Below, piece by piece: positions 1-64,000 of a stretch of DNA of 64,000 bases (its first letter is position 1; the number at the start of each line of letters is the position of its first letter). The stretch is from Pseudovibrio denitrificans JCM 12308 (GTDB lineage Bacteria > Pseudomonadota > Alphaproteobacteria > Rhizobiales > Stappiaceae): contig NZ_BAZK01000003.1 of assembly GCF_001310815.1 (NCBI RefSeq), positions 186,001 to 250,000 on the forward strand. The letters are read 5' to 3'. Under the pieces are notes generated by a model, which was given only the letters and a program-made list of their open reading frames with translations, made no database searches and was not told the origin of the DNA. A program made the position numbers and the translations under genes.

Positions 1-417
1 ATTGTAGAAGTAGCTCAAGGGGCAGGGCAGTTTAACACCCTTATTGCTGCCGCTCAGGCTGCGGGCTTGGATGGAGCACTGGCCAATGGTGAGAACCTCA
101 CCGTGTTCGCTCCGACTGATGAAGCCTTTGCGGAGCTTCCGGACGGAACGATTGAAACGCTTCTGAAGCCAGAGAACAAAGATCAACTCGTTGCGGTACT
201 TAGCTACCACGTGCTCCCACGCAAACTGGCGTCCACTGATCTGCCAGGCCGCACCATTCACGTGAAGACGATTAAGGGATCAGGAGATAAGACACTCTCC
301 GTTTCGAAAAATACGTCTGGCGTGACTGTAGATAATGCAAACGTCATCAGCGCGGACATTCCAGCTGACAACGGGATCATTCATGTCGTCGATAAAGTGT
401 TGCTGCCCTCAAACTAA
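1..417 (+). CDS. Fasciclin-domain protein, 5' truncated by window edge
   Basis: The frame is open from base 1 and ends with TAA at 415-417, leaving 138 residues of a protein that starts outside the window. The visible part is almost one complete FAS1 domain: the FNTL segment, the LTVFAPTDEAF motif (H1 region), YHVLP in the middle, and the closing NGIIHVVDKVLLP (H2 region). FAS1 proteins are usually secreted or surface adhesion-type proteins; the signal peptide would lie upstream and cannot be seen. An internal TTG at 67 is not the real start because the domain begins before it. The family call is firm; the function in this organism is unknown. Confidence 0.88.
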   Translation: MVEVAQGAGQFNTLIAAAQAAGLDGALANGENLTVFAPTDEAFAELPDGTIETLLKPENKDQLVAVLSYHVLPRKLASTDLPGRTIHVKTIKGSGDKTLSVSKNTSGVTVDNANVISADIPADNGIIHVVDKVLLPSN

Positions 418-880
418 ACGGGGAGCGACATAGCTCATTATGAGTTTCTGCCAGAGGGCGTGGAGCATCCGATCTGCGCCCTTTGAACTGTCATAAAACG
501 GAGTCGGGTGACTCTATTTGATTGAAATGAATGCATTTCACCTGCTCAAGAATGCAAGTTTTTGCATTAGAAGTTGTATTTCGAGAGTTGCACACAGTGC
601 GCCTGTGGATAAGTTCAGGCCTGTTTTGTCTTCGAAAATTTGCGCGTGCAAGCATTAAGACAGCTCATCGGCATAAACGTGCAAGGTGCAAAATTTGAAT
701 TTGTTCGCCGTCTAGGTATTTCCCCGATATATCAAGTGATTAGCCGCCAAATCTTTCTGTAAATCTCAATGTTCGTATTATTTCGTATCGAATTTTTCCG
801 AAACAAAACTTCCAATTTTAGACACTTCAACCATGCTGAAAGGTCGAAAATTTGGCATAAAAAACAGTCTGCTTAGGTGG

Positions 881-898
881 GTTTCGTTTTTCCGAAAC
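881..898. promoter_or_regulatory. Inverted repeat, possible operator upstream of ugpB
   Basis: Arms GTTTCG and CGAAAC are separated by 6 bases. Related TCCGAAAC and TCGAAAC words recur nearby (around 797 and 952). It looks like a repressor or activator site for the ugp operon, about 200 bp upstream of the ugpB ATG, but the regulator is not identifiable from sequence. Confidence 0.3.
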
Positions 899-966
899 AT
901 GACAATCTCATGATAATTATGAAAAAAAACGAAGATCCAATTGCAATTCATCGAAACTTCAAGAAA

Positions 967-984
967 CTGTCATCCTAGTGTGAA
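967..984 (+). promoter_or_regulatory. Candidate PhoB box upstream of ugpB
   Basis: CTGTCAT, the canonical PhoB half-site, is followed after 4 bases by a weak second repeat (GTGTGAA). ugp operons are classical Pho-regulon members, which makes the match more meaningful than chance. The second half-site is poor, so this is only a candidate. Confidence 0.33.
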
Positions 985-1102
985 ACACCTAAGTGATATC
1001 GCAGATGAGGCGTAGGGGATGGATCGCCAAGGCGATGGATCAGGTGTTCACTCCGCTTCGCATGTTAGATTTTTTCAACTTTCCCACTGGGGGGCAACAA
1101 AA

Positions 1103-2410
1103 ATGACTCTTCGTAAAGCAGCTGGTGTAGCAACCTTTGCAGCACTCGCAATGTCTTCAACAGCGTCTTTCGCTGCGACAGAAATCAACTGGTGGCACGC
1201 AATGGGCGGCCGTCTGGGTGAAGTTGTCAACGAAATCTCCACCAAATACAATGCATCTCAGGATGTCTGTAACCTGACCCCGGTTTACAAAGGTAACTAC
1301 GAAGAAACCTTGACCGCAGGTATCGCAGCATTCCGCGCTGGCGAACAGCCAAACATCTTGCAGGTATTTGATGCAGGTTCCGCTACCATCATCGGTGCAA
1401 AGGGCGCAGTTGTTCCAGCTGAAGACCTTCTGAAAGATGCAGGTGTTGAGTTCAACATCGAAGACTACATTGCTGGCGTACGCTACTTCTACGCAGATGC
1501 AGCTGGCAAAATGATCGGCATGCCGTTCAACTCCTCTACTCCAATCCTCTACTACAACGTAGAAGCACTGGCGAAAGCAGGCGTTGAAGCTCCTAAGACT
1601 TGGGAAGAGTTTGAAGCAATCGCTCCTAAGCTGAAAGCAGCTGGTTACGTTCCTCTGGCACAGTCTCACCTGCCATGGATCTTCACCGAAAACTTCATGT
1701 CCCGCCACAACCTGCCATTCGCAACCAACAACAACGGTTACGACGGCGCGAAAGGCACCAAGATCCTCGTAAACAACGATGCGATCAAAATGCACTTCAC
1801 AAAGGTTAAAGGCTGGCTTGATGCTGAGCTGTTCGGCTACTACGGCACTGGCTGGGGTGACAACCAGAAGGTATTCCAGGACGGTTCCGCTGCAATGTGG
1901 CTCGGTTCTTCAGGTTCCTTCGGCGGTCTGATGAAGTCCACAGACTTCAAATTCTCCGCAACCAACCTGCCTTACTGGGCTTCTGTTAACGAAACCGGTA
2001 CCAACACCTTCATCGGTGGTGCAGCGCTCTTCGCAATGGCTGGCAAGCCAAAAGGCGAAAACGACTGTGTTGCAAACTTCTACTCCTTCCTGACTTCCTC
2101 TGAGATGCAGTACTACTGGCACAAAGAAACTGGTTATGTGCCAATCACCAACGCTGCATACGACCTTGCGAAGAAAGATGGCCACTACGACCGTCTTCCA
2201 GCAGCTGAAGTTGGAATTAAGCAGCTGACACTGCCAGGTGGCGACAACACCAAAGGTTACCGCATGGGCTTCTACGTTCAGGTGCGTGACGTAATGAACC
2301 GTGAATACGGCAAAATCTTCTCCGGTGAAAAGTCTGTAGACGACGCGTTCCAGACCATCGAAGACGAAGCAAACAAGCTTCTGGCTCGTTTTGCTAAGAC
2401 CGCTAACTAA
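1103..2410 (+). CDS. ugpB: sn-glycerol-3-phosphate ABC transporter, substrate-binding protein
   Basis: Periplasmic binding protein (435 aa) that captures glycerol-3-phosphate or its diesters and delivers them to the UgpAE permease. The ATG at 1103 is chosen because it opens a clear Sec signal peptide (MTLRKAAG, hydrophobic core, SFA-ATE cleavage near residue 24); a longer frame from 1019 would put non-signal residues in front. The mature N-terminus ATEINWWHAMGG and the later YYNVEALAKAG and PKTWEEFEAIA segments are typical of UgpB in the family 1 extracellular solute-binding group. First gene of ugpB-A-E-C. The frame is intact, unlike the two permease genes that follow. Confidence 0.93.
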   Translation: MTLRKAAGVATFAALAMSSTASFAATEINWWHAMGGRLGEVVNEISTKYNASQDVCNLTPVYKGNYEETLTAGIAAFRAGEQPNILQVFDAGSATIIGAKGAVVPAEDLLKDAGVEFNIEDYIAGVRYFYADAAGKMIGMPFNSSTPILYYNVEALAKAGVEAPKTWEEFEAIAPKLKAAGYVPLAQSHLPWIFTENFMSRHNLPFATNNNGYDGAKGTKILVNNDAIKMHFTKVKGWLDAELFGYYGTGWGDNQKVFQDGSAAMWLGSSGSFGGLMKSTDFKFSATNLPYWASVNETGTNTFIGGAALFAMAGKPKGENDCVANFYSFLTSSEMQYYWHKETGYVPITNAAYDLAKKDGHYDRLPAAEVGIKQLTLPGGDNTKGYRMGFYVQVRDVMNREYGKIFSGEKSVDDAFQTIEDEANKLLARFAKTAN

Positions 2411-2437
2411 GACTTAGCACTTAGATTTTCGCTAGGG

Positions 2438-2463
2438 CCGGAGACGCTATCAAGTGCCTCCGG
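2438..2463 (+). terminator. Hairpin after ugpB
   Basis: Stem CCGGAG (2438-2443) and CTCCGG (2458-2463), followed by a weak T-rich stretch. It may attenuate transcription so that the binding protein is made in excess over the permease, as is common in ABC operons. Confidence 0.4.
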
Positions 2464-2588
2464 TCTCAGGTTGTTTTAGAAATAAAATGTTCCCGAACGG
2501 CAGTTTGTTCGAGCAGCATTTTTAAAACAAGCGGTCAGGCTTGCTAGGCAACCGGCCACCACAACGAAAACAGCGACTAGGCCAGTCC

Positions 2589-3468
2589 ATGAAACGAGTT
2601 CAATTCTCACATCCATTGATGCCCTACATGCTGCTGCTCCCGCAGCTGCTGATTGTTGGCGTCTTCTTTCTGTGGCCAGCGGCAGAAGCAATCAGAGCGT
2701 CTTTCTACCTTGAAGACCCGTTTGGTTTCGGCTCGACATTTGTTGGCTAGATAACTTCAAAGATGTTGTCACTGCGAGTGAATACGGCAGAACTGCCTGG
2801 TTCACGCTCATCTTCTCCGCTGCAGTTACTTTCTTTTCTCTCAGCATCGCTCTTCTGCTGGCAGTAAAAGCCGATAACGTCATCAAAGGTGCCTCCACTT
2901 ACCGCACCTTGCTGATGTGGGTTTATGCGATTGCCCCTCCCGTCGCAGGCTCGTAGGCGTTATGCTGTTTGACCAGCACATTGGTCCACTCAACGATCTG
3001 GCGCATGCCCTCGGCTGGAATATGCAGATCGGTGTGAACTACTTTGATACTGCATTTGCTATGACCGTGATCGCGGTCTGGAAGCAAATCCCAATCAACT
3101 TCATCTTCTTCCTCTCTGGTCTCCAGAGTGTTCCGAAATCCGTTCAGGAAGCAGCTGCGGTCGATTGTAAATCTTCATCCCGTCGTTTCTGGACTGTAAC
3201 GTTCCCACTGCTGGCTCCAACCAGCTTCTTCCTGCTGATCATCAACATCACTTATGCGCTCTTCGATACCTTCGGTATTATCGATCTGGTGCTTAAGGGT
3301 GAGCCAGGCAACAACCCTGTAACGCTCGTTTACAAGGTGTTCCTCGATGGCTTCCGCGGAAACGACCTTGGTGGGTCTTCAGCACAGTCTGTGATCCTTA
3401 TGATCCTCGTGTTCGCTCTTACGGTCTTCCAGTTCCGTATGATTGAACGTCGTGTGCACTACAGTTAA
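2589..3468 (+). pseudogene. ugpA: Glycerol-3-phosphate ABC permease UgpA, two frameshifts in this sequence
   Basis: Inner-membrane subunit of the Ugp transporter, starting MKRVQFSHPLMPYMLLLPQL. The frame breaks twice: near 2747 after STFVG, where one missing C would restore LDNFKDVV, and near 2950 after PPVAG, where one more missing C would restore LVGVMLF. Both are GGCC reading as GGC. With two bases added back the gene gives about 293 residues, the normal length. The EAA loop that contacts the ATPase reads [11 protein letters not shown], with Cys where the family has an almost invariant Gly. Consensus error is the simplest reason for the frameshifts, but the Gly change leaves real decay possible. 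Confidence 0.85.
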
Positions 3469-3478
3469 GGAGGGATCA

Positions 3479-4320
3479 ATGAAACGCTCACAGTTTTGGG
3501 ATCATACGATCCTCGTCCTCGGCGCTCTCTTTATGCTGGTGCCAGTCGTTTACGCTCTCATGACCTCCAGTATGATGCGGTGTCCATTTACAAGCATGGT
3601 CTACAGTTGACCCCGGGCGGTCACTTCACAGACACCTATAAGCAGGTTCTGACTGAAGCTGGTGGTTTCACGAAGTCCGTGACTGGCCTGACCATGCTGT
3701 GGAACTCCTTGATCCTCGGCCTTGGCTTCGCCATTGGTAAGATCGTAATTTCCATGTTGGCGGCTTACGCGATCGTGTACTTCCGCTTCCCACTTGGAAC
3801 GTTCTTCTTCTGGATCATCTTCTCCACGCTCCTGCTTCCTCTGGAAGTGCGTATTCTGCCATCCTACGAGATCGTGCAGGGACTGGGCATGGCGAACACC
3901 TACACCGGTTTGATCGTTCCGCTGATTGCGTCTGCAACAGGCACTTTCTACTTCCGTCAGTTCTTCAAGTCCGTACCGGATGAACTGGTTGAAGCAGCGC
4001 GTATCGATGGTGCAGGACCGCTGAAGTTCTTCATCGACATTCTTGTTCCACTCTCCAAAACCATGATTGCTGCAATCTTCATCATCATGTTTGTTTTCGG
4101 TTGGAACCAATACCTCTGGCCAACACTCATCACCACAGATGAAAGCCTCTTCACGCTGGTGCGTGGTATGAAGCAGATTCTTCAGGTGTGGATTGGTGCT
4201 CAGATCCCGGATACGAACCAGGCAATGGCGCTTGCGGTTCTCGCAATGCTTCCACCGGTTCTCATCGTGGTGATCTTCCAGTCTTGGTTTGTAAAAGGGC
4301 TCGTGGAAAGCGAGAAATAA
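3479..4320 (+). pseudogene. ugpE: Glycerol-3-phosphate ABC permease UgpE, one frameshift near the N-terminus
   Basis: Second inner-membrane permease subunit. The ATG at 3479 has a strong ribosome site (AAGGAGG at 3467-3473) and encodes MKRSQFWDHTILVLGALFML, the usual N-terminus. The frame is lost near 3574, where one missing base (probably G) would give SSMDAVSIYKHGLQL. From there it is continuous to the TAA at 4318. The EAA loop EAARIDGAGPLKFF is intact, as are the hydrophobic segments. Corrected length is about 280 aa. Ten bases separate it from ugpA and two from ugpC, so it is translated in the same operon. Confidence 0.87.
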
Positions 4321-4322
4321 AA

Positions 4323-5426
4323 ATGGCAGGCATTAAACTTAACACCCTTCGCAAGATCTACGCGGGCAACGTAGAAGCGGTTAAAGGCATCTCCATCGAC
4401 ATTCAGGATGGTGAGTTCATTGTTCTCGTCGGCCCTTCCGGTTGCGGTAAGTCTACTCTGCTGCGCATGGTGGCTGGTCTCGAAACCATCACCGACGGTG
4501 AGCTGTTCATCGGCGACCGCCTTGTAAACAACGTAGAGCCAGCAGACCGTGACATCGCAATGGTGTTCCAGAACTACGCGCTCTACCCGCACATGAGTGT
4601 TTACAACAACCTCGCGTACGGCTTGAAGAACCGCAACATCCCTAAGGATGAGATCGAAAAGCGTGTTCGCAAAGCTGCTGAGATCCTTGAGATCGGCGAC
4701 TTCCTCGACCGTAAGCCACGTCAGCTGTCCGGTGGTCAGCGTCAGCGTGTTGCAATGGGTCGTGCGATCGTTCGCGAACCTGCTGCGTTCCTGTTCGATG
4801 AGCCTCTATCCAACCTTGATGCAAAACTGCGTGTGCAGATGCGCATGGAGATTAAGAAGCTTCAGAAAGAACTGGGCACCACCAGCCTTTACGTGACCCA
4901 CGATCAGCTGGAAGCGATGACACTGGCAGACCGCCTGGTTGTTCTCAGCGGTGGTGAAGTAGAGCAGATCGGTTCTCCGATCGACGTCTATGAGAAGCCA
5001 GCATCCACCTTCGTTGCAACCTTCATCGGTTCTCCAGCAATGAACCTGCTGCCACTGACCAAACAGGGCAGCGACTGGAAACTCGACAACGGCGCAACTG
5101 TTGACGTGAAGCTAAACACCGATCTGTCTGACCTGATCCTCGGCGTCCGTCCGGAAGATCTGGTGATCGAAGAGCTCAGCGAGAAGTTCGACACCGGCCT
5201 TCACACCGCTCTGACCGTAAATGTCGTGGAGCCTGTTGGTGCTGAGAGTTATGTTCACGGCACTATTGGTGAAGGCAGCGTAGACGTTGTTGTGCGCGCG
5301 CCTGGCAAGCTGCACTTCGAACCAGGCCAGATCCTGAAAGTGACTGCAAAGCCTGAGAAACTGCATACGTTTGACACCAAAACCGGCAAGCGTATTGAAG
5401 TGCAGGGCGCACTCGAAGCAGCTTAA
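4323..5426 (+). CDS. ugpC: Glycerol-3-phosphate ABC transporter ATP-binding protein
   Basis: ATPase of the Ugp importer, 367 aa. Walker [10 protein letters not shown] (residues about 37-45), Q-loop [11 protein letters not shown], signature LSGGQRQR (from about 135), Walker B AFLFDEP (about 155-161) and the H-loop [15 protein letters not shown] are all present. The C-terminal third is the regulatory TOBE-type domain of the MalK/UgpC group. The ATG at 4323 follows the ugpE stop by two bases. A strong terminator lies directly downstream, ending the operon. UgpC and MalK are close relatives; the UgpB partner decides the name. Confidence 0.93.
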
Positions 5427-5451
5427 AGCCTGCTCTGACAAAGCTTTAGAG

Positions 5452-5476
5452 GGCCCGGCATTGCCGGGCCTTTTTT
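5452..5476 (+). terminator. Rho-independent terminator of the ugp operon
   Basis: GC-rich stem GGCCCGG (5452-5458) and CCGGGCC (5464-5470), a 5-base loop and six T directly after. A textbook intrinsic terminator 25 bases after the ugpC stop. Confidence 0.93.
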
Positions 5477-5624
5477 GTTGGAACTGTGCACGGATGCAGT
5501 CCAAAAGCTGTGCCATTTTATCGCAGCTACGCAATCAGCCCTTCCTAAGATTTAAACTTGATGTAAATACTCATATTTAGCCAGCGCCAGCAAGCCAACC
5601 ACGAATTCAAAACTAGGTTGACCG

Positions 5625-6974
5625 ATGCAAGCAGCAGCGCTGGAGCAATTCTTCGCTCAGGAAACAGATGATCCCCTCCGTTACGCTTTCCAGCGACGGG
5701 GTGCACATATGCCCGGATCAGCCGGAGAAGCCGTTGCTGAAGATGCTCAACAGCAAGTCTGGCACGAAATCCAGCGCTCCAGTCGTTCAGGCATGGCGGT
5801 CATGTACTTGCATGTGCCATTCTGCGCCAATCATTGCCTGTTCTGCGGCTTCTATCGCAACAAGTGGCAAGAAGAGCACTCCGCTCCTTATGCCGATGCG
5901 TTGATCAAAGAGCTGGAGCTGGAAGCGTCCTCCCCTGCTTCCCAAAGTGCACCAATCAATGCAGTCTATTTTGGCGGAGGAACTCCAACAGCGCTTCACG
6001 CAAACGACCTTGCCCGCGTCATCCGTCGCATCCGCGAGCTATATCCGCTCTCAGCTGATTGCGAGATCACTGTCGAAGGCCGCATCTTCCATTTTGATGA
6101 TGAAAAGATTGATGCCTGTCTGGATGCCGGAGCGAACCGCTTTTCAACCGGTGTCCAGTCCTTCAACACCAAGGTCCGCAAACGGCAGGGGCGCAAAGCA
6201 ACCGGTGAAGAAGCCATTCGCTTCTTTGAGGGGCTCCGAGATAGAAATCGCGCTGCTATCGTTTGTGATCTGATATTGGGTCTGCCGTATCAAAGCGAAG
6301 ACGTCTGGCGGCAGGATCTCAAAACCGTGGTGGATCTGGAGCTCGATGGCGTCGATCTTTACACGCTCGCCGTGTTTCCCGGCAGTCTCCTCTCAAAAGC
6401 TATCGCAAAAGGCTCCTGCGACCCCGCAGCGCCGCTTCCGCAACAAGGAGGTATGTATGGCGAGGGATTGGAGTACATGCGTCAGTATGGCTGGAAACAG
6501 ATCTCTTCCAGTCACTGGGGCCGACAAACCCGCGAGCGTAATCTTTACAACACGCTAATTAAGTCCGGCGCAGACTGTCTGGCCTTTGGATCTGGGGCAG
6601 GTGGAAACATCAATGGTTATTCCTACGGCATCCATGGAGGAATCGTGGACTACATGAGGTGTCTGGAGGATGGGGAGAAGCCTCTGTCGCGGTTACACAG
6701 AACCGACCCATTGTCTTCTCCCCTCAATTTCCTGGCAGCCGGCATTGAGGAGATGCGCCTCGACTTTGCTCGTCTGGAGCGTGCAGATCCCAAAGCTAAC
6801 GGATTCCGTAGTTCAATCGACCCACTGTTGAGCAACTGGCGCAGCACGGGCCTGATTGCGGGTGAGGAGATCATCTCGCTCACAACGGCAGGCCGTTTCT
6901 GGCACCAGACCCTTCTCACTTATCTCAAGGCTGCTTTTAAGTTGCACTCCGCCAGCTTGCAGCCAGTAACCTGA
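5625..6974 (+). CDS. hutW: Heme-degrading radical SAM protein HutW/ChuW
   Basis: Radical SAM enzyme (449 aa) of the ChuW/HutW family, which opens the heme ring under anaerobic conditions to release iron without oxygen. The SAM-cluster motif is C67-x3-C71-x2-C74 in FCANHCLFCGFYRN. Other HemN-like features are YFGGGTPTAL, the EGRIFHFDDEKI segment and RFSTGVQSFN. The next gene is hutX, the usual partner, which separates this from coproporphyrinogen oxidase HemN. The ATG at 5625 has only a weak ribosome site. No heme receptor or hutZ is in the window, so the uptake genes must lie elsewhere. An iron-responsive box was looked for upstream and not found with confidence. Confidence 0.9.
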   Translation: MQAAALEQFFAQETDDPLRYAFQRRGAHMPGSAGEAVAEDAQQQVWHEIQRSSRSGMAVMYLHVPFCANHCLFCGFYRNKWQEEHSAPYADALIKELELEASSPASQSAPINAVYFGGGTPTALHANDLARVIRRIRELYPLSADCEITVEGRIFHFDDEKIDACLDAGANRFSTGVQSFNTKVRKRQGRKATGEEAIRFFEGLRDRNRAAIVCDLILGLPYQSEDVWRQDLKTVVDLELDGVDLYTLAVFPGSLLSKAIAKGSCDPAAPLPQQGGMYGEGLEYMRQYGWKQISSSHWGRQTRERNLYNTLIKSGADCLAFGSGAGGNINGYSYGIHGGIVDYMRCLEDGEKPLSRLHRTDPLSSPLNFLAAGIEEMRLDFARLERADPKANGFRSSIDPLLSNWRSTGLIAGEEIISLTTAGRFWHQTLLTYLKAAFKLHSASLQPVT

Positions 6975-6994
6975 AACCATCAAGAAGAGACAGC

Positions 6995-7489
6995 ATGACC
7001 GCACAAATCACAGAGCTGAAAGAGAAACTTGCAGAAAACCCAGCTGGCATTCTGGAGAGCATTGCCAAGGAGCATGGTCTCTCAATGGCTGACACAATCC
7101 GTTGCCTGCCGGAAGAAATGTGGCGTGAGCATTCTGGTGAGCGTTTTGATGAGGTGATCAAAGCGATCCCATCATGGGGCAACGTCACCAGCATCGCAAA
7201 CACTGGCGACATGATCTTCGAAGTGAAGGGGCCATTCCCGGAAGGTTCTTACGCGCGTGGTTTCTATAATCTCAAGCAGACAGAAGGTGGATTCTCTGGT
7301 CACATCAAAGCCGATGCGTGCCATTCCATCCTGTTCCTAAAGCGCCCATTCTTCTCCAAGCTGGCAGTATCCATCAACTTCCTGAATGCAGATGGCGATT
7401 GCTACCTGAAGATCTTCCTTGGCCGTGATGAGGAAGGTCAGATCAAAGAAGATCAGCTTGAAAAATTCGATGAACTCGCGAGCTGGTGA
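6995..7489 (+). CDS. hutX: Heme utilization cytosolic carrier protein HutX
   Basis: Cytosolic heme carrier of the HutX/ChuX family, 164 aa. It binds heme after import and passes it to the degrading enzyme, here presumably HutW. Family features include the N-terminal helix segment ENPAGILESIAKEHG, LPEEMWREH, the central WGNVTSIANTGDMIFEVKGPFP strand region and FLKRPFFSK near the C-terminus. It begins 20 bases after hutW with a purine-rich ribosome site (AAGAAGAGA). The pair is transcribed together and ends at the hairpin at 7546-7582. Confidence 0.9.
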   Translation: MTAQITELKEKLAENPAGILESIAKEHGLSMADTIRCLPEEMWREHSGERFDEVIKAIPSWGNVTSIANTGDMIFEVKGPFPEGSYARGFYNLKQTEGGFSGHIKADACHSILFLKRPFFSKLAVSINFLNADGDCYLKIFLGRDEEGQIKEDQLEKFDELASW

Positions 7490-7545
7490 ACCTGCGAGAC
7501 ATCCAAATCATAGGTCCACGACCTCTCTCACTGTGAGCCTATGAA

Positions 7546-7582
7546 AAACAGAAGCCGGGGCATCGCTCCGGCTTTTCTGTTT
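7546..7582. terminator. Bidirectional terminator between hutX and the MAPEG gene
   Basis: AAACAGAAGCCGG (7546-7558) pairs with CCGGCTTTTCTGTTT (7568-7582). A T-rich tail exists on both strands, so it can stop both convergent genes. Its right arm overlaps the stop codon of the minus-strand MAPEG gene. Confidence 0.88.
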
Positions 7583-8147
7583 ACACAAACATTGCGACAA
7601 TCAGATAACTCGCCATTCCATACAAGCACAGCAAACTCAGGCTCATGAACAGGCCGCGCAATCCGGTTTGTGCTGAAAGATAGCTGTAGGTGTAGCCAAG
7701 GCGTGAAACTGCAAAGCCAATAATCCAGACCTGTGCCATCAGCGCGACTGGTGAAACCACTGCAATAATTACAGCCAGAAGCGCGAAGTAGATGGAGTTC
7801 TCGGTCGTGTTTCGATGCGCATTGTGCCGCCGCTCCAACGCATCACGAGCTTCCTGAGCAATAGACTGAGGACGCCCACCTTTCTCCTCCCACTCTTCAG
7901 GTGTCGCCGCCAGATCATGCTTGGCTCGCGTAAGTTCGGTCATAGTCATCAGCCAACTGTGATTACCGAGAAGCAGCACCGCAGCAATGATCACTGCATC
8001 AACGACTTCAGGGGAGGGCAGCGCAATGACAAGCGGCTCAACGCCAAAAACGAGTAGATTGATGAGCAAACTGAAACCGACCAATGAAAAGGGATAGGCT
8101 TTCACCATCAACGTTGCTCGCGAGTTATTCACCTCAGCAATGTCCAT
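7581..8147 (-). CDS. MAPEG family integral membrane protein
   Basis: 188-residue membrane protein with four hydrophobic segments (about residues 20-42, 48-66, 118-142 and 165-187). The charged part ERRHNAHRNTTENSIYF, with the Arg/Asn/Glu pattern before the third helix, is characteristic of MAPEG (membrane-associated eicosanoid and glutathione metabolism) proteins. Bacterial members are mostly uncharacterised and may bind glutathione; no substrate can be assigned. It stands alone, convergent with hutX and divergent from the heat-shock gene. An exact 14-bp palindrome lies 33 bp upstream of its ATG. Confidence 0.78.
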   Translation of the reverse strand: MDIAEVNNSRATLMVKAYPFSLVGFSLLINLLVFGVEPLVIALPSPEVVDAVIIAAVLLLGNHSWLMTMTELTRAKHDLAATPEEWEEKGGRPQSIAQEARDALERRHNAHRNTTENSIYFALLAVIIAVVSPVALMAQVWIIGFAVSRLGYTYSYLSAQTGLRGLFMSLSLLCLYGMASYLIVAMFV

Positions 8148-8179
8148 AGTACCGCTCCCCCTAGCGCATTCCCTGAAAG

Positions 8180-8193
8180 TTACCCTAGGGTAA
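8180..8193. promoter_or_regulatory. Perfect 14-bp palindrome in the MAPEG promoter region
   Basis: TTACCCTAGGGTAA is a perfect palindrome just upstream of the minus-strand MAPEG gene. It has the form of a dimeric repressor site; the regulator is unknown. Confidence 0.4.
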
Positions 8194-8364
8194 ACGCTAC
8201 GATTTTTGAGGGAAACCGTAAACCTGTCATTCCCAACATGTGGTAATGAGCTGGACTGTAATGGGGGACTGTTGAAAATTCTGCGGGTTTACCACCCCTG
8301 CTTGTTTTGAGGTCTGCAAAACTTGTCAGTACCCGAGAGAATTAATTGAGTATCATTAAGTTAA

Positions 8365-8393
8365 CTTGAAACCTTCGCCGCTAACCGCCATAT
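8365..8393 (+). promoter_or_regulatory. Sigma-32 (RpoH) heat-shock promoter of the Hsp20 gene
   Basis: CTTGAAA (-35, 8365-8371), a 13-base spacer and CCGCCATAT (-10, 8385-8393) match the RpoH consensus CTTGAAA-N13-15-CCCCATNT closely. The predicted transcript start near 8400 leaves a leader of about 80 bases, which holds the RNA thermometer described next. Confidence 0.82.
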
Positions 8394-8403
8394 TCCAGAG
8401 GAA

Positions 8404-8475
8404 AGACCGAGGGCGAGATGCCCTCCCACCGGATGCCTATTGAGGGTCTGGAGCTGGGTCGCTTTGAAGAAGGAC
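8404..8475 (+). promoter_or_regulatory. ROSE-type RNA thermometer in the Hsp20 leader
   Basis: The leader has a nested structure: AGACC (8404-8408) with GGTCT (8445-8449), enclosing the hairpin GAGGGC/GCCCTC (8409-8425). The last hairpin masks the ribosome site: GTC-G-CTT (8458-8464) pairs with AAGGAC (8470-8475), with G8461 bulged. This carries the UCGCU form of the U(U/C)GCU motif that defines ROSE elements, which melt on heating to expose the Shine-Dalgarno (AAGGA at 8470-8474, 8 bases before the ATG). The element type is known from rhizobial small heat-shock genes; the assignment here is by structure only. Confidence 0.78.
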
Positions 8476-8482
8476 TTGGATT

Positions 8483-8911
8483 ATGACGCGAGTATCTGCG
8501 TTTTCGAGCCCATTTATGTTGGGTTTCGACGATATCGAGCGTGTATTGGATAGGGTGAGCAAAGCAGCCAACGATGGCTATCCGCCCTACAATATCGAAC
8601 GCTTAGCTGCCACCGACGAAAAAGGTGAAGTTATCCGCATTACGCTCGCCGTAGCGGGTTTCACACGTGACCAACTGGATGTTTCTGTTGAGGAAAGCCA
8701 ACTGGTAATTCGTGGTCGCCAACAAGAAGACAAAACTCGCCAATACCTTCACAGGGGTATAGCTGCACGTCAGTTCCAACGCGCTTTTGTTTTGGCTGAG
8801 GGCATTGAGATTTTGGGGGCAGACCTGCGTGATGGTCTGTTGTCTATTGATCTTGCTCGTCCAGAGCCAGAGCGCATCGTTCGCCGAATTGAAATCTCGG
8901 CGGGGGACTGA
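8483..8911 (+). CDS. Small heat-shock protein, Hsp20 family
   Basis: 142-residue ATP-independent holdase chaperone of the IbpA/rhizobial class A type. The N-terminus SPFMLGFDDIERVLDRV is typical of alphaproteobacterial IbpA-like proteins. The alpha-crystallin domain follows, with YPPYNIE, GFTRDQLDVSVE, LVIRGRQ and LHRGIAARQFQRAFVLAEGI. The C-terminal I-x-I anchor occurs as IEI. It is preceded by an RpoH promoter and a ROSE-like leader, so both transcription and translation should rise on heating. DUF1150 follows in the same direction, the usual neighbour of these genes. Confidence 0.92.
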   Translation: MTRVSAFSSPFMLGFDDIERVLDRVSKAANDGYPPYNIERLAATDEKGEVIRITLAVAGFTRDQLDVSVEESQLVIRGRQQEDKTRQYLHRGIAARQFQRAFVLAEGIEILGADLRDGLLSIDLARPEPERIVRRIEISAGD

Positions 8912-9078
8912 GGTAAAGGAACATTCCTACCTTCGCGCTGATCTGAATATTGAAGCGTATCGCTGAAATCTGACCTCTCAGCTTTCGGGTAAAGATGCGT
9001 GATAAAATAAAGACTTAGAGCCTGACATGTGATTGCAAAAGACCGTGACATGCTCTGATAACTTCCAAGGAGAAGGCG

Positions 9079-9339
9079 ATGACACGCGCCCCTTCTGTGC
9101 TGGCCGACGACCCGTACGAAAATTTTGAAGAACTTGGAGCTGGTGAAGTCGCTTATGTAAGGCGCGTTTCTCCAAATGACCTTAAGAAGATGTTCCCGGA
9201 TGCTGAGCTGCAGGATGCTGATTTGCCAGCATGGGCACTACTCGCTGCTGATGGAACACCGCTGGTTCTGACAGACACCCGCAACGCTGCAATTGCAAAC
9301 GCGATTGAGAACGATCTGGAAGCTCTGAGCGTCCACTAA
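9079..9339 (+). CDS. DUF1150 family protein
   Basis: 86-residue acidic protein with the DUF1150 pattern: GEVAYVRRVSPNDLKKMFPDA followed by LPAWALLAADGTPLVLTDTRNAAIANAIEND. The family is common in Alphaproteobacteria directly after small heat-shock genes, as here; its function is unknown. AAGGAGA at 9067-9073 is a good ribosome site for the ATG at 9079. About 170 bases separate it from the Hsp20 gene, so it may have its own promoter. A strong hairpin follows at 9446. Confidence 0.85.
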   Translation: MTRAPSVLADDPYENFEELGAGEVAYVRRVSPNDLKKMFPDAELQDADLPAWALLAADGTPLVLTDTRNAAIANAIENDLEALSVH

Positions 9340-9445
9340 CCCTGTTCCTGCACTCACCGAAGGGTGAGGTTAAAAGAGAGGTATACGCGCAGAAAAGCTG
9401 CTGCGGCGCATAGAAATACTCTTCAAAACCAGTGAATTAGGCAAA

Positions 9446-9487
9446 GAAAAAGCCTGGATTGGAATGCGTCCGATCCAGGCTTTTCTG
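9446..9487. terminator. Bidirectional terminator between DUF1150 and ptsN
   Basis: GAAAAAGCCTGGAT (9446-9459) pairs with ATCCAGGCTTTT (9473-9484), with T-rich tails on both strands. It separates the convergent DUF1150 and ptsN genes. Confidence 0.88.
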
Positions 9488-9507
9488 TTTTTATGAGCCA
9501 ACCGGCC

Positions 9508-9975
9508 TCAAGCTGCGCTTGGCGAAGCCTGTGGGTGGGTCAGAATAGAGTAAATTGCAGCAGCATCTGTGGTCGCGCGCAGCTTGCTCGCAACATCAGC
9601 ATCTCTCAGAAGTCGCGCAACACGTGCCAGAGCTTTCAGATGGTCCGCTCCAGCGCCTTCTGGTGCCAGCAATACAAAGATCAGATCAACAGGCTGGTCA
9701 TCCAAGCTGTCGAACTCGATCGGTTTGTCCAGTCGCGCAAACAAACCGTGCAACCCGTCCAGGTTCACGATTTTTCCATGCGGAATTGCAATGCCGTTTC
9801 CGACACCTGTAGAGCCGAGACGTTCGCGTTGCAGCAGCGTATCAAAGATATCGCGCTCAGTTTCTCCGCAAATCTCAGAGGCCCGTTCTGCAAGTTCCTG
9901 CAGGGCTTGTTTCTTGCTGTTTGCCTTGAGATTGGCAATGACAGCTTCAGGACGAAGAAGTTCGTTCAGATCCAT
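9508..9975 (-). CDS. ptsN: Nitrogen-regulatory PTS EIIA component
   Basis: EIIA-Ntr, the output phosphoprotein of the nitrogen PTS, which adjusts potassium transport and nitrogen and carbon responses. 155 residues from MDLNELLRPEAV; the phosphorylated His is in GIAIPHGK (about residue 66). ERLGSTGVGNG and FVLLAPEGAGADHLKALA are family hallmarks. An earlier ATG at 9993 (MNTDQG) is possible: the chosen start has AAGGA directly against the ATG, closer than ideal. It lies downstream of rpoN and hpf as in most Proteobacteria and is separated from hpf by a hairpin. Confidence 0.92.
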   Translation of the reverse strand: MDLNELLRPEAVIANLKANSKKQALQELAERASEICGETERDIFDTLLQRERLGSTGVGNGIAIPHGKIVNLDGLHGLFARLDKPIEFDSLDDQPVDLIFVLLAPEGAGADHLKALARVARLLRDADVASKLRATTDAAAIYSILTHPQASPSAA

Positions 9976-10000
9976 TCCTTGATCCGTGTTCATGCAAAAT

Positions 10001-10026
10001 ACAAAGCCGGTTAACACCGGCTTTGT
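10001..10026 (-). terminator. Hairpin between hpf and ptsN
   Basis: Ten-base perfect stem ACAAAGCCGG/CCGGCTTTGT with a 6-base loop. On the minus strand it is followed by a T-rich stretch, so it can terminate the hpf transcript or reduce read-through into ptsN. Confidence 0.8.
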
Positions 10027-10050
10027 ACAGGGTCACGATGACCATGATTA

Positions 10051-10641
10051 TTAGTTAGGGGCAGCCCCGTTGGAAAGATTTGGATCAATCCAGCCAACGT
10101 TTCCATCGTGACGACGGAATACGACATTTACCTCACCATTACCAGCGTTGCGGAACACTACAACGGGAGCTTCACTTAAATCTAGCTCCATAACTGCCAT
10201 ACCAACAGTCAGTGTTTTCACCTTCGCTTCGGTTTCTGCAACCACAAGTGGGCTGTAATCGGCGGGTACCTCTTCTTCCTGCTCAGGATCAGCAAGAACA
10301 TACGATGTTGCACCGTACGTTTCCCACTCTGCAGGGAGACCATTTGTGTGGTGGTCGTTTAACTTTCTGTTATAGCGCCTTAGCCTTTTCTCAATGCGTT
10401 CGGCTGCTTTGTCGAAACTTTGGCGTGGATCCTGGCTATCACCCGAAACCTGAAGCACCACACCTGTACTGAGGTGGACTGTGCATTCGGAACGGAAGCC
10501 AGAGCCTTCGCGCGCGATTGTCACATGACCCGTATATGCGCCTGGGAAATATTTATCCAGTGCATCGGAAATCCGGTCTTCAACGTGAGTTCTGGTTGCA
10601 TCACCAATGTCCACGTTCCTCCCCGAAATTCTAATTGTCAT
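10051..10641 (-). CDS. hpf: Ribosome hibernation promoting factor, long form
   Basis: 196 residues, the long HPF form that drives 100S ribosome dimers in slow growth. The N-terminal RaiA-type domain (residues 1 to about 105) begins MTIRISGRNVDIGDATRTHVEDRI and continues to ERIEKRLRRYNRKLNDHH. A linker leads to the C-terminal dimerisation domain, with KTLTVGMAVMELDLSEAPVVVFRN and VNVVFRRHDGNVGWIDP. The ATG has a GAGG ribosome site. Its place between rpoN and ptsN is the usual one; a 218-bp gap upstream suggests a separate promoter. Confidence 0.94.
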   Translation of the reverse strand: MTIRISGRNVDIGDATRTHVEDRISDALDKYFPGAYTGHVTIAREGSGFRSECTVHLSTGVVLQVSGDSQDPRQSFDKAAERIEKRLRRYNRKLNDHHTNGLPAEWETYGATSYVLADPEQEEEVPADYSPLVVAETEAKVKTLTVGMAVMELDLSEAPVVVFRNAGNGEVNVVFRRHDGNVGWIDPNLSNGAAPN

Positions 10642-10859
10642 GGGAACCTCTTATGTTGTGTCGACTTAATCGCTGACAGGTTCTTCAGCTAAAGAGCAAA
10701 GAACCCTTCAACACATGTAGTTTGGACCAGCTAAGTTTAAAGTGCTACTGTTTTCGAGTTCTTAGAAAAATCTATGAGAACAGAAAAACATCCTATAGAG
10801 GTTATTAACCGATACAGACCCTATTATCTCTCTTTGAAACTATGAGAAATATCAGTGGT

Positions 10860-12398
10860 TTAGGTGAGGCTTTTCTTTTCTCTGCGTCGCTGCACGGAGC
10901 TGGGAATCCTTAATGCTTCCCGATACTTAGCTACAGTTCGTCGCGCTATATCCACACCGTCATCTTTCAGAATTTTCACAAGAGCGTCATCTGAGAGAAT
11001 CTTCTTAGGATCTTCGGCATCAATCAGCTGCTTTATCCGGTAGCGTACTGATTCCGCTGAGTGCGATTCACCACCTTCAGAAGACGCAATTGCGGCAGAA
11101 AAGAAGTACTTAAGCTCAAAAATTCCGCGCGGTGTGGCGATGTATTTATTGGAGGTCACACGGCTCACAGTGGATTCATGCATACCAATGGCGTCTGCGA
11201 CCACACGCAGATTCATCGGACGCAGATGTTGTACACCATAAGTGAGAAAACCATCCTGCTGCCGCACAATTTCCGAAGAGACCTTCAGGATTGTCCGTGC
11301 GCGCTGATCCAGGCTCTTCACAAGCCAGTTCGCGGTCTGCAGGCTATCCGTGAAGTATGCCAGCTCCTTATCCTTCTTGGAGCTCTGGGAGATCTCGGAG
11401 TAATAACTCTGGTTCACCAGAACCTTCGGCAAACTTTCAGTGTTAAGCTCAACAGTCCAGCCGCCATCAGAAGCGGGGCGAACAAACGCATCAGGAACAA
11501 TTGGCTGTGCAACTTCAGTGTTGAACGCTGCACCGGGTTTGGGATTGAGCTCTTTAATCTCAAGGATCATGTCCTTGAGATCCTCATCATCTACCCTACA
11601 AAGCCGCTTCAGCTTTGTCAGATCATGTAGTGCCAGCAACTCGATGTTCTCGACCAGAGCCTGCATGGCAGGATCATACCGGTCTTTTTCTTTGAGCTGC
11701 AGTTTCAGACACTCAGAAAGGTCGCGTGCAAATACCCCAACAGGATCAAGACCCTGCAGTGCAAGAATAACCCGTTCCAGATCTTGCTCAGTCACACCCA
11801 GACGCGCAGACATTTCATCAGCATCAATGCGCAGATATCCGCTCTCATCAAGGCAATCGATAAGCTGTTGCGCAATCAGAATGTCAGTAGGGTTGGAAAC
11901 AGCAAAACCCAGCTGCTCCTGTAAGTGCTCACTGAGCGAAACTTCTGCAGCAACAAAGGCTTCCAGATTGTAGTCAGAAGCGCCTGAGGATGCATTGTGG
12001 CTAGGTGCCTGCCAGTTGTCGGCCTTCTGCTGCACAGGATCAACGGACTGGCTCTCGCCATTGTCATCAGGAAAGACGTTTGAGAGCTCGGAGTCCAGAT
12101 TGCTTGAAATGGCTTCAGGTGTTGTCTCAAGCTCATTGTTGAGCCAATCACCTTCCTGCATTTCAGCAGAACCAGCCTCGTTATCAGAAGAGCTTTCAGG
12201 GGTGGAGGTTTCAGTAGTTGGACCAGCTCCATCCGGGCTGTCATCCCGTTCCAAAAACGGGTTACTTTCCAACTCACTATTGATATGTGCAATGAGGTCC
12301 ACATTCGACAGCTGCAACAGCTTGATCGCCTGCATCAGTTGCGGCGTCATGACAAGCTGTTGGCTTTGTCTGAATTCTAATTTTGGACCGATTGCCAT
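10860..12398 (-). CDS. rpoN: RNA polymerase sigma-54 factor
   Basis: 512-residue sigma-54, which directs RNA polymerase to -24/-12 promoters and needs enhancer-binding ATPases. Region I is the Gln/Leu-rich N-terminus (KLEFRQSQQLVMTPQLMQAIKLLQLS). An acidic linker covers about residues 50-140, and the core-binding region follows. The HTH is around LRVVADAIGMHESTVSRVTSNKYI, and the diagnostic RpoN box ARRTVAKYRE lies near the C-terminus. Its place after lptB and before hpf is the classical order. It probably controls nitrogen and other accessory functions; no targets can be named from the window. Confidence 0.97.
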   Translation of the reverse strand: MAIGPKLEFRQSQQLVMTPQLMQAIKLLQLSNVDLIAHINSELESNPFLERDDSPDGAGPTTETSTPESSSDNEAGSAEMQEGDWLNNELETTPEAISSNLDSELSNVFPDDNGESQSVDPVQQKADNWQAPSHNASSGASDYNLEAFVAAEVSLSEHLQEQLGFAVSNPTDILIAQQLIDCLDESGYLRIDADEMSARLGVTEQDLERVILALQGLDPVGVFARDLSECLKLQLKEKDRYDPAMQALVENIELLALHDLTKLKRLCRVDDEDLKDMILEIKELNPKPGAAFNTEVAQPIVPDAFVRPASDGGWTVELNTESLPKVLVNQSYYSEISQSSKKDKELAYFTDSLQTANWLVKSLDQRARTILKVSSEIVRQQDGFLTYGVQHLRPMNLRVVADAIGMHESTVSRVTSNKYIATPRGIFELKYFFSAAIASSEGGESHSAESVRYRIKQLIDAEDPKKILSDDALVKILKDDGVDIARRTVAKYREALRIPSSVQRRREKKSLT

Positions 12399-12472
12399 AG
12401 AGTTATTTCATCCTCCAAGTGTCGCAAGCTAACTTGCAACACTCTTCTACGCAATTCGGCATAGGTTGGAAA

Positions 12473-13267
12473 TCAAAGAGTGAACTGTTCCCCGAGATAC
12501 AAACGCCTTACATCCGGATCTGCAACGATCTGATGCGGTTTGCCTTCCGTCAGAACTTCACCCGCCGCGATAATGTAAGCGCGGTCAATCAGGCCAAGTG
12601 TTTCACGCACATTATGGTCTGTGATGAGGACACCAATGCCACGCTGTGTCAGGTGGCGCACAAGCTGCTGGATGTCGCCCACAGCAATCGGGTCAATACC
12701 CGCAAATGGCTCATCAAGCAGCATAAAGGAAGGACGAGAGGCAAGCGCACGCGCAATCTCCACGCGGCGACGTTCACCACCACTGAGCGCGATACTTGGT
12801 GATTTGCGCAGGTGCGTAACACCAAACTCAGTCAGCAGAGAATCCAGATCCTCTTCGCGGCGCTTCTTGTTCGGCTCCACCACTTCCAGCACAGCACGAA
12901 TGTTGTCTTCAACAGACAGTCCGCGGAAAATAGAAGCTTCCTGAGGAAGATAGCCAACGCCCAATCGTGCACGACGATACATCGGCAGCTGTGTCATATC
13001 GAAGTTATCGAGACGAATAGCGCCGTGATCCGGGCGGATAAGGCCTGTGATCATGTAAAAGCAGGTGGTCTTACCAGCACCGTTTGGTCCCAGCAGTCCA
13101 ACAGCTTCGCCGCGACGCACATTCAGGCTAACGTGTTTTACAACCTGACGACGTCCATAACTCTTACCGATGCCATCAACTTCCAGCACCGCTTCGGAAG
13201 GATCAGCATACTTGATGCCTTCTGGCTGATGCGTTGGGATCTGAGGATCAATTGGGTGTGCACTCAA
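12473..13267 (-). CDS. lptB: LPS export ABC transporter ATP-binding protein
   Basis: 264-residue ATPase of the LptB2FG extractor that pulls lipopolysaccharide from the inner membrane. Motifs: Walker A GPNGAGKTT, Q-loop GYLPQEASIFRGLSVEDNI (the PQE...IFR pattern is typical of LptB), signature LSGGERRRVEIARAL, Walker B FMLLDEPFAGIDP and the H-loop LITDHNVRETL. A short extra N-terminus (about 25 residues) precedes the conserved part. It follows lptC-lptA in the same operon (19 bases after lptA) and precedes rpoN. Confidence 0.96.
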   Translation of the reverse strand: MSAHPIDPQIPTHQPEGIKYADPSEAVLEVDGIGKSYGRRQVVKHVSLNVRRGEAVGLLGPNGAGKTTCFYMITGLIRPDHGAIRLDNFDMTQLPMYRRARLGVGYLPQEASIFRGLSVEDNIRAVLEVVEPNKKRREEDLDSLLTEFGVTHLRKSPSIALSGGERRRVEIARALASRPSFMLLDEPFAGIDPIAVGDIQQLVRHLTQRGIGVLITDHNVRETLGLIDRAYIIAAGEVLTEGKPHQIVADPDVRRLYLGEQFTL

Positions 13268-13286
13268 GGGCGTGGCCTATTTTGCT

Positions 13287-13856
13287 TTAGTTCTTATTTT
13301 CAAGGCTGTTTGGCTGCAAAAGCATCCGCACACGACCGGTGTTGCTACCGGTTCCACTGGAATCCAGATTTGCTTTGCCAGTTTCCAGATTGATCACAAG
13401 GCGCTTGCCCACAATCACGTTCGGTCCCTGGCTCAGGGTCACGCGCTTGCCGGTCATTACAACGACCTGCTTTTCCATGTCAAAGCTGGCATCATCACCA
13501 GTGGCAACCTGATCCTTGGAGGAAACAAGCACATCGCCTTTAGCTTCAAGGCGGGAGATAGACTGCTGAACAGGCTGTCCGTCTGCGTTGCCATTGGCCA
13601 TAGAGCCGCTGTAAAACACGATCAAACGCTGAGCTTCCAACTTCGCTTCACCCTGGGTGACGACAACATTGCCGCTGAAAATAGCGCTTTTGTCTTTGTC
13701 ACGAACCTGAAGGTTAGCAGCTTCAATCTCGATAGGTTCTTTATTGTCAGAACCGAAACCTGCAAATGAATCGGAGAACGTTTGCGCATGGGCCATTCCA
13801 GCCAGCCCGAGTGCCATAATACAAGATAGAGAGAATATCCTCATCCGGTTAATCAT
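13287..13856 (-). CDS. lptA: LPS transport periplasmic protein LptA
   Basis: 189 residues: signal peptide (IFSLSCIMALGLAGMAHA) and an OstA/LptA beta-jellyroll domain, with IEIEAANLQVRDKDKSAIFSGNVVVTQGEAKLEA as its opening repeats. LptA forms the periplasmic bridge that carries LPS from LptBFGC to the outer-membrane LptDE. The ATG overlaps the lptC stop by 4 bases, so translation is coupled. An A/N/Q-rich C-terminal tail follows the last strands. The operon position confirms the name. Confidence 0.93.
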   Translation of the reverse strand: MINRMRIFSLSCIMALGLAGMAHAQTFSDSFAGFGSDNKEPIEIEAANLQVRDKDKSAIFSGNVVVTQGEAKLEAQRLIVFYSGSMANGNADGQPVQQSISRLEAKGDVLVSSKDQVATGDDASFDMEKQVVVMTGKRVTLSQGPNVIVGKRLVINLETGKANLDSSGTGSNTGRVRMLLQPNSLENKN

Positions 13857-14515
13857 TGACCGTTCTCCAGTGCCCAGGGCAGAAGCTTCATCTTTACGCC
13901 CCGGCGAAAATTCAAAACATTGTTTTTCTGATCAAATTCCATAGATCCAGCATCGATATAGCCACCTTCAGATGTGACATCAACTGTATCGTTGGTCTGG
14001 ATTGTACCTGTCTTCATATCGATATCGAGATACTCAAATTCTGCGGAATAACCTTTGCTGTATGCGACCGTGATCCCGTTGGTCAGATTCAGGGTTTCCA
14101 TCTCGGTATCAAACGTCCCGTTTCGGGAGGTGATACTAACAGTTTCCCCGGGAGCTATTGTGATCTCGGCCACAATATTCTCCAAATCAATCACTTGCGG
14201 GTTCGTAATGCGCTGAATAGCCCGGTCTGCCTGAACGTTGTATGAACGATCACCATCGTTACCCGACAGGTGCGGGTTGGACATCACAAGCCCTTCAGTG
14301 GTCAGGCTGATATCCCCGATGCTCAGTCCGGCAAGAATATTCTGGAAAACGACCATGGCAATCACGCCGGCAGCGATCAGCAATCCGCCGGCTGGAAGTG
14401 CAAACCGGAGCAAACGAACAAGAATGGAATGTCGACGCGCAGCTTTACGCGCTTTCTCCAGCCGTGTTTGCGCTTCACTCGCAAACTCTTTTGGCATGTT
14501 CTCCATTGTTGTCAT
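13853..14515 (-). CDS. lptC: LPS export system protein LptC
   Basis: Bitopic inner-membrane protein (220 aa) that passes LPS from LptBFG to LptA. One transmembrane helix (about residues 36-58, RFALPAGGLLIAAGVIAMVVF) is followed by a periplasmic jellyroll: MSNPHLSGNDGDRSYNVQADRAIQ and then repeated T/N-rich strands. The ATG at 14515 is chosen because AGGAC lies 6 bases upstream; a GTG at 14548 would add 11 residues without a ribosome site. It overlaps lptA by 4 bases. Alphaproteobacterial LptC proteins are diverged, but the context makes the call safe. Confidence 0.9.
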   Translation of the reverse strand: MTTMENMPKEFASEAQTRLEKARKAARRHSILVRLLRFALPAGGLLIAAGVIAMVVFQNILAGLSIGDISLTTEGLVMSNPHLSGNDGDRSYNVQADRAIQRITNPQVIDLENIVAEITIAPGETVSITSRNGTFDTEMETLNLTNGITVAYSKGYSAEFEYLDIDMKTGTIQTNDTVDVTSEGGYIDAGSMEFDQKNNVLNFRRGVKMKLLPWALENGQ

Positions 14516-14620
14516 TCGTAGTCCTGGAACATTCTGGAAGCGATACACATGGGGGATCGCAATCCGGTTGCCATTTTCCGGTCTGTCTCACAGTGAGTAA
14601 CCAGTATCTTAAAGGCACAA

Positions 14621-14672
14621 ACCGCTTCCGTTGATACGCAAATTTTCAGGTAAAACCTGAAAAGGAAGCGGT
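14621..14672 (-). terminator. Nested double hairpin between rnd and lptC
   Basis: An outer 9-bp stem (ACCGCTTCC 14621-14629 with GGAAGCGGT 14664-14672) encloses an inner 9-bp stem (TTTTCAGGT 14643-14651 with ACCTGAAAA 14655-14663, 3-base loop). No long T-run follows on either strand, so it could be a terminator, an RNA-processing site or a stabilising structure between rnd and lptCAB. Confidence 0.55.
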
Positions 14673-14769
14673 AAGCACACACTAGCTGCCTAAATGGGGG
14701 TGCTTCAACAAATTACAAATGTTGAAGTACAATAAACCGCAAATACTGGTAGAAAACTCGAGTTTTCGC

Positions 14770-15390
14770 TTAAGAATGTGCGAAAATGTCAGTTTCGGGC
14801 CATCCTGCAAGGTCAAGCTGCGCACGTGTCGGCAGAAAATCGAAGCACTTCTGTGCAATCTCTGTGCGTTCTTCACGCTCAAGCATAAATTCAAGACGCT
14901 CTTTAAGCTTATGAAGATGAAGAACATCTGATGCAGCATAGGCAAGCTGTGCATCTGTCAGTTTTTCAGCTGCCCAATCAGAGCTTTGCTGCTGCTTGGA
15001 AAGGTCAACACCAATCAACTCGCGGCAAATATCTTTAAGTCCGTGACGATCCGTATAAGTGCGCACAAGCTTGGACGCAATTTTAGTGCACCAGACCGGC
15101 GAAACGGAAATGTCCAGATACTCTTTCAATATGGCAACATCAAAGCGGGCAAAGTGAAAAATCTTTGGCTTGCTTGCATCTTCAAACAGCGCTTGCAGGT
15201 TAGGAGCAGCCAGCTGGCCGCGTTCAATCTGCACAACATCAGCAGAACCATCACCGGAAGAAAGCTGTACAACACACAACCGATCACGGTGTGGGTTCAG
15301 ACCTAAAGTTTCAGTGTCCACTGCAACTGCATCCGCAGAGGAGTAGTTGGAAAGGTCTGGAAGATCGTTTTTGTGATATCTGATTGTCAT
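14770..15390 (-). CDS. rnd: Ribonuclease D family 3'-5' exonuclease, short form
   Basis: 206-residue DnaQ-like 3'-5' exoribonuclease with only the DEDD catalytic domain; the HRDC domains of the longer RNase D are absent, as is usual for this alphaproteobacterial form. Motif I is VAVDTETLGL (D25, E27), motif II FHFARFDVAIL, and motif III LTDAQLAYAASDVLHL (YxxxD). It would trim structured RNA 3' ends such as tRNA precursors; a tRNA-Leu gene lies just upstream on the same strand. It precedes lptC on the same strand, the conserved alphaproteobacterial arrangement. Confidence 0.9.
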   Translation of the reverse strand: MTIRYHKNDLPDLSNYSSADAVAVDTETLGLNPHRDRLCVVQLSSGDGSADVVQIERGQLAAPNLQALFEDASKPKIFHFARFDVAILKEYLDISVSPVWCTKIASKLVRTYTDRHGLKDICRELIGVDLSKQQQSSDWAAEKLTDAQLAYAASDVLHLHKLKERLEFMLEREERTEIAQKCFDFLPTRAQLDLAGWPETDIFAHS

Positions 15391-15505
15391 TGTTGCTCTC
15401 GAAGAAGTATACGCGCGGTTTGGTATATGAGACGTGTTTTGTCGCGTCTACACCAACCGGTCAAGTTACTCTGCAATTTTTAGGGAGAGCTTTGTGAAGA
15501 AAAGA

Positions 15506-15592
15506 TGGTGCCCAGAAGAGGACTCGAACCTCCACGCCCATGCGGGCACTAGCACCTGAAGCTAGCGCGTCTACCAATTCCGCCATCTGGGC
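15506..15592 (-). tRNA. tRNA-Leu (anticodon CAG)
   Basis: Complete 87-base class II tRNA on the minus strand, including an encoded CCA. The acceptor stem GCCCAGA/TCTGGGC, the D-arm GGTAGACGC, the anticodon stem CTAGC/GCTAG with loop TTCAGGT, a long variable arm and the T-arm GGTTCGAGTCC are all present. The discriminator base is A, as expected for leucine. Confidence 0.97.
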
Positions 15593-15831
15593 ACATATTC
15601 ATCTTTTTCTTTCAGAGGGTTGCTGCTTGGCAGCGCCGCTCTGTGAGGAGGGGTTCTAGTGATCTGGACGGGGATTGTCAATCACACATTTGCAAAGAGT
15701 TTTAATTTCTCCACAGAGCGCCTTCACAACCCCAAACCTTGGGCGTATTAACGTCCCATGAATTATAGCTTTTTTGAGGGTTATGCGCACTAATACGCGT
15801 ACCTGCAAAAATTTGGCAAAGGTGGATGAAA

Positions 15832-16812
15832 ATGGCGCAAGCGCTTAACGGGAAACTTATAACCGTTTTCGGCGGGTCAGGATTTATTGGTCGTCACGTC
15901 ATCAGGATCTTAGCAGAACGTGGATACAGCATCCGCGCAGCTGTGCGTCGTCCTGAACTTGCAGAGCATTTGCAGCCGCTGGGGGCTGTGGGCCAGATCA
16001 TGCCTGTGGCAGCAAGCGTGCGAAACAAAAAATCTGTAGAGCGTGCTGTGGAAGGCGCATGTGCAGTCATCAACCTTGTGGGTATTCTTTACGAAACTGG
16101 CGCCCAGAAGTTTGATAGCGTGCAGGCAAAAGGCCCTGGTGTTGTTGCTGAAGTCTGTAAAGAGCAGGGCATCGACACATTTGTGCATGTTTCTGCAATT
16201 GGCGCAGATGAAAACAGCCCGGCTGTTTACGCAAAAACCAAAGCTGCTGGTGAAAAAGCTGTTCTGGAAGCGATGCCAAACGCAGTGATCTTCCGCCCAT
16301 CCATCGTATTCGGTCCTGAAGATGATTTCTTCAACCGCTTCGGCAGCATGGCTCAGCTCTTCCCGGCTCTGCCGCTCATCGGTGGTGGTCACACCAGGTT
16401 CCAGCCAGTCTATGTTGGTGATGTTGCACTTGCTATTGCAAATGCCGCTGAAAACAAGGTTGAAACCGGCAAAATCTACGAGCTCGGCGGACCGCAGGTT
16501 GCGACCTTTAAAGAATGTTTGCAGCTGATGATGAATGTCATTCTCCGCAAGCGTATGCTGGTTTCTCTACCATTCTTGATGGCTCGCATTCAGGCTAAGT
16601 TCCTGCAGATGCTGCCTAAGCCAATGCTGACTGTCGATCAGGTAAACTTGCTCAAGAGCGACAACGTGGTGAGCAAGGAAGCTCAGGCTGAAAAGCGGAC
16701 ATTTGAGGGACTGGGCATCGAGCCGCATTCAATGGAAGCAATCCTGCCAACTTACCTCGATAAGTTCCGCCCGCGCGGACAATACGATTCCCAAAACGCA
16801 GCGAAGTCATAA
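15832..16812 (+). CDS. NAD(P)-binding NDUFA9-like (complex I) family protein
   Basis: 326-residue atypical short-chain dehydrogenase of the NDUFA9/39-kDa complex I subunit type. The Rossmann motif is VFGGSGFIGRH near the N-terminus; CAVINLVGILYETG, FVHVSAIGAD, the YAKTKAAGE motif (YxxxK) and FRPSIVFGPEDDFFNRF are strongly typical. Bacterial members may associate with complex I or act as quinone-linked dehydrogenases; no reaction can be stated. The ATG at 15832 is preferred because GGTGG lies 6 bases upstream, whereas an ATG at 15826 touches it. It ends at an intrinsic terminator. Confidence 0.88.
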   Translation: MAQALNGKLITVFGGSGFIGRHVIRILAERGYSIRAAVRRPELAEHLQPLGAVGQIMPVAASVRNKKSVERAVEGACAVINLVGILYETGAQKFDSVQAKGPGVVAEVCKEQGIDTFVHVSAIGADENSPAVYAKTKAAGEKAVLEAMPNAVIFRPSIVFGPEDDFFNRFGSMAQLFPALPLIGGGHTRFQPVYVGDVALAIANAAENKVETGKIYELGGPQVATFKECLQLMMNVILRKRMLVSLPFLMARIQAKFLQMLPKPMLTVDQVNLLKSDNVVSKEAQAEKRTFEGLGIEPHSMEAILPTYLDKFRPRGQYDSQNAAKS

Positions 16813-16836
16813 TTTCTTCGCGTTTTGAGAGACAAA

Positions 16837-16860
16837 GCCCCGCTTTTGGCGGGGTTTTTT
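16837..16860 (+). terminator. Intrinsic terminator after the NDUFA9-like gene
   Basis: Stem CCCCGC/GCGGGG (16838-16843 with 16849-16854), a 5-base loop and six or more T immediately after. Confidence 0.93.
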
Positions 16861-17002
16861 GTAATTATAGCTCCTTTGCAATCCGGCGAAACGGATTGTC
16901 GGAAAAGCTCGTTCAAGTTTGATCTAAGCTCAGTTGCTTTGCATAAGCATATGTTCACCACCAGTTTTAAAAGCCCGCCTGCCTTCATAAGAGTAACGCA
17001 TA

Positions 17003-17263
17003 ATGCTCGATAATGAGGCGTCCCCGTGGAAGCTGAGCCTTCAAGATTGGAATGAGACCATGCCTTTGATTGACTTGCCAATTTTTGAATTGACGCCGGA
17101 AGAGCATCAATGGACGGAGGAAATGTTCAAACTCCTGCACATTAATGTAGGCAGCGAAGCCCCAACTGAGGGCGGAGAGGTTACGCAGGAAGGAAGTGGA
17201 GAACTCGAAGTTACTTATCCACCCGGATTTGAGAGGCTAGAAGATCAGATTGATGAACTTTAA
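17003..17263 (+). CDS. Small acidic protein of unknown function
   Basis: 86 residues, not recognised. It is acidic, with many Glu in the second half (EAPTEGGEVTQEGSGELEV), a repeated xxPIFELTPEEHQWTEEM-type helical segment in the middle, and no signal peptide or membrane segment. Translation could start at 17003 or at an internal ATG at 17060 (MPLIDLPIFELT). Its end overlaps the start of the next gene by 11 bases, so the two are probably coupled. The base composition is noticeably more AT-rich than the flanking genes. It might be a partner or chaperone of the larger protein, but this is only a guess from size, charge and linkage. Confidence 0.6.
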   Translation: MLDNEASPWKLSLQDWNETMPLIDLPIFELTPEEHQWTEEMFKLLHINVGSEAPTEGGEVTQEGSGELEVTYPPGFERLEDQIDEL

Positions 17264-18281
17264 CTCAAAAAGTGAAGTGGTCAAAAATGATAAGAGTTTG
17301 AGTTCGAATTACAAAAAAATCGACAAGGCCATTCAGTCTTCTCTGAAAACTGTCGTCGCTGCAATCCATGACAGAAATGAAGAAACTATGGCTTCTGCTA
17401 TGAATATTCTTCAAAGATGCATTTCTGAATTCTCTAATCTGATTAATGACGGAGAACGAATCCTGCAAGAGTTAAGCTCGGAGGTTGTAGGTGTGAGAGA
17501 TGAATGGGCAGTCCTTGCAGATCGGCGAGAAGATTTTGTACGGCGATGCTATTTTAGTAAAGCGGCAGCAAAGAAACTAAATAAGTTCGTCGCTGTTTGC
17601 GAAGCCCTTGGTAAGGATTTGAACAATGCTGACTCTTGCATTCGTCAAAAGAAAATTGATCTTTTGCAACAGGTGTTGAAGGCAGGGACTAAGAATCTGC
17701 AGCGACTAAGGCAGGAAGTGGATAAGTTGGAAGACGCTGTGTCTACTAAGCCTGCAGCAAAGCGGTTATCGGATGAAAAACTACACGAAGGCTTAACGTC
17801 TGACTATAGCAAGAAAAAGGAAAGCTGGCAGCCACAAGTTTGCTACAATGCAGCCATGAAAGTTGGTGTTATTGAGGGAAACCTTCCAGAGTTTATGCGC
17901 CAAAGTCTCATCAAAGAGAAGAAGGTCAACGGGTACCCTGCCGGTTTTAAGAAGCTTATGGGAGTAACTGCGGAAACGGTAGAAAAGAAGTTTGATCATT
18001 CCAAGATAGAGGAATCTGGCATTCTTAACTTCGTTGATGATGCAACAGGTCAGATTTCACATACTGCGTATCTGCAAAAAACTGACAAAAACACTTTGGA
18101 AATTTATCACGCGAACTGCCAGACCTTGGACTTGGCATTACTTGCTAAAGGTCAAAATATACCAAAGGTTGGTTTGGTGACCCATTACGAATTGAGTGAC
18201 CCTGACACGCAAAGCCGGTTCCAAGGATGGCTTGATCAGGGATTTAGCTTCAAGCACACCCCGGCCTCTGACCTGAAATAA
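17253..18281 (+). CDS. Protein of unknown function, helical N-terminal part and compact C-terminal domain
   Basis: 342 residues, not recognised. The first 180 or so are Lys/Glu-rich and likely coiled or helical (ILQRCISEFSNLINDGERILQEL, LQRLRQEVDKLEDAV). After a Lys-rich joint the last 160 look globular, with YPAGFKKLMGVTAETVEKKFDH, DATGQISHTAYLQK and LEIYHANCQTLDLALL. No signal peptide or membrane helix is present. It overlaps the upstream acidic small gene. The AT-rich composition and Lys-heavy codon use differ from its neighbours, suggesting acquisition. An effector- or toxin-like protein with a small acidic partner is one possibility; there is no direct evidence. Confidence 0.65.
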   Translation: MNFNSKSEVVKNDKSLSSNYKKIDKAIQSSLKTVVAAIHDRNEETMASAMNILQRCISEFSNLINDGERILQELSSEVVGVRDEWAVLADRREDFVRRCYFSKAAAKKLNKFVAVCEALGKDLNNADSCIRQKKIDLLQQVLKAGTKNLQRLRQEVDKLEDAVSTKPAAKRLSDEKLHEGLTSDYSKKKESWQPQVCYNAAMKVGVIEGNLPEFMRQSLIKEKKVNGYPAGFKKLMGVTAETVEKKFDHSKIEESGILNFVDDATGQISHTAYLQKTDKNTLEIYHANCQTLDLALLAKGQNIPKVGLVTHYELSDPDTQSRFQGWLDQGFSFKHTPASDLK

Positions 18282-18333
18282 AAAAGCGCCGCATGGCTGC
18301 GACGCTTCAAAGGTAATCTGTGCTTTAGGTTGA

Positions 18334-19142
18334 TTAGCTCTGTGTCAGGATGAGGCCCAGCAGCCCAAGCCCGCCAACAATGATGCGCCACCAACCAAAC
18401 AAGGCAAAGCCGTGTTTGGAGACGTAATCCAGCAAGCTGCGCACCACAAAGAAGCCCGCAATGAAGGAAGACACCAGCCCGATGATGATCAGGTCCAGTC
18501 ATCCTGCCCCAAAGCATCTTTGTTCTTCAGAAAGTCAAAAACAAACGCCCCAACCATGGTTGGCATGGCAAGGAAGAATGAGAACTCCGCTGCAGATCTC
18601 TTGTCTGTTCCCATCAGCAAAGAAGCAACGATTGTTGCCCCGCTGCGGGAAACACCCGGGATCATCGCCATGCACTGGGCAAAGCCGATCTTGATGTAAA
18701 GCGACAGCGGATAGTCTTCCACGTTGGTGTAGCGTGCCTGCAACGGCATTTTATCAACCAGCAGCATAATGATGCCGCCAAAGATGAGCGTGACACAAAC
18801 GAGGGCTGGGGTTTCAAACAACACAGCCTTGATGAAATCATAGGCCAGTGCGCCAATCGCTGCTGCAGGCAGGAAGGCAAGCAAAACGCCAATCGTGAAA
18901 TGCCGCGCTTTTGCACTTGTGGGAAGTGCGACCGCAATTCTGGTGAGCCGTGTGAAGTAGACACTCAGGATCGCGGCAATAGCTCCAAGCTGGATCATCA
19001 CCTCAAAGGCGCGACCCTCACTTTTAAACCCGATGAAATGCCCGATTAGCAGCAGGTGGCCCGTTGAGGAAACTGGAATAAATTCAGTCAGGCCTTCAAT
19101 GATGCCGAGCACGAGAGCGCCGACGATACTATCAGTTGTCAT
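18334..19142 (-). pseudogene. uppP: Undecaprenyl-diphosphate phosphatase UppP/BacA, one frameshift near the C-terminus
   Basis: Membrane enzyme that recycles undecaprenyl diphosphate for peptidoglycan and other polymers. The N-terminal [20 protein letters not shown] and the later [19 protein letters not shown] are the two catalytic signature regions, with (E/Q)xxxE and PGxSRSxAT. The open frame stops at residue 217 after ALGQDDWT because a base is missing near 18498 (GACCTGG reads GACTGG). Adding it restores [23 protein letters not shown] and ends at 18334, giving 269 aa, the normal length. A consensus error is likely because the gene is well conserved. Confidence 0.9.
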
Positions 19143-19291
19143 TAAACAGTTGTCTCCACGAATTTTCCCCAGATGTCATTGGTGAGGTTGTCCCCGTGTT
19201 TTCGTATGGTTTACGGTCTCAAGACTCTTTTGAGACAAATTACATTCCTATAGCAACCTTTTGGTTACAGGTTTGCTCATAAATCAGAACA

Positions 19292-19984
19292 ATGCTCAAG
19301 CTCTATCATCATCCTTTCTCTCCTGAATCGCGCTTCGTTCGCTTGGCGCTCGGAGAATATGGAACTCCGTTTGAAACCCAGACGGAGTACCCTTGGGCAC
19401 GCCGCCATGACTTCCTTATGATGAACCCAGCGGGCACACTTCCCGTTCTGAAGGAAAATGATGGCCCTGCTGTGTGCGGAGCCACCGTTATCATGGAATA
19501 CTTGGACGAAACTCGCGGCTATGCGATCCCCAACAACCGTTTGCTACCGGATCATCCCGAAGCACGTGCAGAAACTCGTCGTCTCGTCTCTTGGTTTTTG
19601 CAAAAATTCCTCTCTGAGGTTATTGGCTACATCGTGCAAGAACGCATTTACAAACAGGAGATGCCGGATAGCCAGGGTGGCGGACAACCAGACTCAAGCA
19701 TCCTTCGGGTCGCTCGTGCCAATATGCTGAACCACATGCGCTACATCGGATACCTTGCTGCCACACGAAAGTGGCTGGCTGGTGATCGGCTCACATTCGC
19801 TGATCTGGCCGCGGCAAGTCTTCTCTCCTGTGCAGACTATCTTGGTGAAGTTCCATGGTCCGAGGACGAAAACGTGAAGAGCTGGTACGCGCGGATGAAA
19901 TCTCGTCCGAGCTTCCGCCCAATTCTGACGGACAAGATGCTCGGCATGCCAGCAGCGAAGACCTACGCGGATCTCGACTTCTAA
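19292..19984 (+). CDS. Glutathione S-transferase family protein
   Basis: 230 residues with the two-domain GST layout. The thioredoxin-like N-terminal domain carries LYHHPFSPESRFVRLALGE, with Ser in the active-site region, the cis-Pro segment GTLPVL and ATVIMEYLDET. The helical C-terminal domain carries KWLAGDRLTFADLAAASLLSC, the N-capping box motif. It may conjugate or reduce electrophiles with glutathione; the substrate is unknown. queG follows within 20 bases of its stop, a common alphaproteobacterial pairing. Confidence 0.9.
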   Translation: MLKLYHHPFSPESRFVRLALGEYGTPFETQTEYPWARRHDFLMMNPAGTLPVLKENDGPAVCGATVIMEYLDETRGYAIPNNRLLPDHPEARAETRRLVSWFLQKFLSEVIGYIVQERIYKQEMPDSQGGGQPDSSILRVARANMLNHMRYIGYLAATRKWLAGDRLTFADLAAASLLSCADYLGEVPWSEDENVKSWYARMKSRPSFRPILTDKMLGMPAAKTYADLDF

Positions 19985-20004
19985 AACTTCACTCAGACAC
20001 ACAG

Positions 20005-21141
20005 TTGACGGAAAAACAGGCTGCGCGCGTTAAGGCAGATCTGATCAAACGCGCGCGTGCAATTGGGTTTGATGACATCCGCATCACCACAGCGGATGCA
20101 ATCCCGCTGGCACCCGAACGCCTACACCACTTTATCGAACAAGGTTACCACGCCACCATGGAGTGGATGCCGGAAACCGAACTTCGACGTTCCAGTCCGC
20201 TTGAACTCTGGCCGGAAGCACGATCTGTCATCATGTTGGCGATGAACTACGGGCCAGATATTGACCCAATGGAGATGCGGGAAAAACCAGACAAGGCGCA
20301 TATCTCCGTCTATGCCCGCAATCGTGACTACCACGACATCATGAAAGGCAAGATGAAGGAACTTGCCAGCCTATTGGTTTCTAAAGGCGGCGGGGATGTA
20401 AAGGTGTTTGTCGACACCGCGCCGGTTATGGAAAAGCCATTGGCATATTCCGCTGGGCTTGGTTGGCAGGGCAAACACTCCAATCTCGTTTCACGGGAGC
20501 TGGGGTCCTGGTTCTTTCTTGCTGCAATCTTCTCTACACTGGACCTGCCGCTGGATGAGCCGGAAGTTGATCACTGTGGCAACTGCAAACGTTGCCTCAC
20601 GGTTTGCCCAACCAAAGCGTTTCCCGCACCCTATCAAGTGGATGCAAACCGCTGCATCTCCTACTTGACCATTGAGCATCATGGTCCAATTCCGCTTGAG
20701 TTCCGCAAGCCTATCGGCAATCGCATCTATGGCTGTGATGATTGCCTCTCCGTGTGCCCATGGAACAAGTTTGCCCAATCTGCCAGTGAAGCCAAGCTGC
20801 AGGCGCGGGAAGATCTGATGGAACCAGCCCTTGCAGATCTGTTGCAAATGGATGATCCATCTTTCCGCAAGTTCTTCTCAGGTTCACCAGTCAAACGCAT
20901 TGGCCGCAACCGCTTCATCCGCAACTGCCTCATCGCAGCAGGCAACAGTGCAGAAGAAAAACTTATTCCTCGTGTGCTGGAACACTTGCAAGATGAAGAT
21001 GAAACCGTCCGTGCAACCGCCGTTTGGGCCTTGGCTCAGCTCGTCTCTGAAGCTGACTTCGAAATGCACAAATCAGCGGTAATCGCAGATGAGCCAAGTG
21101 AGGTGGTTAGAGCGGAATGGGAGCAGGGCACCTCATCTTAA
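20005..21141 (+). CDS. queG: Epoxyqueuosine reductase QueG
   Basis: 378-residue cobalamin and iron-sulfur enzyme that reduces epoxyqueuosine to queuosine in the wobble base of certain tRNAs. Two 4Fe-4S binding motifs (CGNCKRCLTVCP and CDDCLSVCPWNKF), FVDTAPVMEKPLAYSAGLGWQGKH and the SRELGSWFFLA segment are typical; a C-terminal HEAT-like part (DEDETVRATAVWALAQL) follows. The start is uncertain: TTG at 20005 gives the usual length but has no clear ribosome site, and the frame is open further upstream inside the GST gene, so translation may depend on coupling. Confidence 0.92.
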   Translation: MTEKQAARVKADLIKRARAIGFDDIRITTADAIPLAPERLHHFIEQGYHATMEWMPETELRRSSPLELWPEARSVIMLAMNYGPDIDPMEMREKPDKAHISVYARNRDYHDIMKGKMKELASLLVSKGGGDVKVFVDTAPVMEKPLAYSAGLGWQGKHSNLVSRELGSWFFLAAIFSTLDLPLDEPEVDHCGNCKRCLTVCPTKAFPAPYQVDANRCISYLTIEHHGPIPLEFRKPIGNRIYGCDDCLSVCPWNKFAQSASEAKLQAREDLMEPALADLLQMDDPSFRKFFSGSPVKRIGRNRFIRNCLIAAGNSAEEKLIPRVLEHLQDEDETVRATAVWALAQLVSEADFEMHKSAVIADEPSEVVRAEWEQGTSS

Positions 21142-21153
21142 GGTGCCCGCAAA

Positions 21154-22068
21154 TCAGGCTGCTTTTTCTGTCTGCGGATACTGAAAGCCAGTCAGCTCTT
21201 CAGAAACAGCCCAAAGCTTCTCCTGAACGCCCTCATCAACTGCCAACCCGGAAAGTTTGATCGGGCTTGGATTGCCCCAAATGCCAAAGCGTGGCCCCAG
21301 GAAGGAGCAGGCCGGCAGGCTTGTATCTGTCGCTGCCATCATCTGTGGGCGGGCACCAAACTCGACCGGTCGTGCCATCGCGCGAGACAGCCAGCCACCA
21401 ATGCCGATAGACTGCTGCCGCTCCGTCGCCGCAAGACCGGGATGAGCGGACATGGATTTTGCAGAAGAGCCGGCAGCATCAAACCTGCGCTGCAAGGCGA
21501 ACATAAACAGCAGGTTTGCAAGCTTACTCTCCGCATAGCTGCCAACGCGGGCATACGGGCGCTTTTCCCAGTGCAAGTCATCAAAGTTCATCTTAGCAGC
21601 TTTGTAAGCACCACTGGAAACCGTCACCACACGAGCGTCTGGCGTTGCCAGCAGTGTTTCAAACAGGAGGCCGGTCAAAAGAAAATGCCCCAGATGGTTG
21701 GTCGCCATATGCATTTCCCAACCCTCTTTGGTGCGTGCCAGCTCCTTCAGGTTCACCACACCTGCATTGCTGAGAAGAATATCCAGTCGCTGATGCTTTG
21801 CCGCAAAGCTCTGAGCAAACTGATGAATACTATCGCGGTCAGTCAGATCCAGCGGGAGTACTTCCAACGACGCAGAGCTGGCCTGTTGGCGCACACGTGC
21901 CATCGCGGCTTCACCCTTCTCGACGGATCGGCAGGCAATCACCACGTGCGCGCCACGCTGGGCCAGTTCCAGCGTGGATTGAAAACCAAGGCCTATGTTT
22001 CCGCCTGTAACCACAGCCGTTTTTCCTGCAAGGTCTTGACTGTTTTTATTATTTGGCTGCTGTTGCAA
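21154..22068 (-). CDS. Short-chain dehydrogenase/reductase, retinol-dehydrogenase-like
   Basis: 304 residues, classical SDR fold. The NAD(P) site is TGGNIGLGFQ (TGxxxGxG), NNAG appears as LSNAGV, and the catalytic Ser and Y-x3-K are in VTVSSGAYKA and YAESKLANLLF. It resembles the WW-oxidoreductase/RDH group; the substrate is unknown. A TTG start at 22068 is proposed because GGAGAG lies 5 bases upstream and the SDR fold begins directly after (NSQDLAGKTAVVTGG). The frame extends to 22137, but the longer form has no methionine or ribosome site and would cover the operator. It is divergent from a TetR gene that probably controls it. Confidence 0.87.
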   Translation of the reverse strand: MQQQPNNKNSQDLAGKTAVVTGGNIGLGFQSTLELAQRGAHVVIACRSVEKGEAAMARVRQQASSASLEVLPLDLTDRDSIHQFAQSFAAKHQRLDILLSNAGVVNLKELARTKEGWEMHMATNHLGHFLLTGLLFETLLATPDARVVTVSSGAYKAAKMNFDDLHWEKRPYARVGSYAESKLANLLFMFALQRRFDAAGSSAKSMSAHPGLAATERQQSIGIGGWLSRAMARPVEFGARPQMMAATDTSLPACSFLGPRFGIWGNPSPIKLSGLAVDEGVQEKLWAVSEELTGFQYPQTEKAA

Positions 22069-22136
22069 AGCATCTCTCCTGAGATTGTCAAAATAACAGA
22101 ACGACGGTAGCTTATTTGCAGGCTTCTGGAGAGTCA

Positions 22137-22159
22137 ATAACCGACTGATGGTCGTTTAT
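22137..22159. promoter_or_regulatory. Imperfect palindrome between SDR and TetR genes
   Basis: The arms ATAA-x-CGAC and GTCG-x-TTAT are separated by 5 bases, giving a 23-bp near-symmetric site in the middle of the 118-bp intergenic space. It is the most likely binding site of the divergent TetR regulator. Confidence 0.5.
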
Positions 22160-22186
22160 GTGGTGCGCGGAAAGGTGAGAAGAGAT

Positions 22187-22876
22187 ATGAGCGAAAAAAC
22201 AAAAGCTTATCAGCGTGCGAGAACCGCAGAACATTTTGCGGAGCGCGAAAAGATGATCCTGACCGCCACGCGAACACTGATGGATAGGGAAGGTATTGAA
22301 AACACGAGTCTTTCCGCCGTCGCGCGCGAAGTTGGCCTCGCAAAATCCAGCCTCTACCGTTACTACGAAAGCCGGGAGCAAATCTTAGTCGCTTTGCTGC
22401 TGGAAGATTCTGACCACATGCTCGCAAGCCTCCAGAAAGCTTTGGGCACACTGAACGGCGACACAGACTTGAAGACTATTGCAGGCATCTGGGCAAAGGT
22501 CTGTTGCGATCATCCGCGCCTCTGCCTTTTGGTCAGTCAGCTCTCACCTATTCTGGAACATAACCTCTCAACCGAACGCATTGTTGAGGCCAAGCAGGAG
22601 TTTTTGCGCCGTCACCGAAAAATGGCAGGGATATTGGGCGCTGTGTTACCCAAGCTAAGCGAAACTGGCGCGCTTACAGCCGTTCAGTTCGTGTTCACGG
22701 TGGTTGCCGGGCTTTGGCCGATGAAGGCGGAAAGAAAAAACACGCTGGCAGCTCTGGAACATCCTGATCTCAGCCATCTGAAGGTGAACTTTGAGGACAG
22801 TCTGGCAGGCTCAATCGAGCTCTGCCTGCTGGGTGTTCTGGCAAAAGAGCAGAACTGGGTGCCTGAGCTGAAATAG
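22187..22876 (+). CDS. TetR family transcriptional regulator
   Basis: 229 residues. The N-terminal HTH reads REKMILTATRTLMDREGIENTSLSAVAREVGLAKSSLYRYYESREQI, a full TetR_N domain; the helical C-terminal part is the ligand and dimer domain. The ATG at 22187 (MSEKTKAY) has a GAAGAGA ribosome site; an upstream ATG at 22148 lies inside the palindrome and is unlikely. It is divergently transcribed from an SDR gene, the classical layout for local repression. The ligand is unknown. Confidence 0.9.
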   Translation: MSEKTKAYQRARTAEHFAEREKMILTATRTLMDREGIENTSLSAVAREVGLAKSSLYRYYESREQILVALLLEDSDHMLASLQKALGTLNGDTDLKTIAGIWAKVCCDHPRLCLLVSQLSPILEHNLSTERIVEAKQEFLRRHRKMAGILGAVLPKLSETGALTAVQFVFTVVAGLWPMKAERKNTLAALEHPDLSHLKVNFEDSLAGSIELCLLGVLAKEQNWVPELK

Positions 22877-22885
22877 CAGCGGCAG

Positions 22886-23389
22886 TTAGTGCCGTCTGCT
22901 CATCCGCTTTTCGATCTGACGTTTCTCCCAGTCATCACCAAACGGATTGAATATCTCAAACACGCTCAGGCCATGGCCAACGACACCAATACCCCAGCCC
23001 GCGGCGACCCAGAGAAACCAAAGATACCCCGGCGAGGTGAAAAGGTTCAGCACCGCCAAAGCTGAAATCATGACGGCATACTGGATCAGGTGCATATAGA
23101 ACGAGCGGATGTCCCGCACGTACTCCATGGCTTCCTGCTCCTTTTGAGAGAGTTGGGGCAAAATCCCGTGTGTTCCTGATGGCATGTTCTGGTCCTTCCT
23201 GAGATCACCAAAATCCGTGTCCAGAGCAGAGGCAATGCATTTCAGAGTTTCAGGGCTGGCATTCGCACCACGTTCAATGCGCTGCAATGTGCGTGTGCTG
23301 ATCCCAGCCATATGCGCGAGCTGCTCTTGAGAAAGCCCTTTTTCAATGCGTAGTTTTCTGACAATCACGGACAAATTCCTGTTTTTCAA
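22886..23389 (-). CDS. XRE-type HTH protein with a two-helix membrane domain
   Basis: 167 residues. The N-terminal 60 form an XRE/Cro HTH (VIVRKLRIEKGLSQEQLAHMAGISTRTLQRIERG). The C-terminal half is a 2TM domain: two hydrophobic helices (HLIQYAVMISALAVLNLF and LWFLWVAAGWGIGVVGHGL) followed by the family's FEIFNPFGDDWEKRQIEKRM tail. Such membrane-anchored HTH proteins are widespread but uncharacterised; they may sense membrane state or be held at the membrane. It converges with the TetR gene, with ten bases between them. Confidence 0.85.
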   Translation of the reverse strand: MKNRNLSVIVRKLRIEKGLSQEQLAHMAGISTRTLQRIERGANASPETLKCIASALDTDFGDLRKDQNMPSGTHGILPQLSQKEQEAMEYVRDIRSFYMHLIQYAVMISALAVLNLFTSPGYLWFLWVAAGWGIGVVGHGLSVFEIFNPFGDDWEKRQIEKRMSRRH

Positions 23390-23501
23390 TAGGAAGCAAT
23401 CTGGAAGTTTCTTAAACTAAACACCACGACAGCAAGCCGACACCTGCACGACATCGCCGTGACAGGCCAGCCAATCAACCGGATAAACGCCGGAGTTTCA
23501 G

Positions 23502-24557
23502 TCAGAGTAGCGCCTCTAGCGTGTTTAGCAAAGCATCGCACTCTTCAGTGGTCCCGATGGAAATACGCAGCCAGTTGCGGATGCGCTCTTTCTTGAAATG
23601 CCGAACCAGAATGCCTTTCTCCCGAAGCCCAGCCAACAGTTGCTCTGCAGGAACACTCTCATGAGAGGCAAAGATGAAGTTGGTAGAGGACGGCAGTACC
23701 GTAAACCCAAGTCCCTGCATCCTTTCAGTAAGGCGTTCTCGATCCGCCACAATCTGATTGCGTGTTTTCTCAAACCAGGCTGTATCGTCCCAAGCAGCTA
23801 AGGCACCAACCAAAGAGAGGCGCCCAAGCGGGTAGGAGTTGAAACTGTCTTTGACCCGGTTCAGCCCTTCAATCAGATGCGGCTGCCCAACGGCAAAGCC
23901 AACACGCATCCCGGCGAGACTACGGGATTTAGAAAAGGTCTGCACCACCAGCAAGTTGTCGTATTGTGGCACCAGTGCAACGGCACTTTCAGCGCCAAAG
24001 TCGACATAAGCCTCATCAACCAGAACCACCACATCGGGGTTGGCTTTCAGAACGCGCTCAATATCCTCAAGCGGCAGCGCGATGCCTGTCGGTGCATTCG
24101 GGTTGGCAATGATAACACCACCGCATGGCCCCTGAAGCTGATCAAGATTGATACGGAAATCATCTGTCAGCGCCACCATCCGATGCTCAATAGAATAGAG
24201 CTTGCAGTAGGTTGGGTAGAACGCATAGGTGATCTCGGGAAACAGCACCGGGTCTTTGCCGCAGAAAAACGCATTAAACGCATGCGCCAGCACCTCATCA
24301 CTGCCATTGCCCGCAAAGATGTGGTCCGCACTCAGCTGAAAGGTAGAAGCAATGCTTTCCCGAAGATCAGAAGCAATAGGGTCCGGATAGAGCCGCAGGG
24401 CATCACCCGAAGCATCCTTGATCGCTTCCAGCGCGCGTGGAGAAGGCCCCCATGGGTTCTCATTGGTATTCAGCTTGATAAAGGATTGATGCTTTGGCTG
24501 CTCACCCGGTGTGTATGGCTCCAACGCGTGGACAATAGGGCTCCAAAACCTGCTCAT
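23502..24557 (-). CDS. hisC: Histidinol-phosphate aminotransferase HisC
   Basis: 351-residue PLP-dependent fold-type I aminotransferase that makes histidinol phosphate in histidine synthesis. The N-terminus has KLNTNENPWGPSPRALEA; further on FAGNGSDEVLAHAF (PLP phosphate contact), ANPNAPTG, VLVDEAYVDFG and the Schiff-base Lys in TFSKSRSLAGMRVGF are seen. The C-terminus has GILVRHF and LRISIGT. It is isolated from other his genes. Related enzymes act on aromatic amino acids, but the TNENPxGPSP pattern favours HisC. Confidence 0.9.
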   Translation of the reverse strand: MSRFWSPIVHALEPYTPGEQPKHQSFIKLNTNENPWGPSPRALEAIKDASGDALRLYPDPIASDLRESIASTFQLSADHIFAGNGSDEVLAHAFNAFFCGKDPVLFPEITYAFYPTYCKLYSIEHRMVALTDDFRINLDQLQGPCGGVIIANPNAPTGIALPLEDIERVLKANPDVVVLVDEAYVDFGAESAVALVPQYDNLLVVQTFSKSRSLAGMRVGFAVGQPHLIEGLNRVKDSFNSYPLGRLSLVGALAAWDDTAWFEKTRNQIVADRERLTERMQGLGFTVLPSSTNFIFASHESVPAEQLLAGLREKGILVRHFKKERIRNWLRISIGTTEECDALLNTLEALL

Positions 24558-24608
24558 TTCTCAATCCAATCTCATGCAAAAAACAACGGCAATCGCTAAA
24601 GAGCAAAC

Positions 24609-24713
24609 CTAAGACCGTTTAGCCAATGCGTCATTCAGCACGCATTGCATACGGTAGTAAGTCTCAACTTCTTCGTCAGAAAATGACTGTGCGAACTCTT
24701 CTACCTTGTTCAT
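24609..24713 (-). CDS. Candidate 34-residue protein downstream of the MarR gene
   Basis: A short frame begins one base after the marR stop (TGA-G-ATG) and ends with TAG at 24609-24611. It encodes MNKVEEFAQSFSDEEVETYYRMQCVLNDALAKRS, split here as MNKVEEFAQSFSDEEVE and TYYRMQCVLNDALAKRS: acidic, probably helical, with no membrane segment. The tight junction suggests translational coupling to marR. Nothing similar is recognised. It could be a chance frame; conservation in relatives would decide. Confidence 0.4.
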   Translation of the reverse strand: MNKVEEFAQSFSDEEVETYYRMQCVLNDALAKRS

Positions 24714-24714
24714 C

Positions 24715-25062
24715 TCAGCGGTGCGTAACTTTTTTAATCAGCGCTTTGCCATCAGGTGTCAGGCGATAAAACACCGAGCGTTTATGTCGAGGGTTGCTCA
24801 GCTGCTCCACCATCTTCTTGTCCAGCAATTCTTTGAGCATCTTGGCCACAAACTGCCGCTTCAACTGCAGAAAGTCGGTCAGTTCAGGCGCCGTTGCCTG
24901 TTCAAGCACCAAAGCTGCTTCCATCACAGCCCGTTGCCCGAGTGTAAGATCCGTGCCTTCCAGATCCGCCTCCACACACATGCTGATTGTCCGCAGCAAC
25001 GGCCGTGTCATCTGAATGCCTGCATAGAGCAGCTCGGTCTTTGATTCTGGTTTCTTAAGCAT
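24715..25062 (-). CDS. MarR family transcriptional regulator
   Basis: 115-residue winged-helix regulator. Recognisable parts are LTLGQRAVMEAALVLEQATAPELTDFLQLKRQFVAKMLKELLDKKMVEQLSNPRHKRSVFYRLTPDGKALI, read here as helix-turn-helix (TAPELTDFLQLKRQFVAKML), wing (NPRHKRSVFYRLT) and C-terminal helix; the protein is shorter than a typical 140-residue MarR. A perfect-arm palindrome lies 26 bp upstream of the ATG, the expected autoregulatory site. A tiny coupled frame follows. The inducer and targets are unknown. Confidence 0.85.
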   Translation of the reverse strand: MLKKPESKTELLYAGIQMTRPLLRTISMCVEADLEGTDLTLGQRAVMEAALVLEQATAPELTDFLQLKRQFVAKMLKELLDKKMVEQLSNPRHKRSVFYRLTPDGKALIKKVTHR

Positions 25063-25087
25063 ATGATTTATCTTGCTTAATATCTGT

Positions 25088-25110
25088 ATTTGTCAATTAT
25101 GTTGACAAAT
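25088..25110. promoter_or_regulatory. MarR-type operator palindrome
   Basis: Perfect 9-base arms ATTTGTCAA and TTGACAAAT flank a 5-base centre. It lies between the divergent MarR and DUF1992 genes and overlaps the likely -35 (TTGACA), so it can control both. Confidence 0.72.
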
Positions 25111-25178
25111 TAGAGGTCATGATTTAGGCCTAACCTACACTTTTTCAGACAGCCCGACAGAAAAATAGGGTGAGAACG

Positions 25179-25496
25179 ATGAGTTTTAAAAGTCTTGCTG
25201 AGCGCCAGATCCTGAAAGCACAAGCTGAAGGGCAGATGAGCAATCTGGAAGGGGAAGGCAAACCTCTTCCAGCCCATGCACCGGGGGCCTATGACACGGC
25301 AGCCGGCATGCGGATCATGGCAGACGCTGGCGCTGTTCCGAAAGAGATTGAGCTGAAGAAGGAAATCGACATTCAGCGTAAGGTGGTTAAGGAAGCTGAA
25401 GGCACGCCGAACTGGAAAAAAGAAATGGCGAAGCTTGCAGACTTGCAACTCCGCCACGCCGTTGAGCAAGAAGCTAGAAAGCGGTTCTTCACCTGA
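25179..25496 (+). CDS. DUF1992 (DnaJ-C28-like) domain protein
   Basis: 105 residues matching the DUF1992 family: SLAERQILKAQAEGQMSNLEGEGKPLP (the family pattern AExxIxxAxxxGxFdNLpGxGKPL) followed by a helical region. The ATG at 25179 is chosen over a GTG at 25170 because AGGG sits 8 bases upstream. The function is unknown; eukaryotic relatives are called DNAJC28. It shares a divergent promoter region, with a palindromic operator, with the MarR gene, so MarR may regulate it. Confidence 0.8.
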   Translation: MSFKSLAERQILKAQAEGQMSNLEGEGKPLPAHAPGAYDTAAGMRIMADAGAVPKEIELKKEIDIQRKVVKEAEGTPNWKKEMAKLADLQLRHAVEQEARKRFFT

Positions 25497-25523
25497 TTGC
25501 GACTGCAACCGCGAAAACCTGCG

Positions 25524-26024
25524 TTAAGCCGTAAACTCAGCAAACGCCTCAACCACATCAACATAAACCTGATGCTTGAAGGGGATCACCAGTCCTGGCA
25601 AGTTTTCTGCCTTCTCCCAGCGCCATTCACAAAACTCCTGGGCATGGCCATCCGGAGGAGTAAGAATGTTGATCTCACTGTCATCACCATCAAAGCGGAA
25701 AGCAAACCAGCGCTGGGTCTGGCCGCGATATTTCGCCTTGCGCACCTTGCGCTGAATCTCATCGGGAAAGTCATAGGAGAACCAATCCGGCGCTTCTGCA
25801 AGGAGGCTGATGGAGTTGACGGAAGTTTCTTCAAAAAGCTCGCGTTTGGCAGCCTCTAAAGGGTCTTCTCCCTTATCCAGTCCACCCTGCGGCATCTGCC
25901 AGGCATACTCTTCAGGAATAGGCTGTTTGTCGCCATAACGTTTGCCGGCCCAGACAAGCCCATCCCGGTTGATAAGCATAATGCCAACGCAAGGGCGAAA
26001 AGGAAGAGAACTATAATCAGTCAT
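25524..26024 (-). CDS. rppH: RNA pyrophosphohydrolase (Nudix)
   Basis: 166 residues. RppH converts 5'-triphosphate ends of mRNA to monophosphate and so starts RNase E decay. The N-terminus LPFRPCVGIMLINRDGLVWAGKR and WQMPQGGLDKGEDPLEAAKRE are typical, with the Nudix box completed by RELFEETS (E-x2-x-E-E); Ser instead of Gly at the end of the box is common in this group. The ATG at 26024 gives the standard N-terminus; the frame extends further without support. Last gene of the envC-ctpA-deacetylase line. Confidence 0.92.
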   Translation of the reverse strand: MTDYSSLPFRPCVGIMLINRDGLVWAGKRYGDKQPIPEEYAWQMPQGGLDKGEDPLEAAKRELFEETSVNSISLLAEAPDWFSYDFPDEIQRKVRKAKYRGQTQRWFAFRFDGDDSEINILTPPDGHAQEFCEWRWEKAENLPGLVIPFKHQVYVDVVEAFAEFTA

Positions 26025-26149
26025 GTCCGGTCCAATATGCGAATATCTTTGGGCCGTCTCCAGATGCAAACAGTGCAAGCAAAGAGAGGCGGATAGATGA
26101 GGAATGAGCATAAACCACGTTCAGGCCTCAGCGCAGCCCGCTCGTTGGT

Positions 26150-26190
26150 GTATCCCCGAAAAGTGATCTTGGTTTGCTGTGCAGTGTTCA
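26150..26190. repeat. Partial copy of a palindromic intergenic repeat
   Basis: GTATCCCCGAAAAGTGATC resembles the left half of the CCCGAAAAGTG...GGTTTTCGG repeat found at four other places in this window; the right half is missing or diverged. It lies between the deacetylase and rppH genes. Confidence 0.45.
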
Positions 26191-26228
26191 CTCAAAGCTG
26201 TGTTTGAGTGAGCTACAACGCTGCAGAC

Positions 26229-27452
26229 TTAACGTGTTGAATTGATGGCAGAGCTAACCGGAACGAGAGAAAGTCCTCGCTCTTCCAGTCGCTGAGACCA
26301 CGCTTCCAAAGCGTTCAGTGTCACCGGAAAGGCTGTCGCAGTCGCAACAGCAATGCCGCGCTGGCGTGCAATGGTTTCCAACTCCAGCAGCTGCGTACCA
26401 ATGGCTTCAGCGCTCAGGTTTTGGTCCAACACCAGATCAGCCTGCACAAACGGCACTTTCTGCGTTCCAGCCACTTGGCCAGCTTTGGAACGAGGGGAGG
26501 AGCCATCGTCAACATACATCAGACCACGGTCCCGCACCTTGCTCAAAAACTCGCTCATGCGGGTCTCATTTGAGGTGAAGCGATCGCCCATGAAGTTCAC
26601 AAGCCCAACATAGTTGCTGGTCTGCCCAAGAACCCAGGAAAGGCGCTCATCATTCTGCTTCTGGTCCAGATTGGTCAACAGACTCTGCGGTCCGGCATCA
26701 TTATCCGGGTAATCAAAGGGCTCCATCGGTGCCTGAAGCAGCACTTCATGGCCGGAAAGGCGTGCAGATTCCATCCAGCTGTTAACGTCGTCCCCATAAG
26801 GAGAGAGCCCCAGCGAAATGTCAGCAGGAAGATCCTCAATGGCCTTGATTGTCATATCGGAATTGAGGCCGATACCGTTGATCAGAATAGCAATCCGCGC
26901 CTGCGTCAGCGTCGCCGGATTAGGCCGCCGCGCATAAGCATCCAGCGGACGCACCCCTTCAGGGGAGATCTTTGGAAGAGATCCGAACTTATTCGGCTCA
27001 AGAAGCTGCTCAATTGGTTCGGTAGACAGAGACTCGCTGGAGAAACCGCCATCCAGCCCCTCATAATCAACACGACGTGCCAGATCGACGAGAGATGTCG
27101 GCCCACTGGCCTGATCTTTCAGTGCAGATCCAAGCTGGCGGGAAGGGCGATAGCTGCCGTCAGGACCAACACCGTTGGCATCAAATTGTTCAGCTTCAAT
27201 CAGATCCAGCTGAGAGCCATCAGGAAGATCAACAATTTCAATGTCGCTGGGAGCAACGCCGTCAAGTGCGCTGGAAAGCTCGATAGTTGCCATTGGCTCG
27301 CCGCCATTGGGATCATCAACAATGCCAATCCAGATGAAGCCGGTGGTGAAAATGACAGTCATGATGGCGACGCCAATCAGGCCGAGCGGCAGCCGCCCGA
27401 TGCTCCGACGCTTGTTCATTCCAAGCGGAGCTGTCAAATCGCTCCTAACCAT
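26229..27452 (-). CDS. Divergent polysaccharide deacetylase family protein
   Basis: 407 residues. A short cytoplasmic N-terminus and one transmembrane helix (LPLGLIGVAIMTVIFTTGFIW) anchor a periplasmic domain of the divergent polysaccharide deacetylase (YibQ/DUF610) family: ARIAILINGIGLN, LSLGLSPYGDDVNSWMESAR, HEVLLQAPMEPFDYP, LMYVDDGSS and FVQADLVLD. The classical NodB metal-site His residues are not all kept, so catalysis is uncertain. The ATG at 27452 follows GGTGGGGG; a GTG at 27464 is an alternative. Following ctpA is the usual order in this lineage, suggesting a role in cell-wall remodelling. Confidence 0.88.
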   Translation of the reverse strand: MVRSDLTAPLGMNKRRSIGRLPLGLIGVAIMTVIFTTGFIWIGIVDDPNGGEPMATIELSSALDGVAPSDIEIVDLPDGSQLDLIEAEQFDANGVGPDGSYRPSRQLGSALKDQASGPTSLVDLARRVDYEGLDGGFSSESLSTEPIEQLLEPNKFGSLPKISPEGVRPLDAYARRPNPATLTQARIAILINGIGLNSDMTIKAIEDLPADISLGLSPYGDDVNSWMESARLSGHEVLLQAPMEPFDYPDNDAGPQSLLTNLDQKQNDERLSWVLGQTSNYVGLVNFMGDRFTSNETRMSEFLSKVRDRGLMYVDDGSSPRSKAGQVAGTQKVPFVQADLVLDQNLSAEAIGTQLLELETIARQRGIAVATATAFPVTLNALEAWSQRLEERGLSLVPVSSAINSTR

Positions 27453-27525
27453 TGGTGCCCCCACCCTGTCATAAAATTCCGCCGCGCCAAACGAAGGTTC
27501 AGCGCGGCGTACAATATCACTTTAT

Positions 27526-27571
27526 AGCATATCCCTGAAATGTAGCTACCGGTTTTCGGAGCGTCATATGC
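27526..27571. repeat. Diverged copy of the palindromic intergenic repeat
   Basis: GCATATCCCTGAAA on the left pairs with TTTTCGGAGCGTCATATGC on the right around CCGG. It has the same architecture as the copies at 30388, 37586 and 37642, and lies between ctpA and the deacetylase gene. Confidence 0.6.
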
Positions 27572-27627
27572 CTGAGAACAAACAGTTAGGCCCCGGGCAA
27601 TCCAGATGAACTGCCCGGGGTCCTAAA

Positions 27628-28961
27628 TCATTTAGATGTGTTTGCTGCACTGTCTGCACTTGGTGGGAAGGCTGCATCAGTCTTCTCACCGCGGAGCAGG
27701 GCTTTCGCCAGGTTCAGCTGCACGTCTTTGTCTTTGTCCTGCGGCACGTAAGCCTGGCTACCAGAGCCTTCATCACCTTCTTCAGCCTGAAGGTGACCAC
27801 GAAGACCAGCTTCGCCTTTGGTTTCTGCACGGCCCTTCAGCTCGTCTGGCAGTTCCTGCAAGGAGACGATGTCAGGGCGGATACCCTTCGCCTGAATAGA
27901 GTTGCCGGAAGGCGTGTAGTAGCGTGCAGTTGTCAGGCGGATAGCGCCATTTGCACCCAGTGGAATAATGGTCTGAACGGAACCCTTACCGAAGGAACGG
28001 GTGCCCAGAATGGTTGCGCGGCGATGATCCTGCAGTGCACCAGCCACAATCTCGGAGGCTGAAGCAGAACCGCCGTTGACCAGAACGATCACAGGCGCAC
28101 CTTCTGTCAGGTCACCATTGCGAGCGTTGTAGCGCTGGGTTTCCTCGGCATTACGGCCACGGTAGAAACGATTTCACCACGGTTCAGGAACGCGTCAGAA
28201 ACAGCAATCGCCTGATCCAGCAGACCACCCGGGTTGTTGCGCAGATCCAGCACAAAGCCCTTCAGGTTGTCCTCGCCGATTTCAGCGGTCAGCTCATCAA
28301 CAGCGGTTTCCAGACCATCAAAGGTCTGTTCGTTGAACTGGGTGATGCGGATGTAACCGATGTCTTCCTCTTTGTTCCAGCGAACAGAGCGAATGCGGAT
28401 CACATCACGAGTGATTGTAATATCGGTAGGCTCATTCAAGCCTTCACGACGTACGGTGATGGTAATGTCTGTATTAACCAGCCCGCGCATCTTCTCGACA
28501 GCTTCGTTCAAGGTAAGGCCCATAACCTGTTCCCCATCAAGATGGGTAATCAGGTCACCTGCCTGAACGCCAGCTTTAAATGCCGGAGTGTCATCAATTG
28601 GAGCGACAACCTTCACGAGGCCGTCTTCCATGGTCACTTCAATGCCAAGCCCGCCAAACTCACCGCGAGTCTGCACCTGCATATCGCGGAAGCTCTTTGG
28701 TGGCAGATAGCTGGAATGCGGATCAAGGCTTGTGAGCATGCCGTTGATGGCGGTTTCGATCAGTTTGGAGTCTGCTGGCTCCTCAACATAATCAGAGCGT
28801 ACACGCTCAAACACATCGCCAAACAGATTAAGCTGATTGTACGTATCAGCAGACGCAGCTGAAGCTGGTTCAGTAAATCTGAATGGGGCCTGAGAGTATG
28901 TTACGACCGCCGTAGCCCCCATGACCACGCCAACCAGCAAAAGCGATGCTTTCCGTATCAT
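27628..28961 (-). pseudogene. ctpA: Carboxyl-terminal processing protease CtpA (S41), one frameshift
   Basis: Periplasmic S41 serine protease. Order: signal/anchor (KASLLLVGVVMGATAVV), PDZ domain around GGLGIEVTMEDGLVKVVAPIDDTPAFKAGVQAGD, then the protease with the GFVLDLRNNPGGLLDQA segment, catalytic Ser in [13 protein letters not shown] and catalytic Lys in [12 protein letters not shown]. The frame breaks near 28162, where one missing C would turn STVAVMPRK into [20 protein letters not shown] and join both parts (444 aa). The ATG at 28961 overlaps the envC stop by 4 bases, so the genes are coupled. CtpA processes periplasmic proteins, often lytic peptidoglycan enzymes. Confidence 0.92.
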
Positions 28962-30333
28962 CCGCGAACCTTTTCGTTTTCGGCGCGTGACCACCATGGG
29001 TTGGGGTCGATTGCAGTGCCGTCTTTCCTGAATTCTACATATAAAACCGGCTGGTCCAAACTAAAATTAAGGTTATTAGCGCTTGCAAGGCGCGTTTCTC
29101 CCATTTTAGCGATTGGCTCTCCAGCTAGAATAAACTGCCCTAACTCCACCATGACGTTGTCCAGACCGGACAAAAGCACATGGTATCCGCCGCCTGCATT
29201 AACAATTACCATCTGCCCGTATGAGCGGAAATCCCCTGCATACACCACCCAACCATCAGTGGGGGAGGTGACCTGGGCATTCGGGCGTGTCGCAATGGAT
29301 TGGCCAGTGGTTACGTTACCAAATCCATCTGCAACCCCAAAGTCTTGCAGGAGCGTGCCGGAAACCGGATCAGGCAACAGCCCAAGAGTCTCCGAAAAAG
29401 CAACAGCCGGTTTCAACCGGCTCGGATCAGCAAACGGATCCCCGGAAGCAATCCGGTTCTGCCGCTCAATGTCCGCAAGCCGCGCTGCTTCTGCTGCCCG
29501 GCGGCTGCTTTCCACTTCTCGCTCAAGGTTAGCAAGCAACTCTTTCAAAGAGGTTGCCTTTTCAGCAAGTTCCCTGGCGCGAGCTTCTCGGCTTCCAGCG
29601 CTGCAAGGCTCTCCTGCCGTGCTGCCTTCTTCTTTTCTAAAAGCAATTCAACACGATGGCGCTCCTCCGCCATCTGTATTGCACCACTTCGAACCCTGTT
29701 CCGCTCTGCTTCAATTTTTGCTCGAAGCCGAGACAATTCAGCAAGATCACTTGCCAGTGCTTCCGCTTCAATCCGCACTTCCGGCATGATTGAGTTCAGC
29801 AGGATCGCACTGCGTACCGCGCCAAGAGCATCCTGCGGACGCACGACCATGGCTGGCGGCGGGCGATGCCCGATCCTTTGCAAAGCACTTAAAACTTCAG
29901 CTAAAACATCTTTACGTTCATTCAATGACGCACGTACAGATTGTTCGTTTTTTCTGTGACGACCCAGCCGGGCTTCAGTAGCTTCCAGCTGGTTTTCAAG
30001 CTTCTTCATGCGCTCACCAGTGCGGATCAACTCACCACTCAGGCTCTCACCATCCCGCTCCAACGCACGAATAGACCGCTGAATCTCCTCCCGCTTTTCT
30101 TTGGAAAGCGAGATATTCTGGTTCAGATCACGAAGCTCTTTCTCCCGTGCCTGCTTCTGACGCAATGCCTCAGCAGCCGGATCTTCAGGATCAATCGCAT
30201 CCTTCTCAATTTTAAAGGAGACGTTCGTCAGTTTTTGCGCAGTACTTTGCAGCGGCAACGCAAAGGCAGCCACAAAAAACAAGGCAAAGCTTGTCAGCAA
30301 TTGGAGGAGCAGATTTCCCCTAAAACGCAACAA
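28958..30333 (-). pseudogene. envC: Murein hydrolase activator EnvC, one frameshift
   Basis: Periplasmic coiled-coil plus LytM protein that activates amidases during cell separation. A signal peptide (LLQLLTSFALFFVAAFALPLQSTAQ) precedes long coiled coils (about residues 50-290) and a C-terminal LytM-like domain (GWVVYAGDFRSYGQMVIVNAGGG); the second metal-site His is absent (VLLSGL), as expected for a non-catalytic activator. The frame breaks near 29578; one missing G restores ARELAEKATSLKEL. TTG at 30333 is proposed as start because GGGAG lies 5 bases upstream; a longer frame to 30423 would run through a palindromic repeat. Overlaps ctpA by 4 bases. Confidence 0.88.
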
Positions 30334-30387
30334 CTGAACTCCCAAAGTGCAGCGCCGAGCAAAACGCTGACTTTCTTCAATACTATG

Positions 30388-30431
30388 GCGTATTCCCGAA
30401 AAGTAGTCCCGGTTTTCGGGCAAGAATACGC
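30388..30431. repeat. Palindromic intergenic repeat upstream of envC
   Basis: 44-bp element: GCGTATTCCCGAAAA on the left and TTTTCGGGCAAGAATACGC on the right around GTAGTCCCGG. It is one of five related copies in the window. Confidence 0.8.
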
Positions 30432-30440
30432 TTTAACAAA

Positions 30441-30479
30441 GTGTTAGAGCATGATGCACGAGCGCAGCTCGCTCTAAAC
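30441..30479. repeat. Inverted repeat with internal hairpin
   Basis: GTTAGAGC and GCTCTAAAC flank a region containing GAGC-GCA-GCTC. It sits next to the palindromic repeat at 30388, in the 387-bp gap between envC and the glycosyltransferase gene. No gene was seen in this gap. Confidence 0.5.
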
Positions 30480-30720
30480 GTCGACGCAGACCAATCCTGC
30501 AGAAAACAGGCACACGGCCTCAAAGTTAACGCCGAGGATAATGCTCCACACAGCGTTAAGGAAGTGTCAACCACGTTGCAGGCTTAGCGACTTCCAGTAA
30601 AAACATCAATATCTGCGCCTAAATTGTAATGTTCAGGCACATCTATCGAACGCGTTGCAGTGAAGAAGCCAAAAGAGGAAGAAACAAGGCAGTTACAGAT
30701 TTGGCAGTGTTGTTCAACAG

Positions 30721-31944
30721 CTATGAGAGCTCAGTTTCTCTGATTTTATGAGAGAAAGCTGCTGCACACGCATTCTGAAGCTCTTCGTGAACAATGTGCT
30801 CGCTTGTGTCTACTTGCTTGATCTCATCCCGATCTGTTTTCCAGCTTGTGCTGATGGCATTGAAGTGACAGAGCGTTGCACTGCGCAAAAATGGCTTCAT
30901 GCGGGTAAAGAAAGGATGCAGCCACGCAGCATGCTTCGGCTCAGGCCGGACACCATGAGCTTTGAACTGGATGTTTTTTGGAATGCGCGAAGGAACTGCC
31001 ACCCATTTGCGATGCGTTACAGCTGGTGGGTTGGTTGTGTGTTGAAACATATGGTGCCGGCGCTCGTCGAGAGACTTAAGCTTACTTAGGTCAGCATTGG
31101 TAACTGGCTCAACCCAGATACCCGGAATGAGAAAGTAGCCCAGAAAACTATCTTTCAAACCGGAGAATACAGATACACCTTTCTCGCAGACAACAAACTC
31201 ATCAACGTCACAGAACAGCAGCGCTTCAGTTGTTTGAACATACTTCCAGCGTAGCAACTGGAGAATGGAGCGCTGAAGGAACTTGATTTCACGCATCTTT
31301 GGCGGTCCGTACTTAAACGGTGCATGCACCACCTCAAATTCGATATCGAGGCCTGATTGCTCAAGTGCATCGTGAATGTCTTGCGCACGCTTTGGACTTT
31401 CGCTGTTCTCGAAGAGAACCAGAGCATCTACCCCATGGTTTACAACATTAAACCGCACCCAATCCAAAATCCATGGAACTGGGGTGTCCTTACATAAAGT
31501 CGAAAGTGCGTATTTGCCTTTGAAACGCTTGCATGCGCTTGGGCTAACATTGATCTGAACTTGAACGCCATTCAGCGTCATGTCGATCTTATCGATTGCC
31601 TGATCTGGAGAAACTCGGATCCAGATCTCGTGAATTTGCTTTAACTTACGATGCTTGGCCTTTAGCTTCTGAGATCCGATTGCAAATGATGCTTTCGCAA
31701 GTTCTGCTTCATATCCTAAAGGTTTTGGACCGATGAGAATGATATGAGCGCCATCAAAGGAGCGGAAGACATCGTAAAACAAGGTCGAAGCATCAAATTT
31801 GTCTTTGAAATCTTCTTCTCTATGTTTTTTATGTGTTGGAAAGATACGTTTTAGGCCGAAGGCTTCCAGCTGCACAACGCAGTCAGTCAGGTAAGTCAAC
31901 ATAGAGAAATCTTTAAATCTATAAGCGAGTTTGAAGTTGCTCAC
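30721..31944 (-). CDS. Glycosyltransferase-like protein (GT92/GT2-type, DxD motif)
   Basis: 407 residues. The middle shows a retained glycosyltransferase layout: VPWILDWVRFNVVNHGVDALVLFENSE, a run of Arg/Gln residues (FLQRSILQLLRWKYVQTTEALLF) and the metal/sugar motif CDVDEFVV. The C-terminal WVAVPSRI...HGVRP part also fits GT92-like enzymes. The first 120 residues are not recognised. No signal or membrane segment. The substrate is unknown; a surface polysaccharide or LPS role is plausible. It stands alone, with gaps of about 140-390 bp on both sides, between rlmH and envC, which are neighbours in many relatives, so it looks inserted. Confidence 0.75.
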   Translation of the reverse strand: MSNFKLAYRFKDFSMLTYLTDCVVQLEAFGLKRIFPTHKKHREEDFKDKFDASTLFYDVFRSFDGAHIILIGPKPLGYEAELAKASFAIGSQKLKAKHRKLKQIHEIWIRVSPDQAIDKIDMTLNGVQVQINVSPSACKRFKGKYALSTLCKDTPVPWILDWVRFNVVNHGVDALVLFENSESPKRAQDIHDALEQSGLDIEFEVVHAPFKYGPPKMREIKFLQRSILQLLRWKYVQTTEALLFCDVDEFVVCEKGVSVFSGLKDSFLGYFLIPGIWVEPVTNADLSKLKSLDERRHHMFQHTTNPPAVTHRKWVAVPSRIPKNIQFKAHGVRPEPKHAAWLHPFFTRMKPFLRSATLCHFNAISTSWKTDRDEIKQVDTSEHIVHEELQNACAAAFSHKIRETELS

Positions 31945-32086
31945 TTCTAACTGTGCTTCGTCACAGTCGGTAGAAAAATCCTGTCAGGCACATGGGGATT
32001 CAGGCACTAAGAAAAAAACTGTGACACTATTGCAAGCCTCACAGCTGAAAGATGCTTATCAGCCTATTTGAAGCGCTCCACGCCAA

Positions 32087-32568
32087 TCAGGCGCGGTGGT
32101 AGGGATGTCCAGTTAAAATTGTGATGGCGCGGTAGATTTGTTCGCCGCACATAATGCGGACCAGCTGGTGGGGCCATGTCATGGAGCCGAGGGCCAGCTT
32201 CAGGTCTGCACGCTGCAGCAGCGCCTGTCCGTGCCCGTCTGCACCACCAATGGCGAGAACCACGTCGGAGATGCCTGATCAGCCCAGCCGCCAACCTTTT
32301 TGGCAAAGGCCTCACTGGAAAGTGTCTTGCCGTGCTCATCCAGTGCGATAAGGATCGCGCCGGAAGGAAGCGCATTGAGCAGAAGTTGCGCCTCTTCGTC
32401 TTTTCTGTCTTGCGTGCGGGAAGCCCGGCTCTCTGAAAATTCAACCACGGACACAGAGGTGATGCCAACAGAACGGCCAGCTTTGCGAGCCCGGTCCAGA
32501 TAGCGTTCGTACATGTCCTTTTCCGCGCCAGCTTTCATTTTGCCGACGCAGGCAATCGTGACTTTCAT
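32087..32568 (-). pseudogene. rlmH: 23S rRNA (pseudouridine1915-N3)-methyltransferase RlmH, one frameshift
   Basis: SPOUT methyltransferase that modifies pseudouridine 1915 of 23S rRNA. It begins MKVTIACVGKMKAGAEKDMYERYLDRARK; ILIALDEHGKTLSSEAFA follows. The frame is lost near 32274 after GGWADQ, where one missing G would restore [20 protein letters not shown] (the SAM knot) and [16 protein letters not shown], ending with TGA at 32087. Corrected length is 160 aa, as expected. The gene is almost universal, so a consensus error is far likelier than loss. It follows rsfS, the conserved order. Confidence 0.93.
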
Positions 32569-32723
32569 AAAGTCTCCGGGTTTAGTTCAGAGTTGCCCGC
32601 AAGAAGATCTCATGCAGATGGTTCAACACCTGCATCAGCGGCAATTGTCCAGACTCCCTCATTCCCTGAAAGGGCAGAGAAACTGAATACTGCAATACTC
32701 AGTGCTTCAAAGAAGCACTGATA

Positions 32724-33131
32724 CTATCCGATGAACTGCGTTGGTGCAGAGCTATCCGCAGACCACATCTTTTCTACATTGTAGAAACTGCGGACTTCTG
32801 GGCGGAAAATGTGAATGATTGCATCACCGATATCGATGAGCACCCAGTCACAATGCGGCATACCCTCTACGCGAGCGTTACCGTAGCCAGCATTTTTCAG
32901 ATCACGGAGCAAGTGGTCAGCAACAGCGCCCACATGGCGGTGAGAGCGGCCAGAAGCCACAACCATGTGATCAGCCAATGCAGACTTGCCAGCAAGATCG
33001 AGTGATACGATGTCCTCAGCCTTGGAATCTTCCAGACTGTTGAGGATCAGTGCAAGCACATCCCCATCCTTGGTGGGATCGTGCGATTGAAGAGGAGCGA
33101 TGGTGTCCGTCCCTTCATGTTGAGTTGTCAT
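32724..33131 (-). CDS. rsfS: Ribosomal silencing factor RsfS
   Basis: RsfS/Iojap family (135 aa). It binds ribosomal protein L14 and blocks subunit joining in starvation. Core motifs: ILNSLEDSKAEDIVSLDLAGKSALADHMVVASGRSHRHV, read here as LDL...KS...ADHMVVASG, then DWVLIDIGDAIIHIFRPEVRSFYNVEKMW. The ATG at 33131 (MTTQHEG) is preferred; an upstream ATG at 33155 would add 8 residues, and neither has a clear ribosome site. It lies between nadD and rlmH as in most Proteobacteria. Confidence 0.93.
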   Translation of the reverse strand: MTTQHEGTDTIAPLQSHDPTKDGDVLALILNSLEDSKAEDIVSLDLAGKSALADHMVVASGRSHRHVGAVADHLLRDLKNAGYGNARVEGMPHCDWVLIDIGDAIIHIFRPEVRSFYNVEKMWSADSSAPTQFIG

Positions 33132-33282
33132 GGTCAGCTTAAGAGCCCTCGCCATGGTTAGAGAAAGCAGTAGCCTGCTGTTAGAGAAAGCTTGAAATGC
33201 ACAAACTCAAGCCTTCCGTCAAGAAGAATACTCAGGTCCCTATGGCATTTTCAAGACACTAGTTTCCGCAAAAAGCGCAAAG

Positions 33283-33960
33283 TTACCCTGGGGTGTGTCC
33301 TCTATTCCTCAGTAGAGTGGAAGAGGTTTCGTCCAGCGGACCGCGTAAAATGGTCCAGCACGGGGCTTTGCACTCAGGCAGTTGGTCTGCACTTTTTTCT
33401 TTTAGTTGAGCAAAGGCATACCGTTGGCAAACTTGAGCGGAAAGCGACGAAAGGGTCGCTTTGGGCCGGTCAACAATTGCCACCGGCACCCCTTCTATAA
33501 TGCTCTGCCAGTTTTGCCAATGGTGAAAATTGGAGAGATTGTCCGCACCCATCAACCAGACAAACTTGAGATGCGGCCGCCGCACCTGCAGTTGCTGTAC
33601 CGTACTTGCAGTGTAGGAGGTGCCCAGCACTTTTTCAAAGGCGGTCACCTTCATCTGTGGGTGCCGCGCAAGGTCTTTAACCGCAGCAACGCGCTCTTCC
33701 AAGGGTGCCAAATCACGATGAGATTTGAGCGGGTTGCCCGGAGTAACCAGCCACCAGACCTGATGCAGCTTCAAGCGCCGCAGAGCTGTTTCTGCCACAA
33801 GCAAGTGGCCGGGATGCGGGGGATTGAATGATCCCCCAAACAAACCAATGCGATTTCCATCAGCCGCATAGGGAAGGCGCATCCAGTCCGGCTGCACGTT
33901 CCCCAACTTGCCCCAAAGCTTACCGTGATTTTCTATCGCGTGCGGTTTGGTGTTCGTCAT
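33283..33960 (-). CDS. nadD: Nicotinate-nucleotide adenylyltransferase NadD
   Basis: 225 residues; transfers AMP to nicotinate mononucleotide in NAD synthesis. [25 protein letters not shown] contains the nucleotidyltransferase HxGH motif (HPGH). [28 protein letters not shown] and the C-terminal SSTLLRNRG (the ISSTxIR-like motif) complete the family pattern. Its ATG overlaps the proA stop by 4 bases, so the two are translationally coupled. The N-terminal 25 residues before the Rossmann start are a lineage extension. Confidence 0.95.
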
Positions 33961-35252
33961 GGACGTGTTTGGCCGTTCCCGCGCACAACGTATTTGAAGC
34001 TGGTCAGCTGCTCAACACCAACTGGGCCGCGTGCATGCATGCGGCCTGTTGCGATGCCAATTTCAGCACCCATGCCAAACTCACCGCCATCCGCAAACTG
34101 TGTGGATGCATTGTGAAGAACAATCGCTGAGTCCACCTGAGCAAAGAATTTGCGGGCTGCAATCTGATCTTCAGTGATGATGCAGTCGGTGTGGTTGGAA
34201 CCATAGGTACCGATATGCTCGATCGCTTCTTCCAGACCACCAACAATCTTCACGGAGATGATTGCGTCCAGATATTCGGTTGACCAATCGTCCTCTGTTG
34301 CCTCAGAAGCGGTTGGACAAAGCATCATGACTTCTTCATCACCGCGGATCTGACAGCGCTTCTCCTGAAGCGCCGCTAGAATTGGCGGCAGAATGGTTGC
34401 CGCGACAGCTTCGTCAACAAGAAGGGTCTCAGCAGCGCCGCAGATACCTGTTCGGCGCATCTTGGAATTGACGACAATGTCGATCGCCTTGTCCAGATCG
34501 GCCTTCTTGTCGATGAAGATGTGAACCAGACCTTCAAGGTGCGCAAACACCGGCACGCGGGCTTCATCCTGAACGCGGGCAACAAGGCTCTTGCCACCAC
34601 GTGGAATGATCACGTCCAGATTACCATCCAAACCCTTCAGCATCTCACCAACAGCCGCACGGTCTTTCACTGGCACAATCTGGATTGCATCAACTGGTAA
34701 TCCTGCATCAGCGAGGCCAGCCTGCAAGGCTTTGTAGATCGCAAGATTGGAGTTGATGGTGTCAGAACCGCCACGTAGTACAACCGCATTGCCAGCCTTC
34801 AAGCACAGGGCACCAGCATCTGCTGTCACGTTTGGGCGGCTTTCATAAATCACGCCTATCACACCAAGTGGCGTGCGCACGCGGGAAATGTCCAGACCAT
34901 TCGGACGCTTCCACTCAGCAATGGTGGAGCCAACAGGATCGTCTAGCTTTGCAATGTCTTCCAGTGCGCAGGCGATTGCCTCAATGCGCTCTTCATTCAG
35001 CGTACCGCGATCAATGAAGGAAGCCAGCTGGCCGTTGGCTTTCATGGTCTCCAGATCGACAGCATTCGCTTTCAGGATGTCCGGGGTTGCAGCGCGAACG
35101 GCAGCAGCCATCGCTTCCAGGCCTTTGTTCTTCTGGCTTGTGGGGGCAATTGCAAGAACACGTGCAGCAGCGCGCGCTTTCTTGCCAATGGTTGCCATCA
35201 GGTCGCGAACATCGGTGTTGTCCGCATTTGCCACTTCAGAAGTATTCAGCAT
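33957..35252 (-). CDS. proA: Gamma-glutamyl phosphate reductase ProA
   Basis: 431-residue aldehyde-dehydrogenase-fold enzyme, the second step of proline synthesis. [33 protein letters not shown] is split here as [16 protein letters not shown] and [15 protein letters not shown]; the catalytic Cys is in [24 protein letters not shown] and [15 protein letters not shown] near the C-terminus are ProA hallmarks. The ATG at 35252 has AAGGG about 9 bases upstream; a TTG at 35258 is weaker. Downstream of proB, coupled to nadD. Confidence 0.96.
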
Positions 35253-35354
35253 CTGCAAAACCCTTAAGTCATCACTGGTTGAACTTGCTCAACCTAAACA
35301 GTTTCTATGAATTGTCCAAATCAGATGTAGAGAGCACAAGGTCGTCCGTATGTA

Positions 35355-36433
35355 TCATCTCGGCGCGTCCCGGGTAGCAACAATGGCTTCAATTTCCTTG
35401 CTGTTGCGTCCGATGATGAGAGAGGCCTCACCATAATCATAGGCAACAAGACCGCGTCCCACATCATGGCCGTCCGCATCAACAATGCGCACCGCATCAC
35501 CACGGGTGAAAGTGCCGTCCACCTTAGTCACACCAGCTGGCAATAAGCTCTTGCCAGCCTTCACGGCCTTCAGCGCACCTGCATCCAGTTGGATGGTGCC
35601 ATGCGGTTTCAGATGGCCGCTGATCCACGTTTTGCGGGCGCGGGATGGAGAAGAGGGGGCAGGGAACCAAGTGGCCCGTGCGCCGTTCTCAATCGCGTCC
35701 AGCGGGTTCAACGTCTTGCCGCTGGCGATGATCATCGTGGTGCCAGCGCTTTGCGCAATTTTGGCCGCATCGATCTTGGTCTTCATGCCGCCGGATGAGA
35801 ACGCTGAGCCAGGTGCACCAGCCATCGCCTCAATCTCTTGCGTGACCTGAGGAACCTCAGGCAGGAAGATCGCCTTCGGATCGGTCTGCGGAGCGGCAGT
35901 GTAAAGCCCGTCCACGTCAGAAAGCAGCACCAGCAGGTCCGCACTTGCCATGGTCGCCACACGGGCGCCCAGACGGTCGTTGTCACCATACCGGATTTCA
36001 GAGGTCGCGACGCTGTCGTTCTCGTTGATGATCGGCACAGCACCCATCTTGAGCAGGGTGCTGATTGTCTCGCGCGCGTTGAGATAACGGCGGCGCTCTT
36101 CGGTATCGCCAAGGGTCAGCAGAATCTGACCCGCCGTCAGACCACGCGCACCGAGAATTTCAGAGTAAGCCTGAGCAAGTGCAATCTGGCCCACGGAAGC
36201 GGCGGCTTGCGCCTGCTCCAGCTTCAAGGGGCCAGCGGGCAAACCAAGAACACCACGACCAAGAGCAATAGAACCGGAGGAGACCACCAGAACCTCTTTC
36301 CCAGCTTCGGAAAGAGCCTGCAGATCATCCGCCAGAGATTCCAGCCACTCCCGCTTCAACCGGCCATTTTCCACCAGCAGGGCAGAGCCGATTTTTACGG
36401 TGATGCGCTTATAGTCGCTCAGACTTCGGGCCA

Positions 36434-36434
<1 letters not shown>
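35355..36434 (-). CDS. proB: Glutamate 5-kinase ProB
   Basis: 359 residues; phosphorylates glutamate in the first step of proline synthesis. The amino-acid kinase domain (about 1-255) has [50 protein letters not shown] in the catalytic centre and [19 protein letters not shown]. The C-terminal PUA domain starts at about residue 270 ([24 protein letters not shown]). The ATG at 36434 shares one base with the obgE stop (TAATG), so the genes are coupled. A longer start at 36446 would run into obgE. Confidence 0.96.
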
Positions 36435-37531
<1,097 letters not shown>

Positions 37532-37585
37532 CTATTGCGCTCCCGCCAAGGGTGGAACAGCAAATCTGGCTAATTTTGTTGCTCT

Positions 37586-37630
37586 GCGTACCCCCGAAAA
37601 GTGCCATGAGGTTTTCGGACAAGGGTACGC
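37586..37630. repeat. Palindromic intergenic repeat, tandem copy 1
   Basis: 45-bp element GCGTACCCCCGAAAAGTG...GGTTTTCGG...GGGTACGC with near-symmetric arms. It is followed 11 bases later by a second copy, between the end of the GNAT gene and obgE. Confidence 0.85.
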
Positions 37631-37641
37631 AACTTGAAAAA

Positions 37642-37686
37642 GCGTACTCCCGAAAAGTGTTTTGCGGTTTTCGGACAAGAGTACGC
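37642..37686. repeat. Palindromic intergenic repeat, tandem copy 2
   Basis: 45-bp element with outer arms GCGTACTC and GAGTACGC and the shared core CCCGAAAAGTG...GGTTTTCGG. Together with copy 1 it forms a direct tandem pair of hairpins that could shape mRNA stability or expression ahead of obgE. Confidence 0.87.
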
Positions 37687-37781
37687 TGGGTGTTTCAAAG
37701 TACGCGCTGAAACAGCCAAAAGGCTCGCGAACATCAATTCACGAGCCTTTCGAAATGAAGATAAGCTGAGATGGGAGAGTT

Positions 37782-38327
37782 TTAGGCTGCAATCGCCTGC
37801 ATGGATGCCCATCTGTCCCGGGTCAGTGTGACCGTCGTATAATCCATTTCGATGTCGCCGCGTGCGCGGTTCTTTTCTTTGGTCTCTCCGGTAACCTCAA
37901 ACCCGTTCTTCTGAAGCACATTCAGAGACTTCGGGTTGATGGTGAACAGACCGGTGTTCATTGCACCTGCTTTCAGCTGGTTGAACACATAATCACAAAC
38001 CAGATTGGTTGCTTCACTGGCGTAGCCCTTGCCCCAGTGAGACTTTGCCAACCAGTAACCGAGGTGAGGCACTGTCGATACATTGCGAATGCCGATCACG
38101 CCGACCAGACCTTCACCGTTGTCGATGACCCAGTTGATTTCTTCGCTATGCGGCGTGGTGCGGCAGTGGTCAAACCACCAATCACCATCATCCTTGGTGT
38201 AAGGATGCGGAACCACGGTCAGCATCTTGCTCACGTCGAAATCGTTCAGAAACTCGTTATGAATATCAAAATCACCCTCGCGAAAATCGCGTAGGATCAA
38301 GCGCTCGGATTGCAACTCCGGGAACAT
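37782..38327 (-). CDS. GNAT acetyltransferase, RimJ/RimL type, next to obgE
   Basis: 181-residue N-acetyltransferase (Acetyltransf_3). It opens MFPELQSERLILRDFREGDFD, with FEVSKMLTVVPHPYT-like residues (here DVSKMLTVVPHPYT), then the acetyl-CoA region GYWLAKSHWGKGYASEA and LNVLQKNGFEVTGE. It is closest in sequence to the first genes of the array at 41.8-43.6 kb (shared VVPxPYTKxDGxWW and GYWLAKxxWGKG), so it belongs to the same set although 3.5 kb of plus-strand genes separate them. The substrate is unknown; RimJ/RimL relatives acetylate protein N-termini, and others modify small molecules. Confidence 0.88.
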   Translation of the reverse strand: MFPELQSERLILRDFREGDFDIHNEFLNDFDVSKMLTVVPHPYTKDDGDWWFDHCRTTPHSEEINWVIDNGEGLVGVIGIRNVSTVPHLGYWLAKSHWGKGYASEATNLVCDYVFNQLKAGAMNTGLFTINPKSLNVLQKNGFEVTGETKEKNRARGDIEMDYTTVTLTRDRWASMQAIAA

Positions 38328-39194
38328 GACAAACTCTTCTTATTCTTCTTGGAGCGCTTGGCTTATTTTTGCTGGCGCTCTTAATTCAAGTACACGAAGA
38401 TAGCGTCAAGCCCGTCAGTCCACATGCCTGCAACGCGCCGGTGCTATCCAAACCACGCTTCAAGTTCCTGAACTTCAAATCTCTGAGTGCGATACACAGC
38501 CAAAAAACTGGTGGATGATCAACCAGATGGACGAGGGAGCAAAAGGCTGTTGCCGCAACCTTGCTCAAGACCCTTATCCTGCCATCTGCCGAAAGTCGCG
38601 GAACGCATAAACTGTCGCGCCAGCCAGTACAGAAAGAGCAAGACCCATCTTCAATCTCTCTGATCCATAAGGAAACAGCAGGAAACTGAAGGTGATCAAC
38701 ACCTGCGCTTCACTTCAAACTGAAGGAAACCGGCCAGGTAACAGTATCTTGGAGATTTCAAAATCCGAGAGGAACTTTAAAAGCTTGGGGGCGGTCAGTA
38801 TCTCGGACAGAACCTGATTGCAAGCTCTTAGAGCGCGTTTTTGGAAATTTTTTCACTGAGTGAGGATTATTTGAGTATGACGATGCGCATCCCTGCATCT
38901 CTCAAAGAAGAGAAACCGCCTACAGGCCTTGTGTGTGAAGATCAAGACCTTAGTGAAAACCCCAAAGAAAATCTTAGGAAAGAGTTCAGCACACCCACAT
39001 TGTGCGTATGAAAAATGCGTGAGCTTCGCTCTTTATGAAATGCCGGGCTTTACTTGAGGGTAAATATATGGAATGCCCTCTGTACGTTAAGACTATCGAC
39101 TCCCTGTCTCCTTATGGCGTCAGTGCACTCGATTTTGCCCTGACGCTAAAGCTGCTTGCATGTCGCAACAGCATATCCAACAGGAGATATCACG
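38328..39194. other. Long gap before the cold-shock gene
   Basis: No confident gene. The first part may hold a broken small membrane-protein gene on the plus strand (separate entry). A short minus-strand frame (38574-38702, GTG start, hydrophobic VLITFSFLLFPYG then LALSVLAGATVYAF) is also possible. Further on, GCGTCAG (39117-39123) and CTGACGC (39140-39146) form a hairpin in what would be the long 5' leader of the cold-shock mRNA. Confidence 0.5.
38330..38610 (+). pseudogene. Candidate remnant of a small membrane-protein gene
   Basis: Not recognised. From 38330 one frame reads LLILLGALGLFLLALLIQ, a clean transmembrane helix, then a basic segment (KPRFKFLNFKSLSAIHSQK) and stops. If one A is restored in the run near 38505 it continues NWWMINQMDEGAKGCC and ends with TAA at 38608-38610. 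No start codon is in frame: a TGA lies directly in front and the nearby ATG (38326) is in another frame. Either more bases are missing or the gene is dead. The region otherwise looks non-coding. Confidence 0.3.
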
Positions 39195-39401
39195 ATGGCT
39201 AAAGGCACCGTGAAATGGTTCAACACCACCAAAGGTTTCGGTTTCATCGCACCTGAAGATGGAAGCAAAGACGTATTCGTTCACATCTCAGCTGTAGAGC
39301 GCTCCGGTCTTTCCACTCTGGCAGACGGCCAGGAAGTGACTTTTGAACTGGAAACAGGCCGCGACGGCCGCCAGAGCGCTGTAAACCTCGAAACCGTATA
39401 A
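39195..39401 (+). CDS. Cold-shock protein, CspA family
   Basis: 68-residue single OB-fold RNA chaperone. It has [23 protein letters not shown] with RNP1 (KGFGFI) and [13 protein letters not shown] with RNP2 (VFVHI). The ATG at 39195 follows AGGAG at 39182; an in-frame start at 39156 lacks support. The long leader and the flanking hairpins are typical of temperature-controlled csp mRNAs. It ends at a strong terminator. It lies in the plus-strand block that splits the GNAT genes. Confidence 0.93.
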
Positions 39402-39421
39402 TTCGAGCGACACAGTTTCTA

Positions 39422-39454
39422 AAAAGAGAGCGTAGCAATACGCTCTCTTTTTTT
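39422..39454 (+). terminator. Intrinsic terminator of the cold-shock gene
   Basis: A 13-base perfect stem (AAAAGAGAGCGTA 39422-39434 with TACGCTCTCTTTT 39439-39451), a 4-base loop and a T-run to 39454. Confidence 0.95.
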
Positions 39455-39570
39455 GTTTGGAGTTCACTCCGAACTTTACGCGCCAATCTTGAGAGCATCA
39501 ATTGAGTTGCTCATGGGATCCCAACCAGCCCACTTCGTTTCTTCTTGCCAATCCACTCAGAAGCTAGTGT

Positions 39571-39589
39571 AAGGTACGGTATCGTACTT
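39571..39589. promoter_or_regulatory. TetR operator in front of the tetR gene
   Basis: AAGGTACGGTATCGTACTT contains the symmetric core GTACGGTATCGTAC (14 bp, one mismatch pair). It shares the half-sites GTACGGTA and TATCGTAC with the larger palindrome in front of the OsmC gene 0.7 kb downstream, so the TetR protein probably represses both. Confidence 0.72.
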
Positions 39590-39611
39590 GCCTGAGAGTT
39601 GGAAGCATTGC

Positions 39612-40244
39612 ATGGAAACGGAAAAAAAGGTGTCACGTGGCGAAAAGCGCAGAAATGAGCTTCTGGAAATAGCAACTGACACGATTATCGAGCTTGGCTA
39701 TGCCAACACCTCGATGGATGAGATCGTCAGGCGTGCCCGCGCCTCCAAAACCACGGTCTATAGACATTTCAAAAACAAAGAAGCAATGCTGGCAGAGATT
39801 GTCAGCAACCTGTCCGAAGGGCCAGTTCTCTCGATCAAGCCTCTGGATTCTCATGCTGACGGCGGATCTCTTCAGGAGCTGGAAGAGACACTCTTTGTCT
39901 TTGGCAAAGCGGTGTTGACCCTCATCTATGATGACAGAACCTTAGGACTTTGGCGCATGCTTATCGGAGAGGGCTGTCGCGCGCAGCATATCACGAAGTC
40001 TTTCTTCCAGCTCGGCCCCAAGCGCGCCAGCTCCAGCATCGCACAGCAACTGCAACTCGCCAATGAGCTTGGAATTATCTCAGTTGAGCACGCCGAAAAG
40101 GCAGCGAGCATTTTTATGGGCATGCTGCGCGAAGACACGCATCTTGCGTTGCTATTGGGCGTTCAGTCAGCACCCAGTGAGGAAGAGATTTCTTCTCATG
40201 TTCGCCAATGCGTATGCGACTTCATGAAAGCTCACAGGGCCTAG
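39612..40244 (+). CDS. TetR/AcrR family regulator, probable repressor of itself and of the OsmC gene
   Basis: 210 residues. The TetR HTH is KRRNELLEIATDTIIELGYANTSMDEIVRRARASKTTVYRHFKNKEAMLAEIV. The C-terminal domain resembles the AefR-type group, with LGLWRMLIGEGCR and AASIFMGMLRE. The ATG at 39612 (METEKK) is preferred over 39588, which lies inside the operator. Matching palindromes precede this gene and the OsmC gene, a strong sign of a two-target local regulon. It may respond to an organic peroxide or electrophile, by analogy with OsmC regulation; this is inferred. Confidence 0.9.
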   Translation: METEKKVSRGEKRRNELLEIATDTIIELGYANTSMDEIVRRARASKTTVYRHFKNKEAMLAEIVSNLSEGPVLSIKPLDSHADGGSLQELEETLFVFGKAVLTLIYDDRTLGLWRMLIGEGCRAQHITKSFFQLGPKRASSSIAQQLQLANELGIISVEHAEKAASIFMGMLREDTHLALLLGVQSAPSEEEISSHVRQCVCDFMKAHRA

Positions 40245-40304
40245 CTGCACTCACTTGGAGACAGTACGAAACCTGTGAAGCTTGACGAAAGCAATTTTTA
40301 TCTG

Positions 40305-40335
40305 ATAAGTGTACGGTACAGTATCGTACACTTAT
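40305..40335. promoter_or_regulatory. 31-bp operator palindrome in front of the OsmC gene
   Basis: A near-perfect 31-bp palindrome (14 of 15 base positions symmetric) with outer arms ATAAGTGTACG and CGTACACTTAT. It carries the same GTACGGTA...TATCGTAC half-sites as the site in front of the TetR gene, spaced 5 bases wider. It ends about 10 bases before the OsmC ATG, so binding would block the promoter or early transcript. Confidence 0.8.
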
Positions 40336-40345
40336 GGAGGTAGAG

Positions 40346-40933
40346 ATGCTTGACAATAACACTGTTGCACATTCCATCGTAACCCGCGCCGAGGTCATGC
40401 CAACGCCGCAGCACATCAGCCTGAACAAAATCAGAAAGTCAAAAGACGGTCTGGAGCTTGAGGTTGATTTGATCGCTGAACTCACAGGCGATGGCCTGGT
40501 CAAGAGTGGCGTGGTGCAGCCCAACGTTCCCGGTTTCGGTGCTTTTGAACTCCTTTGCGATGAAGGCTCATCCATTGGCGGAGCAGATACCGCCCCAGCT
40601 CCACTGTCCTACCTCGCAGCTGGTATTGGCTTCTGCCTGCTGACCCATGTGCATGGGCTGGCCCAGTCCCGGAAGCTGAACATCTCCTCCATCAAGCTGG
40701 AGCAGAAGATGAAGTTCCAATCCAAAATTCCGGGAATGACGGCTGAAGAGGGCTCGGAAATGCTTGGTGTCTCAAAAGGCATTGAGACCGTCATCATTAT
40801 CGAGTCGCAAGAAGACCCATCGCTGATCGCTTTACTCGTGGAGGCAAGTGAGAAGGCCTGCATGGCGCTTCAAACCGTCGTAAATGCAATTCCGTCATCG
40901 ACCACAATCATCAACAATGGCCAGAAACTCTGA
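40346..40933 (+). CDS. OsmC family protein
   Basis: 195 residues with an OsmC-type domain in the second half: APAPLSYLAAGIGFCLLTHVHGLAQSRKLNISSIKLEQ, including the conserved Cys of the helix (GFCLLTH), and EASEKACMALQTVV with the second Cys (KAC). OsmC/Ohr proteins reduce organic peroxides with a Cys pair; this is a diverged member with an extra N-terminal domain, so the activity is not certain. The ATG at 40346 is chosen for the GGAGG at 40336-40340; the ATG at 40334 lies in the operator. The palindrome points to control by the TetR gene next door. Confidence 0.87.
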   Translation: MLDNNTVAHSIVTRAEVMPTPQHISLNKIRKSKDGLELEVDLIAELTGDGLVKSGVVQPNVPGFGAFELLCDEGSSIGGADTAPAPLSYLAAGIGFCLLTHVHGLAQSRKLNISSIKLEQKMKFQSKIPGMTAEEGSEMLGVSKGIETVIIIESQEDPSLIALLVEASEKACMALQTVVNAIPSSTTIINNGQKL

Positions 40934-41042
40934 GCCAGACCTGATGCGCTGGGCTGTCTGTAAAATGAAATAGTTTAAGAGGCAGCCCTCTTCTCCAACT
41001 CACCTTCTTAAACTTGAAGCAGAGAAGGGCGGGGGAAACACA

Positions 41043-41768
41043 ATGATGTCCTCGAAAAATCCCACCTACTATCCCACCATATTCTGTAACCAGCTGATGG
41101 CGACAATTGTCTGGGCCCAGCTCTTCGTTCTCTATTGCATCACGCTTCTGGCCTTCAGCACGCAGAATGAAAGTCATGTGTTCTGGGCTGATCCATTCAT
41201 CAAGATCATACCAATCTATGCCTCGACCTGGCTTGTCATTCTCACGTCTCTGCTCTTGGGCTGGTATTGCTTCAAAAAGCTTGGCTGCACAGGTTTGAAA
41301 AGGCATACACCTGTCACGCAGATCATTGCCGGGGCAGGTACAGCGGTCATCGTGACCTGCATAATTTGGAGCATCTTCGGAAGCAAACTGCCGGACTTTG
41401 TTCCAGCCGAAGAAAGCTCTCGCCCTGGCTTTCTCTTTGGTATGGTTGCCGGATACGGTGAGGAACTATTGTTCCGCATGCTAATCAGTGCGCCTGTCTT
41501 TTTCGGCATGTTCAGGCTGCTGGCAGGAGTAAAGCACACCTATCGTGTGTTTTGGTCGGCATTAACTGCGGTTCTCATCGCTGCGATTGCCTTTGTTATC
41601 TTTCACGAGCTGGGCGAAACTGACCACACACTGATGTGGAACTTGATAGCCACCCGCATGCTTGTGCCGGGGCTGATAATGGGCAGCCTGTTTTTCCTCC
41701 TTGGGCCGGGTTTCGTCATTTTTATGCATGCCTCAATGCACATAATGATACCGCTGCTGTTTAACTGA
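41043..41768 (+). CDS. CPBP family intramembrane metalloprotease
   Basis: 241 residues with about six membrane segments. The CPBP/Abi motifs are all present: EE-x3-R as GEELLFRMLI, FxxxH as VIFHELGET, and a final H-N/S-type motif as HASMHIMIP. The family includes CAAX-type prenyl proteases, bacteriocin-immunity and regulatory proteins; the substrate is unknown. A GGGGG stretch precedes ATG 41043 (or 41046). It is convergent with the GNAT array, with a strong hairpin between them. Confidence 0.87.
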   Translation: MMSSKNPTYYPTIFCNQLMATIVWAQLFVLYCITLLAFSTQNESHVFWADPFIKIIPIYASTWLVILTSLLLGWYCFKKLGCTGLKRHTPVTQIIAGAGTAVIVTCIIWSIFGSKLPDFVPAEESSRPGFLFGMVAGYGEELLFRMLISAPVFFGMFRLLAGVKHTYRVFWSALTAVLIAAIAFVIFHELGETDHTLMWNLIATRMLVPGLIMGSLFFLLGPGFVIFMHASMHIMIPLLFN

Positions 41769-41776
41769 TCACAAAA

Positions 41777-41808
41777 CGTGTCGCGTGCGGCCGTCGGCAC
41801 GCGACACG
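41777..41808. terminator. Perfect 12-bp hairpin between CPBP gene and GNAT array
   Basis: CGTGTCGCGTGC (41777-41788) pairs exactly with GCACGCGACACG (41797-41808) around an 8-base loop. There is no T-run, so it may end the GNAT transcript with help of Rho, insulate the convergent genes, or be a structural site. Confidence 0.65.
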
Positions 41809-41817
41809 CAACTTGCC

Positions 41818-42369
41818 TCAAACAGCCACCGCCCGCTTGGCTTCCCAGAGGTAGCGGGTGAGCTCCGTCTCAATCAAGGTCACTGCTTCATTTCCACGTG
41901 CACGACACTTATCTCGTCGCAAACCGGTGCGTTGAAAACCATTCTTTTCTTGTACGCGAAGAGAGCCATGATTTTCGTCGAAGGCCCCACAAGTGATCCG
42001 CTCTGAACCAAGGACTTCAAAGCAGTATCGAATAACCTCTGCCGTCGCTTCACTCATAAAGCCCTTGCCCCAGAATGGTTTGGCCAACCAATAACCAATC
42101 AAAGGCACACCTTCCTCTGAGATGTGGATGCTGATAACTCCTACAAAATGGTGCTCGAACTCGATGGCCCAGTTGACCTCTTGTGTCAGCGGAGTGTTTG
42201 CGCAATTACTCAACCACCACTCACCATCGGCTTTGGTGTAGGGATAAGGCACCACAGACAGCATCCGCGTAACCTCAAAGTTATTGAGGTAGTCGCAAAT
42301 CAGCGCCAGGTCATTTTCTCGAAGTGCTCGCAAAGCTAGGCGCTCTGTCTTGAGCTCTGGAAATGTCAT
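41818..42369 (-). CDS. GNAT acetyltransferase, array member 1 (last in the array)
   Basis: 183 residues, RimJ/RimL type. Opens MTFPELKTERLALRALRENDL; has TRMLSVVPYPYTKADGEWW, then acetyl-CoA motif GYWLAKPFWGKGFMSEA and VQEKNGFQRTG. The downstream end (AVAV C-terminus) is shared almost base for base with member 2, a sign of recent duplication. Belongs to subgroup 1 with members 2 and 3 and the copy at 37.8 kb. Substrate unknown. Confidence 0.87.
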   Translation of the reverse strand: MTFPELKTERLALRALRENDLALICDYLNNFEVTRMLSVVPYPYTKADGEWWLSNCANTPLTQEVNWAIEFEHHFVGVISIHISEEGVPLIGYWLAKPFWGKGFMSEATAEVIRYCFEVLGSERITCGAFDENHGSLRVQEKNGFQRTGLRRDKCRARGNEAVTLIETELTRYLWEAKRAVAV

Positions 42370-42396
42370 GTAACTAAATCCTAAATAAAAAATGCC

Positions 42397-42945
42397 TCAA
42401 ACAGCCACAGCCCGCATGGCTTCCCATAGGTCGCGGGTGAGCTCTACGTTGATCAGGGTGATGTCTTCCTCGCCACGGGCGCGGCTTTTTTCTGGTTGAG
42501 TGCCGACGGTCTGGAAGCCGTTTTTGGCCAGCACGTTCAGCGAGCCATCATTTTCCTCAAAAGCACCGGATGTAACTTTGGTGACACCAAGCGTCTCAAA
42601 GCAGTAGTCCACCACGGCCTCGGTCGCTTCGCTCATGTAGCCCTTGCCCCAGAACGGTTGGCCCAACCAGTAGCCGATGAGTGGGACACCGCTTTCGCCA
42701 ATGCGGATGGTAATAACACCCGCAAATCCGAGCTCAGATTCAATAGCCTAGTTGGTCTCTTTCGTCAGAGGCGTCTCGCTGATGTGGTTGAGCCACCATT
42801 CGCCATCTGCCTTGGTGTAAGGGTAAGGAACCACAGTCAGCATTTTGCTGACTTCAAAGTTGTTTATGTTCTCGCAAATCGGCTCCAGATCATCCTGCCG
42901 AAACTGGCGAAGGGTGAGGCGACTGGTGTTGAGTTCAGGAAACAT
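42397..42945 (-). pseudogene. GNAT acetyltransferase, array member 2, interrupted by an amber codon
   Basis: Reads MFPELNTSRLTLRQFRQDDL... up to TPLTKETN, then TAG at 42748-42750 exactly where all relatives have the Trp of the (V/T)NWAIE motif. The frame then continues in phase through AIESELGFAGVITIRIG, GYWLGQPFWGKGYMSEA and NVLAKNGFQ to the same AVAV end as member 1. A single base change (TGG to TAG), not an indel. Without suppression it gives only 65 residues. An internal restart could make the C-terminal part (from about 42666). Confidence 0.85.
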
Positions 42946-43026
42946 TTTCTATCCAATTTCTTGTACTTAGGAGCGCTTAGTCATTCGATCTCAAACACTC
43001 TGGAATTTTGTTGGCTGCTGACGCGC

Positions 43027-43572
43027 TCAGGCAATCGTAAGCCGTTCAGCCCACTGTTCTTTTGTCAAACTGAGAGAAATATTCGGCAGTGTTTCGCCTT
43101 CGCGAGATCGCGGTGTCGAAAAGCCTCTGCCGACTTCGCGAAAACCCAGCTTGTTCAGAACACGCAGGCTGGCAGGATTTTCTTCAAGTGCGGAGGTGTA
43201 GATCGTTGGCAAGTCGAGCGTTTCAAAGCCATATGTCACGACAGCTTCAGCGGCCTCACTCATATAGCCTTTGCCCCACAGATGCTCCGCAAGCCAGTAC
43301 CCCAAAATAGGTTTACCGCTTTGCAGCTTCATCAGCGTGATCGCACCGGAAAAGCCCGCAGGCCCCTCAACAACCCAGGCAATCTTTTCAGAGAGCGGAG
43401 TGGTACGGCAAAAGTTGATCCACCACTCCCCATCCTCTTTGGAGTAAGGATAGGGCACCTCGGAAAGTGTTTTCACGACTGCAAAATTATTGATGTGCGT
43501 ACAAAGCGGCTCCAGATCTGTGTGCTTGAACTGGCGCAGTGTCAGTCTGTCTGTTTTAAGTTCAGGAAACAT
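43027..43572 (-). CDS. GNAT acetyltransferase, array member 3
   Basis: 181 residues of subgroup 1. MFPELKTDRLTLRQFKHTDL; VVKTLSEVPYPYSKEDGEWW; GYWLAEHLWGKGYMSEAAEAVV; ENPASLRVLNKLGFREVG. Follows member 4 by 9 bases, so it is probably translated from the same message. The C-terminus (TKEQWAERLTIA) differs from members 1 and 2. No catalytic residue can be named with certainty in this family. Confidence 0.88.
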   Translation of the reverse strand: MFPELKTDRLTLRQFKHTDLEPLCTHINNFAVVKTLSEVPYPYSKEDGEWWINFCRTTPLSEKIAWVVEGPAGFSGAITLMKLQSGKPILGYWLAEHLWGKGYMSEAAEAVVTYGFETLDLPTIYTSALEENPASLRVLNKLGFREVGRGFSTPRSREGETLPNISLSLTKEQWAERLTIA

Positions 43573-43581
43573 CTTAAATAC

Positions 43582-44160
43582 TCATGTGCTCGCGTCTGTG
43601 CTGGTCAGGCGAAGAAAGTCATTGCGGGTTATCTGAAGTTGGATCTCATCCAGCTCTGCATTGTCTCGCGCACGGCAAACATGTTTGGCCTCGCCCGTGA
43701 TTTTGAAGCCGTATTTGGTCAGCACACGCATTGAGGCCGGGTTTTCTTTGAAAACACCGGTGCGCACTACATGAAGCGCTCGCTCTTCAAAAAGATAAGC
43801 AAGAACAGCCTGCAAAGCTTCGCTCATCAGGCCTTTGCCCCAATGCTCCCGCCCAAGCCAGTATCCAACACTCGCAGCTCCTTGCAGTTCCTTGGCTTTA
43901 AAACCACCACAAAACTGCCCATCAAGCTCAATGGCCCACGTCACGTTTTCAGCAGTATTGTTCGCAAGCGCCTGCGCAATGTAATCCTGCCCATCTGTTT
44001 CAGAAAACGGATGCGGCTGACTGCTCAGCGATTTAGAGACCTCAAAGTCCCCCAAATAAGCACAAAGCTGCTCAAGATCTCCTGCCCGCATCTCCCTCAG
44101 CACAAGCCGGTTGCTGCGGAGCACTGGGAAGGTTGTAAGAGTGGTGTCTCGTGGGCTCAT
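43582..44160 (-). CDS. GNAT acetyltransferase, array member 4
   Basis: 192 residues. The conserved part begins TFPVLRSNRLVLREMRAGDLEQL; SKSLSSQPHPFSETDGQDY; WAIELDGQFCGGFKAKEL; GYWLGREHWGKGLMSEA; ASMRVLTKYGFKITGE. Pairs with member 5 as subgroup 2 (shared FPVLRSxRLVLREMR, QFCGxFKA and C-A-R-A/G-R/G region). Its start overlaps the stop of member 5 by 4 bases, so they are coupled. Confidence 0.88.
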   Translation of the reverse strand: MSPRDTTLTTFPVLRSNRLVLREMRAGDLEQLCAYLGDFEVSKSLSSQPHPFSETDGQDYIAQALANNTAENVTWAIELDGQFCGGFKAKELQGAASVGYWLGREHWGKGLMSEALQAVLAYLFEERALHVVRTGVFKENPASMRVLTKYGFKITGEAKHVCRARDNAELDEIQLQITRNDFLRLTSTDAST

Positions 44161-44744
44161 TGCAACAACCCCTTATCTTCAAGAGGCAAATCGACATCAA
44201 TTGCTGCGCTGAACTGCTCAGATGAAATCATAAGAAATGCTTCCTCCAGCTCTTCACCACCCCGTGCATTGCAAGTGTTGGTGCGCAGCTTTTTGATAGT
44301 GAAACCAGCTTTCTGTAATACTCGTAAGGAAGCAGGATTGCAGCAAAACGCTCCGGTTTGCAGTGTTTTAAGGCCTCGGTGCTGGAACAGGTAAGTCAGC
44401 ACCAAACGCATTGCCTCGCTCATGAAGCCTTTGCCCCAATGTGGCTTTCCGAGCCAATAACCGATACCAGGATAGCTGTTCAGGTAGTTTGCTTTAAAAC
44501 ATCCGCAGAACTGCCCTTCATGCTCAATCGCCCAATGGATCTCGTCATTCAGATCTCCGCTCAGCGCTCGCATAAGATACTGCTGCCCGTCCTCAAGGGA
44601 GAAGGGATGCGGCGGACTACAAAGCATCTTCGCCACATCATAATCACCCAGATACTCAGTCAGTAGTTCCAAATCGGTTTCCCGCATTTCCCGCAGAACA
44701 AGTCGGTCGCTGCGGAGAACAGGAAAAGTATTTTGGGTCTTCAT
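44157..44744 (-). CDS. GNAT acetyltransferase, array member 5
   Basis: 195 residues. TFPVLRSDRLVLREMRETDLELL; AKMLCSPPHPFSLEDGQQY; HWAIEHEGQFCGCFKANY; GYWLGKPHWGKGFMSEA; ASLRVLQKAGFTIKKL. Carries several extra Cys residues (CC in GAFCCNPAS, NTCNARG) not seen in subgroup 1. The C-terminal tail (DVDLPLEDKGLLQ) is longer than in its relatives. Lies 5 bases after member 6. Confidence 0.88.
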   Translation of the reverse strand: MKTQNTFPVLRSDRLVLREMRETDLELLTEYLGDYDVAKMLCSPPHPFSLEDGQQYLMRALSGDLNDEIHWAIEHEGQFCGCFKANYLNSYPGIGYWLGKPHWGKGFMSEAMRLVLTYLFQHRGLKTLQTGAFCCNPASLRVLQKAGFTIKKLRTNTCNARGGEELEEAFLMISSEQFSAAIDVDLPLEDKGLLQ

Positions 44745-44749
44745 GGCGA

Positions 44750-45298
44750 TCAGCTTTCCGCTTCTGCAAGATCCACGAAATCGGCGAGGGGCAAGGCAAG
44801 CCGGATATGAGGAACCATCGTATCACCACGTCCTTTGGAGGGGATAGATTCTTCTCCAACTTTGCTGAAGCCCATTTTATCCAACAAGTGAGAAGAGGCA
44901 GGGTTGTCTGCAAAGACACCAGCCTCAAAGCGTGTCACAGCGCGGTGTTCAAACCCAAAACGTAAAACCGTGCGCAGGGCTTCACCCATGTAGCCACGGC
45001 CCCAATAAGGCTCACCCATCCAATAGCCGGTCCAGCCTGTGCCATCCTCAAATTTTGCCCAGATACAGCCAACCAGGCCAGTTCCATCATCAATCGCCCA
45101 CAACACCACACTTGCAGGATCATTGGTACGGCCACGACTGATATAGAACCTGGCAGTTTCCTCCGTAAACGGATGCGGCATGCCTGAAAGCATGCTCGCA
45201 ATCGCGTAGGAGTTTGCCAGTTGAACAAGGTGATCGAGATCACCGTCGTCGATCATGCGCAATCGGAGACGGTCTGTTTTCAGCTCTGGAAAAACCAC
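44750..45298 (-). CDS. GNAT acetyltransferase, array member 6 (GTG start)
   Basis: 182 residues. GTG start at 45298, one base after the stop of member 7. MVFPELKTDRLRLRMIDDGDLDHL; SMLSGMPHPFTEETARFY; WAIDDGTGLVGCIWAKF; GYWMGEPYWGRGYMGEA; the HLLDKMGFSKVG segment. More diverged than its neighbours in the acetyl-CoA loop (WGRGYMGEA), and with an acidic C-terminus. Confidence 0.87.
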   Translation of the reverse strand: MVFPELKTDRLRLRMIDDGDLDHLVQLANSYAIASMLSGMPHPFTEETARFYISRGRTNDPASVVLWAIDDGTGLVGCIWAKFEDGTGWTGYWMGEPYWGRGYMGEALRTVLRFGFEHRAVTRFEAGVFADNPASSHLLDKMGFSKVGEESIPSKGRGDTMVPHIRLALPLADFVDLAEAES

Positions 45299-45299
45299 T

Positions 45300-45860
45300 T
45301 TATCTTATCCCCGCCACAGCAAGTTGTGGTTGTTCCACCGCTTGACCCAGATTGAGTTCGAAGTTTTGTGTCTCCACCTCATCAGTTCCTCTGGAGACGC
45401 AGGAGTGCGTACAAACGGAGGTCGGAACGAAGCCATTTTTCAAAAGAACGCGAAATGACGCAGGATTCTCCAAAAAAACGCAAGCATCAACGTTCTCGAC
45501 GTTCCGCTCGGATTGCAGATAGTTTACAACGGCTTGCACCGCTTCACTCATGTAGCCCCGCCGCCAGTAGTATTTTCCAAGCGCGTAGCCCAAAGATGCG
45601 GATTCTCCAATCCGGTGCGCACCAATGGACCCAATGAAGCCGGTACCATTGTCAATCGCCCAAACCACATCCGTCTTCAGATCAAAAGAATGACTACGAC
45701 TGATAAACTCATGCGCCCACTCATCCGTAATCGGGTGCGGAAAACTGGCGGTCATCCGTGCCACATCATAGTCAGAGAACAGAAACCGCAGCCGAGGAAA
45801 ATCGTCTGGCTGAAGTGCTCTTAAAATCAACCGGTTGGTCTGTAGTTCAGGGAAGATCAT
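45300..45860 (-). CDS. GNAT acetyltransferase, array member 7
   Basis: 186 residues. MIFPELQTNRLILRALQPDDFPRL; ARMTASFPHPITDEWAHEF; WAIDNGTGFIGSIGAHRI; GYALGKYYWRRGYMSEAV, in which the usual GYWL and WGKG are GYAL and WRRG; FRVLLKNGFVPT. The altered acetyl-CoA loop may change cofactor handling. Its start overlaps the stop of member 8 by 4 bases. Confidence 0.87.
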   Translation of the reverse strand: MIFPELQTNRLILRALQPDDFPRLRFLFSDYDVARMTASFPHPITDEWAHEFISRSHSFDLKTDVVWAIDNGTGFIGSIGAHRIGESASLGYALGKYYWRRGYMSEAVQAVVNYLQSERNVENVDACVFLENPASFRVLLKNGFVPTSVCTHSCVSRGTDEVETQNFELNLGQAVEQPQLAVAGIR

Positions 45861-46423
45861 TGTGCTGCCTCCTGCACTCTGAGCTGTTGTGCTGCGATGA
45901 AATCTCTAGGGGATATGCGGAACTCTTCTGTAGGATAAGTCCCGGCAAGACGGGCGCGGCTACGCCCCTCATTCCGCCCCGTATGGACAAAACCAAGCTT
46001 TTTCAGCAGGGCCTGCGAGCCGGCATTGTCGCTGAAGGCATCCGCACAAATGGAAGGGACTTCGCGTTCTAGCAAAAGGTAGTTGAGCGCTGCACTAACT
46101 GCCTCATACATAACGCCTTTATTCCATTTTTCTTCGGCAAGCCAGAAAGCGAGATCTGGTGTGTGCTGCAGATAGCCGACACCCACTCCGCCAATCACGA
46201 CCCCCTGAAGCTCCACGGCCCAGTTCACAGCATGACCTAGATCACCGGGCATAAACCTCTGCAGAAACACCTCAGCATCTGCCTTTGTGAAAGGGTGGGG
46301 CTGCGATGCCAGCATGCGGGTAATGTTTTGATTTTGCAGCAGTTCCACAAGTCGCGGCGCATCCGTCTCTCTCCATTCCCGAAGTGTCAGGCTTGCTGTT
46401 CTTAAACGAGGGAAAGTGGTCAT
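45857..46423 (-). CDS. GNAT acetyltransferase, array member 8
   Basis: 188 residues. MTTFPRLRTASLTLREWRETDAPRL; TRMLASQPHPFTKADAEVFL; NWAVELQGVVIGGVGVGYL; FWLAEEKWNKGVMYEAV (the GYWL and WGKG motifs are FWL and WNKG); QALLKKLGFVHTGR. Nearly identical to member 9 at both ends, a recent duplicate. 4-base overlaps on both sides couple it to members 7 and 9. Confidence 0.88.
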   Translation of the reverse strand: MTTFPRLRTASLTLREWRETDAPRLVELLQNQNITRMLASQPHPFTKADAEVFLQRFMPGDLGHAVNWAVELQGVVIGGVGVGYLQHTPDLAFWLAEEKWNKGVMYEAVSAALNYLLLEREVPSICADAFSDNAGSQALLKKLGFVHTGRNEGRSRARLAGTYPTEEFRISPRDFIAAQQLRVQEAAQ

Positions 46424-46986
46424 TGTGCTGCCTCCTGCACTCTGAGCTGTTGTGCTGCAATGAAATCCAGCGGGGATATGGCGAACTCTTCTGTAGGATA
46501 ATCGCCAGCCAGACGCGCCACGCTGCTCCCCATTCCTTGCCCGGTATGAACAAATCCAAGCTTACGCATCAGCGCTTGAGATCCCATGTTATCGCTGAAT
46601 GCATCCGCAACGATCTTGGGGAGTTCACGTTCAAGAAGAAGGTAGCGCAAGGCTTCACTAACAGCCTCAAACATAATACCTTTTTGCCAGTGCTCCTCGG
46701 CCAGCCACCATCCGATGCCAGGTGTGTCATTCAAAGGTCTGGCGCCAACGCCGCCGATCACTTCTCCCTGAAGTTCAACGGCCCAGTTAACAGCCTCGTT
46801 CAGATCACCGGGGATTGCCGTCTGCAGAAAAGCCTCCGCATCCGCCTTGGTAAAGGGATGTGGTTTCGAAGTCAGCATGCGCGTAATGCTATGATTTTGA
46901 AAGAGTTTCAGTGCACGTGGTGCATCTGTTTCTCTCCACTCCCGCAGTGTCAGGCTGGTCGTTCTTAAGCGAGGAAAAGTGGTCAT
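46420..46986 (-). CDS. GNAT acetyltransferase, array member 9
   Basis: 188 residues. MTTFPRLRTTSLTLREWRETDAPRA; TRMLTSKPHPFTKADAEAFL; GWWLAEEHWQKGIMFEA; QALMRKLGFVHTGQ; ends SPLDFIAAQQLRVQEAAQ as does member 8. The middle has diverged more than the ends, which suggests duplication followed by selection for a new specificity or by gene conversion at the ends. 4-base overlap with member 10. Confidence 0.88.
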   Translation of the reverse strand: MTTFPRLRTTSLTLREWRETDAPRALKLFQNHSITRMLTSKPHPFTKADAEAFLQTAIPGDLNEAVNWAVELQGEVIGGVGARPLNDTPGIGWWLAEEHWQKGIMFEAVSEALRYLLLERELPKIVADAFSDNMGSQALMRKLGFVHTGQGMGSSVARLAGDYPTEEFAISPLDFIAAQQLRVQEAAQ

Positions 46987-47573
46987 AGCGCAGCTCCCAT
47001 CATCACATGCGCATCACCATGCAATGCTTCAAACCGATCCCGCGGCAGATGCATGATGATATTCTCAACGTCTTGTTGCAGAGGTTTAGAGTAGCGAAGG
47101 CAAACACCAGCTGGCTCAAAGCCTAGCTTTTTCAATACTTTCTGAGAGGAGTAGTTCGTCGCAAACACACGAGCGGCAAACACATCACATGCCTCGCGCG
47201 AAAAGCCCCAGTGGAGCGCGGCAACACATGCTTCAACCATAAAGCCTTGCCCCTGAGCTTTCTGAGAAAGCCAGTACCCAATGGTTGGCAGCTCCGGGAA
47301 CTCTTTGAGATCACCGGGCTTTTCAATTTCAACACCGCCAACGAGTTGGCCGTCAAGTTCGATGGCAAACGGAAACGAGTCCGTTTTTGGATTTACTGCA
47401 ATGGCCTTTTCGATAAAGGCTTCAGCCTCCATCATAATTGGAGGCCACGTTAACCCGGTAAGCCAACGTGCAATTTCATAATCAGAGTGGCCGATCTCCC
47501 AAAATCGGGCGAGATCGTCAGATTGGAATGGGCGCAGCTGCAGCCTTTGAGTATCTAAAGTTGTGGTGAGCAT
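46983..47573 (-). CDS. GNAT acetyltransferase, array member 10
   Basis: 196 residues. MLTTTLDTQRLQLRPFQSDDLARF; YEIARWLTGLTWPPIMMEAEAF; FAIELDGQLVGGVEI; GYWLSQKAQGQGFMVEA, i.e. with the older RimJ/RimL-like GQGFMVEA loop; QKVLKKLGFEPAG. The least similar to the other array members and probably the closest to the ancestral type. Its start follows a 225-bp gap from member 11, so it may have its own promoter. Confidence 0.86.
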   Translation of the reverse strand: MLTTTLDTQRLQLRPFQSDDLARFWEIGHSDYEIARWLTGLTWPPIMMEAEAFIEKAIAVNPKTDSFPFAIELDGQLVGGVEIEKPGDLKEFPELPTIGYWLSQKAQGQGFMVEACVAALHWGFSREACDVFAARVFATNYSSQKVLKKLGFEPAGVCLRYSKPLQQDVENIIMHLPRDRFEALHGDAHVMMGAAL

Positions 47574-47797
47574 CGTAAAAGGCCTTGTAAATCAAACGCA
47601 TATTTCTCTGGTCGTTATTTGAAATGGATAAGTGAAGGTAAAACGCAGCAGCCCCGATGATCCGAAATGCAGACATGACGAATGCATCAGGATCAGAAGG
47701 ATCGCTGGTTTGTGTGGTTGAAGGTATGCCGTTACAGGCAAACAACAATCACGCTGCCGGAAGCAGGTTGCTTTGGCTGCAACCTGCTGATCTGGCA

Positions 47798-48406
47798 TCA
47801 CTTAACCAGCAGATCCCCATGCGTATTCGCGATCCATTGGGTGCGGGTCAGTGTAAAGCGTGTGGCATCCACCACGGCCATAGCGCCGAGAGAATGCAGC
47901 TTTGTTGTTCCATCCTGCTTAAAGCCGCACTTGGTCAGCACGCGGTGCGAGGCAGGGTTGCTCACACGGCAAGAAGCGGAGAGCTCCTTTACGCCGTTGG
48001 CAAACGCAAATTCGATAACAGACTGAACAGCTTCTGTCGCATATCCTTGGTTCCAGAATGGCTCGCCCACCCAATAACCCAGATGCACAGCACCAAAGTC
48101 TTCGGCAAGCGGATTGAAACCGATAGCGCCAATAAAGCGGCCAGTGTTCTTCATGCGGATCGCGAATGTCGCTTGAGACGGTAACTGAACCTCACACCGC
48201 TTTACGAGCGCTTTAGCGTCTTCGTACGTGAATGGATGCGGCATGTTTGTCAGTTTCTCAGCGATCCGACGGTTGTTGGCCAAAAACAGGATGTCAGCCA
48301 AATCATCCTTGCGCGCTCGGTCGATGACGAGACGCGCGGTGTCCTGCGGCGACCCGGCCGCAAAGCAACTGCTTTCTTCTGGGATCTCTTCGTATTCAAC
48401 TACCAT
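47798..48406 (-). CDS. GNAT acetyltransferase, array member 11 (nearest rpmA)
   Basis: 202 residues from ATG 48406 (MVVEYEEIPEESS); the frame upstream to 48445 is unlikely. RLVIDRARKDDLADILFLANNRRIAEKLTNMPHPFT, split here as RLVIDRARKDDLADIL and AEKLTNMPHPFT; RFIGAIGFNPL; GYWVGEPFWNQGYATEA; HRVLTKCGFKQDG. It carries an extra N-terminal acidic part. It sits at the place where relatives have their single GNAT gene downstream of rpmA. It may share the rplU-rpmA promoter (162 bp to rpmA). Confidence 0.87.
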   Translation of the reverse strand: MVVEYEEIPEESSCFAAGSPQDTARLVIDRARKDDLADILFLANNRRIAEKLTNMPHPFTYEDAKALVKRCEVQLPSQATFAIRMKNTGRFIGAIGFNPLAEDFGAVHLGYWVGEPFWNQGYATEAVQSVIEFAFANGVKELSASCRVSNPASHRVLTKCGFKQDGTTKLHSLGAMAVVDATRFTLTRTQWIANTHGDLLVK

Positions 48407-48567
48407 GGTTTCTACTCCGGTCTTGCTGCCCGTCCCACAGGGCAAAGAAAAAGGGGAAGACGGTGTCCCATCTACCCTTAATCTTGATCTTTTTGATCTT
48501 GACCGGATTTTCCTAAATCCGCCGGGGTCTTGATGAGACGCCGACGATTTGGATTTCCACGTCAGCG

Positions 48568-48837
48568 TTACTCAGCGGCGAGCGCCACTGGCATCACATT
48601 AATAAATGTTCGGCCGTTGCGTTTTTCTTCAAACGCAACTTTGCCTTCTACGGTCGCAAAGATAGTATGGTCTTTACCCATGCCTACACCTGCGCCTGGG
48701 TGCCACTTAGTGCCACGCTGACGTGCAATGATGTTGCCAGGTACGACAGCTTCGCCACCGTATTTTTTGATGCCAAGGCGGCGACCAGCTGAATCGCGAC
48801 CGTTGCGGGATGAACCGCCAGCTTTTTTATGAGCCAT
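48568..48837 (-). CDS. rpmA: 50S ribosomal protein L27
   Basis: 89 residues. [29 protein letters not shown] is the universal L27 N-terminus that reaches the peptidyl-transferase centre; [28 protein letters not shown] follows. Located 45 bases after rplU. It leads straight into the GNAT array on the same strand; no strong terminator was seen between them. Confidence 0.97.
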
Positions 48838-48882
48838 AACGAAGTACTCCTCGTTTAATCTCTAGGATAGCAACTGCGCGAA

Positions 48883-49458
48883 TTACTTCGCTGCGAGTTC
48901 CTTAGCCTGTTCAACCCAGTTATCGCGTTCAAAACGGCCTTTCAGACCAGCTTCTTCTTCAACGCGGGCGATATCTTCAGCGGAGAAAGCTGCGATCTGT
49001 GCGAAGGTGGAAACACCTGCTGCATTCAGCTTTTTCTCGATTGCTGGGCCAAGACCCTGCAACTTCTTCAGATCGTCGGAACCTTCAGCAGCTGGTGCAG
49101 CAGCAGCTTTCTTAGGAGCCGCAGCTTTTTTAGCTGGCTTCGCGCCACCGGTCAGGATGTCAGTGATCTTCACAGTAGTGAATGCCTGACGGTGACCGTT
49201 GCGACGACGGGAGTTCTGACGACGACGCTTTTTGAAGACGATGATCTTACGATCACGACCCTGCTCAACAACTTCAGCTACAACAGACGCGCCTTCAACG
49301 GTTGGTGCACCGATGGTGGTTTCAGCATCTGAACCAACCATGAGAACTTCGTCGAAAGTTACTGTTTCACCAGCTTCAGCAGAAACTTTTTCGATCTTCA
49401 GGAGATCGTCAGCAGCAACAGTGTACTGTTTACCGCCTGTTTTGATGACTGCGAACAT
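48883..49458 (-). CDS. rplU: 50S ribosomal protein L21 with C-terminal helix-hairpin-helix extension
   Basis: 191 residues, almost twice the classical 103. The first 104 or so are L21 ([18 protein letters not shown], the [17 protein letters not shown] loop and the TTVKITDIL end). After an Ala/Lys linker ([18 protein letters not shown]), a small domain [37 protein letters not shown] resembles the helix-hairpin-helix of DNA/RNA-binding proteins. The start at 49458 has GAAGGA 7 bases upstream; ATG 49464 is too close. Extended L21 is known in Alphaproteobacteria; the role of the extension is not established. Confidence 0.95.
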
Positions 49459-50042
49459 GCGCATGTCCTTCTTATCTAAGCGCACCCTTCGGCGTCGCAG
49501 GTTTCTGCGAACTTGTTCGACCGTTTCCCTAATTGCTCTGGGAACGTCCCTCTGTGGGGAGATCGACCGCAAACTCTGGAAAAACCAGAAGGCGATTTCG
49601 ATGTCTTGCCTCGGACAGCGCGGAAAAGCGGGATTACCCGCAATTTATTGAGCTGCTGGAATATACGCAGGCATTCTGGAATGTCAACGCAGAATCTCGC
49701 CAAAAATATTAGAAATACGAGTGGTGAGATCTATGTCACATAAGATCAACTTTCAAAGAACGCTCCGGCGTCGGAGTGATTCGCGCTATGGTTGCGCAAA
49801 CAGATTTATACCTACGATCTAATTGTTACGTCCAAATACCTATTCCGCTGCGTTTAAACGTCCATTCTACGATTGGTTTAAGGATCGATAAACCTTCGCC
49901 AGCCAACAATAAGGCAACGCGATTTGTGCATGTTCCATACAAGTGCTAGGAGAGGAATGGGCGCTCAATATGGAATGACTGTGACAATCTCGCGATCATT
50001 ATCATCCAATGAATTAAACCGCATACGTGCGGGGGGCATAAA
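49459..50042. other. Divergent promoter region of rplU and the chemotaxis gene
   Basis: No gene seen. It contains the minus-strand leader and promoter of rplU-rpmA and the plus-strand promoter of the chemoreceptor. Small hairpins occur at 49763-49776 (CTCCG/CGGAG) and near 49540 (GGGA-ACG-TCCC); the latter falls in the rplU leader and might be an L21 control site, but no known leader motif was recognised. Confidence 0.5.
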
Positions 50043-52037
50043 ATGCGCATTCCAAAGTTCGCCTGGATATATTCCGTCGTAACGAGAGTTACGGCCCTTG
50101 GATTACTGCCGATACTTGTGCTGGGTGGGGCACTGATTTCCCTTTCCCAAATGAATAGTCAAAATGATGAGTTCCAAAAAAACACGCAGACCTACAATCA
50201 GCTGATGCAAAATGCTCAGGCGATCAGTGCTGCGGTTGACCGTATGCGCGCAATTGGGGGAGAGTTTTTGCTCCACCCAAAAGCAGAGGCCGCTGATATT
50301 GCTGCAGAGGCCCGCGAGCGCGTTGTTGTATTGGTTGAAGAAACACGCGAACTGAACGTTCCGGGCATTGAGGATGAGCTCTACGACAATCTGGAAGGCT
50401 ATGCCTACGGGTTCTCAGAGACATTCGGCGCCGTTGTAGAAGCGACGCTGGAGCGTGGCACCAACTCTGACGGGGGTCTCATTTCAGTCCTCCAGGGTGC
50501 AAGCTCTACAATGCAGCTGGAAATCAACAAGGCACGCCGTCAGTTGAACGTCAGCAAAGACACCCACCGTGTTGCAGGCTTGCTGAAAGACCTTCAGGCA
50601 ATGGAGTGGACCATTGGCGTTGACGGCTATGAAATTGAAAAGAGCACCTTCAAGAGCCGTATCGAGCAGTTTGGCATGGTTATCCAAACCGCGAAGATGC
50701 CAGAAGAAACATCAGCAAAGGTCAATGAGCTCTGGGCCACTTACACTGAAACACTAGAAGAAATCGAAACCTTGAATGCGGACATTCAGGAGGAGATGAT
50801 CTTCGCGCTGGAACAGCTGGATGAGATGATCCCGGCAGCGCAGCAGCTCAATGATTTCGGTGTCGCAGGAGAACAAGAAGCAACAGCGCTGCACCATGAA
50901 GCTTCAGCTGCCAGCATGCAGCGCTTTTTGTTGCAGGCCGGCGCAATGGGCGTCATCGGTCTGATGATCGCTGGTTACATCGCGTGGCGCATCTCTCGTC
51001 CGCTGGCTAATCTGCATCAGGCCATGAGCGTGCTAGCAAAGGGGGATGTCTCAATCGATATTGAAGGCACCAATGGCCGCGACGAGTTCGCCAAGATGGC
51101 AAAGATCCTCGAAGTGTTCCGTGCCAATGCCATTGAGCGCAATCAGCTCAACGATGAGCGGGATGAAGACAACAACCGTCGTCAGGAGCGTGAGCAAAAA
51201 GTGGCCATGCTGGTGCGTGAGTTTGAAAGAGCAGCAACAGCTGCGGGCGACGGTTTCAACTCAGCAATCCAGTCACTGCATGAAGCTTCCTTTGCATTGA
51301 ACGTCACCGTTGAAAGTGTCTCTGACAAAGCAGGCAAGGCTGGAGAAGCTGTCAGTCATGCTTCTTCTTCTGTTGCAACTGTGGCTTCTGCCAGTGAGGA
51401 AATGTCTCTCTCCATTAAGGAAGTGGCTTCTGAAGCCGTCAACTCCAAAGACGTTGCAGATGAAGTTGGTAGTCTTGTAATCAACACCTCCAAGACAATT
51501 CAGGAGCTTGCAGAGTCTGCCTCTCGCATTGGCCAGGTCGTCAACCTCATTAAGGACATTGCCGACCAGACCAACCTCCTTGCACTCAACGCGACCATTG
51601 AAGCGGCGCGTGCAGGTGAGATGGGCAAAGGCTTTGCAGTTGTAGCATCTGAGGTGAAGCATCTGGCAAACCAGACCACCACGGCGACTGAAGAGATCTC
51701 TCAGCAGATCCATGCAATCCAGCAGGTGTCTACAGATGCTGTTGGTTCCATTGAAAAGGTAACCAGCATGATGGAAAAGCTGTCCACCAGCTCTTCTGCC
51801 GTAGCCGCAGCCGTGGAACAGCAATCTGTAACCGTCGGTGAAATTGCTCGCTCTGTGACAGATGCCTCTGATCAATCCCGCATAGGTGAGTCTGAAATGG
51901 TTGAGGTTGCCAACACCATCGAAAACTCCACCAAGACGGCAGAGGACATCAACAATCAGGCAGACAACATCTCTGAAGAGGCTGATCAGTTCAACCGCTC
52001 GATCAAAGCCTTCCTTGAGGATGTTCAGGCCGCCTAG
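50043..52037 (+). CDS. Methyl-accepting chemotaxis protein
   Basis: 664 residues. Transmembrane helix 1 at about 14-34, a periplasmic helical-bundle sensor domain (about 40-295), transmembrane helix 2 at about 298-320 (LLQAGAMGVIGLMIAGYIAWRI), HAMP (about 321-372) and the cytoplasmic signalling domain. The hairpin tip is DQTNLLALNATIEAARAGE (about 505-525), the most conserved MCP segment, followed by GFAVVASEVKHLANQT. It ends FLEDVQAA without an NWETF-type CheR tether. The ligand is unknown. No other che genes are near, so it works with a distant chemotaxis cluster. Confidence 0.95.
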   Translation: MRIPKFAWIYSVVTRVTALGLLPILVLGGALISLSQMNSQNDEFQKNTQTYNQLMQNAQAISAAVDRMRAIGGEFLLHPKAEAADIAAEARERVVVLVEETRELNVPGIEDELYDNLEGYAYGFSETFGAVVEATLERGTNSDGGLISVLQGASSTMQLEINKARRQLNVSKDTHRVAGLLKDLQAMEWTIGVDGYEIEKSTFKSRIEQFGMVIQTAKMPEETSAKVNELWATYTETLEEIETLNADIQEEMIFALEQLDEMIPAAQQLNDFGVAGEQEATALHHEASAASMQRFLLQAGAMGVIGLMIAGYIAWRISRPLANLHQAMSVLAKGDVSIDIEGTNGRDEFAKMAKILEVFRANAIERNQLNDERDEDNNRRQEREQKVAMLVREFERAATAAGDGFNSAIQSLHEASFALNVTVESVSDKAGKAGEAVSHASSSVATVASASEEMSLSIKEVASEAVNSKDVADEVGSLVINTSKTIQELAESASRIGQVVNLIKDIADQTNLLALNATIEAARAGEMGKGFAVVASEVKHLANQTTTATEEISQQIHAIQQVSTDAVGSIEKVTSMMEKLSTSSSAVAAAVEQQSVTVGEIARSVTDASDQSRIGESEMVEVANTIENSTKTAEDINNQADNISEEADQFNRSIKAFLEDVQAA

Positions 52038-52203
52038 TCCTCTTGAAATTTGCAATTATTTCAACGCAGTGGGCTCGCTCACTGCGTTTTTTAGTGCTTG
52101 AGTAAGGTCAGCTGTGAGTTATATGCGGCATAGAAGCCGCAGGGCTTGCCCAAGGGAAAGCTTCTTTATAAGGTCCCGCAATCCTCAAAGAGAGGATCAA
52201 GCG

Positions 52204-52293
52204 GGAGAGTTGCCGGAGTGGTCGAACGGGGCGGTCTCGAAAACCGTTGAGCACGCAAGTGTTCCGAGGGTTCGAATCCCTCACTCTCCGCCA
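52204..52293 (+). tRNA. tRNA-Ser (anticodon CGA)
   Basis: Complete 90-base class II tRNA with encoded CCA (52291-52293). Acceptor stem GGAGAGT/ACTCTCC, D-arm TGGTCGAA, anticodon loop CTCGAAA, long variable arm (GAGCACGCAAGTGTTC) and T-arm GGGTTCGAATCCC. Discriminator G, as in serine tRNAs. Its 3' end abuts the stop codon of the convergent methyltransferase gene. Confidence 0.97.
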
Positions 52294-52914
52294 TTATCTC
52301 TTTGCCATATCAGCCTTTTTCCCAATAACCATCGTCAGCCATTTCTCATCCCTACTGTAAGGCTTATTGCTCAGCGTTATACGAGCATCTTGCAGCTCTA
52401 AGCTGGGAACATCTTCGAGAATGACTTTGAAACGGGCTTCGGTCATCATGGAGAAGCGGCGACCATCATCTCGTGAGATTTCGCCGTCTCCCAGCTTGAA
52501 AGATGCGAAGAGGGTACCGCCGTCTTTGAGTGCATTGCTGAGGTTGGTGAGTGTCAGAGGAAGTTCGGCATAGGGAACGTGAAGCAGAGAAGCGTAGGCC
52601 CAGATTGCATCGTAGATTGGAGGGCTATTGAACGCTTGGAACGTGTTCTGTTGAACCTCAATCCCTATGAGTTTGCTCGCAGACTTGGCCATCTCACTTG
52701 AGGCGTCAAAAGCATCCACCTCAAAACCCATCTGCTTGAAAGCGTGAGCATCGCGACCCGAGCCACAACCTGCATCAAGAACGCGGCCACCAGCAGGAAC
52801 TTTACTCAGAAAACGCTGATAGTGCTCAGTCATATCCAGATGCAACGTGCGGGCGATGAAGCTCTCGGCATTCTCCTCGTAGTAAGCTTGAGTGGTCTCT
52901 TGCGTGTTTGACAT
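52294..52914 (-). CDS. Class I SAM-dependent methyltransferase
   Basis: 206 residues from ATG 52914 (MSNTQETTQAYYEENAESF). SAM-binding motif I is VLDAGCGSGRDAHAF, motif II FDASSEMAKSA, with the substrate-proximal DAIWAYASLLHVPYAELP region. A Tellurite-resistance or UbiE-like small methyltransferase; the substrate is unknown. The frame upstream of 52914 continues but has no start support. The stop codon (52294-52296) directly touches the 3' end of tRNA-Ser on the other strand, leaving no room for a separate terminator. Confidence 0.88.
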   Translation of the reverse strand: MSNTQETTQAYYEENAESFIARTLHLDMTEHYQRFLSKVPAGGRVLDAGCGSGRDAHAFKQMGFEVDAFDASSEMAKSASKLIGIEVQQNTFQAFNSPPIYDAIWAYASLLHVPYAELPLTLTNLSNALKDGGTLFASFKLGDGEISRDDGRRFSMMTEARFKVILEDVPSLELQDARITLSNKPYSRDEKWLTMVIGKKADMAKR

Positions 52915-53105
52915 GAGAATTCGTGTCCTGGCCTCAGTTTGCAGCAAATCAGATGCAGATTTTGAGATAGTTTCCCTGAAAACACCATTACTTTTGCGAA
53001 AGACCATTTGCAATTGAAGATCACACACCTAATGATCCTACAGGCTCTGGTAGTGTTGAGGCGCTATTGGATGTTTGAGAGCTTAGGAAATGTGGAGAAT
53101 GCATA

Positions 53106-54300
53106 ATGACCGTTGAAGCAGCTGAATCACAACAAGTTTTAGATGCTCCAAAGAAACTGGGGCGTCGGCTGCGTCTGGGTATGATTGGTGGCGGTCAGGG
53201 CGCATTTATCGGTGCTGTCCACCGCATAGCTGCACGGTTGGATGACCGCTATGAGCTGGTTGCCGGCGCATTGTCTTCAGATCCTGAGCGGGCCAAAGCT
53301 TCGGCAGAAGAGCTCTTTATTGCACCAGACCGTGCTTACACCTCTTTCGAAGAAATGGCAGCAAAGGAGCCACTTCGGGATGATCCAGTGGATGTGGTGG
53401 CGATTGTTACGCCAAACCACATGCATTATCCGGCTGCCTGCGCAATGTTGGAAGCTGGCATTCATGTGATCTGCGATAAGCCGATGACCACCACAAGTGA
53501 AGAGAGTGAAAAGCTCGTGCAGCTGGTTGAAGAAACTGGCAAGCTCTTCTTGCTTACACATAACTATACCGGGTACCAATGGTGCGGCAGGCGAAAGCCA
53601 TGGTGGAAGCAGGTGAGCTTGGCAAAATTCGTCTGGTGCAGGTGGAGTATCCGCAGGATTGGCTGACTGAGCCGATCGAGCAGTCTGGTCAAAAGCAAGC
53701 CAGTTGGCGGACAGATCCAAAACGCTCTGGGGCAGGCGGATGTATTGGCGATATCGGCACGCACGCTACAATCTTGCGTCTTTTGTCTCCGGGATGAAAG
53801 CTTCTGAAGTATTGGCTGAACTCACCAGCTTCGTTGAAGGTAGAGTGCTGGATGATGATGTCCAGATGCTGCTGCGCTACGAGAATGGCGCAAAGGGAAT
53901 GCTTTGGGCCTCTCAGGTAGCTCCGGGAAATGAGAACGGCCTGAGACTGCGTATTTATGGTGAAAAAGGTGGTCTTGAATGGGTTCAAGCGGATCCAAAC
54001 CATCTGGCCTACTCACCCTATGGTCAATCAAGCTATCGCATCACTCGCGGTGGGCCAGATGCTACTGATGCAGCCAACTCTGTCTCGCGTATTCCAGGAG
54101 GTCACCCGGAAGGATACCTGGAAGCTTTCGCAACACTTTACAATGAGTTTGCAGATGTATTGAGTGCGCGGATTTTAGGACAACCTGAACCAGACTGCAG
54201 CAAGCAACTACCAACTGTTGCAGATGGCCTTGATGGATTGAAGTTCATCGAAACCGCCGTGAAAAGCTCTCAAAATGGCGGTTCCTGGCAAAAGCTTTAG
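53106..54300 (+). pseudogene. Gfo/Idh/MocA family oxidoreductase, two frameshifts
   Basis: NAD(P)-dependent sugar or polyol dehydrogenase family. Rossmann start RLGMIGGGQGAFIGAVHR; VDVVAIVTPNHMHYPAA; CDKPMTTT (the EKP motif as DKP) and the long C-terminal substrate domain. The frame is broken near 53576 (one C missing, restoring NYTGYPMVRQAKAMVEAG) and near 53767 (one T missing, restoring GDIGTHAYNLASFVSG). With both restored it is 398 residues, normal for the family. GDIGTHAYN is the conserved His-containing motif. The substrate is unknown; the gene stands alone before a terminator. Confidence 0.88.
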
Positions 54301-54307
54301 AAACAAC

Positions 54308-54341
54308 GCCCCTCGCCACCTGCAAGCGGCGAGGGGCATTT
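54308..54341. terminator. Terminator between the oxidoreductase and the permease
   Basis: A perfect 10-base stem GCCCCTCGCC/GGCGAGGGGC (54308-54317 with 54328-54337), a 10-base loop and a T-rich tail. It lies between convergent genes. Confidence 0.85.
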
Positions 54342-54343
54342 CT

Positions 54344-55789
54344 TTAGGCTTGGGAGCCAGCTGGTTTCATTGGGGCGTCATCTTGCGATGCCATGCCACC
54401 TGAGACTTCTTCTGTTGCCTCAGCTGAAAGCTCCTCTGGCAGAACAAGGTTCAGCACAATCGCGATGAGTGCTGCAGGAAGCAAACCGCTGGTCATCAAA
54501 ATGCGCAGCGTGTCTGGAAGATACTGAACAGCTTTGGGATCCAGCTGCAATCCAAGTCCGATGGAAAGCGAGATTGCAAAGATCACCATGTTCCGTCGGT
54601 TCCAGTTTACGTCAGACAGCATCGAGACACCTGCCGCAACCACCATGCCGAACATGACGATCACACCGCCGCCAAGCACCTCAATCGGAATGGTACGGAT
54701 GATTGCGCCAACTTTTGGCACCAGCCCGCATAGGATCAGGAAGAGTGCCCCGATCGTCACAACATGACGGCTCATAACACCAGTCATCGCGATCAGGCCA
54801 ACGTTCTGACTGAAGGACGTGTTGGGCAAACCACCAAAAACGCCGGCAATCGCAGTGCCAAAGCCATCAGCATAAGTCGCGCCCTGGATTTCTTTGTCAG
54901 TCGCTTCACGGCCTGCACCGCCTTTGGTGATGCCGGAAACGTCGCCAACAGTTTCAACGGCACTAACAAACGCCATAAGGCAGAAGCCGATGATTGCAGC
55001 AAGGCTGAAGTCGAAGCCGTAAATAAATGGCATTGGCAAAGCAAAAGAAGCGGACCGGCTCACACTTGCGGCGACACCGTCCACGGTTACCATGCCCACC
55101 ATCATCGCATAAAGATATCCGGCAAGAATGCCGATCACGACGGCTGAGACAGCGAGTATCCCACGGGCATAGAACTTGAGGCTGAGTGTCACAAGAATGA
55201 CGATCAGCGCAGCAGACCAGTTGAGCATGCTGCCATACTCAGGCTTGCTGATTGCAGGCACACCGCCAGCCGCATATTGAATACCCACTTTCACCAGTGC
55301 CAGACCAATCATGGTCACCACAAGGCCAGTCACAAGCGGTGGCAATGCAAAACGAATGCGGCCAATGAACATGCCGAGAAATGCATGAAATAACCCGCCA
55401 ATCAGAACACCACCAAACAGTGCGGGCAGCGCCTCAACACCTTTGCCAGCCACAAGCGGGATCATAATTGGGATGAAAGCAAAGCTGGTGCCTTGCACGA
55501 TTGGTAGCCGAGCACCAACGGCGCCCATTCCGATGGTTTGAAAGAGTGTGGCGATCCCTGCGAAGAGCATGGACATCTGGATCATGTAGGTCATGTCCGG
55601 AAAGCCCTGTGCCCCCGCATCAGAGCCAAATCCAAAACCGGCAGCACCTGCAATGATGATAGCTGGCGTGACGTTTGAAACAAACATGGCAAGCACATGC
55701 TGAATGCCAAGCGGAACCGCCCTGTGTAAGGCAGGCGTATAGTTGGGATCACGCAGTTGTTCTGGTGTCCCGATGGAATTGCTGGTCAT
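54344..55789 (-). CDS. NCS2 family xanthine/uric acid permease
   Basis: 481 residues with about 12-14 membrane segments. The NAT signature is SQNVGLIAMTG (QNVG at about 328-331), and the nearby SAVETVGDVSG carries the conserved Glu of the substrate site. The family moves xanthine, uric acid or uracil with a cation. It lies next to ureidoglycolate lyase and ureidoglycine aminohydrolase, so a purine or urate substrate is most likely. Transcribed in the same direction, 31 bases after allA. Confidence 0.93.
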   Translation of the reverse strand: MTSNSIGTPEQLRDPNYTPALHRAVPLGIQHVLAMFVSNVTPAIIIAGAAGFGFGSDAGAQGFPDMTYMIQMSMLFAGIATLFQTIGMGAVGARLPIVQGTSFAFIPIMIPLVAGKGVEALPALFGGVLIGGLFHAFLGMFIGRIRFALPPLVTGLVVTMIGLALVKVGIQYAAGGVPAISKPEYGSMLNWSAALIVILVTLSLKFYARGILAVSAVVIGILAGYLYAMMVGMVTVDGVAASVSRSASFALPMPFIYGFDFSLAAIIGFCLMAFVSAVETVGDVSGITKGGAGREATDKEIQGATYADGFGTAIAGVFGGLPNTSFSQNVGLIAMTGVMSRHVVTIGALFLILCGLVPKVGAIIRTIPIEVLGGGVIVMFGMVVAAGVSMLSDVNWNRRNMVIFAISLSIGLGLQLDPKAVQYLPDTLRILMTSGLLPAALIAIVLNLVLPEELSAEATEEVSGGMASQDDAPMKPAGSQA

Positions 55790-55819
55790 TTAGTCCCCTC
55801 CTACTAATGACGCACAGTG

Positions 55820-56323
55820 TTATTCCGTTATCAGGTAGGCCTCCTTCAGCCAGTGTTCTTCTAGGTTGTTACCGTCCCCAATCCGGTCGACTACGGCGAA
55901 CAATCCTGAACCTTTGATGGGGGTCAGGACGCCGTGCCATGTATTGCGTTTGATATTGATGGATTGGGTCGCACTCGCCAACAACGCGCGCGGGGTTGAA
56001 GGCCGTCCACCTTCATCCTCTGCAACGATGACGAGATATTCTGATTGCGCCATGGGAATGAAGCACTGCGATCCCAAGGGATGCCGCTCCAGCATGGTCA
56101 GTGTGTGAGGCAAGCTGCGTAGCTCAGCCTGAAACAGGCTCACACCCGCGCGTCCGCCAATAAACTCAACGCCCGCCAGATCAGTAAAGCGCTCACATCT
56201 GCCCTCATTGATCATAATGGGCGATGTCATACCAACCTCAATCAGCTCGCCAAACGGAGCAAAGGTCTCAGCGGTGAGCTTCTCAATCCTGATAGTGCGC
56301 TCTGTGGTGACCTGATCACTCAT
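55820..56323 (-). CDS. allA: Ureidoglycolate lyase AllA
   Basis: 167 residues; splits ureidoglycolate into glyoxylate and urea, the last step of allantoin breakdown by this route. The AllA pattern is clear: IEKLTAETFAPFGELIE at the start, FTDLAGVEFIGGRAGVSLFQAE, MLERHPLGSQCFIPMAQSEYLVIVAEDE, split here as MLERHPLGSQCFIPMA and EYLVIVAEDE, and NTWHGVLTPI near the end. It sits 7 bases downstream of the ureidoglycine aminohydrolase gene in the same operon. Confidence 0.93.
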   Translation of the reverse strand: MSDQVTTERTIRIEKLTAETFAPFGELIEVGMTSPIMINEGRCERFTDLAGVEFIGGRAGVSLFQAELRSLPHTLTMLERHPLGSQCFIPMAQSEYLVIVAEDEGGRPSTPRALLASATQSINIKRNTWHGVLTPIKGSGLFAVVDRIGDGNNLEEHWLKEAYLITE

Positions 56324-56329
56324 GGCTGA

Positions 56330-57214
56330 TCACCTCTGAAACGAGCCAAGAGGAGCATGGCGGTTCACGTCTTTGTAAAGCAGATAGCGGAAACGCCCCG
56401 GACCGCCAGCATAACAAGCTTGCGGACAGAAGGCGCGCAACCACATGAAGTCACCGGCCTCTACCTCAACCCAGTCATTGTTGAGCCTATAAACAGCCTT
56501 ACCTTCCAAAACATACAGGCCGTGCTCCATCACGTGGGTCTCTGCAAACGGGATACAGCCGCCGGGTTCAAAGTTGACGATGTTCACGTGCATATCGTGA
56601 CGCATGTCATTCGGGTCAACAAACCGGGTGGTGGTCCAGGCACCGTTGGTATCCGGCATCGGGGCGACCACAGCGTTCTTCTCGTGAGTGAACAGCGCAT
56701 CAGGTCTCGGAATGCCCTCAACCGCCTCATAACGTTTACGAACCCAATGAAACACAGCAGGCATTGAGCCGTTATTGCAAACTTCATAGTCTGCTCCAGC
56801 GGGCAGATAGGCATAACCACCCTCTGACAGCGTAAACGGCTCATTGCCGAGAGTGATTGTGATCTCACCCTGAACAACAAACATAACCCCTTGCGCCTCT
56901 GGATCTGGCTCAGGCTTGAGGGAACCTCCATCCGGTTGAACTTCCATGATGTACTGAGAAAAGGTCTCTGCAAAGCCAGAGAGCGGGCGGGCTATGATCC
57001 AGGCGCGTGTCTTTTCCCAGAAAGGCAGATTGGATGTCACGATATCGCGCATGACGCCTTTGGGAATGACAGCATACGCATTGGTGAACACTGCCCGGTC
57101 CGTCATAACTTGCGTTTGTGGTGGCAAACCACCTGAGGGAGCATAGAATGACGAAGGCGACATACCTTCAGATGGCGCATCAAAGACGCGAGGGGGCAGT
57201 GTTTGGGTACTCAT
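56330..57214 (-). CDS. allE: (S)-ureidoglycine aminohydrolase (double-cupin)
   Basis: 294 residues. Removes ammonia from ureidoglycine, the product of allantoate amidohydrolase, giving ureidoglycolate. Two cupin domains: the first around GVMFVVQGEITITLGNEPFTLSEGGYAYLPAG (split here as GVMFVVQGEITITL and GGYAYLPAG), the second with the metal-site motif ETHVMEHGLYVLEGKAVY and WLRAFCPQACYAGG at the end, typical of the AllE/YlbA family. First gene of allE-allA-permease. Product and substrate link it directly to allA; an allantoinase and allantoate amidohydrolase are not in the window. Confidence 0.92.
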   Translation of the reverse strand: MSTQTLPPRVFDAPSEGMSPSSFYAPSGGLPPQTQVMTDRAVFTNAYAVIPKGVMRDIVTSNLPFWEKTRAWIIARPLSGFAETFSQYIMEVQPDGGSLKPEPDPEAQGVMFVVQGEITITLGNEPFTLSEGGYAYLPAGADYEVCNNGSMPAVFHWVRKRYEAVEGIPRPDALFTHEKNAVVAPMPDTNGAWTTTRFVDPNDMRHDMHVNIVNFEPGGCIPFAETHVMEHGLYVLEGKAVYRLNNDWVEVEAGDFMWLRAFCPQACYAGGPGRFRYLLYKDVNRHAPLGSFQR

Positions 57215-57529
57215 AGTTTATGTTTGTTCCTTCTACGACGCTCCTGCACCGAAGAGGCGAGAGAGCGAAGCAACCCGAATTGATTTGAATTCCTTGCCAG
57301 GGGGAGGTGCTCTCGTCGGATTAGGGACCGACGTAGCAATGTTTGAGACACTGGGCATACGTGCTGGCATAAACCGTGTCCTGAAAGCTCATCAGCTGGC
57401 AGGCCCACCAAACTCCTCCCAACTATAAGTTTAGCCTAATAAATGAATCGCATTATCAAATAAATTTTGAAAGTGTTTCGCGATTACCTAGAAAAAACAA
57501 AGGCCTAAAGCTGCTCTGAAGGTGTGATC
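57215..57529. other. Gap between allE and the LysR gene
   Basis: No gene. It should contain the promoter of the allE-allA-permease operon (minus strand) and the end of the LysR gene. The right part (57420-57500) is very AT-rich. A minus-strand frame at 57211-57411 has no coding character and overlaps the allE start. Confidence 0.5.
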
Positions 57530-58471
57530 TTATCCGTTTTGCATATGAGCAGCGTATTGAGAACTCTTGTCTTTTAGGTATGCCTTCAACCGTGCACTCA
57601 CAAATTTGAGAAACAGCCGGATCTTAGGATCTTGATAGCGCCGATGTGGGAACAGGCATGCTAGATGCACATTGGAAGGAGGAGTAACTGTACAGATGGC
57701 AACAAGATCACCGCTGAGCAAATGGTCCACCACATCAAACAGTGGTGCGTTGATGATGCCATGATGCTCCAGTGCCCAGTTTACGAGTACATCGCCATCA
57801 TCAGAAGTGAACGGCCCCCCCACCGCAAAGCTCTGTTTGCCTTCTGAAGTTTGTAAGACCCAGCGGTTTTCAGAGGAACCGGGGAACTGAAGAAGCAAAC
57901 AGTCGTGCTTGCCATGCTGTAAGTCTGCTCCTTGTTTCGGCTCTCCACGACGGTCCAGATAAGCTGGTGAAGCACACAACACACGCGGGCAATCCAGCAG
58001 GTTTTTCAGCCGCATTTCAGAGTTTGGCAACTGTCCCAGAATGAATGCCAGATCCAGCCCTTCTCCGGTGATGTTGAGTGGGCGATCAGATAACCTGAGA
58101 CGCACGTGGATCTCTGGGTAGGTCTCATGAAATTCAGGAATAAGCGGTGCGATCAAACGTCGCCCTATGCCCAGTGGTGCGGAAATGAAGATCGAGCCGC
58201 GGGGGGTGTTTGTCACCTCATGGACAGCAGCTTCTGCCTCTTCCATCGCCTCCAGCATCTTGCGGGCGCCAGGGTAAAAAATGCTACCTTGCTCAGTGGG
58301 TTGGATCGTACGAGTAGTGCGGTTGAACAAGCGAATGCCAAGGTGCTTCTCAAGCTCTCCAATGCGTGAGGAAGCCACTGCTGGAGACACATGCATATCC
58401 CGCGCCGCAGCAGACATGCTGCCAAGCTCAAACACACGCACGAACATCCTGACATTGTTGATGTAAGACAT
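57530..58471 (-). CDS. LysR family transcriptional regulator
   Basis: 313 residues. N-terminal HTH MSYINNVRMFVRVFELGSMSAAARDMHVSPAVASSRIGELEKHLGIRLFNRTTRTI is split here as FELGSMSAAARDMHVSPAVA and LGIRLFNRTTRTIQPT; the C-terminal ligand domain follows from about residue 90. It is of the AaeR/DmlR-like group. It lies upstream of the ureide operon on the same strand and is the natural candidate to control it, or the divergent nitrate genes. No ligand is predictable. Confidence 0.9.
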   Translation of the reverse strand: MSYINNVRMFVRVFELGSMSAAARDMHVSPAVASSRIGELEKHLGIRLFNRTTRTIQPTEQGSIFYPGARKMLEAMEEAEAAVHEVTNTPRGSIFISAPLGIGRRLIAPLIPEFHETYPEIHVRLRLSDRPLNITGEGLDLAFILGQLPNSEMRLKNLLDCPRVLCASPAYLDRRGEPKQGADLQHGKHDCLLLQFPGSSENRWVLQTSEGKQSFAVGGPFTSDDGDVLVNWALEHHGIINAPLFDVVDHLLSGDLVAICTVTPPSNVHLACLFPHRRYQDPKIRLFLKFVSARLKAYLKDKSSQYAAHMQNG

Positions 58472-58705
58472 TGCTTTATCTTCGAAATCCCCGCCTCAAA
58501 CAGAAACATATCAGCATCCCAGTGTTCTGGATAGGCGTTTTTCGTCGTAGGTAGGGTGGAAATAAAACATAGTTTTACTCCAAGTTGTATTTCAATTTTA
58601 CTCGTTTAGTCTTGTTCTTTCTAGGTGTTACTCTACTTTTGAGTGCTAATGCTCCTGAGATTCTATGTGGATTGTCTTACCTGCTAGAATTCAGGAACAA
58701 ATACT

Positions 58706-60051
58706 ATGCATTCACTTGAGGGTGTTACTCGCTCAGATCAATACAGAGCATTGGGGCTCAGTACCTTTGCTTTTACTGTCTGCTTTGCAGTTTGGACTAT
58801 TTTCTCCATCATCGGCGTACGGATTAAAGGCGAGCTTGGCCTGTCTGATACGCAGTTCGGCCTGCTGGTCGCGACCCCGGTACTTACCGGTTCTGTCAGC
58901 CGCATTTTCCTAGGTGTCTGGACAGAACAGTTCGGCGGTCGAATTATGTTCCCGCTGCAGATGCTCATCACAGCTGTCTGTGTCTGGCTGCTCACCTCAG
59001 TACAAACCTATGAAGTCTTTCTTCTCGCCGCTTTGGGCCTCGGATTGGCCGGCGGCTCTTTTATTATCGGCGTCGCCTACGTCTCGCAGTGGTTTGAAAA
59101 AGAGAAACAAGGCACCGCTCTTGGCATCTTCGGTGCTGGTAACGTCGGTGCTGCCGTTACCAACTTTGTGGCTCCCTTTCTCGTTGTCGCTGTTGGGTGG
59201 GAAGGCACCGCCCGTGTCTACGCCATTGTTTTGGCGATCACGGCAGTCCTTTTCTATCTGATCAGTAAGGATGACCCTGCACAGCAAGAACGAAAGAAAG
59301 CAGGCAAGCAAGCCGTCTCCACAGCAGAGCAACTCGCACCGCTCAAGAACCTGCAAGTCTGGCGCTTTGCGACCTATTACTTCTTTGTATTCGGTGCCTT
59401 CGTGGCACTCGCGTCATTCTTGCCGCGATATTACACCGGCGCTTATGGGCTGGAACTGACAACGGCTGGCGTGTTCGCTGGCCTTTATTCATTGCCTGGG
59501 TCTGTTTTCCGAGCGCTAGGCGGTTGGATGTCTGACAAGTGGGGCGCTCGCTTTGTCATGTACCTCACCTTCATTGTCTCGCTCATCTGCCTGTTCCTGC
59601 TCAGCTATCCGGAAACCTCTTATGTCGTCAGCGGTATCGAAGGCCCGATTGAGTTCACCTTCGGCCTCGGTGTCGGAGCATTTGTTTCTGTAACCGTTGT
59701 GTTGGGCTTCGTCATGAGCCTTGGCAAAGCGGCAGTCTACAAACACATCCCGGTTTACTACCCGTATCACGTCGGTGCGGTGGGTGGACTTGTTGGCATG
59801 ATTGGCGGACTTGGTGGGTTCTTCCTCCAATCGCCTTTGGCATTCTGCTGGATTGGACTGGCGTTTGGACAGCCCCCTTCATGCTTCTCTTCATCATCGT
59901 CGCCGTCTCAACCGTGTGGATGCATGTCGCCATCCGCAGAATGGAGCGCAAACGTTACCCAGAATTACAAGAGGAAACCGATCTTTCTGATCTTCCTGAA
60001 GAGCCTGTCGAAGGCCCTGACGGACCAGCAGGTGCAGACAAATACCCATAA
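58706..60051 (+). pseudogene. narK: Nitrate/nitrite transporter NarK, first of two, one frameshift near the C-terminus
   Basis: MFS transporter, about 12 membrane helices. LGLSTFAFTVCFAVWTIFSIIGV and RIKGELGLSDTQFGLLVATPVLTGS are the NarK N-terminus, and GLGLAGGSFIIGVAYVSQWFEKEKQGTALGIFGAGNVG (split here as GGSFIIGVAYVSQWFE and GIFGAGNVGAA) holds the nitrate signature. The frame shifts near 59828, where one missing C would restore FFLPIAFGILLDWTGVWTAP and end KYP with TAA at 60049-60051 (448 aa). The ATG at 58706 has AGGA 8 bases upstream. It probably imports nitrate by proton symport. Confidence 0.9.
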
Positions 60052-60112
60052 CCAGCGAAGCCTTTTCTGGACACCGGTCTAAGGAGGGCATGTAGCCAAA
60101 AGGAATAAATGT

Positions 60113-61497
60113 ATGTCTGATGATAAAACCCAAGCAGGGCACACACTCATTGATTGGAGGCCGGACGAACCGGATTTTTGGGAGACTAAAGGTAAGGCGA
60201 TTGCCTCACGGAACCTTTGGATTTCAATTCCAGCTTTGCTGCTGGCGTTCTCTGTGTGGCTGGTATGGAGTGTTGTTGTTGCAAGACTTCCTGCGATTGG
60301 GTTTGATTACACAACAGACGAGCTTTTCCTGCTGGCAGCGTTGCCAGGCCTTTCCGGTGCAACGCTCAGGATCTTCTATTCCTTCATGGTGCCGATCTTC
60401 GGTGGCCGCCTCTGGACAACACTGACCACGGCCTCGCTCCTCCTGCCAGCTTTAGGCATCGGCTACGCGGTTCAGGATCCTGAAACCCCCTATGCCATCT
60501 TCCTGCTTTTGGCTCTGCTATGTGGTTTTGGTGGCGGCAACTTCGCATCTTCCATGGCCAACATCGCTTTCTTCTATCCGAAGAAAGAGAAGGGCAATGC
60601 ACTCGCACTTAATGCTGGCCTCGGAAACCTTGGCGTGTCCGTCATGCAGTTTGTTGTGCCGCTTGTCATTACAGCAGGCGTTTTCGGCGCGATTGGCGGA
60701 GCTCCCCAAGTCCTTGAAGATGGATCGCAACTCTGGATTCAGAATGCTGGCTTTATTTGGGTTCCTTTCCTCGTTCTGGCGACGCTGGCAGCATGGTTCG
60801 GCATGAACGATATCGCCGATGCAAAAGCGAGCTTTAAAGAGCAATCCATCATCTTCTCCAGAGCGCATAACTGGATTATGTGCATCCTCTACACGGGTAC
60901 ATTCGGTAGCTTCATCGGTTACTCCGCTGGCTTCCCGCTACTGATGAAAACCCAGTTCCCTGAGGTGAATGCGCTCTCCTATGCGTTCCTCGGACCGCTT
61001 GTTGGCGCGTTGTCCCGTGCAGGCACTGGTTGGGTTTCAGATAAGTATGGCGGTGGCCGTGTAACCTTCTGGACCTTCCTCTTTATGGCTGTGGCCGTTG
61101 GCGGTGTCCTGTTCTTCCTGTCGATCAAAACAGAACCGGTGCCTTCTGGGGCTTCTTTGCCTGCTTCATGGCGCTGTTCTTCCTGACTGGTGTAGGCAAC
61201 GCTTCCACCTTCCAGATGATCCCAACCATCATGCGTCAACAGGTCGGCCTCTTGATGCCAGAGTTGGATGCAACAGCTCACCTGCGTCAGTCAGAGCGTG
61301 AAAGCGCAGCAATCATCGCGTTCACCTCTGCCATCGCAGCTTATGGTGCCTTCTTCATCCCCAAAGCCTACGGCACATCCATCGCCTACACCGGTGGTCC
61401 GGATGCTGCGCTTTGGGCCTTCGGCATCTTCTACGTGATCTGTCTGGTGATCACTTGGTTCTTCTACACCCGCAAGGGTGCATCCGTTCCGTGCTAA
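60113..61497 (+). pseudogene. narK: Nitrate/nitrite antiporter NarK, second of two, one frameshift
   Basis: Second MFS transporter, with ALLLAFSVWLVWSVVVARLPAIGF, LRIFYSFMVPIFGGR and GFGGGNFASSMANIAFFYPKKEKGNALALNAGLGNLG (split here as GFGGGNFASSMANIAFFYP and NAGLGNLGVS), the NarK2-type nitrate motif. The frame is lost near 61140 after IKTEP; one missing G restores GAFWGFFACFMALFFLTGVGN, with the end at 61495 (461 aa). In denitrifiers such NarK1-NarK2 pairs combine nitrate/proton symport with nitrate/nitrite exchange. Two genes, not the fused form, precede narG here. Confidence 0.9.
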
Positions 61498-61522
61498 GCA
61501 AATAAAGTGAAGGGCATTTCTG

Positions 61523-64000
61523 ATGTCTCTACTCCTCGATAAACTGAACTTTTTCGCAAAACAGGACACTGGTACCTTTGCAAACGGGCACGGTGTTACG
61601 ACGAACGAGAACAGAAACTGGGAAGACAGCTATCGAAAGCGATGGCAGTACGACAAGATCGTACGTTCAACCCATGGCGTGAACTGTACTGGGTCCTGCT
61701 CCTGGAAGATCTACGTGAAGGGCGGGATCATCACATGGGAAACCCAGCAAACGGATTACCCGCGTACCCGTCCAGATCTGCCGAACCATGAGCCGCGCGG
61801 TTGCTCTCGTGGTGCCAGTTATAGCTGGTACATCTACTCCGCAAACCGCGTAAAACACCCGCTCATTCGCTCCCGCCTTATCAAGCTGTGGCGGAAAGAG
61901 CGTACGGTGAAATCACCTGTGGCAGCATGGACTGCCATTCAGGAAGACCCGGCAAAACGCTCCGACTACATGAAGGTGCGCGGACACGGCGGTTTCGTGC
62001 GGGCCACATGGGAAGAGGTCAACGAAATCATCGCAGCAGCAAATGCTTACACCGCGAAGAAATGGGGCCCGGACCGTGTTGTTGGTTTCTCGCCAATTCC
62101 GGCCATGTCCATGATCTCCTACGCAGCTGGAACACGCTACCTGTCCTTGCTTGGCGGCACTTGCATGTCGTTCTACGACTGGTACTGCGACCTGCCACCA
62201 GCCTCACCGCAGACATGGGGTGAGCAAACGGATGTGCCAGAATCCGCGGACTGGTACAACGCTGGTTTCCTGATGTTGTGGGGCTCCAACGTTCCGCAGA
62301 CCCGCACACCAGATGCGCACTTCTACACCGAGGTTCGCTACAAGGGCACCAAGTCAGTTGTGGTCTCTCCAGACTACTCAGAGGCTGCCAAGTTCTCTGA
62401 CCTCTGGCTCCATCCCAAGCAAGGCACAGATGCCGCGCTGGCGATGGCCATGGGCCACGTCATTTTGCGGGAATATCATTTAGACAGGCAGGCGGATTAC
62501 TTCGAAGAGTACTGCCGCAAATATTCCGATATGCCGCTGCTGGTTCGCCTCGTTAAAAAAGACGGCAATTACATCCCGGAACGCCTCATCAGAGCCTCAG
62601 AATTTGCTGATAAGCTGGGCGAAGAAAACAATCCGGAATGGAAGACTGTTGCTATCGATCGCAAATCGAAGAAGGTTGTGGTCCCTCATGGCTCCATCGG
62701 CTTCCGCTGGGGTGAAAAAGGTAAGTGGAATCTGGAAGAAAAAGACGGTGCAGGCAAAGACACAGATCTTGCCATGTCCTTCATCGACAAAGCCGATCAC
62801 GATGAGATCGCCGAAGTCGCTTTCCCATACTTCGGCAATCTCGAACACGATCACTTTGAAGGCACCAACCATGACAGTGTTATGGTCCGCAAGGTTCCCG
62901 TCAAAAAGCTCAAACTGACAGAAGGCGAAACACTCGTTGCCTCTGTATTTGATTTGTTCGTAGCAAACTACGGTTTGGACCGCGGTCTGGATGATCCAAA
63001 CTCCGCCAAATCCTATGATGAAGAGCTGCCTTACACACCTGCATGGGCAGAGAAGATCACCGGTGTTCCTAAAGATCACATCATCACGACCGCCCGCGAG
63101 TTTGCGACCAATGCGGAGAAGACCAACGGACGCTCGATGGTCATCCTCGGTGCTGGTTTGAACCACTGGTATCACATGGACATGAATTACCGCGGCATCA
63201 TCAATCTGCTGGTGATGTGCGGCTGTGTTGGTCAATCCGGTGGTGGCTGGAGCCACTATGTGGGGCAGGAAAAACTCCGCCCACAAACCGGCTGGACAGC
63301 CCTCGCATTTGCCTTGGACTGGGCACGCCCACCACGGCATATGAACTCTACCTCCTTCTTCTACGCGCACACAGACCAATGGCGCTACGAAACACTGAAG
63401 GTGGATGAGATTATCTCCCCAACCGCTCCTGAAGGAGATTGGAACGCATCGCTGATCGACTACAACATCCGTGCAGAACGGATGGGCTGGTTGCCATCCG
63501 CGCCTCAGCTACAAACTAACTCACTCCAGGTCGCCAAAGACGCAGAAGCGAGCGGGAAAGACGCAAAAGACTACGTTGCTCAGGAACTCAAATCAGGTAG
63601 CCTGAAACTGTCCTGTGAAGATCCGGATAACGAAGCCAACTGGCCACGTAACCTGTTCGTCTGGCGCTCCAATCTGCTGGGTTCCTCCGGTAAAGGCCAT
63701 GAATACTTCCTCCGTCACCTGCTTGGCACCGAACATGGTGTGCTGGGCAAAGATCTGGGAGAAGAAGGCCGTCAGCGTGCCAAGGAAGCTGTCTGGCACG
63801 ACAATGCACCAGAAGGAAAGCTAGACCTGCTGGTCACGCTGGACTTCCGTATGTCCACCACAGCGGTCTACTCCGATATCGTGCTGCCAACAGCAACATG
63901 GTACGAGAAAAACGACCTCAATACCTCAGACATGCACCCCTTCATCCACCCACTTTCCAGCGCAGCTGATCCTGCTTGGGAAGCGCGCAGCGACTGGGAA
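61523..64000 (+). CDS. narG: Respiratory nitrate reductase alpha subunit, 3' end outside the window
   Basis: Open from ATG 61523 to the last base, 826 codons of about 1250. The membrane-bound NarGHI enzyme reduces nitrate to nitrite with quinol electrons; NarG carries Mo-bisMGD and a 4Fe-4S cluster. The FS0 ligands are H51, C55, C59 and C94 (THGVNCTGSC and RGCSRG); His as first ligand is diagnostic of NarG. The Mo-ligand Asp lies in SFYDWYCDLPPASP (about residues 217-227). MILGAGLNHW-type motifs (here VILGAGLNHWYHMDMNYRG) follow. No Tat leader is seen, as NarG faces the cytoplasm. narHJI should follow outside the window. Confidence 0.96.
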   Translation, partial: MSLLLDKLNFFAKQDTGTFANGHGVTTNENRNWEDSYRKRWQYDKIVRSTHGVNCTGSCSWKIYVKGGIITWETQQTDYPRTRPDLPNHEPRGCSRGASYSWYIYSANRVKHPLIRSRLIKLWRKERTVKSPVAAWTAIQEDPAKRSDYMKVRGHGGFVRATWEEVNEIIAAANAYTAKKWGPDRVVGFSPIPAMSMISYAAGTRYLSLLGGTCMSFYDWYCDLPPASPQTWGEQTDVPESADWYNAGFLMLWGSNVPQTRTPDAHFYTEVRYKGTKSVVVSPDYSEAAKFSDLWLHPKQGTDAALAMAMGHVILREYHLDRQADYFEEYCRKYSDMPLLVRLVKKDGNYIPERLIRASEFADKLGEENNPEWKTVAIDRKSKKVVVPHGSIGFRWGEKGKWNLEEKDGAGKDTDLAMSFIDKADHDEIAEVAFPYFGNLEHDHFEGTNHDSVMVRKVPVKKLKLTEGETLVASVFDLFVANYGLDRGLDDPNSAKSYDEELPYTPAWAEKITGVPKDHIITTAREFATNAEKTNGRSMVILGAGLNHWYHMDMNYRGIINLLVMCGCVGQSGGGWSHYVGQEKLRPQTGWTALAFALDWARPPRHMNSTSFFYAHTDQWRYETLKVDEIISPTAPEGDWNASLIDYNIRAERMGWLPSAPQLQTNSLQVAKDAEASGKDAKDYVAQELKSGSLKLSCEDPDNEANWPRNLFVWRSNLLGSSGKGHEYFLRHLLGTEHGVLGKDLGEEGRQRAKEAVWHDNAPEGKLDLLVTLDFRMSTTAVYSDIVLPTATWYEKNDLNTSDMHPFIHPLSSAADPAWEARSDWE

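What the first reader, a model, noticed from the sequence alone, without database searches (positions are those of the whole stretch)
41818..48406. Array of eleven tandem GNAT acetyltransferase genes behind rplU-rpmA
Eleven RimJ/RimL-like GNAT genes (ten intact, one with an amber codon) stand head to tail on the minus strand within 6.6 kb. Four junctions are 4-base start/stop overlaps, several others are 1-9 bases. All keep the fold signature (GYWL...WGKGxMSEA and an NGF/LGF segment) but differ in the substrate-facing part, and they fall into at least four subgroups. Relatives usually have one or two such genes here. A local, ongoing expansion attached to ribosomal-protein genes suggests either a set of protein N-terminal or ribosomal-protein acetylases, or a diversified detoxification or antibiotic-modification bank. 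I know of no description of such an array.
Basis: partly seen in the sequence, partly recalled or inferred. Interest (0 to 1): 0.92.

Follow-up and report, generated by a model that had tools for sequence, protein, structure and literature searches.

The report
Expanded acetyltransferase gene array in Pseudovibrio
A marine bacterium carries eleven side-by-side acetyltransferase genes, plus a twelfth nearby, next to ribosomal-protein genes; most of them descend from one ancestral gene, are kept working by selection, and may form a set of enzymes that each tag a different amine-bearing molecule.

Summary
Eleven GNAT genes (one with an in-frame TAG) lie at 41818-48406, minus strand, behind rplU-rpmA; a twelfth lies at 37782-38327 before obgE. 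The genus is Pseudovibrio. The site rplU-rpmA-[GNAT]-obgE-proB-proA is old: other Hyphomicrobiales sampled have 0-4 GNATs there, usually 1-3; the 16 Pseudovibrio genomes have 3-12. Slot 1 is a single-copy orthologue of the family's first gene, slot 2 mostly so; in a tree with seven Pseudovibrio genomes all other copies form one clade, so one founder was amplified. The window's copies are 23-76% identical, keep the catalytic N..S motif (12 of 12), group mostly by slot rather than species, and evolve under purifying selection: not a misassembly, and only partly 'ongoing'. A second, unlinked GNAT array between rho and mnmE went from one ancestral gene to 2-8 in the same clade; it belongs with PA3944, which acetylates polymyxins in vitro. 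Function is not shown. I favour a bank of amine or peptide N-acetyltransferases with diversified acceptor sites over ribosomal-protein acetylases. No description of either array was found in nine literature searches. New variant of a known kind.

The parts
48883..49572 (-). rplU (bL21, with C-terminal extension); the likely real start is the ATG near 49461
   Evidence: PF00829 138 bits; start read from sequence
48568..48837 (-). rpmA (bL27)
   Evidence: PF01016 130 bits
49660..49687 (-). best sigma-70-like promoter match in the region, TTGACA-16-TATATT (11 of 12), upstream of rplU
   Evidence: promoter matches as a class are no more than chance (7 found, 8.7 expected)
47798..48406 (-). g01, slot 1 GNAT, one copy in each of 16 Pseudovibrio genomes, orthologue of the first GNAT in Stappiaceae
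   Evidence: PF13302 107 bits; trees
46983..47573 (-). g02, slot 2 GNAT, orthologue of the family's second GNAT
   Evidence: tree
46420..46986 (-). g03, expansion GNAT, near-twin of g04 (76% aa)
45857..46423 (-). g04, expansion GNAT
45300..45860 (-). g05, expansion GNAT
44750..45298 (-). g06, expansion GNAT (GTG start)
44157..44744 (-). g07, expansion GNAT with a patchy orthologue (only G011 in the genus tree)
43582..44160 (-). g08, expansion GNAT
43027..43572 (-). g09, expansion GNAT
42397..42945 (-). g10, GNAT interrupted by TAG at codon 66; probable pseudogene (its halves were not in the trees)
41818..42369 (-). g11, expansion GNAT, last gene of the array
41776..41809 (-). terminator-like hairpin (13 pairs, 9 G-C) 8 bases after the g11 stop
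37782..38327 (-). g12, expansion GNAT next to obgE, separated from g11 by a plus-strand block
   Evidence: PF13302 98.5 bits; tree
36434..37525 (-). obgE, far boundary of the ancestral slot (then proB, proA)
   Evidence: PF01018 211 bits; neighbours

Best explanation
Shown: in Pseudovibrio, one GNAT gene of the old rpmA-[GNAT]-obgE slot was copied in place many times. The copies were kept as separate, diverging, selected genes next to the conserved slot-1 and slot-2 GNATs. Probable: the eleven are one unit with rplU-rpmA, read from a promoter upstream of rplU to a hairpin after g11, so the enzymes are made in proportion to growth. Inferred: each intact copy is an acetyl-CoA-dependent N-acetyltransferase that uses the conserved serine of the N..S motif; the acceptor pocket, mainly the beta3-beta4 loop, beta5 and the beta6-beta7 loop around an invariant Arg158, has been re-tuned from copy to copy. 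The set most likely acetylates different amine-bearing small molecules or peptides met by the cell, a detoxification or self-protection bank. The single-copy slot-1 enzyme keeps an older housekeeping role.
For: All 36 expansion copies from the seven Pseudovibrio genomes in the tree form one clade (bootstrap 100, SH-aLRT 95; 88 proteins). Slot 1 and slot 2 join the family's first and second genes. Copies cluster mostly by slot, not species, so there is no general homogenisation. dN/dS at most 0.385 in 35 of 35 slot-matched pairs. Catalytic motif in 12 of 12 (in g10 it lies after the stop); its serine aligns with the essential S148 of PA3944 (alignment; role from passages of PMC8072286). Divergence between slots: beta3-beta4 loop 2.14 bits, beta6-beta7 loop 1.99, beta5 1.95, against 1.11 for the CoA loop and 1.23 for the N..S helix. 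Copy number varies (3-12) with broken copies in G000, G004, G010, G012 and G013, as I would expect of environment-facing genes rather than ribosome maintenance. The second array expanded in the same clade and is PA3944-like (195 bits over 182 positions); PA3944 acetylates polymyxin B and colistin in vitro (passages).
Against: No substrate, transcript or phenotype is known. The array-1 enzymes are not close to PA3944 (65 bits): their best solved relatives are an uncharacterised GNAT (3fbu, 84 bits) and 1nsl (71), with spermidine, RimJ-type, RimL-type, bleomycin and MccE acetyltransferases all at 48-59 bits, so homology does not choose a substrate class. RimJ or RimL models are the top curated hits of 8 of 10 copies, though far below cut-off. 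The alpha1-alpha2 loop, also near the acceptor site, is conserved. Both expansions belong to essentially one clade, so their coincidence is close to one evolutionary event: A against B copy number, Spearman 0.85 over 15 genomes but 0.43 (p 0.24) within nine large-clade genomes; copy number also tracks genome size (0.83 over 15). Six weaker minus-strand terminator-like matches lie between rpmA and the g11 stop.
Confidence: 0.47

Rival explanations
1. The copies are protein N-terminal acetyltransferases that have divided up targets (ribosomal or other proteins), with expression coupled to the ribosome through rplU-rpmA.
For: A GNAT follows rpmA in 17 of 20 genomes (19 other families of the order) sampled. 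RimJ or RimL models are the top curated hit in 8 of 10 copies scanned. RimL- and RimJ-type structures are among the profile hits.
Against: No copy scanned comes near the curated RimJ or RimL cut-offs (best 34.9 bits against 190, 34.4 against 184). Gain, loss and breakage of copies between close species fits poorly with modification of invariant ribosomal proteins. In 16 of 20 genomes of other orders no GNAT was detected there.
Confidence: 0.25
2. The tandem arose by recombination-prone local duplication and persists for dosage or nearly neutral reasons, without substrate diversification.
For: Tandem layout; broken copies (g10 here; others in G004, G010, G012, G013); copy number rises with genome size; some species-specific duplicates, such as two slot-2 copies in G008.
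Against: Copies are mostly 23-52% identical with one pair at 76%, mostly orthologous by slot over ten species, and under purifying selection in the pairs tested.
Confidence: 0.15
3. The copies act on intracellular metabolites (polyamines, amino acids, osmolytes, sugars of surface polymers) in regular metabolism, rather than on foreign compounds.
For: SpeG and diamine acetyltransferases are among the profile hits; stable orthologues over ten species.
Against: No linked pathway genes seen: the neighbours are core genes and a csp/TetR/OsmC block. No curated family cut-off is reached by ten copies scanned.
Confidence: 0.12
4. Assembly artefact: duplicated or collapsed copies.
For: The window's draft has 94 contigs and seems to hold several frameshifts (by eye).
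Against: Best-matching repeat between copies is 75% over 577 bases. The array recurs in independent genomes, two of them on contigs of 4.8 and 4.6 Mb with 11 and 10 copies.
Confidence: 0.01

Closest known systems
Acetyltransf_3 (PF13302) RimJ/RimL-type GNATs
   Same: Fold family, CoA loop, N..S catalytic motif; the eleven intact copies score far above the Pfam cut-off.
   Different: Ten copies scanned are far below the RimJ, RimL, SpeG and aminoglycoside acetyltransferase curated cut-offs; substrate unknown.
Single or few GNATs between rpmA and obgE in Hyphomicrobiales
   Same: Same slot, same strand, orthologous founder genes.
   Different: 0-4 copies in the loci sampled against 3-12 in Pseudovibrio.
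PA3944 of Pseudomonas aeruginosa (polymyxin-acetylating GNAT, PMC8072286)
   Same: Array B (rho-mnmE) is a full-length relative at 195 bits and keeps the Glu and Ser positions; array A shares the serine.
   Different: Array A matches it at only 65 bits; no activity shown for either array.
MccE C-terminal domain (microcin C acetyltransferase)
   Same: A hit of the slot-1 and expansion profiles; same serine (PMC8072286 passage).
   Different: 48-53 bits only; no microcin genes noticed nearby.
GNAT-type toxin-antitoxin loci
   Same: GNAT in a small operon.
   Different: Nine of ten junctions inside the array are under 100 bases, leaving no room for an antitoxin gene; no PADLOC match for ten proteins scanned.

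Membership tests
GNAT superfamily, Acetyltransf_3 | PF13302 over gathering cut-off | tested here: met
   Ten intact array genes 84-107 bits, g12 98.5, broken g10 98 by genome search; cut-off 25.4
GNAT superfamily, Acetyltransf_3 | CoA loop and catalytic N..S motif | tested here: met
   N..S in 12 of 12; G103, E107, N133 and S136 invariant in 71 sequences
RimJ (ribosomal protein S5 N-acetyltransferase) | NF008072 equivalog cut-off 190 bits | tested here: not met
   best 34.9 bits of ten proteins (g10 and g12 not scanned)
RimL (L7/L12 N-acetyltransferase) | NF007539 equivalog cut-off 184 bits | tested here: not met
   best 34.4 bits of ten proteins (g10 and g12 not scanned)
RimJ/RimL | acetylates a ribosomal protein N-terminus | not testable with these tools
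   needs proteomics or enzymology
Aminoglycoside 6'-acetyltransferases | NCBIfam cut-offs (140 to 400 bits) | tested here: not met
   best 27.1 bits of ten proteins
PA3944 family (array B) | full-length homology with Glu102- and Ser148-equivalents | tested here: met
   E 1e-56, 182 positions; E100 in at least 90% and S146 in all of 30 sequences (30 of the 39 intact array-B proteins listed)
PA3944 family (array A) | full-length close homology with Glu102-equivalent | tested here: not met
   65 bits; none of the window's twelve copies has Glu there, and of nine slot consensuses only slot 4 does
GNAT toxin-antitoxin | adjacent antitoxin gene | tested here: not met
   no room at nine of ten junctions; no PADLOC match for ten proteins; no antitoxin model was run on the flanks

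The most novel reading that the evidence does not exclude
Pseudovibrio turned two GNAT genes lodged in core operons (rplU-rpmA-[GNAT]-obgE and rho-[GNAT]-mnmE) into growth-coupled banks of divergent acetyltransferases. The 10 to 18 genes of both arrays per large-clade genome (broken ones included) would each disarm a different amine or peptide antibiotic met in invertebrate hosts: a modular chemical shield built into housekeeping operons.
Probability: 0.25. Interest if true: 0.78.

Novelty: new variant of a known kind. Interest (0 to 1): 0.55.

Why it matters
GNATs are very common bacterial enzymes whose substrates are mostly unknown (recalled). Here one founder gene has been turned by natural duplication into about ten selected, alignable, co-oriented variants in a genus with cultured strains, with one to four relatives at the same place in sister genera. 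That is a ready comparison for learning how GNAT acceptor specificity changes. It also suggests that core translation operons can host accessory gene banks. The slot-1 GNAT, kept behind rpmA over much of an order, had no assigned function in anything my searches returned and may merit study on its own.

Tried and rejected
Misassembly: rejected. Defence system: no PADLOC match for ten proteins. Toxin-antitoxin array: rejected, no room for antitoxins at nine of ten junctions. RNA element: only two tRNAs in the window at Rfam's gathering scores. General concerted evolution or gene conversion: rejected by slot-wise clustering, apart from a few species-specific duplicates. Amber recoding: not pursued; one stop in one of twelve genes is simplest as a pseudogene. 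Structure prediction and fold comparison: unavailable. Literature: nine searches, seen as listings. In the main texts of PMC3806328, PMC4811931 and PMC5959193, word searches found no 'GNAT' and one 'acetyltransferase' (a YopJ homologue); supplements were not read. PMC5112248 (passages) names acetyltransferases from sponge libraries, none tied to this locus. Order-wide search with the expansion profile: no genome other than the window's had more than 5 matches at E 1e-25 among 297, but at most 11 candidates per genome were scored and no other Pseudovibrio was listed in that draw. Tandem GNAT arrays of other kinds in other phyla were not surveyed. A first count of the named loci gave one zero (L132) that the recount by position showed to be a counting artefact.
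Full report
OBSERVATION. The window holds eleven GNAT ORFs on the minus strand at 41818-48406 exactly as reported, and a twelfth at 37782-38327. The ten intact array genes match PF13302 at 84-107 bits, the twelfth at 98.5 bits; the broken one scores 98 bits with one TAG in the whole-genome search. I call them g01 (next to rpmA) to g11, and g12 (next to obgE). Four junctions are 4-base overlaps and three are 1-9 bases. Pairwise identity is 23-76% (eleven proteins, g10 left out). At DNA level the best-matching stretch is 75% over 577 bases, so a collapsed or duplicated assembly is not a plausible cause.

ONE OPERON, PROBABLY. The best promoter match in 12.6 kb (TTGACA-16-TATATT, 11 of 12) stands upstream of rplU at 49687-49660, and a hairpin of 13 pairs with 9 G-C begins 8 bases after the g11 stop. 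Promoter matches as a class are no more frequent than in shuffles (7 against 8.7), so only the position and score of this one count; terminator-like matches are in excess (23 against 13.9). Six weaker minus-strand hairpins (5-8 pairs, 3 G-C) lie between rpmA and the g11 stop, one of them between rpmA and g01 and one in the 224-base gap before g02, which could also hold a promoter that the scan does not see. g12 is cut off from the rest by a plus-strand block (a csp-like gene by eye, TetR, OsmC-like, a membrane protein).

WHO ELSE HAS IT. A scan of named genomes with the slot-1 alignment returned ten Pseudovibrio records first. Counts between rpmA and obgE in named Pseudovibrio (fragments counted as pieces): sp. 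Ad37 10, ascidiaceicola 9, japonicus 10, axinellae 11 (1 fragment), uncultured 151-G 9 (2 fragments), hongkongensis 4, stylochi 4, exalbescens 4 and 3; one record (X9) was cut off. Of the 70 other loci of that scan 59 could be scored: 20 hold one GNAT, 12 two, 20 three and 7 four (one of the fours counts two fragments). These loci were chosen for having a slot-1 GNAT, so they cannot show zero. In the unnamed set of the genus (16 genomes; halves of one broken gene counted once by me) the counts are: G000 12 (1 broken), G001 9, G002 10, G003 11, G004 7 (1 broken), G005 4, G006 6, G007 4, G008 10, G009 10, G010 10 (1 broken), G011 11, G012 8 (1 broken), G013 at least 8 (contig end, last one broken or cut), G014 4, G015 3. 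The two sets overlap and must not be added.

OUTGROUPS. For 20 of the 65 other genomes of the family, the slot holds 1-4 GNATs, 13 of the 20 having three (in L040 one of the three is a partial match). For 20 of the 59 genomes of other families (19 families), 17 have at least one behind rpmA and none more than 4; three have none, and in three (L066, L074, L077) obgE was not found in the stretch. For 20 of the 75 genomes outside the order, a GNAT was detected in 4 (1-3 copies) and not in 16. So rplU-rpmA-GNAT-obgE-proB-proA is an old arrangement chiefly of this order; its size is what is special in Pseudovibrio. In an order-wide profile search the window's genome had 11 matches at E 1e-25 and the next highest had 5 (297 genomes; at most 11 candidates scored each).

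HISTORY. The careful tree has 88 proteins, 50 of them from seven of the 16 Pseudovibrio genomes. Pseudovibrio slot 1 lies with the family's first genes and slot 2 in one clade with the family's second genes (100/99). The other 36 Pseudovibrio copies form one clade (100/95): one founder, most simply the obgE-side gene, though the nearest outgroup of the clade is only moderately supported. Slot 1 occurs once in each of 16 genomes; slot 2 was found in 14 of 16, twice in G008, and not as an intact gene in G004 and G015. Copies from outlying species fall inside several subclades of the expansion, some with modest support (80/78), so much of it probably predates the split of the genus, with later loss in the small-genome species. 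The species tree from nine core proteins gives a well-supported ten-species clade with 8-12 copies (G013 cut off); G004, G005, G006 and G015 are its sisters with 3-7; G007 and G014 have 4. In the genus tree copies group mostly by slot, not by species. Turnover is visible: g07 has an orthologue only in G011, g03/g04 are a younger pair, g10 is broken.

SELECTION. dN/dS (Nei-Gojobori) is 0 to 0.385 in 35 of 35 slot-matched GNAT pairs from four genome pairs. The core neighbours rpmA, obgE and proB are mostly lower (0 to 0.09, one rpmA pair without changes), rplU 0.035 to 0.19. For array B nine of ten pairs gave 0.05-0.17 and one was saturated. This is purifying selection; no test for positive selection at single sites was made.

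CHEMISTRY. The N..S motif is present in 12 of 12, and N133, S136, G103 and E107 (g11 numbering) are invariant in 71 sequences. S136 aligns with S148 of PA3944, which is essential there and equivalent to the suggested catalytic serines of RimL and MccE (passages of PMC8072286). Between slots, divergence is lowest in beta1 and the CoA loop (0.89 and 1.11 bits) and highest in the beta3-beta4 loop (2.14), C-terminus (2.06), beta6-beta7 loop (1.99), beta5 (1.95) and beta7 (1.93); the alpha1-alpha2 loop is low (1.21) (61 proteins in nine slots, the g07 and g10 slots left out as far as the window's copies go; segment borders set from recalled GNAT topology). Arg158 in the beta6-beta7 loop is the same in all nine slots. 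Curated families do not name a substrate: RimJ best 34.9 bits (cut-off 190), RimL 34.4 (184), aminoglycoside enzymes at most 27.1, although RimJ or RimL is the top hit in 8 of 10. Solved-structure profile hits spread over 3fbu, 1nsl, PA3944, RimJ- and RimL-type, SpeG, bleomycin acetyltransferase and MccE.

A SECOND ARRAY. The own-genome search showed a second GNAT cluster on another contig (C22). It lies between rho and mnmE (hemE-hemJ-rho-GNATs-yyaL-mnmE-mnmG). In 17 of 18 family genomes fetched there is exactly one GNAT at this place and in one none. In Pseudovibrio six genomes (G004-G007, G014, G015) have one and nine have 2-8 (G000 6 with 2 broken, G001 4, G002 2, G003 4, G008 8 with 1 broken, G009 5 with 1 broken, G010 2, G011 4, G012 2; pieces of one broken gene counted once by me); G013 is fragmented. 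All nine expanded arrays are in the ten-species clade. The array's profile matches PA3944 over 182 positions at 195 bits, and the E102 and S148 positions of that enzyme are kept. PA3944 acetylates polymyxin B and colistin in vitro; its natural role is not stated in the passages I saw. Two unlinked slots expanding in one lineage suggests a shared pressure, but it is one lineage: within nine large-clade genomes the two copy numbers are not significantly correlated (0.43, p 0.24), and copy number also tracks genome size over 15 genomes (0.83).

JUDGEMENT. The anatomy, founder history and selection are shown. The operon is likely. The function is inferred. Copy-number turnover, slot-wise divergence and the PA3944 kinship of the sister array favour a bank of amine or peptide N-acetyltransferases; position behind ribosomal genes is inherited from ancestors with few copies and is weak evidence for ribosomal targets. 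Nine literature searches gave no description of either array; subscription papers and supplements were not seen.

Noticed in passing
L001 (G000:C22), about 5771-9346; L023-L037: Second GNAT array between rho and mnmE, PA3944-like, one copy in 17 of 18 sister-genus genomes and in six Pseudovibrio, 2-8 in nine others.
   Followed up: yes
window 47798-47830: The last residues of g01 differ from all 13 orthologues in the slot-1 alignment, as if the 3' end were in another frame.
   Followed up: partly
window 27628-28997, 32064-32568, 18489-19142: ORFs that look like a C-terminal processing protease, RlmH and UppP seem split or cut short (by eye, names and lengths recalled), suggesting frameshifts in this draft, whose completeness is 94.9 against 99-100 for the 15 other Pseudovibrio.
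   Followed up: no
window 39190-41768: Plus-strand block (csp-like gene, AefR-like TetR, OsmC-like, membrane protein without a Pfam match) sits inside the GNAT slot between g11 and g12; its TetR/OsmC/membrane genes were detected there in seven of 16 Pseudovibrio genomes (G000, G001, G002, G003, G009, G011, G013).
   Followed up: partly
window 37560-37700: Short inverted and direct repeats with the core TTGTCCGAAAAC and TTTTCGGG.GTACGC between g12 and obgE (by eye).
   Followed up: no
window 48883-49572: rplU carries a C-terminal extension with a weak helix-hairpin-helix match (26.9 bits against a cut-off of 27).
   Followed up: no
L015 (G008), 5756-6951: Two neighbouring slot-2 GNAT copies, the only genome of 16 with slot 2 doubled in the genus tree.
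   Followed up: no
rho-mnmE and rpmA-obgE slots, genus-wide: Both GNAT slots lie upstream of a gene for a conserved GTPase (obgE, mnmE); this may be coincidence.
   Followed up: no
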